Below the pieces are notes generated by a model, which had not been told where the DNA came from, made no database searches, and saw nothing but the letters and a program-made list of their open reading frames with translations. Positions 1 through 15,043 of a DNA stretch of 15,043 nucleotides are shown here, in pieces. This stretch comes from Myxococcales bacterium. Its GTDB lineage: Bacteria; Myxococcota; Polyangia; Fen-1088. Each line of letters starts with the position of its first letter. Position 1 is the stretch's first letter. The stretch spans positions 16,625 through 31,667 of the forward strand of contig PMBY01000420.1 in assembly GCA_003153875.1 (NCBI GenBank). The letters run 5' to 3'. A program made the translations under genes and the position numbers.

Positions 1-725
1 TTGGATGTTCCCCCGCAGCCGTCAGCACTGACCGGCCTGATCTCGAATTTGGTGAGAGTGTTGGGAGCGCAGACCGAATACCAAGCGCACTTTGCCGTCT
101 CTTGGCGCGCGCCGTAGGACGGCCAGCTCCCGGTCGGGTCGATGACGAGGACCGACATCGGCGGAGTGGTCATGGTGTTCATGGTCGGGGTGACCGTGTT
201 CGACCAGATGTCTCGTACGTGAATGCGCACCGTGTTGGGTGGACAAGAGTGGGTTTCGTTCGGGTCCGGCGGCGGGGCATCGGGAACGGGAGGCGGGACC
301 GCGGCGTCGTAACTCGGTTTTCCAGCGGTCGGGACCGACGAGGCCGTCGTAGTGCCGCCGAAGGGGACGACGGTGTCGCCGCCCGTGGGAGTGGTGTCGC
401 CGCCGAAGGGGACGACGGTGTTACCACCCGTGGGAGTGGTATCGCCGCCCGTCGGAGCGATGCTGCCACCCGCTGGGGTCGGGGTGCCCCCGAACGGGTT
501 CACCGGTGTGGTGTCGCTGGCGCTCGTGGTCCCCGTAGCACCGCCTTCTGGGGTCGGGATGACCGTGACCAGGGGACTCAATCCGGAAAATGGGTGCGAG
601 TTGCAACTCCACAGGACAAGGAGCATACCTGCGCCTAGCCCAAACCAGCGCGTCACGTTCCACGCTGCGAGCACGACTTTTCCCACACTTTCTGGTCGTC
701 GGTAGCTATTAGAAGATTGAAACAT
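1..725 (-). CDS. Putative lipoprotein with Thr/Gly/Pro-rich repetitive linker (3'-truncated by window edge)
   Basis: An uninterrupted minus-strand frame runs from the ATG at 725 to the window edge, giving 241 codons without a stop, so the gene is partial. The N terminus has a basic stretch (SYRRPES) and a hydrophobic segment ending in VLWSC, which resembles a lipobox with Cys41 as lipidation site. A GTG at codon 14 would give a more typical signal-peptide length and is an alternative start. Upstream of 725 there is only a weak Shine-Dalgarno. Residues about 60-150 are low complexity (GGDTTPTGG and TVVPFGG units, then Pro-rich). After this comes a Cys-containing part that looks folded (VRIHVRDIW, VLVIDPTGSW, then paired cysteines). 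I do not recognise this domain. An exported, surface-anchored protein is inferred from the lipobox and linker only. The gene is divergent from the GH2 hydrolase gene. Confidence 0.7.
   Translation of the reverse strand, partial: MFQSSNSYRRPESVGKVVLAAWNVTRWFGLGAGMLLVLWSCNSHPFSGLSPLVTVIPTPEGGATGTTSASDTTPVNPFGGTPTPAGGSIAPTGGDTTPTGGNTVVPFGGDTTPTGGDTVVPFGGTTTASSVPTAGKPSYDAAVPPPVPDAPPPDPNETHSCPPNTVRIHVRDIWSNTVTPTMNTMTTPPMSVLVIDPTGSWPSYGARQETAKCAWYSVCAPNTLTKFEIRPVSADGCGGTS
354..443. repeat. Two tandem 45-bp units inside the lipoprotein linker
   Basis: Two consecutive 45-bp copies (354-398 and 399-443) differ at only a few bases. They encode the 15-residue unit GGDTTPTGGxTVVPF on the minus strand, and degenerate further units flank them. 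The unit length is a multiple of three, so copy-number change would alter linker length without shifting the frame. Confidence 0.8.
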
Positions 726-875
726 GGTTATTCGCCTGCAGCCTAGGAGGCAGCACTGAAGAATACCACCCCAGAGTGCTAACGGGAACGGCGACCGGGA
801 TGAGAAGTGTGCGCGTAGACACATCTGTCCGTCGCTGGTTTTGATGTAGTGCGGCCATTCTGAAACATCATTCGT

Positions 876-900
876 CAGCGGCTTCTCGGGAGAGCCGCTG
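876..900. promoter_or_regulatory. Perfect 8-bp-arm inverted repeat (hairpin or operator)
   Basis: CAGCGGCT (876-883) is exactly complementary to AGCCGCTG (893-900), with a 9-base loop that can pair further. It lies between two divergent genes, so a terminator role is unlikely, and no T-run follows on either strand. It could be a leader hairpin of the GH2 transcript or an operator. Only the symmetry is seen; the role is a guess. Confidence 0.35.
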
Positions 901-956
901 TTCACGGGCGCTGTCGAATGAACCATTCTATTGGCTGAGGTACACTGCATCGAGTG

Positions 957-966
957 GTTCTAGAAC
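957..966. promoter_or_regulatory. Palindrome GTTCTAGAAC, possible operator upstream of the GH2 gene
   Basis: GTTCTAGAAC is a perfect 10-bp palindrome 88 bp upstream of the GH2 start codon. A GTTCA-N14-TGAAC pair lies just upstream at 900-923, so GTTC/GAAC half-sites recur in this intergenic region. It has the opposite half-site order to a GAAC-N4-GTTC SOS box, so it is not read as a LexA site. Binding by a regulator is inferred from symmetry only. Confidence 0.25.
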
Positions 967-1054
967 GCCTTTCGGGACTCTTGCGAAGGCTAGCGCCGCA
1001 TCCAGCGCCACGGAAGATCGCGGGTGGCACCACGGCACGTCATAGGAGGTTTCA

Positions 1055-4000
1055 ATGACACGCGTATACACGATGGCGCTGGTCATGACGGCTCTGGCGA
1101 TGGTCGGTTGCGGCGGCTCCGGATCTCGGTCGGGGGCCGGCGGAGGTGGTGATTCAGCGGCGGGCCGCATCTCGGCCAGCGGCGGTGGCCCTGGCGGCGC
1201 TGGAAGCGGCTCGGGCGGAAGTCTGAGCGGCGGCACGGTTGACGGCTCCGGCGGCGCAGGCGTTGGCGCAAGCGGCGGCACAACTGGCGGCGCTGGAAGC
1301 GGCTCGGGCGGAGGTTTGAGCGGCGGCACAGCTGGCGGTTCTGGCGGCGCAAGCACTGGCGCACGCGGCGGCACGGCCGGCGGCGCTGGAAGCGGCTCGG
1401 GCGGCGCAAGCACTGGCGCGATCGGCGGCACGGCCGGCGGCGCTGGAAGCGGCTCGAGCGGCGGCATCCGCACCGGTGGCATCGTCGCCTCGGGTGGCGC
1501 CACGGGCTCGAATGGTGGCACTCGCACCGGCGGCATCGCCGCCTCGGGCGGGGTCGCAGGTTCGACTGGAGGTACCCGCACGGGCGGCATTACCGCCTCG
1601 GGCGGCAGCAGCAGCACAGGCGGCAGTTCTGTCACCGTCGACAAGCCCATCGACCGCGACACCAGCTATGCCGATCACACCGAGGTGTCCTACTTGTCGG
1701 GTACCGGGAGCGACGACGCCGTCGACTGGAACTTCACCGTGTCGGGCGGCCGCCGCGCTGGCGTGGCGTCCACCATCCCCGTTCCCAGCAACTGGGAATT
1801 CTTCGGGTTTGGCACCTTCACCTACGGAACGGAGGGCAGCAGGAGCTCCGAGAAGGGAACCTACAGCCGGTCTTTCGACGTCCCGGCCACGTGGACGGGA
1901 CGACAGATCTTCATCGTGTTCGAAGGATCGATGACCGATACTACGGTCACCATCAACGGCAAGAGCGCAGGCCCTGTGCACCAGGGCGCGTTCTACCGCT
2001 TCCGCTACGACATCACCTCGCTGGTGAACGTGGGCGCCTCCAATCAGATCCAGGCCATCGTGGCCAAGGAATCGACTGACTCCAGCGTGAACGATGCAGA
2101 ACGCAGCGCCGACTACTGGGTGTTCGGCGGCATCTTCCGGCCCGTGTACCTGGAAGCCTATCCTACCGCCTCCATCGAGCGTCTTGCGGTGAACGCCCGC
2201 GCCGACGGCAGCCTCGCCGTGGATGTCTTCCTGCGCTCTGCCACCGAAACAGGGCAGCTCACGGCGCGGCTGTTCGATGACTCGCTGACTGCGGTCGGCA
2301 CCCCCGTTACTGCAGCGGTAACGGCCAGCCAAACCAAGGTCACATTGCAGGGAACCTTCACGGGTATCAAGCCTTGGACCGCGGAGACTCCCACCCGCTA
2401 CCGATTGGCAGTGGAACTCGCGACAGCCAGCGGGGTTCGCCACGCCGTGCGCGAGAACATCGGCTTCCGCACCATTGAAGTGAAGGCCGGCAACGGCATC
2501 TACGTCAACGGCACCAAGGTCATGCTCAAGGGCCTCACCCGTCACTGTTTCTGGCCCGAGACGGGCCGCGCCCTCAGTCGCCAGCAATCGCTCGACGACG
2601 TGCTGCTGCTCAAGAGCATGAACGTCAACGCCGTCCGCAACTCGCACTACCCGGCCGACCGGCACTTCTTCGAGTACGCCGACGCCCTTGGCCTGTACAT
2701 ACTCGACGAGCTGGCCGGTTGGCAGTCGCCCCCCTATTCCACCACTGTAGGGCGCAAGCTGATCGAGGAGATGGTCACCTTTGATGTCAACCATCCCAGC
2801 ATTCTGTTCTGGGACAACGGCAACGAAGGGGGATGGAACACGGCGCTCGACGGCGACTTCGCCCAATGGGATCCCCAGAAACGCTCCGTGCTGCACCCGC
2901 AACAGACTTTCAGCGGCATCAACGACGCTCACTACCCGACCTACTCCGCCGTCGTGAGCAGCCTGGCCGGCTCGACCCTTTTCATGCCGACCGAGTTCCT
3001 GCACGGCCTGTACGACGGGGGCGGTGGCGCTGGTCTGGAGGACTACTGGAACGCCATGCGCGCCAGCCCGCGCGGGGCGGGCGGATTCATTTGGGCGTTT
3101 ATCGACGAGGGGGTGCTGCGCGCCGACGTCAACAACACCATCGACACCAAAGGCAACCAGGCGCCCGACGGCGTGGTCGGCCCCTACCGGCAGAAAGAGG
3201 GCAGCTACTACACCATCCGGCAGCTCTGGTCGCCGGTCCGCATCTCCATGGCCAAGCTGCCCACGGGCTTCACCGGCGCCATCCCAGTGCAAAACGACTA
3301 CGCCTTCGTGGATCTCAATACTGTGTCGTTCAACTGGCAGGTCGCCCAGTTCGATGTGCGTGGCACCGGCGGTGGGCACAGCGTGATGGCCGAGGGAACC
3401 GCGCACACCGGCAGCATCGCGGCGGGCGCCAGTGGCACGCTGACCCTGCCCTTGCCGGCCAACTGGTCCACCGCCCACGCGCTTCTGCTCGATGCGACTG
3501 ATGCTGCGGGCACGCTGATCGGCCGTTGGTCGTGGGGCATTGCCTCGTCGACACAAATGCGCACGGCCATCGTGAGCACCACCAGCACGGCTGCCGCAGT
3601 TGCCACCGACGCGGCGACCGCCGTGACGGTCACAGCTGGCGGCGCGACCTACACCTTCAGCAAGACGTCCGGACAACTATCCTCGGTCACTGCCAGCGGC
3701 AAGAAATTCTCGTTGAGCAATGGCCCTGTGCTGTCCTCTGGCACCGGGACCCTGAAGTCGTTCGCCGGCGCCCAGGACGGCAATGACTACGTCGTGACCG
3801 TCACCTACACCGGCGATCTTCAGCAAGTGCTGTGGCGGATCATGGGGAATGGCTGGCTCGGCCTCACCTATCGCTATGCCCTGAACGGCAACTACGACCA
3901 CCATGGCGTGACCTTCACGTACCCTGAGGCCCAGGTGGTCGGTGCCGACTGGCTCGGGCGTGGCCCCGCGCGCGTCTACAAGAACCGCATGCAGGGACCG

Positions 4001-4366
4001 TGGCTGGATGTGTGGCAGCGCGAGAAGAACAACGCCATCACCGGCCAGGTCTGGGACTACCCCGAGTTCAAAGGTTACTACTCCGAGACCTACTGGGCAC
4101 GCCTGCGCACCAGTGAGGGCGCCATCCTGTTCGTCATCGACTCTCCCGACGTGTTCCTGCGCCTGTACACGCCTGCCAACGGCTCTTCTCCCATGACCGC
4201 CACCACCGTGTACCCCACGGGCGACATCTCGTTCCTCTACGGCATCTCGCCCATCGGCAACAAGTTCTCCGCCGCCAAGGACACCGGCCCGCAAGGCCAA
4301 CAGAATGTGGTGAACGGCACCTTCGAGGGGACGATCTGCCTGCACTTCGGCGACAGTCTGCCGTAG
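1055..4366 (+). CDS. Secreted lipoprotein glycoside hydrolase, GH2 (beta-galactosidase-like)
   Basis: The 1103-residue protein starts at an ATG placed 5 bases after AGGAGG. A short hydrophobic signal ends in AMVGC (Cys19), a lipobox-like site, followed by about 175 residues of Gly/Ser/Thr repeats. The folded part begins near residue 195 with the GH2 sugar-binding and immunoglobulin-like domains (FDVPATWTGR, TVTINGK, ADYWVFGGIFRPVYL). The TIM barrel follows (GLTRHCFWPETGRALS, NAVRNSHYPADRHFFEYAD). The NE pair in FWDNGNEGGWN makes Glu591 the probable acid/base, and Glu647 in MPTEFLHG the probable nucleophile. A C-terminal part resembles the beta-galactosidase small-chain domain (WLGRGPARVY). 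GH2 enzymes cleave beta-galactosides, glucuronides or mannosides; the substrate cannot be read here. The enzyme presumably sits on the cell surface and attacks polysaccharide. The acid/base-nucleophile spacing (56 residues) is shorter than the 76 in LacZ. Confidence 0.9.
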   Translation: MTRVYTMALVMTALAMVGCGGSGSRSGAGGGGDSAAGRISASGGGPGGAGSGSGGSLSGGTVDGSGGAGVGASGGTTGGAGSGSGGGLSGGTAGGSGGASTGARGGTAGGAGSGSGGASTGAIGGTAGGAGSGSSGGIRTGGIVASGGATGSNGGTRTGGIAASGGVAGSTGGTRTGGITASGGSSSTGGSSVTVDKPIDRDTSYADHTEVSYLSGTGSDDAVDWNFTVSGGRRAGVASTIPVPSNWEFFGFGTFTYGTEGSRSSEKGTYSRSFDVPATWTGRQIFIVFEGSMTDTTVTINGKSAGPVHQGAFYRFRYDITSLVNVGASNQIQAIVAKESTDSSVNDAERSADYWVFGGIFRPVYLEAYPTASIERLAVNARADGSLAVDVFLRSATETGQLTARLFDDSLTAVGTPVTAAVTASQTKVTLQGTFTGIKPWTAETPTRYRLAVELATASGVRHAVRENIGFRTIEVKAGNGIYVNGTKVMLKGLTRHCFWPETGRALSRQQSLDDVLLLKSMNVNAVRNSHYPADRHFFEYADALGLYILDELAGWQSPPYSTTVGRKLIEEMVTFDVNHPSILFWDNGNEGGWNTALDGDFAQWDPQKRSVLHPQQTFSGINDAHYPTYSAVVSSLAGSTLFMPTEFLHGLYDGGGGAGLEDYWNAMRASPRGAGGFIWAFIDEGVLRADVNNTIDTKGNQAPDGVVGPYRQKEGSYYTIRQLWSPVRISMAKLPTGFTGAIPVQNDYAFVDLNTVSFNWQVAQFDVRGTGGGHSVMAEGTAHTGSIAAGASGTLTLPLPANWSTAHALLLDATDAAGTLIGRWSWGIASSTQMRTAIVSTTSTAAAVATDAATAVTVTAGGATYTFSKTSGQLSSVTASGKKFSLSNGPVLSSGTGTLKSFAGAQDGNDYVVTVTYTGDLQQVLWRIMGNGWLGLTYRYALNGNYDHHGVTFTYPEAQVVGADWLGRGPARVYKNRMQGPWLDVWQREKNNAITGQVWDYPEFKGYYSETYWARLRTSEGAILFVIDSPDVFLRLYTPANGSSPMTATTVYPTGDISFLYGISPIGNKFSAAKDTGPQGQQNVVNGTFEGTICLHFGDSLP
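1199..1460. repeat. Glycine-linker minisatellite in the GH2 gene (first block)
   Basis: The motif gctggaagcggctcg recurs at 1199, 1292, 1385 and (with a following base change) 1442, giving intervals of 93, 93 and 57 bp, all multiples of three. It encodes GGAGSGSGG units. The pattern suggests in-frame duplication and contraction of linker segments. Confidence 0.8.
1460..1609. repeat. Three 54-bp tandem units in the GH2 linker (second block)
   Basis: Units start at 1460, 1514 and 1568. They encode GG-x-RTGGI-x-ASGG followed by a variable four or five residues, and the last copy is incomplete. This second, differently spaced minisatellite joins the Gly-rich linker to the folded domains. Confidence 0.75.
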
Positions 4367-4380
4367 CCGGATTATTTTTT
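4346..4380 (+). terminator. Possible intrinsic terminator of the GH2 gene
   Basis: TTCGGC (4346-4351) can pair with GCCGGA (4366-4371), including one G-U pair, and is followed directly by TTATTTTTT. The stem overlaps the stop codon and the 14-base loop is large, so this is a weak candidate. The T-run is nonetheless conspicuous in such GC-rich DNA. Confidence 0.4.
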
Positions 4381-4397
4381 CAGGCGCCGGCTATACT
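4364..4397 (+). promoter_or_regulatory. Inverted repeat and -10-like hexamer upstream of the SRAP gene
   Basis: TAGCCGG (4364-4370) is exactly complementary to CCGGCTA (4387-4393). The right arm runs into TATACT (4392-4397), a 5/6 match to the sigma-70 -10 box. No good -35 lies at the expected distance. If this -10 is used, transcription would begin about five bases before the ATG at 4409. The symmetrical repeat could be an operator overlapping the promoter. Both roles are inferred. Confidence 0.35.
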
Positions 4398-4408
4398 TGT
4401 GCCGTCGC

Positions 4409-5113
4409 ATGTGCGGCCGAATGACCCTGACGCGCGCTGATTGGGACGAGGTGCTCCTCGAACTGACGGAGACTCTTGTGCCTGCGGGCGTGACGGGCAT
4501 TCGCGCAGACGAGGGAGCCGCACCCTTCTACCGGCCGCGCTACAACGTGGCGCCGACTCAGCATCACCCGATTCTGCGTACGGGCGCTGGGCCAGCGAGG
4601 CTGGGCTTCGCCCTCTGGGGACTGCTGGCGCGCGGGCAAGGCAAGACCCCCGTCATCAACGCGCGCGCCGAGACCGTGCCGTTCAAGTCGGCCTTCCAGG
4701 ATGCGTTTGTCAGCAGACGCTGCGTGGTTCCGGCCGATGGTTTCTTCGAATGGAAGACCGGCCCTGAGGGGCGTCAGCCGCTCTGGTTCCACCGGCCTGA
4801 CGGCAAGCTGCTGCTGCTGGCTGGGCTGTTCGACGAAGAGCCGGTCACCGCGGATCACCCGGCGCGCATGCGGTTTGGGGTTCTGACCACGGCACCGAAC
4901 AGGCTTGTGGCCGCTGTGCACGACCGCATGCCGGCGCTGCTGTCCGCCAGGGAAGCCGTGGAGTGGATGGCGAAACCTGACCAGCGGCTCCTGCACCCCG
5001 CACCTGATGACCTGCTGGTGGCAACTCCGGTTTCCTTTCGCGTGAACTCGGTTCGCAACGACGATCCGGAGTGTCTGGCGCCAGCGCAGGGCGGCCAGAT
5101 GCGGCTGTTCTGA
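4409..5113 (+). CDS. SRAP-domain protein (YedK/HMCES family), abasic-site DNA-protein crosslinker
   Basis: The ATG at 4409 is chosen because removal of its Met exposes the invariant Cys2 (MCGR), which in this family forms a thiazolidine crosslink with abasic sites in single-stranded DNA. An upstream TTG at 4397 would bury that Cys. The 234-residue protein has the family signatures in order: C2, YNVAPTQ (45-51), NARAET (84-89, Asn84), GFFEW with the probable catalytic Glu114, and HDRMP with His171. These match E. coli YedK Cys2, Asn75, Glu105 and His160. The protein shields abasic sites at stalled forks and acts on DNA in the cytoplasm. It ends 42 bp before imuA, with an SOS promoter in the gap, so it is adjacent to but probably transcribed separately from the mutasome genes. 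Assignment to the family is very secure. Confidence 0.95.
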   Translation: MCGRMTLTRADWDEVLLELTETLVPAGVTGIRADEGAAPFYRPRYNVAPTQHHPILRTGAGPARLGFALWGLLARGQGKTPVINARAETVPFKSAFQDAFVSRRCVVPADGFFEWKTGPEGRQPLWFHRPDGKLLLLAGLFDEEPVTADHPARMRFGVLTTAPNRLVAAVHDRMPALLSAREAVEWMAKPDQRLLHPAPDDLLVATPVSFRVNSVRNDDPECLAPAQGGQMRLF

Positions 5114-5118
5114 CCGCC

Positions 5119-5147
5119 TTGATACTGAACTGATGTTCAGCTAGCCT
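5119..5147 (+). promoter_or_regulatory. imuA promoter (-35 TTGATA, 17-bp spacer, -10 TAGCCT)
   Basis: TTGATA (5119-5124) matches five of six -35 consensus bases. Seventeen bases later, TAGCCT (5142-5147) is a weaker -10 (T, A and the final T conserved). The SOS box fills the spacer almost completely. A start site 6-8 bases after the -10 would fall at about 5154, practically on the GTG of imuA, implying a leaderless or near-leaderless mRNA. The hexamers are visible; promoter activity is inferred. Confidence 0.55.
5125..5140. promoter_or_regulatory. SOS box (LexA operator) of imuA-imuB-dnaE2
   Basis: CTGAACTGATGTTCAG is a 16-bp sequence with perfect 6-bp inverted arms around TGAT. It contains GAAC-N4-GTTC, the core of Gram-positive-type SOS boxes, and its CTGAAC/GTTCAG arms agree with the outer part of the motif reported for Myxococcus LexA. 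It ends 15 bp before the imuA start codon and lies between the -35 and -10. imuA-imuB-dnaE2 cassettes are classic LexA targets, so repression by LexA is strongly supported. Confidence 0.85.
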
Positions 5148-5155
5148 ATGCGATC

Positions 5156-5890
5156 GTGTCTGCTGCCTCCTTGCTCGACCTGCTCCCGGCTGCGTTGTCG
5201 GCCCATCTCATTCCGGCGCGTCGCCTGGAAGAGAAAGGCGGAGACAAGCGCGGGTTCGTGGCGACGGCCTTGCCTCAACTGGACGCGCTTCTGGGTGGAG
5301 GCTGGCCGCGCGGCGTGGTGAGCGAGTTGGCCGGGCCGCGCTCGTCAGGCAGGACATCGATTTTGCACGCCTCGCTGGCGGGCGCGCTGAAGGGTGGCGG
5401 CGTGGCGGCGTTGGTGGACGCCGAGCAGGCTTTTGATGCTCGACTGGCGGCTCGGGCCGGCGTGCCGCTCGCGCGATTGTTGTGGGTGCATGCGCCGGGC
5501 ACGCAAGCGCTACGCGCCGCTGAGTTGCTGATCGACGCTGGGGGATTCGATCTGGTCGCGCTGGACATAGGCGACAAGAATCCACGATTGCCCGACGCTG
5601 CGTGGCTGCGACTGCGCCACGGGGCAGAACGCCAGCGGACAGTGGCGCTGGTGGTGGCAGCCGCGCCGCTGGTTCGCGCCTTCGCATCGGTGGCGGTGAT
5701 CCTGTCCCGGCAGGGTGTGGACTTCGGCGAGCGACAAGATGCTCGCCCAGCCACTCGTATTTGCGGCGTGACTCCTGCGTTGCTGACCGGGCTGCGAAGC
5801 AACGTCGCGCTCGGCCGTGGCCGCGCGCCTGCTGACGGCGCCGATCATTGTTCCATCGAGTTTTCGGTGATGGCGCGGCGCAAGCGATAG
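5156..5890 (+). CDS. imuA: ImuA, RecA-like accessory factor of the DnaE2 mutasome
   Basis: The 244-residue protein begins with GTG at 5156, the first possible codon after the SOS promoter. It resembles a shortened RecA core: QLDALLGGGWPRGVVSELAG precedes a P-loop-like GPRSSGRTS (60-68), compared with GPESSGKTT in RecA. VAALVDAEQAFDARLAARAG matches the RecA segment around CAFIDAEHALD, and FDLVALDIGD occupies the Walker B position. The P-loop Lys is replaced by Arg66, so ATP use may be altered or lost. ImuA proteins partner ImuB and DnaE2 in SOS-induced translesion synthesis. The next gene starts 21 bp downstream on the same strand and is probably co-transcribed. Identity rests on both sequence and gene order. 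Confidence 0.9.
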   Translation: MSAASLLDLLPAALSAHLIPARRLEEKGGDKRGFVATALPQLDALLGGGWPRGVVSELAGPRSSGRTSILHASLAGALKGGGVAALVDAEQAFDARLAARAGVPLARLLWVHAPGTQALRAAELLIDAGGFDLVALDIGDKNPRLPDAAWLRLRHGAERQRTVALVVAAAPLVRAFASVAVILSRQGVDFGERQDARPATRICGVTPALLTGLRSNVALGRGRAPADGADHCSIEFSVMARRKR

Positions 5891-5911
5891 ACGTGCTCGT
5901 GCGAGGTGTGC

Positions 5912-7390
5912 GTGTCCAGCATTGCGTGCGTTCATGCCCCCGACATCGCGTTGCAGGCGATGCTGCGCGGTCTTGCCGACGCGGGGGAGCGCACGGGACC
6001 ATTTGCTCTGGCGGCAGGACCAGGAGGCCGTGCGTCCGTGCTGGCCGTGACAGCTGCTGCCGCGAACGTCCGTCCCGGCATGACCGTGGCACAGGCAATG
6101 GCCACGCTGCCGTCGCTGCGGGTGGTGACGACGCGCCAGCCTGATGTGGACGCGGCTGCGGCGGCGTTGGCCGATCTGGGGTTGGGGTTTGCTCCACGGG
6201 TCGATACAGAGCCTGAGCGGGTCTTCTTTCAGGCCGGAGATCTGGGTCAGCTTTACCCGGATCTATCCGCCGTGGCCCACGCTGTGCGGACGCGCGCTGC
6301 TCGGCTGGGACTGGAAGTGCGCGTGGGTATCGCCGCCTCAAAGGGTTTGGCGCGCATCGCGTGCCGCACAGCCGAGATCGCCATCGTGCCCGCAGCGCCC
6401 GCAGCGGCCCGCACCTTCCTCGCGCCGTTGCCGCTGGCCATGCTGGCACCAGCCCCTGAAATCGCCGAGGCACTGGCGCGCTGGGGATTGCGCACGGTCG
6501 GGGAACTCGCGCGTCTGCGGCCAGAGGAAGTGGCGGTGCGACTGGGCGCGGCCGGAGCGCGCCTGGTGCGGCTGGCGCGCGCGCAGGACGACGAGGCGTT
6601 TCTGCCGCAAGCACCGGCCGATGCCGTCGAGGAAGGCACCGAACTCGACTACGCCCTCGACTCGCTCGAACCCCTTGTTTTTGTGTTGCGCGGGCTGATC
6701 GATCGGGCGCTGGCACGGCTGGCGTGTCGCGGGCTGGCCTGCGCCGGGCTGACCTTGCGTCTCATGGTGGAGCCGCGCAGCTTCGAGATTCGCGAAGTGC
6801 CGCTGCAATCGCCCACTCGCGAATCGGGAATTCTCTTGCAGCTCGTGCGGCTGGAGCTGTCGCGCCGGGCTCCCTCGGCGCCCGTGACCGGGATGACCAT
6901 CCTGGTTCTTCCGGCGCGGGTGCGCGCGACTCAACTCGATATGTTGCGGCCCAATGGCCCGGCACCGGATCGGCTGGCAGCGACCTTGGCGCGGCTGAGC
7001 GCCTTGGTGGGACCCGAACACGTGGGTACGCCGCGAGTCGCGGACACCTGGCGCGAGGAAGCGATGGCGATCGATCGTCCGGTTCTTGATACCGGCGAGA
7101 TGAGCGCGGTTTGCGCCGGTCCCAGCGATGCGGGTGCTCTAGGCATTCGCCGTTTCCGTCCGCCGCAAGAAGTGGAAGTGCTCATGGAGCGCAAAGGTCC
7201 CGCGGCGTTTCGCGGAAAGGAAACTGCGGCGCGCATCCTGATCGCCGCTGGTCCTTACCGCATCAGCGGCGAATGGTGGACCGGCCAGGCCTTCCATCGT
7301 GAGTACTGGGACGTCCACGCTTCCGACGGCGCCGTGTATCGCATGCACCAGGATGGCGAGAAGTGGTTTCTCGATGGCTACTATGACTGA
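5912..7390 (+). CDS. imuB: ImuB, catalytically inactive Y-family polymerase, clamp-binding hub
   Basis: GTG at 5912 (492 residues) is preferred over GTG at 5906, because the GAGG at 5903-5906 would overlap the latter but sits five bases before 5912. The Y-family scaffold is present: N-terminal palm (ACVHAPDIALQ), RPGMTVAQA, IAASKGLARIAC, and a helix-hairpin-helix region (LRTVGELARLRPEEVAVRLG). The acidic catalytic motif is missing: where active enzymes have SIDEA, this one reads PERVFFQAG. Residues 341-345 (QLDML) fit the beta-clamp-binding motif at the place where ImuB proteins carry QLxLF-type sequences. The C-terminal domain (GEWW, WDVHASDGAVYR, WFLDGYYD) is typical of ImuB. It would recruit DnaE2 to the clamp. 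Its 3' end overlaps dnaE2. Confidence 0.92.
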   Translation: MSSIACVHAPDIALQAMLRGLADAGERTGPFALAAGPGGRASVLAVTAAAANVRPGMTVAQAMATLPSLRVVTTRQPDVDAAAAALADLGLGFAPRVDTEPERVFFQAGDLGQLYPDLSAVAHAVRTRAARLGLEVRVGIAASKGLARIACRTAEIAIVPAAPAAARTFLAPLPLAMLAPAPEIAEALARWGLRTVGELARLRPEEVAVRLGAAGARLVRLARAQDDEAFLPQAPADAVEEGTELDYALDSLEPLVFVLRGLIDRALARLACRGLACAGLTLRLMVEPRSFEIREVPLQSPTRESGILLQLVRLELSRRAPSAPVTGMTILVLPARVRATQLDMLRPNGPAPDRLAATLARLSALVGPEHVGTPRVADTWREEAMAIDRPVLDTGEMSAVCAGPSDAGALGIRRFRPPQEVEVLMERKGPAAFRGKETAARILIAAGPYRISGEWWTGQAFHREYWDVHASDGAVYRMHQDGEKWFLDGYYD

Positions 7391-10300
7391 CGCTTCTCCA
7401 CCCTATATTGAGCTGCGCTGCCGCTCGGCCTTCAGTTTTCTCGACGGGGCTTCGCTGCCTGAGGATCTGGTCGAGGCGGCTGCCAGCTTGGGACACCGGG
7501 CGCTGGCCCTTGCCGATCGGGGTGGGCTTTCCGGTGCGCCACGCTTTTTCAAAGCCGCGCGCAAACTGGGTCTGCAACCCATTGTGGGCGCCGAGATCGC
7601 GATGGAAGCGCCAGGAGCGCAGGTACCGCCGTTGCTGCTGCTGGTGGAAAACCGCACCGGCTACCGCAATTTGTGCCGCCTGCTCACGACCATGAAAGCG
7701 GGACGGCCCAAAGGAGACGGGGCAGCCAGTTATGCGCTGCTGGCCGAACATGCCGAGGGACTGATTGCGCTAGCCGGTGCGAGCCCACGCGACGATGTGG
7801 CTGAACTGGCCGCTGTCTTTCCTGCCGGGCATTTGTACCTGGAGGTGCAACGCCACCTGGATGCCGTGCAGGAGCATCGCAATCGAGCTGTGCTGGCGCT
7901 GGCTGCCGCGCACCACCTGTCCGTGGTGGCAACCAATGACGTGCGCTACGCCTCGGCCCAACTCCGACGCGTTCACGACGTGCTGACTTGCGTGCGCGCT
8001 GGTCTGACTGTGGACGAGATTGGCCGCCGCCTGCCGTGCAACGCCGAACGCTTTCTCAAGTGTCCCGCAGAAATGGCCGCGCTGTTTCGCGATCTGCCGG
8101 CGGCGCTGCACGCAACCCGCACGATCGCCGAGCGTTGCACCTTCACCCTGGCCGACCTGGGCTACACATTCCCGCGCTATCCCGTGCCCGAGGGTGAGAC
8201 ACAGCAGAGTTTTCTTGAAAAGATGACCTGGCAGGGCGCCAGCGGACGCTACCGTCCCGTGAGCGCCAAGGTGCGGGCCCAGCTCGAACACGAGCTGACT
8301 GTGATTGGAAAACTGGATCTGGCCGGGTATTTTCTGGTGGTCTGGGACATCGTGCGCTTTGCGCGCGAGCGGAACATCCTGGTGCAGGGGCGCGGCTCGG
8401 CCGCCAACAGCGCCACCTGCTACGCCCTCGGCATCACCGCCGTCGATCCCGTGGGCATGGAGCTGCTGTTCGAGCGTTTTCTGTCCGAGGAGCGAGTCAA
8501 GAGCGCCAGCAACGCAACCGACCGCATGCCCGACATCGATCTGGACCTGCCATCAGGCGAACAGCGCGAGGCGGTGATTCAGCATGTGTACCGCAAGTAC
8601 GGCGCGCATGGCGCGGCCATGACCGCCAACGTGATCTGTTACCGGCCGCGCCTGGCCGTGCGCGACTGCGGCCACGCCCTGGGTTTTGCCGAGGAGCAAC
8701 TGGCTCGCATGGCCCGTCACCTGCCGGGCTGGATCGTGCCCGAGGACAGGCCGCTGGGCGCATTCATCGCCGAGGCGGGCTTTCCCCCTGACGATGCGCG
8801 CACCAAGCTGCTGGCCGAGATCGCTACATCAATGCTGAACCTGCCTCGCCACCTCGGGCAACACTCGGGCGGCATGGTGATCGCTGCTGGCCGCCTCGAC
8901 GAAATCGTGCCGCTGGAGCCGGCGCGCATGCCCGGTCGAGTGGTCGTGCAATGGGATAAGGACGACTGCGCGGACCTGGGCATCGTCAAGGTGGACCTGC
9001 TGGGTCTGGGCATGCTGGCCGTGCTGGAGGAATCAGCCGCGCTGTTGCGCAAACACCACGGCATCGAGATCGACTACGCCCATTTGCCGCCCGACGATCC
9101 AGCGGTGTACCGCATGCTTCGCGCTGCCGACACAGTGGGCGTGTTCCAGGTCGAGTCTCGCGCGCAGATGGCTACGCTGCCGCGCATGCGACCGGAACGC
9201 TTTTACGATCTGGTGGTCGAGGTGGCCATCATCCGACCTGGTCCCATTGTCGGGAAGATGGTGAATCCGTATTTGGCCCGGCGCAACGGTCAGCAGCCCG
9301 TGCGCTATCCCCACCCTTCACTGGAACCCATCTTGCGGCGCACGCTGGGCATTCCTCTATTTCAAGAACAACTGATCCGCATCGCCATGACCGCGGCTGG
9401 CTTCAGTGGCGGTCAGGCCGAAGAGCTGCGCCGGGCGATGGGGTTCAAACGATCGGTCGAGCGCATGAAAGTGATCGAAGCCGAGCTGCGCGCCGGCATG
9501 TCGCGCAAGGGAATTGCCCAGAGGGCGCAGGAGGAGATCGTCCAGGGGATCAAGTCTTTCGCGCTTTATGGATTTCCCGAATCACACGCGGCCTCGTTCG
9601 CTCTCATCGCCTACGCCTCGGCCTATCTCAAGGCGCATCATTCGGCAGCCTTTACCTGCGCGCTGCTCAACAATTTTCCAATGGGCTTTTACCACCCGGC
9701 GACATTGGTCAAGGACGCCCAACGCCACGGGGTTCCTTGCCTGTCCGTGGACGTGACTGGATCGCAATGGGAGTGCACGCTGGAGGACGATCGCAACACC
9801 ACTGCCGTTCGTCTGGGGCTGAAGTACCTGCGCGGGCTGCGCGCGGAAGTGGCTCAACGCTTGGTCGCGGCCCGTCCCTTCTCGTCGCTGGGCGATCTGT
9901 GCCGCCGCGTGGAACTGAATGCTGGCGAGCGCGCCACGCTGGCCGAGGTCGGCGCCTTTGCGGCTCTGGGCGGCACGCGCCGGCAGGTGATGTGGCAACT
10001 GGAGGCGTTCGGGCGCTCGGGTGAATTGTTCGCGGGTGTGGAATCCGGGGATGCGCAGACAGACAGCCCTTTGCCTGAAATGAATCCCGGCGAGGAGGTC
10101 GCCGCTGATTTCCGCGGCACGGGCCTGACAGCAGGGCCACACCCCATGTCGTTTGTGCGAGAGCGTTTGCAAGCGCGCGGCGTTCTCTCGGCACACGAAC
10201 TGCAACGGACAGCGAAAGGCCAGCGCGCGCTGGTGGCCGGGCTGGTTATCGTGCGCCAGCGACCGTCCACGGCCAAGGGATTGGTGTTCGTGACCGTCGA

Positions 10301-10499
10301 GGACGAAACCGGTTTTGCCAACGCCGTCGTGCCTGCGGCTCAGTTCGACGAGCATCGCGCCCTGCTGGTCAGCGCCCGCGCCCTGGTCATGGGCGGCGTG
10401 GTCCAGCAGAACCAGGGCGTGACTTCACTCAAAGCCGATCGCTTCTGGCCCCTGGACAGCGCCGAGGCTGCCCGAGACATCTCGCACGATTTCAGATAA
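7383..10499 (+). CDS. dnaE2: DnaE2, error-prone C-family DNA polymerase III alpha subunit
   Basis: The ATG at 7383 overlaps the imuB stop by 8 bp and gives 1038 residues, a usual DnaE2 length. ATG 7374 is a possible alternative, and the longer frame from 7299 is unlikely. Order of domains: N-terminal PHP domain (YIELRCRSAFSFLDGAS at 8-24), polymerase palm, helix-hairpin-helix region, and C-terminal OB fold (ALVAGLVIVRQRPSTAKG). Catalytic aspartates are Asp384 and Asp386 in PDIDLD and Asp538 in KVDLLGLGML; the 386-538 spacing equals that of E. coli DnaE (403-555). GRGSAANSATCYALGI is the conserved palm signature. The PHP metal-binding HxH is RxR here, so no proofreading or phosphatase activity is expected. 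It performs mutagenic lesion bypass with ImuA and ImuB and is expected to be SOS-induced as the last gene of the operon. Confidence 0.95.
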   Translation: MTDASPPYIELRCRSAFSFLDGASLPEDLVEAAASLGHRALALADRGGLSGAPRFFKAARKLGLQPIVGAEIAMEAPGAQVPPLLLLVENRTGYRNLCRLLTTMKAGRPKGDGAASYALLAEHAEGLIALAGASPRDDVAELAAVFPAGHLYLEVQRHLDAVQEHRNRAVLALAAAHHLSVVATNDVRYASAQLRRVHDVLTCVRAGLTVDEIGRRLPCNAERFLKCPAEMAALFRDLPAALHATRTIAERCTFTLADLGYTFPRYPVPEGETQQSFLEKMTWQGASGRYRPVSAKVRAQLEHELTVIGKLDLAGYFLVVWDIVRFARERNILVQGRGSAANSATCYALGITAVDPVGMELLFERFLSEERVKSASNATDRMPDIDLDLPSGEQREAVIQHVYRKYGAHGAAMTANVICYRPRLAVRDCGHALGFAEEQLARMARHLPGWIVPEDRPLGAFIAEAGFPPDDARTKLLAEIATSMLNLPRHLGQHSGGMVIAAGRLDEIVPLEPARMPGRVVVQWDKDDCADLGIVKVDLLGLGMLAVLEESAALLRKHHGIEIDYAHLPPDDPAVYRMLRAADTVGVFQVESRAQMATLPRMRPERFYDLVVEVAIIRPGPIVGKMVNPYLARRNGQQPVRYPHPSLEPILRRTLGIPLFQEQLIRIAMTAAGFSGGQAEELRRAMGFKRSVERMKVIEAELRAGMSRKGIAQRAQEEIVQGIKSFALYGFPESHAASFALIAYASAYLKAHHSAAFTCALLNNFPMGFYHPATLVKDAQRHGVPCLSVDVTGSQWECTLEDDRNTTAVRLGLKYLRGLRAEVAQRLVAARPFSSLGDLCRRVELNAGERATLAEVGAFAALGGTRRQVMWQLEAFGRSGELFAGVESGDAQTDSPLPEMNPGEEVAADFRGTGLTAGPHPMSFVRERLQARGVLSAHELQRTAKGQRALVAGLVIVRQRPSTAKGLVFVTVEDETGFANAVVPAAQFDEHRALLVSARALVMGGVVQQNQGVTSLKADRFWPLDSAEAARDISHDFR

Positions 10500-10510
10500 A
10501 GTTAGCTATT

Positions 10511-10819
10511 CCCCCTGCGGGGGCTTCGGGACGGACAACCCACCCCGCCTCGCCCCGCGCGCTTCGCGCGCGCCCTCGTCACCACAGAGACACAGACGCC
10601 GCAGAGGCGGAGGAGGGAGGGAAGGGTTGGATACAGCGCAGTCCAAATCCCTTCTTCTCGTTCGATCTCTGGACAGATCGGCCAGCGTGAGCGGTCGCGT
10701 GAGCGGTAGCGACCAGCGAATGGCGGCCTGCGTGGGCGGCCTGGGTGAGCGCGACGGGCGAGCGCGAAGCGCGAGGGGTGGGTAGGGTGGGTTGTCCGTC
10801 CCGAAGCCCCCTTGTGGGG
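10511..10819. repeat. Inverted-repeat-bounded element, about 309 bp (MITE- or dispersed-repeat-like)
   Basis: The left arm (10511-10545) and the reverse complement of the right arm (10785-10819) match at 31 of 35 positions. They include a 27-bp perfect core (10519-10545 and 10785-10811). Inside the arms, similarity continues imperfectly through a shared CGCGCTTCGCGC block. Each terminus starts with its own small C4/G4 hairpin whose four middle bases differ between the ends. No transposase gene and no obvious target-site duplication are visible. Paired genes converge on it, so it might also act as a bidirectional transcription barrier. A non-autonomous mobile or dispersed repeat is an inference. 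Confidence 0.6.
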
Positions 10820-10909
10820 TGAGCGGCCCGCGACCCGCTCTTCGTCTTCCCGCAAAACGCCCACGAACTCGCTCACGCCCTCGCTCACGCGAGCCGCGAC
10901 CCGCGACCC

Positions 10910-10935
10910 GCGGGCCGGCCCTTCGGGCGGCCCGC
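10910..10935. terminator. GC-rich hairpin downstream of the propeller lipoprotein gene
   Basis: GCGGGCC (10910-10916) pairs perfectly with GGCCCGC (10929-10935), and the inner bases can form a second small stem around TTCG. It lies 20 bp beyond the minus-strand stop codon, a usual terminator position, but no U-tract follows in that direction. It may work as a processing or Rho-assisted end. Confidence 0.35.
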
Positions 10936-10955
10936 AATTTCCCGACAAGCTGTAG

Positions 10956-12155
10956 CTACTTGGGACTCAGACTCATCACAGTGCCGCTGTAGGAGTTGGT
11001 CCAGAAGACGCTGGTGGAATCCACGGCGATGCCAGAAGCACCGGACTGCCCGGAGGCCAGCGTGGTCAGGGTGCCGCCGCCCCGAAGCACTTTCACAACC
11101 GTCCCACTCCCCTGGTTGGTCCAGTAGACGCAGGTGGCGTCCACGGCGATGTCAGTGGGGAGGCCCTGCCCGGAGGCGAGCGTGGTGGGAGCGCCACCGC
11201 TCAGAGCTACCCTCATGACCGAACCGGAGTTGTCCTCGGCGCTGCCGTTGAAGATCGTGCTCCGGTCAATCCAGTAGACACTGGTGGCATCTACGACGAC
11301 CGCGGTGGGGTCGGACTGCCCGGAGGCGAGCGTGATGGGACGGCCACCGCCCAGTTGTACCTTCATCACAGTGCCGGCATTGTAGCCTTCCGTCCAGTAG
11401 ACACTGGCTCCGTCCACGGCGATACGATTGGGGGAGAATTGCCCGGAGGCGAGTGTGATGGGAGTGCCACCGTCCAGCGGTACCTTCATCACTGGACCAA
11501 TGCCGTCACCGTTAGTCCAGTAGACGCTCGTGGTGTCCACGGCGATGCCAACCACGTAGGACTGCCCGGAGGCAAGCGTGGTGGGAGCGCCACCACCCAC
11601 AGGCACCTTCATCACAGTATCGGTATCGCTCCCGTTGTTGGTCCAGTAGACGCTGGTAGTGTCCACGGCGATGTCAGAGGGGAATTGGCCAGACGCAAGC
11701 ATGGTGGGCGTTCCACCGCCTTTGGGTATCTTCATCACGGTGCCGTCGTAGTCATCCGTCCAGTAGACGCTGGTGGTGTCCACAGCGATATGCCGGGGCT
11801 GGGACCTCCCGGTGGCAAGCGTGACGAGACAGCGACCGGCCGTACACTGAGCCGTGGACGGCGAGAGCGCCGAGCAGACATTCCCGCAGAATCCGCAGTT
11901 GTCGTTGTCAGTTTGCGTGTTTGGGCAGCCGCCATTGCCAGCGACAGCCGTGCTGGCGACACCGCCAGTCTTGGTGACACCACCGGGGGTGGTGATACCG
12001 GCCGTGCCGGTGCCACCGCCGATGCCAGCCGAGCCTTCGCCGGTCCCGTCCCCTCCCGACCCGCCGCCTACCCCGGACACGCCGTGCAGGAGCCCAGACC
12101 GCCCGCACGCACAGAGCAGGAAGAGGATCCAGAGCGGAGCGGACCTTAGTCTCAT
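10956..12155 (-). CDS. Lipoprotein with Gly linker, Cys module and a seven-bladed beta-propeller
   Basis: ATG at 12155 follows an AAGGG about seven bases upstream and opens a clear signal peptide (LWILFLLCAC, lipid Cys17), giving 399 residues. The frame stays open upstream into the transketolase region but has no signal there. A linker rich in Gly and Thr follows. Next comes a Cys-rich segment (CPNTQTDNDNCGFCGNVC and two further Cys) of the type frequent in myxobacterial surface proteins. The rest is seven repeats of about 41 residues with consensus LASGQ-x(4)-IAVD-x-TSVYWT-x(5-8)-GTVMKVPxGGG. Seven such units should close one beta-propeller. Repeat 5 carries an extra loop of about 10 residues. 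The propeller probably binds protein or sugar outside the cell; no catalytic motif is visible and the ligand is unknown. Confidence 0.88.
   Translation of the reverse strand: MRLRSAPLWILFLLCACGRSGLLHGVSGVGGGSGGDGTGEGSAGIGGGTGTAGITTPGGVTKTGGVASTAVAGNGGCPNTQTDNDNCGFCGNVCSALSPSTAQCTAGRCLVTLATGRSQPRHIAVDTTSVYWTDDYDGTVMKIPKGGGTPTMLASGQFPSDIAVDTTSVYWTNNGSDTDTVMKVPVGGGAPTTLASGQSYVVGIAVDTTSVYWTNGDGIGPVMKVPLDGGTPITLASGQFSPNRIAVDGASVYWTEGYNAGTVMKVQLGGGRPITLASGQSDPTAVVVDATSVYWIDRSTIFNGSAEDNSGSVMRVALSGGAPTTLASGQGLPTDIAVDATCVYWTNQGSGTVVKVLRGGGTLTTLASGQSGASGIAVDSTSVFWTNSYSGTVMSLSPK
10965..11830. repeat. Seven tandem 120-150-bp units encoding the propeller blades
   Basis: The DNA motif around gcccggaggcgagcgtg recurs at 11051, 11171, 11321, 11444, 11567, 11690 (diverged) and 11810 (diverged). 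The intervals are 120, 150, 123, 123, 123 and 120 bp, all multiples of three. Neighbouring units retain long stretches of identical DNA, which points to recent duplication or homogenisation within the gene. Confidence 0.85.
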
Positions 12156-12251
12156 CGTGTACCCTTGTTCGGATCGATAGTACTCTTTCCTGCGAGCGCA
12201 GGGCGCATACCAAGCTAGTCTTGCGCTGAAAATGTTCTCCAGAGTTGCTCG
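12156..12251. promoter_or_regulatory. Divergent promoter region of the transketolase-RLP operon and the propeller lipoprotein
   Basis: These 96 bp separate two divergent start codons and must hold both promoters. CTGCG-AG-CGCAG at 12190-12201 is a short inverted repeat, and a GCGCA/TGCGC pair follows at 12203-12226. ATAGTA at 12177-12182 reads TACTAT on the minus strand, a weak -10 candidate without a matching -35. No recognised regulator site is present. Confidence 0.4.
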
Positions 12252-13157
12252 ATGACTGAAACCATTTGGGCGGACGAGGTGCGGCTGGCGGCTCGGCACA
12301 TCAGGCGTCGCGTGCTGGAACATACGCTCAAGCACAACGGCGGCTACATGAGTCAGGCGTGCTCCTCGGCTGAGATTCTCTCCACCCTGTATCTCAAGGT
12401 GATGAACCTGGCGCCGGTTGACAAGCCGCTTCGGCCTAAACCCTTCCCTGGCGTCCCCTCGCGCAGCAACCGCGGGTACTTCACCGGCGCGGAATTCAAC
12501 GGACGACCGCTGGCGCACCAGGATCGATTCTTTCTTTCCCCAGCCCACTACGCGTTGGTGCTCTACGCGGTCCTCATCGAAACCGGCCGCATGGACGCTT
12601 CCGGCTTGGACGATTTCAACCGCGACGGATCTTCCGTGGAAATGATCGGCGCCGAGCACTCCCCTGGGATGGAAGTGACCGCCGGATCGCTCGGCCAGTG
12701 CCTGTCGCAGGCCGCGGGCATCGCGTTGGGCCGTCGCCTCAAGGGCGACAGCGGCCGCACCTGGGTGTTCATGAGCGACGGCGAGTTCCAAATCGGCCAA
12801 ACCTGGGAAGCCCTGCAGGCCGCCTCGTTCCACCGGCTGAACCGTCTGGCGGTCTACGTGGACGTCAACCGCCAGCAATGCGACGGGCTGGTGACCAACG
12901 TGATGCACGTGGAGCCCTTGCAGGAGCGCCTGCGGGCTTTTGGCTGGCGAGCCGAGCGCGTGGACGGGCACGATCCCGAGGCGCTAGCGGCGCCCGCCGC
13001 TCGGCAAGACGACGGCCGGCCCCTGGCAGTCCTTTGCGACACCGATCCCTGCCGCGGGCTGCCCCTGCTTGGCCAGAACGCCCCCAAACTGCACTACCTG
13101 CGTTTCAAAACGCCCGACGAACGCGAGACCTATCGCCGCGCCCTGGAGCTTCTGTGA
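12252..13157 (+). CDS. Transketolase-like N-terminal subunit (ThDP/Mg-binding half of a split transketolase)
   Basis: The 301-residue protein matches the first half of transketolase. GSLGQCLSQAAGIALGRRLKG (145-165) precedes the ThDP-Mg motif: Asp176 in SDGEFQIGQTWEA and Asn206 in DVNRQQCDG (normally GDGE...DYN). The N-terminal NGGYMSQACSSAEILSTLY (29-47) replaces the usual GHxGxSLSxxEIL. The end also differs: the common KGKG...WHG segment is replaced by PCRGLPLLGQNAPKLHYLRF. Such changes around the substrate channel suggest a substrate other than xylulose-5-phosphate/ribose-5-phosphate. It needs the downstream subunit for an active site, and the stop/start overlap (TGATG) implies translational coupling. 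The gene is divergent from the propeller lipoprotein gene. A role in branched-sugar phosphate cleavage, as for apulose-4-phosphate transketolase AptA, is possible but unproven. Confidence 0.85.
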   Translation: MTETIWADEVRLAARHIRRRVLEHTLKHNGGYMSQACSSAEILSTLYLKVMNLAPVDKPLRPKPFPGVPSRSNRGYFTGAEFNGRPLAHQDRFFLSPAHYALVLYAVLIETGRMDASGLDDFNRDGSSVEMIGAEHSPGMEVTAGSLGQCLSQAAGIALGRRLKGDSGRTWVFMSDGEFQIGQTWEALQAASFHRLNRLAVYVDVNRQQCDGLVTNVMHVEPLQERLRAFGWRAERVDGHDPEALAAPAARQDDGRPLAVLCDTDPCRGLPLLGQNAPKLHYLRFKTPDERETYRRALELL

Positions 13158-14164
13158 TGGAAATGCTCTCGCGCGTACACGCCAAGAATCTGGTCACTTG
13201 GGCCAAGGACAAGCCGCAGGTCTTGCTGCTCTCGGCGGACCTTACCAGTTCCTGCGAGGCCGACGCCTTCAGCGCCGCGTACCCCAACCGGTTCTTCTCG
13301 ATGGGCGTCGCCGAGCAGAACATGCTGTCGTTTGCTGCCGGCCTCGCGCGCGAAGGATTCATGCCCCTGGTGCACACCTTCGCGGTTTTCATCTACCGCC
13401 GCGCCTACGACCAGGTGGCCATGAGCGTGGCCTACGCCAACGCAAACGTGAAGATGTTCGGCTTTTTGCCCGGCCTCACCACGCCGGGCGGCGCCACTCA
13501 CCAGGCGGTGGAGGACGTGGCGCTCATGCGCACCCTGCCCAACATGACGGTGCTGGAGACGGGCGACGCCACCGAGGTGGAGAGCGTGCTGGACGTGATG
13601 GCCGCCGTCCACGGCCCCGTGTACATCCGCATGTTGCGAGGGGAGTTGCCCCGGCTATTCCCTGCCTCCGAGCCCATGAAACTGGACCAGCCGCGCGTGC
13701 TCTCGCGCGGGAATGACCTGACCGTGCTTTCCAGCGGACTGTGCACCGAGGAAGCCTTGAAGGCGGTTTCCCTCTTGAAACTGCGGGGCGTTTCCGTCGA
13801 ACACTTGCACATCTCGACCCTCAAGCCCTGCAACCATCCCATCCTGCTCGAGGCCCTTGCCAAGCCGAAGCACGGCGTTTTGACCCTGGAGAATCATCTG
13901 ACGACAGGCGGCCTGGGCTCGATCGCGGCCGAGAAAATCGCCGAGAACGGCCTGGGAAAGAAACTGATCCGTCTGGGCCTCCAGGACACTTTTTCGCACG
14001 GAGCTTCCAAGGGGTACCTGATGCGCGAGCATGGAATCGACGCTCTGGGGCTCATCCAGGCCGCTGAGCAGGCACTTGGGACCCAGCTCAATATCCGGTC
14101 CGAGGACATCGCCCAAGTTCGCGTCGAGGCGGTGCACAGCGCAGCCAAAGCCGAAGGACTCTGA
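13157..14164 (+). CDS. Transketolase-like C-terminal subunit (pyrimidine-binding half of a split transketolase)
   Basis: The start is the ATG at 13157, which shares its first base with the preceding stop codon (TGATG). The frame is open further upstream but that part is a shadow of the N-subunit gene. The 335-residue product has the pyrimidine-binding domain with the cofactor-activating Glu53 in GVAEQNM. GGATHQAVEDVALMRTLPN (112-130) includes the conserved His116. The C-terminal transketolase domain follows (LTVLSSGLCTEEALKAV, GVSVEHLHISTLKP, ENHLTTGGLGS). Together with the upstream subunit it should form an alpha2beta2 ThDP enzyme transferring a two-carbon ketol unit. The RLP gene starts 10 bp downstream, indicating one transcript. 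Confidence 0.88.
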   Translation: MEMLSRVHAKNLVTWAKDKPQVLLLSADLTSSCEADAFSAAYPNRFFSMGVAEQNMLSFAAGLAREGFMPLVHTFAVFIYRRAYDQVAMSVAYANANVKMFGFLPGLTTPGGATHQAVEDVALMRTLPNMTVLETGDATEVESVLDVMAAVHGPVYIRMLRGELPRLFPASEPMKLDQPRVLSRGNDLTVLSSGLCTEEALKAVSLLKLRGVSVEHLHISTLKPCNHPILLEALAKPKHGVLTLENHLTTGGLGSIAAEKIAENGLGKKLIRLGLQDTFSHGASKGYLMREHGIDALGLIQAAEQALGTQLNIRSEDIAQVRVEAVHSAAKAEGL

Positions 14165-14174
14165 GAGAAGTCTC

Positions 14175-15043
14175 ATGACGACCAAGTCGAACCAAACCTT
14201 GGACCGCTTCTTGGTTCGCTACCGACTCACGGGCGACGAGACTGAGGCCCGCGCCAAAGCCGCAGACCTTTGCCTGGAGCAAACCGTCGAGTGCCCGGCC
14301 GATATTCTCCCCAAGGGATTCATCCCCGAGCAGGTGGTGGGCCGCCTGGAATCCTTGCAGAAATCCTGTGCGCCCGGCGCGCCGGCGAGTGAAGCGCTGG
14401 TGTCCTTCCTCAACGACTCCATCGGCGGCGAACTCACCCAGCTATGTAACGTCCTTTTCGGCAACATCAGCCTCAAGAAAGGATTCCGGCTCTCGCGTCT
14501 GGAGGACGGCGGGACTCTCTGGAGAAAGTTCAAAGGGCCGCGCTTCGGCCGTGAGGGTCTCCGGGCCCTGCTAGGCGAGCCGCAGCGGCCCCTGCTTTCC
14601 ACCGCCGTGAAACCCATGGGCCTGTCGGCCGAGGAATTGGCCCGCCTGGCAGGCCGCTTCGCCGCAGGAGGCATCGACATCATCAAGGACGACCACGGCC
14701 TGGCCAATCAGCCATTTGCTTCGTTCGCCGAGCGCGCCGAGCGTTGCGCGCAAGCCGTGCGCAAGGCCGCAGCCCCGACGGGACGTACGATTCTCTATGC
14801 CCCCAACGTGACAGCGCCTGCGGGAGAGGTGCACGAGCGGGCGCGCTTCGCCAAAAAAGCCGGCGCGGGTGCCTTGCTGATCTGTCCCGGGCTGACGGGC
14901 CTCGATGCCATGCGCGCCTTGGCCGACGACGATGCGCTCGGGTTGCCCATCCTGGCGCACCCCGCATTCCTGGGAAGTTTCGTGACCAGCCCGGACAACG
15001 GCATCTCTCCCTATGCCTTGTTCGGCCAGCTCATGCGGCTGGC
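14175..15043 (+). CDS. RuBisCO-like protein (RLP, form IV), 3'-truncated by window edge
   Basis: The ATG at 14175 is 10 bp after the transketolase stop, with GAGAGAAG upstream. 289 codons are visible to the edge, about two thirds of a RuBisCO large chain. The N-terminal domain has EQTVECP (35-41) at the position of RuBisCO Glu60, and GN at 96-97 corresponds to Asn123. The barrel begins with STAVKPMGLS: Lys146 aligns with Lys175, but the second Lys (177) is missing. In GGIDIIKDDHG the carbamylated Lys201 and Asp203 equivalents are kept (Lys171, Asp173), while Glu204 is His174. LAHPAFLGSF keeps His294 (His262) but replaces Arg295 with Pro263. These changes exclude normal carboxylase chemistry. 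Known RLPs are enolases or isomerases of methionine salvage, or decarboxylases and hydrolases of apionate catabolism. The operon with a split transketolase favours sugar catabolism. Confidence 0.88.
   Translation, partial: MTTKSNQTLDRFLVRYRLTGDETEARAKAADLCLEQTVECPADILPKGFIPEQVVGRLESLQKSCAPGAPASEALVSFLNDSIGGELTQLCNVLFGNISLKKGFRLSRLEDGGTLWRKFKGPRFGREGLRALLGEPQRPLLSTAVKPMGLSAEELARLAGRFAAGGIDIIKDDHGLANQPFASFAERAERCAQAVRKAAAPTGRTILYAPNVTAPAGEVHERARFAKKAGAGALLICPGLTGLDAMRALADDDALGLPILAHPAFLGSFVTSPDNGISPYALFGQLMRL

Follow-up and report, generated by a model that had tools for sequence, protein, structure and literature searches.

What does a transketolase do when its two halves are encoded as separate proteins with a RuBisCO-like protein (RLP) directly downstream? 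The question is raised by three forward-strand genes at the end of the stretch of DNA analyzed here (15,043 nucleotides of a Myxococcales contig; referred to as the window).

Gene layout and its conservation

The 301-aa product of the first gene, TKN (positions 12252 to 13157), is the ThDP/pyrophosphate-binding, N-terminal half of a split enzyme resembling transketolase (PF00456, 78 bits). The second, TKC (13157 to 14164), encodes the pyrimidine-binding plus C-terminal half (335 aa; PF02779, 105 bits; PF02780, 56 bits), and its start codon shares one base with the TKN stop codon (TGATG). The RLP gene starts with the ATG at position 14175, 10 bp past the TKC stop; the window ends at position 15043, after the first 289 of its codons (PF00016, 86.5 bits). 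These coordinates and Pfam matches agree with the layout given in an earlier note on this DNA (i.e., overlapping transketolase halves and then an RLP 10 bp on, all on one strand). A viral origin was rejected, as a scan of viral contigs returned no relative. At the most closely related locus (L001; RLP 92% identical), the RLP is followed by two opposite-strand genes matching a TonB-plug receptor and a solute-binding protein.

We collected 80 genome loci with an RLP profile and scored their neighbors within 10 kb; neighbor counts were taken from six-frame profile searches because longest-ORF calling missed genes in GC-rich loci. TKN and/or TKC (hereafter TK) were found near the RLP in 58 of the 80 loci and both in 54, and the order TKN-TKC-RLP on one strand with operon spacing was present in 51. 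Of the 66 loci having >2.2 kb of sequence before the RLP, 52 were TK linked; at two additional loci (L058 and L072), the contig begins within TKC, so that only a fragment of this gene is present. The adjacency of TK and RLP is not a chance arrangement, and for this conserved pair the idea, already put forward in the earlier note, that both enzymes serve one route is very probably correct. Neither TK nor a cupin was found in 18 loci, 10 of which had >2.2 kb upstream; within the Myxococcota, neither partner was seen in 12 of 30 loci (flanks of 1.5 kb, including some contig ends).

Relatives of the two enzymes

The best solved relatives of TKN and TKC are, respectively, the N-terminal component of a split-chain transketolase (6yak; 125 bits) and 6yaj (208 bits), which together form the split transketolase of Carboxydothermus hydrogenoformans. 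The AlphaFold model of TKC (mean pLDDT, 69.7; TKN, 86.4) likewise has 6yaj as its nearest neighbor by fold, at about 34% identity in the fold alignment. The enzymes have in common the two-chain layout, the fold, the ThDP motif, and the Glu of G-x-x-E-Q. The SDGE motif of TKN (residues 175 to 178; positions 12774 to 12785), which we take to be the ThDP/metal site, was present in all 43 cluster members, and the catalytic Glu was kept in 15 of 15 aligned sequences.

The differences from the C. hydrogenoformans enzyme lie in the substrate region. Alignments showed a clade motif, FLPG...TPGG, in TKC (residues 103 to 112; positions 13463 to 13492), in place of the SH/TH...GEDG of human TKT and the C. 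hydrogenoformans enzyme (TH...GEDG in the latter), and a change from GH to GY in the N-terminal half. FLPG and PGG were invariant (15/15 aligned), and PGGxTHQ occurred in 52 of 53 cluster members. The His and Asp of the replaced segment are presumably the sugar-phosphate residues H416 and D424 of the human enzyme; judged from the alignment, these two canonical substrate residues are lost in the clade. As a unique mark of the clade, this loss is weakened by L183, a split transketolase without an RLP that also lacks them. The D424 acid normally contacts a hydroxyl, one which the substrate proposed below would still have, and its loss therefore speaks against that proposal. TKC residues 106 to 116, which include the FLPG...PGG loop, were modeled with pLDDT values of <50, and we therefore make no claim about active-site geometry. 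In the tree, the ThDP enzyme formed a dedicated clade of its own (33 rows; support, 100/100).

The truncated RLP has a full-length homologue (P0001; 381 aa; 93% identical), and its relatives are ~380 aa long. We compared 92 RLPs with four references in a tree from which L002 and L009 were removed by a filter (stops or many X). The tree was built without the Rhodospirillum rubrum and Rhodopseudomonas palustris RLPs by name and included nine alphaproteobacterial RLP-cupin pairs of like organization. TK-linked and cupin-linked RLPs fell into a single group (100/99), with OiaX, RbcL, and MtnW outside it; inside this group, well-supported branches force at least three changes of the cupin label. 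All 92 RLPs contained a KDDH motif (residues 171 to 174; positions 14685 to 14696 in the window) where the four references (RuBisCO, MtnW, and OiaX) have KDDE. The status of KDDH as a universal mark of these RLPs is weakened by sequences outside the tree with KEDH (L154, L158, L162, and L181) or RDDH (L135); further variants there were KDDQ (L174) and KEDD (L176).

The partial RLP of the window scored 65.2 bits against the NCBIfam OiaX model (cut-off, 700) and 155 and 123 bits against the MtnW models (cut-offs, 409 and 514). On family scores and tree, an MtnW (DK-MTP-1-P enolase) identity was rejected. The grouping of the RLP with cupin-linked RLPs suggests a DeepYkr-type RLP, i.e., a putative 5-methylthioribulose-1-phosphate 1,3-isomerase. 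The earlier note named tight clustering with methionine-salvage enzymes, or a gene order not conserved in relatives, as grounds against its own reading. The first of these applies in part, as the RLP groups with the cupin-linked RLPs of methionine salvage but stands apart from MtnW; the order of the three genes is kept in relatives.

Exchange with a cupin and links to methylthioadenosine salvage

A cupin stood beside the RLP in four loci, and no locus had both a cupin and TK; specifically, cupin methylsulfurylase was absent within 10 kb in all 58 TK-linked loci. The window RLP has TKC upstream and its downstream side is cut, and the downstream gene in L001 is not a cupin. A survey of 289 alphaproteobacterial genomes yielded 12 strong RLP matches, nine with a cupin, two with TK (one in the genome of L070, already counted), and one at a contig end. 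The TK clade was absent from all eight tested RLP genomes without a linked TK (best match, 273 bits). Genome-wide, the cupin was found in six of these eight genomes versus 2 of 41 with TK (P = 5e-5), a contrast that is partly circular because three of the eight supplied profile seeds. It persisted without the seed genomes (3/5 versus 2/41; P = 0.006) and was lost when weak cupin matches (81 to 90 bits) were also removed (1/5 versus 2/41; P = 0.30). One of the two TK genomes with a cupin is that of the closest relative, G001 (181 bits; on a different, short contig without an RLP).

Genes for the upper steps in the salvage of methylthioadenosine (MTA), a metabolic by-product that contains sulfur, also occurred within 10 kb of the RLP (MtnA in 13 of the 80 loci, MtnK in 12, and either in 14, of which 13 were TK linked), and MtnA was directly upstream of TKN in seven. 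The order mtnK-mtnA-TKN-TKC-RLP was found in 8 of 12 plasmid regions, which are not independent because they are mostly from Rhizobiaceae. In Ponticoccus alexandrii, the order is PNP, amidohydrolase, mtnA, a bisC-family-like protein, TKN, TKC, and RLP. The closest family to this reductase-like protein is that of the bisC S/N-oxide reductases (901 of 1018 bits), a hint that the substrate is a thioether; proteins nearest the same family were present in two clusters (L180 and L181), with a similar annotation in a third (L179). The operon of the window lineage has no mtn gene in it; the window TKC is 66% identical to the TKC of the mtnK-mtnA operon of C. ljungdahlii.

Across the 49 genomes with such RLPs, matches above the cut-off were obtained for MtnA in 46, MtnP in 40, MtnB in 3, and ARD in 6 (those with >100 bits being the same three genomes as for MtnB), compared with 8, 4, 2, and 2, respectively, of 14 control genomes. 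At an E value of 0.001 or better, MtnB matches were found in 36 of the 49 genomes, nearly all under the cut-off, and in 11 of the 14 controls. Taken alone, the absence of MtnB is weak evidence, and many of the genomes are metagenome-assembled. The close relatives G001 and G008 have adjacent MtnP and MtnA genes and no MtnB or ARD match. We also considered O-acetylhomoserine (OAH) sulfhydrylase, an enzyme needed to use methanethiol, as a sign of methanethiol release and rejected it as not discriminating, the controls being too similar (30 of 41 TK genomes and 9 of 14 controls above the cut-off). Neighborhood counts for the PLP-enzyme cluster c7 carry no weight because it mixes enzyme types, i.e., OAH sulfhydrylases (L024, L059, and L082, over the TIGR01326 cut-off), cystathionine-type enzymes (L005 and L072), and others (L062).

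A candidate route, its alternatives, and known systems

From the observed gene content and order, MtnA/MtnK linkage in relatives, clade membership, and cupin exchange, we infer the substrate and products of the ThDP enzyme. TKN, TKC, and RLP likely constitute the lower part of an oxygen-independent MTA/methylthioribose salvage pathway in which the ThDP enzyme replaces the cupin. 5-Methylthioribulose-1-phosphate would be made by MtnP and MtnA, whose genes lie outside the operon in close relatives, or by MtnK and MtnA of the same operon in other relatives. The RLP is predicted to convert it by 1,3-isomerization to 1-methylthio-xylulose-5-phosphate. The accessible parts of two papers describe this conversion for DeepYkr RLPs, followed by cupin-dependent formation of DXP and methanethiol (PMC5893883, PMC4958253). 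Here, the split ThDP enzyme would take the place of the cupin methylsulfurylase, attacking C2 and cleaving the C2-C3 bond to give glyceraldehyde-3-phosphate. The ThDP-bound methylthio-C2 unit would most likely expel methanethiol by beta-elimination, and the remaining acetyl-ThDP would leave as acetyl-phosphate, acetyl-CoA, or acetate. Analogous chemistry is known from phosphoketolase, which expels water, and from sulfoacetaldehyde acetyltransferase, which expels sulfite. For the split enzyme, we tentatively propose the role of a new ThDP-dependent methylthio-pentulose-phosphate lyase ("thio-phosphoketolase") that converts 1-methylthioxylulose-5-phosphate to glyceraldehyde-3-phosphate, methanethiol, and an acetyl unit, as part of another RLP-linked oxygen-independent branch of methionine salvage in about a dozen phyla.

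The pathway and substrate could be the same and the C2 unit instead be protonated, giving 2-(methylthio)acetaldehyde and glyceraldehyde-3-phosphate, or passed to an aldose as by a true transketolase; the C2 fragment would then keep the sulfur, as it does in the DHAP shunt. This would be plain transketolase chemistry, with no elimination step required, and is consistent with the split transketolase being the nearest fold to the TKC model; the DHAP shunt yields 2-methylthioacetaldehyde from the same precursor, according to the accessible part of PMC10986504. We regard this outcome as possible but unlikely, because an extra isomerase would be spent on the C2 product of the one-enzyme DHAP shunt and the seemingly replaced cupin releases methanethiol (PMC4958253, accessible part).

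A rather improbable alternative is that the main substrate belongs to the 5-deoxyribose branch (5'-deoxyadenosine disposal), with the RLP converting 5-deoxyribulose-1-P to 1-deoxyxylulose-5-P (DXP) and the ThDP enzyme cleaving this to glyceraldehyde-3-P and acetaldehyde. Anaerobes produce much 5'-deoxyadenosine, and many of the hosts are anaerobes. TKC also matches the DXS model (160 bits, under the model cut-off), and the DHAP shunt processes both MTA and 5'-deoxyadenosine (PMC10986504, accessible part). The bisC-family-like neighbors and the methylsulfurylase-type cupin as exchange partner point instead to a methylthio substrate, and the enzymes may have a dual role on methylthio and deoxy substrates.

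It is very unlikely that the operon of the window lineage was repurposed to act on a different phosphoketose, supplied by other kinases. In Vibrio nigripulchritudo, an FGGY kinase follows TKN-TKC-RLP and the 14 kb examined contain no mtn gene, and on two plasmids (Marinovum and Paracoccus) TKN-TKC lacks an adjoining RLP and lies beside a xylulokinase-like FGGY kinase; against this, the genomes of close relatives within the Myxococcota have retained MtnP and MtnA, and the window TKC resembles that of the C. ljungdahlii operon.

The apiose/apionate pathway of the earlier note, new or composite, would combine an OiaX/OiaT-like RLP with an AptA/AptB-like transketolase. The apulose-4-phosphate transketolase AptA/AptB is a two-subunit enzyme, and the likeness to the D-apionate systems (an RLP together with a split transketolase) is one of layout alone; no NCBIfam model named AptA/AptB was among the matches (compared by model name alone). 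This reading is scarcely credible and was ruled out, given an OiaX score far under the cut-off, a fully supported position outside the OiaX branch, mtnK/mtnA as frequent neighbors in longer operons, and the lack of a four-carbon acid sugar kinase, which the OiaX reference locus L125 does carry, both in 11 annotated plasmid regions (with incomplete gene tables) and at L001, where neither of the two genes following the RLP is the DUF1537-type kinase that the note had suggested looking for.

Many groups of RLPs have no assigned function, and how MTA is recycled by bacteria that lack the oxygen-dependent pathway, anaerobes among them, is still being established. Under the proposed methylthio route, a widespread gene pair annotated as "transketolase," "DXS N-terminal domain," and "RuBisCO large chain" gains a concrete putative substrate. 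If true, the proposal would represent a new use of thiamine chemistry, in which the volatile sulfur gas methanethiol is released, and would account for a split-transketolase clade now annotated as pentose-phosphate or DXP-synthase enzymes. No report of a TK-RLP salvage route was found among the listed matches in the open-licence literature, and subscription papers may mention one; the nearest listed paper deals, in its accessible part, with 5-deoxyadenosine salvage (PMC8102628).

Three known salvage systems come close to the proposed route. Universal methionine salvage (Bacillus-type MtnW) likewise has an RLP acting after MtnA, but the MtnW models were not reached here and MtnB was below the cut-off or absent in 46 of the 49 genomes. 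The DHAP shunt (MtnP/MtnK, MtnA, and a class II aldolase) has the same upper steps and an oxygen-independent sugar cleavage, but it uses a single aldolase rather than an RLP and a ThDP enzyme and yields DHAP rather than the predicted glyceraldehyde-3-P. The MTA-isoprenoid shunt of Rhodospirillum rubrum and Rhodopseudomonas palustris (MtnP, MtnA, DeepYkr RLP, and cupin methylsulfurylase) has the same upper genes as the genomes of the relatives, and the RLP falls in the cupin-linked group; unlike in that shunt, a split ThDP enzyme rather than a cupin adjoins the RLP, and DXP need not be the product. The novelty is probably that a known oxygen-independent MTA route has had its cupin replaced by an unrelated enzyme, a remodeled two-part transketolase.

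Operon structure and conservation

The operon begins with the two genes of a split transketolase-like ThDP enzyme, TKN (12252-13157, plus strand; Pfam transketolase N-terminal domain) and TKC (13157-14164, plus strand; Pfam pyrimidine-binding and C-terminal transketolase domains), which have one base in common (TGATG). After a 10-bp gap, a gene for a RuBisCO-like protein (RLP; Pfam RuBisCO large domain) starts at 14175 on the plus strand and is cut by the window end after 289 codons. The earlier note had described two overlapping transketolase halves and an RLP 10 bp further on, all on one strand, and the coordinates and Pfam matches bear this out. None of the three products reached a curated NCBIfam cut-off; the partial RLP scored 155/409 bits for MtnW and 65/700 bits for OiaX.

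In a protein search, RLP relatives were up to 93% identical, and one match (88%) came from a Polyangia MAG. At least 13 contigs were equal in length between the RLP and TKN match lists (by eye). A profile search of genome contigs gave at least 80 RLP loci, of which we analyzed 80 by six-frame profile search of the neighbors. In 58 of these 80 loci, at least one of TKN and TKC was no more than 10 kb away from the RLP (both in 54), and the order TKN-TKC-RLP, on one strand and with operon spacing, was kept in 51. Among loci with >2.2 kb 5' of the RLP, 52/66 had the transketolase (TK), and a cut TKC was seen in two further loci. The TK-linked hosts include Myxococcota, Chloroflexota, Bacillota, Spirochaetota, Nitrospirota, Planctomycetota, Pseudomonadota, Calditrichota, Acidobacteriota, Elusimicrobiota, and Deinococcota. 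At one locus (L014:5659-7818), TKN and TKC seem to occupy a single 720-codon open frame with a run of N inside, a possible fusion.

In the closest relative (L001; RLP 92% and TKC 93% identical to those of the window), the RLP is followed by two genes of opposite orientation, one for a TonB-plug receptor and one for a solute-binding protein; the RLP is therefore most likely the last gene of the operon. Regarding the 5' side, a divergent lipoprotein-like gene (10956-12155, minus strand; repeats such as VDTTSVYWTN... and a DUF5050 match) starts about 100 bp from TKN. It is preceded by an error-prone repair cassette (4409-10499) of SRAP peptidase, ImuA-like, ImuB-like, and DnaE2 genes, the last two with overlapping open reading frames; a DnaE2-like frame also lies 5' of the operon in L001 (by eye). 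Both the lipoprotein gene and the cassette seem unrelated to the operon. Positions 1055-4366 encode a large GH2 beta-galactosidase-like protein (838/1700 bits for an exo-beta-1,4-galactosidase model) with a Gly/Ser-rich, low-complexity N terminus.

RLP group and probable link to 5'-methylthioadenosine salvage

The RLP tree comprised 96 rows, i.e., 92 RLPs (62 TK-linked, including that of the window, 13 cupin-linked, and 17 with neither partner) and four references. The 92 RLPs clustered together with 100/99 support (bootstrap not fully settled), to the exclusion of OiaX, a further kinase-linked RLP, RbcL, and MtnW. The link to OiaX/OiaT and apiose/apionate catabolism raised in the earlier note is supported neither by the position in the tree nor by the score of the partial protein. 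A kinship with methionine-salvage enzymes holds for the cupin-linked RLPs, with which the protein groups, and fails for MtnW. All 92 RLPs carry KDDH and all four references KDDE; KEDH, RDDH, KDDQ, and KEDD variants were also met in loci outside the tree. Cupin-linked rows are scattered, and well-supported branches force at least three label changes. PDB entry 3qfw, from R. palustris, matched a cupin-linked RLP at 434.6 bits.

Recurring neighbors were MtnK (S-methyl-5-thioribose kinase), MtnA (S-methyl-5-thioribose-1-phosphate isomerase), and a ribose-type ABC transporter. Within 10 kb of the RLP, MtnA occurred in 13 and MtnK in 12 of the 80 loci analyzed (at least 80 exist); the 14 loci with either were 13 TK-linked loci and L058. 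The C. ljungdahlii neighbors scored 433 bits (MtnK; cut-off, 275) and 427 bits (MtnA; cut-off, 279), and MtnA lies immediately 5' of TKN in seven loci, including C. ljungdahlii, C. drakei, Alicyclobacillus, and Pseudovibrio.

When the window's TKC was used for a tblastn search of plasmids, 488 records matched; among the best 40, 24 shared 52 to 58% identity with it, after which identity dropped to 42%. We inspected 12 of these 24 regions. Eight, mostly from Rhizobiaceae, had mtnK-mtnA-TKN-TKC-RLP (L123, L124, L177, L178, L182, L184, L185, and L186; genes of the unannotated L124 were called by profile alone). Ponticoccus (L181) had PNP, amidohydrolase, mtnA, a bisC-like S/N-oxide reductase (901 bits, under the cut-off of 1018), TKN, TKC, and RLP, and Vibrio nigripulchritudo (L176) had TKN-TKC-RLP with an FGGY kinase. 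In Marinovum and Paracoccus (L179 and L180), TKN-TKC without an RLP adjoined a molybdopterin oxidoreductase (bisC-like in L180, 845/1018 bits; by annotation in L179), a xylulokinase-like kinase, a Zn-dehydrogenase, and a class II aldolase. These neighbors suggest that the substrate may be a thioether (from the sulfoxide-type reductase) and that the ThDP enzyme may act on a compound resembling xylulose-5-phosphate (from the xylulokinase).

The BisC-like reductases of these marine Rhodobacterales (L181:3286-5562, L180:3150-5462, and, by annotation only, L179:3195-5465) may reduce sulfoxides of 5'-methylthioadenosine (MTA) or methylthio-sugars. An FGGY-like kinase adjoins the RLP in L037, L068 (both by eye), and L176, with no mtn gene seen close by, and is possibly another entry to the ketose-1-phosphate. 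An LsrF-like class I aldolase lies within 10 kb of the RLP in 5/80 loci (L023, L045, L051, L054, and L074).

Gene content was surveyed in 49 RLP genomes (from 50 of the 80 loci) and 14 controls. Above cut-off, MtnA was present in 46/49 versus 8/14, MtnP in 40/49 versus 4/14, and MtnB in 3/49 versus 2/14. ARD was found in 6/49 versus 2/14, exceeding 100 bits only in the three MtnB genomes. MtnB matches at an E value of 0.001 or better occurred in 36/49 genomes, nearly all below cut-off and aldolase-like. Thus, the RLP hosts, many of them incomplete MAGs, mostly hold upper MTA salvage without the canonical lower part. The close Myxococcota relatives G001 (the genome of L001) and G008 fit this pattern; in two others, G002 and G012, the canonical genes are present in addition. 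We consider it very probable that the three genes belong to the proposed MTA salvage pathway, in which the RLP would make 1-methylthioxylulose-5-P.

Exchange of transketolase and cupin

Among 12 strong RLP matches in 289 alphaproteobacterial genomes, the cupin (the methylsulfurylase of the MTA-isoprenoid shunt) adjoined nine, TK two (one being the L070 genome again), and a contig end one. Clostridia (341 genomes) had seven strong matches, six with TK (four already among the 80 loci) and one with neither; 10 weaker loci were KDDE or KDDI. In Myxococcota (282 genomes), 35 had an RLP match, and the 30 loci inspected had this TK clade (11), a second TK clade (7), no cupin, or neither partner (12). 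TK and cupin were never seen together beside the RLP in the loci inspected from these three groups. At seven Myxococcota loci with KDDH-type RLPs (L160, L163, L166, L170, L172, L173, and L175), neither was found within 1.5-kb flanks.

Genome wide, the cupin profile, all three seeds of which came from three of the eight RLP genomes without linked TK, matched 6 of these 8 versus 2 of 41 with TK (p = 5e-5). The contrast was 3/5 versus 2/41 (p = 0.006) after removal of the seed genomes and 1/5 versus 2/41 (p = 0.30) after removal of weak matches also; G001 is one of the two TK genomes with a match. On this account, our confidence in the proposed explanation, which stays fairly high, was lowered slightly. 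The TK clade was not found in the eight genomes (best, 273 bits) and occurred once in each of seven TK genomes examined (540 to 620 bits; two pieces in G004). At L082:6409-8223 and L024:5501-7130, the cupin is directly followed by an O-acetylhomoserine sulfhydrylase, and the L082 genome (G033) also carries a TK-RLP operon (L056).

The ThDP enzyme and its proposed reaction

The 33 sampled TKC rows form a clade with 100/100 support and a long stem, separate from the remaining 14 transketolase/DXS rows. TKN/TKC retain the ThDP motif and catalytic Glu. Canonical SH/TH...GEDG is replaced by FLPG...PGG in TKC and, near the N terminus of TKN, GH by GY. In human numbering, the changed residues are H416, D424, and H37, contacting phosphate, a hydroxyl, and aldehyde, respectively. 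The changes suggest a substrate unlike ordinary pentulose phosphates, without naming it; a methylthio group does not account for the Asp loss. The His/Asp pair is also missing from L183, which has no RLP, and is lost in a different way in the second Myxococcota clade (seven loci; SRLGPTHQ). That clade, which has the motif IPGLTSRLGPTHQ and adjoins RLPs of the KDDH type at L157, L159, L161, L164, L165, L167, and L169, is either an independent or a sister recruitment. The predicted TKC model, in which the key loop has low confidence, most resembles in fold the split transketolase of C. hydrogenoformans.

The ThDP enzyme probably acts on 1-methylthioxylulose-5-P. The ThDP carbanion would attack C2, and C2-C3 cleavage would release glyceraldehyde-3-P and leave CH3-S-CH2-C(OH)=ThDP; expulsion of methanethiolate would give acetyl-ThDP and then acetyl-phosphate, acetyl-CoA, or acetate. 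A leaving group at the like position is expelled by phosphoketolase (hydroxide) and sulfoacetaldehyde acetyltransferase (sulfite), and methanethiolate might be expelled likewise. The product set of glyceraldehyde-3-P, methanethiol, and an acetyl unit is put forward tentatively, at slightly under even chances.

We found no report linking a transketolase to MTA salvage among the papers listed by searches of the open-licence literature. Both words occur in PMC8102628, the topic of which is 5-deoxyadenosine; "rubisco" and "RLP" are absent from the main text of a preprint in which C. ljungdahlii and methionine salvage are discussed (PMC10418091). We class the proposed transketolase-RLP pathway as a new form of the MTA-isoprenoid-shunt type. 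According to PMC5893883 and PMC4958253, R. rubrum and R. palustris have an RLP that converts methylthioribulose-1-P to 1-methylthioxylulose-5-P and a cupin that converts the latter to DXP and methanethiol; this RLP-plus-cupin arrangement is that of our nine alphaproteobacterial loci. The cupin route uses glutathione (PMC5893883), whereas the proposed ThDP route would require no oxygen, reductant, or glutathione.
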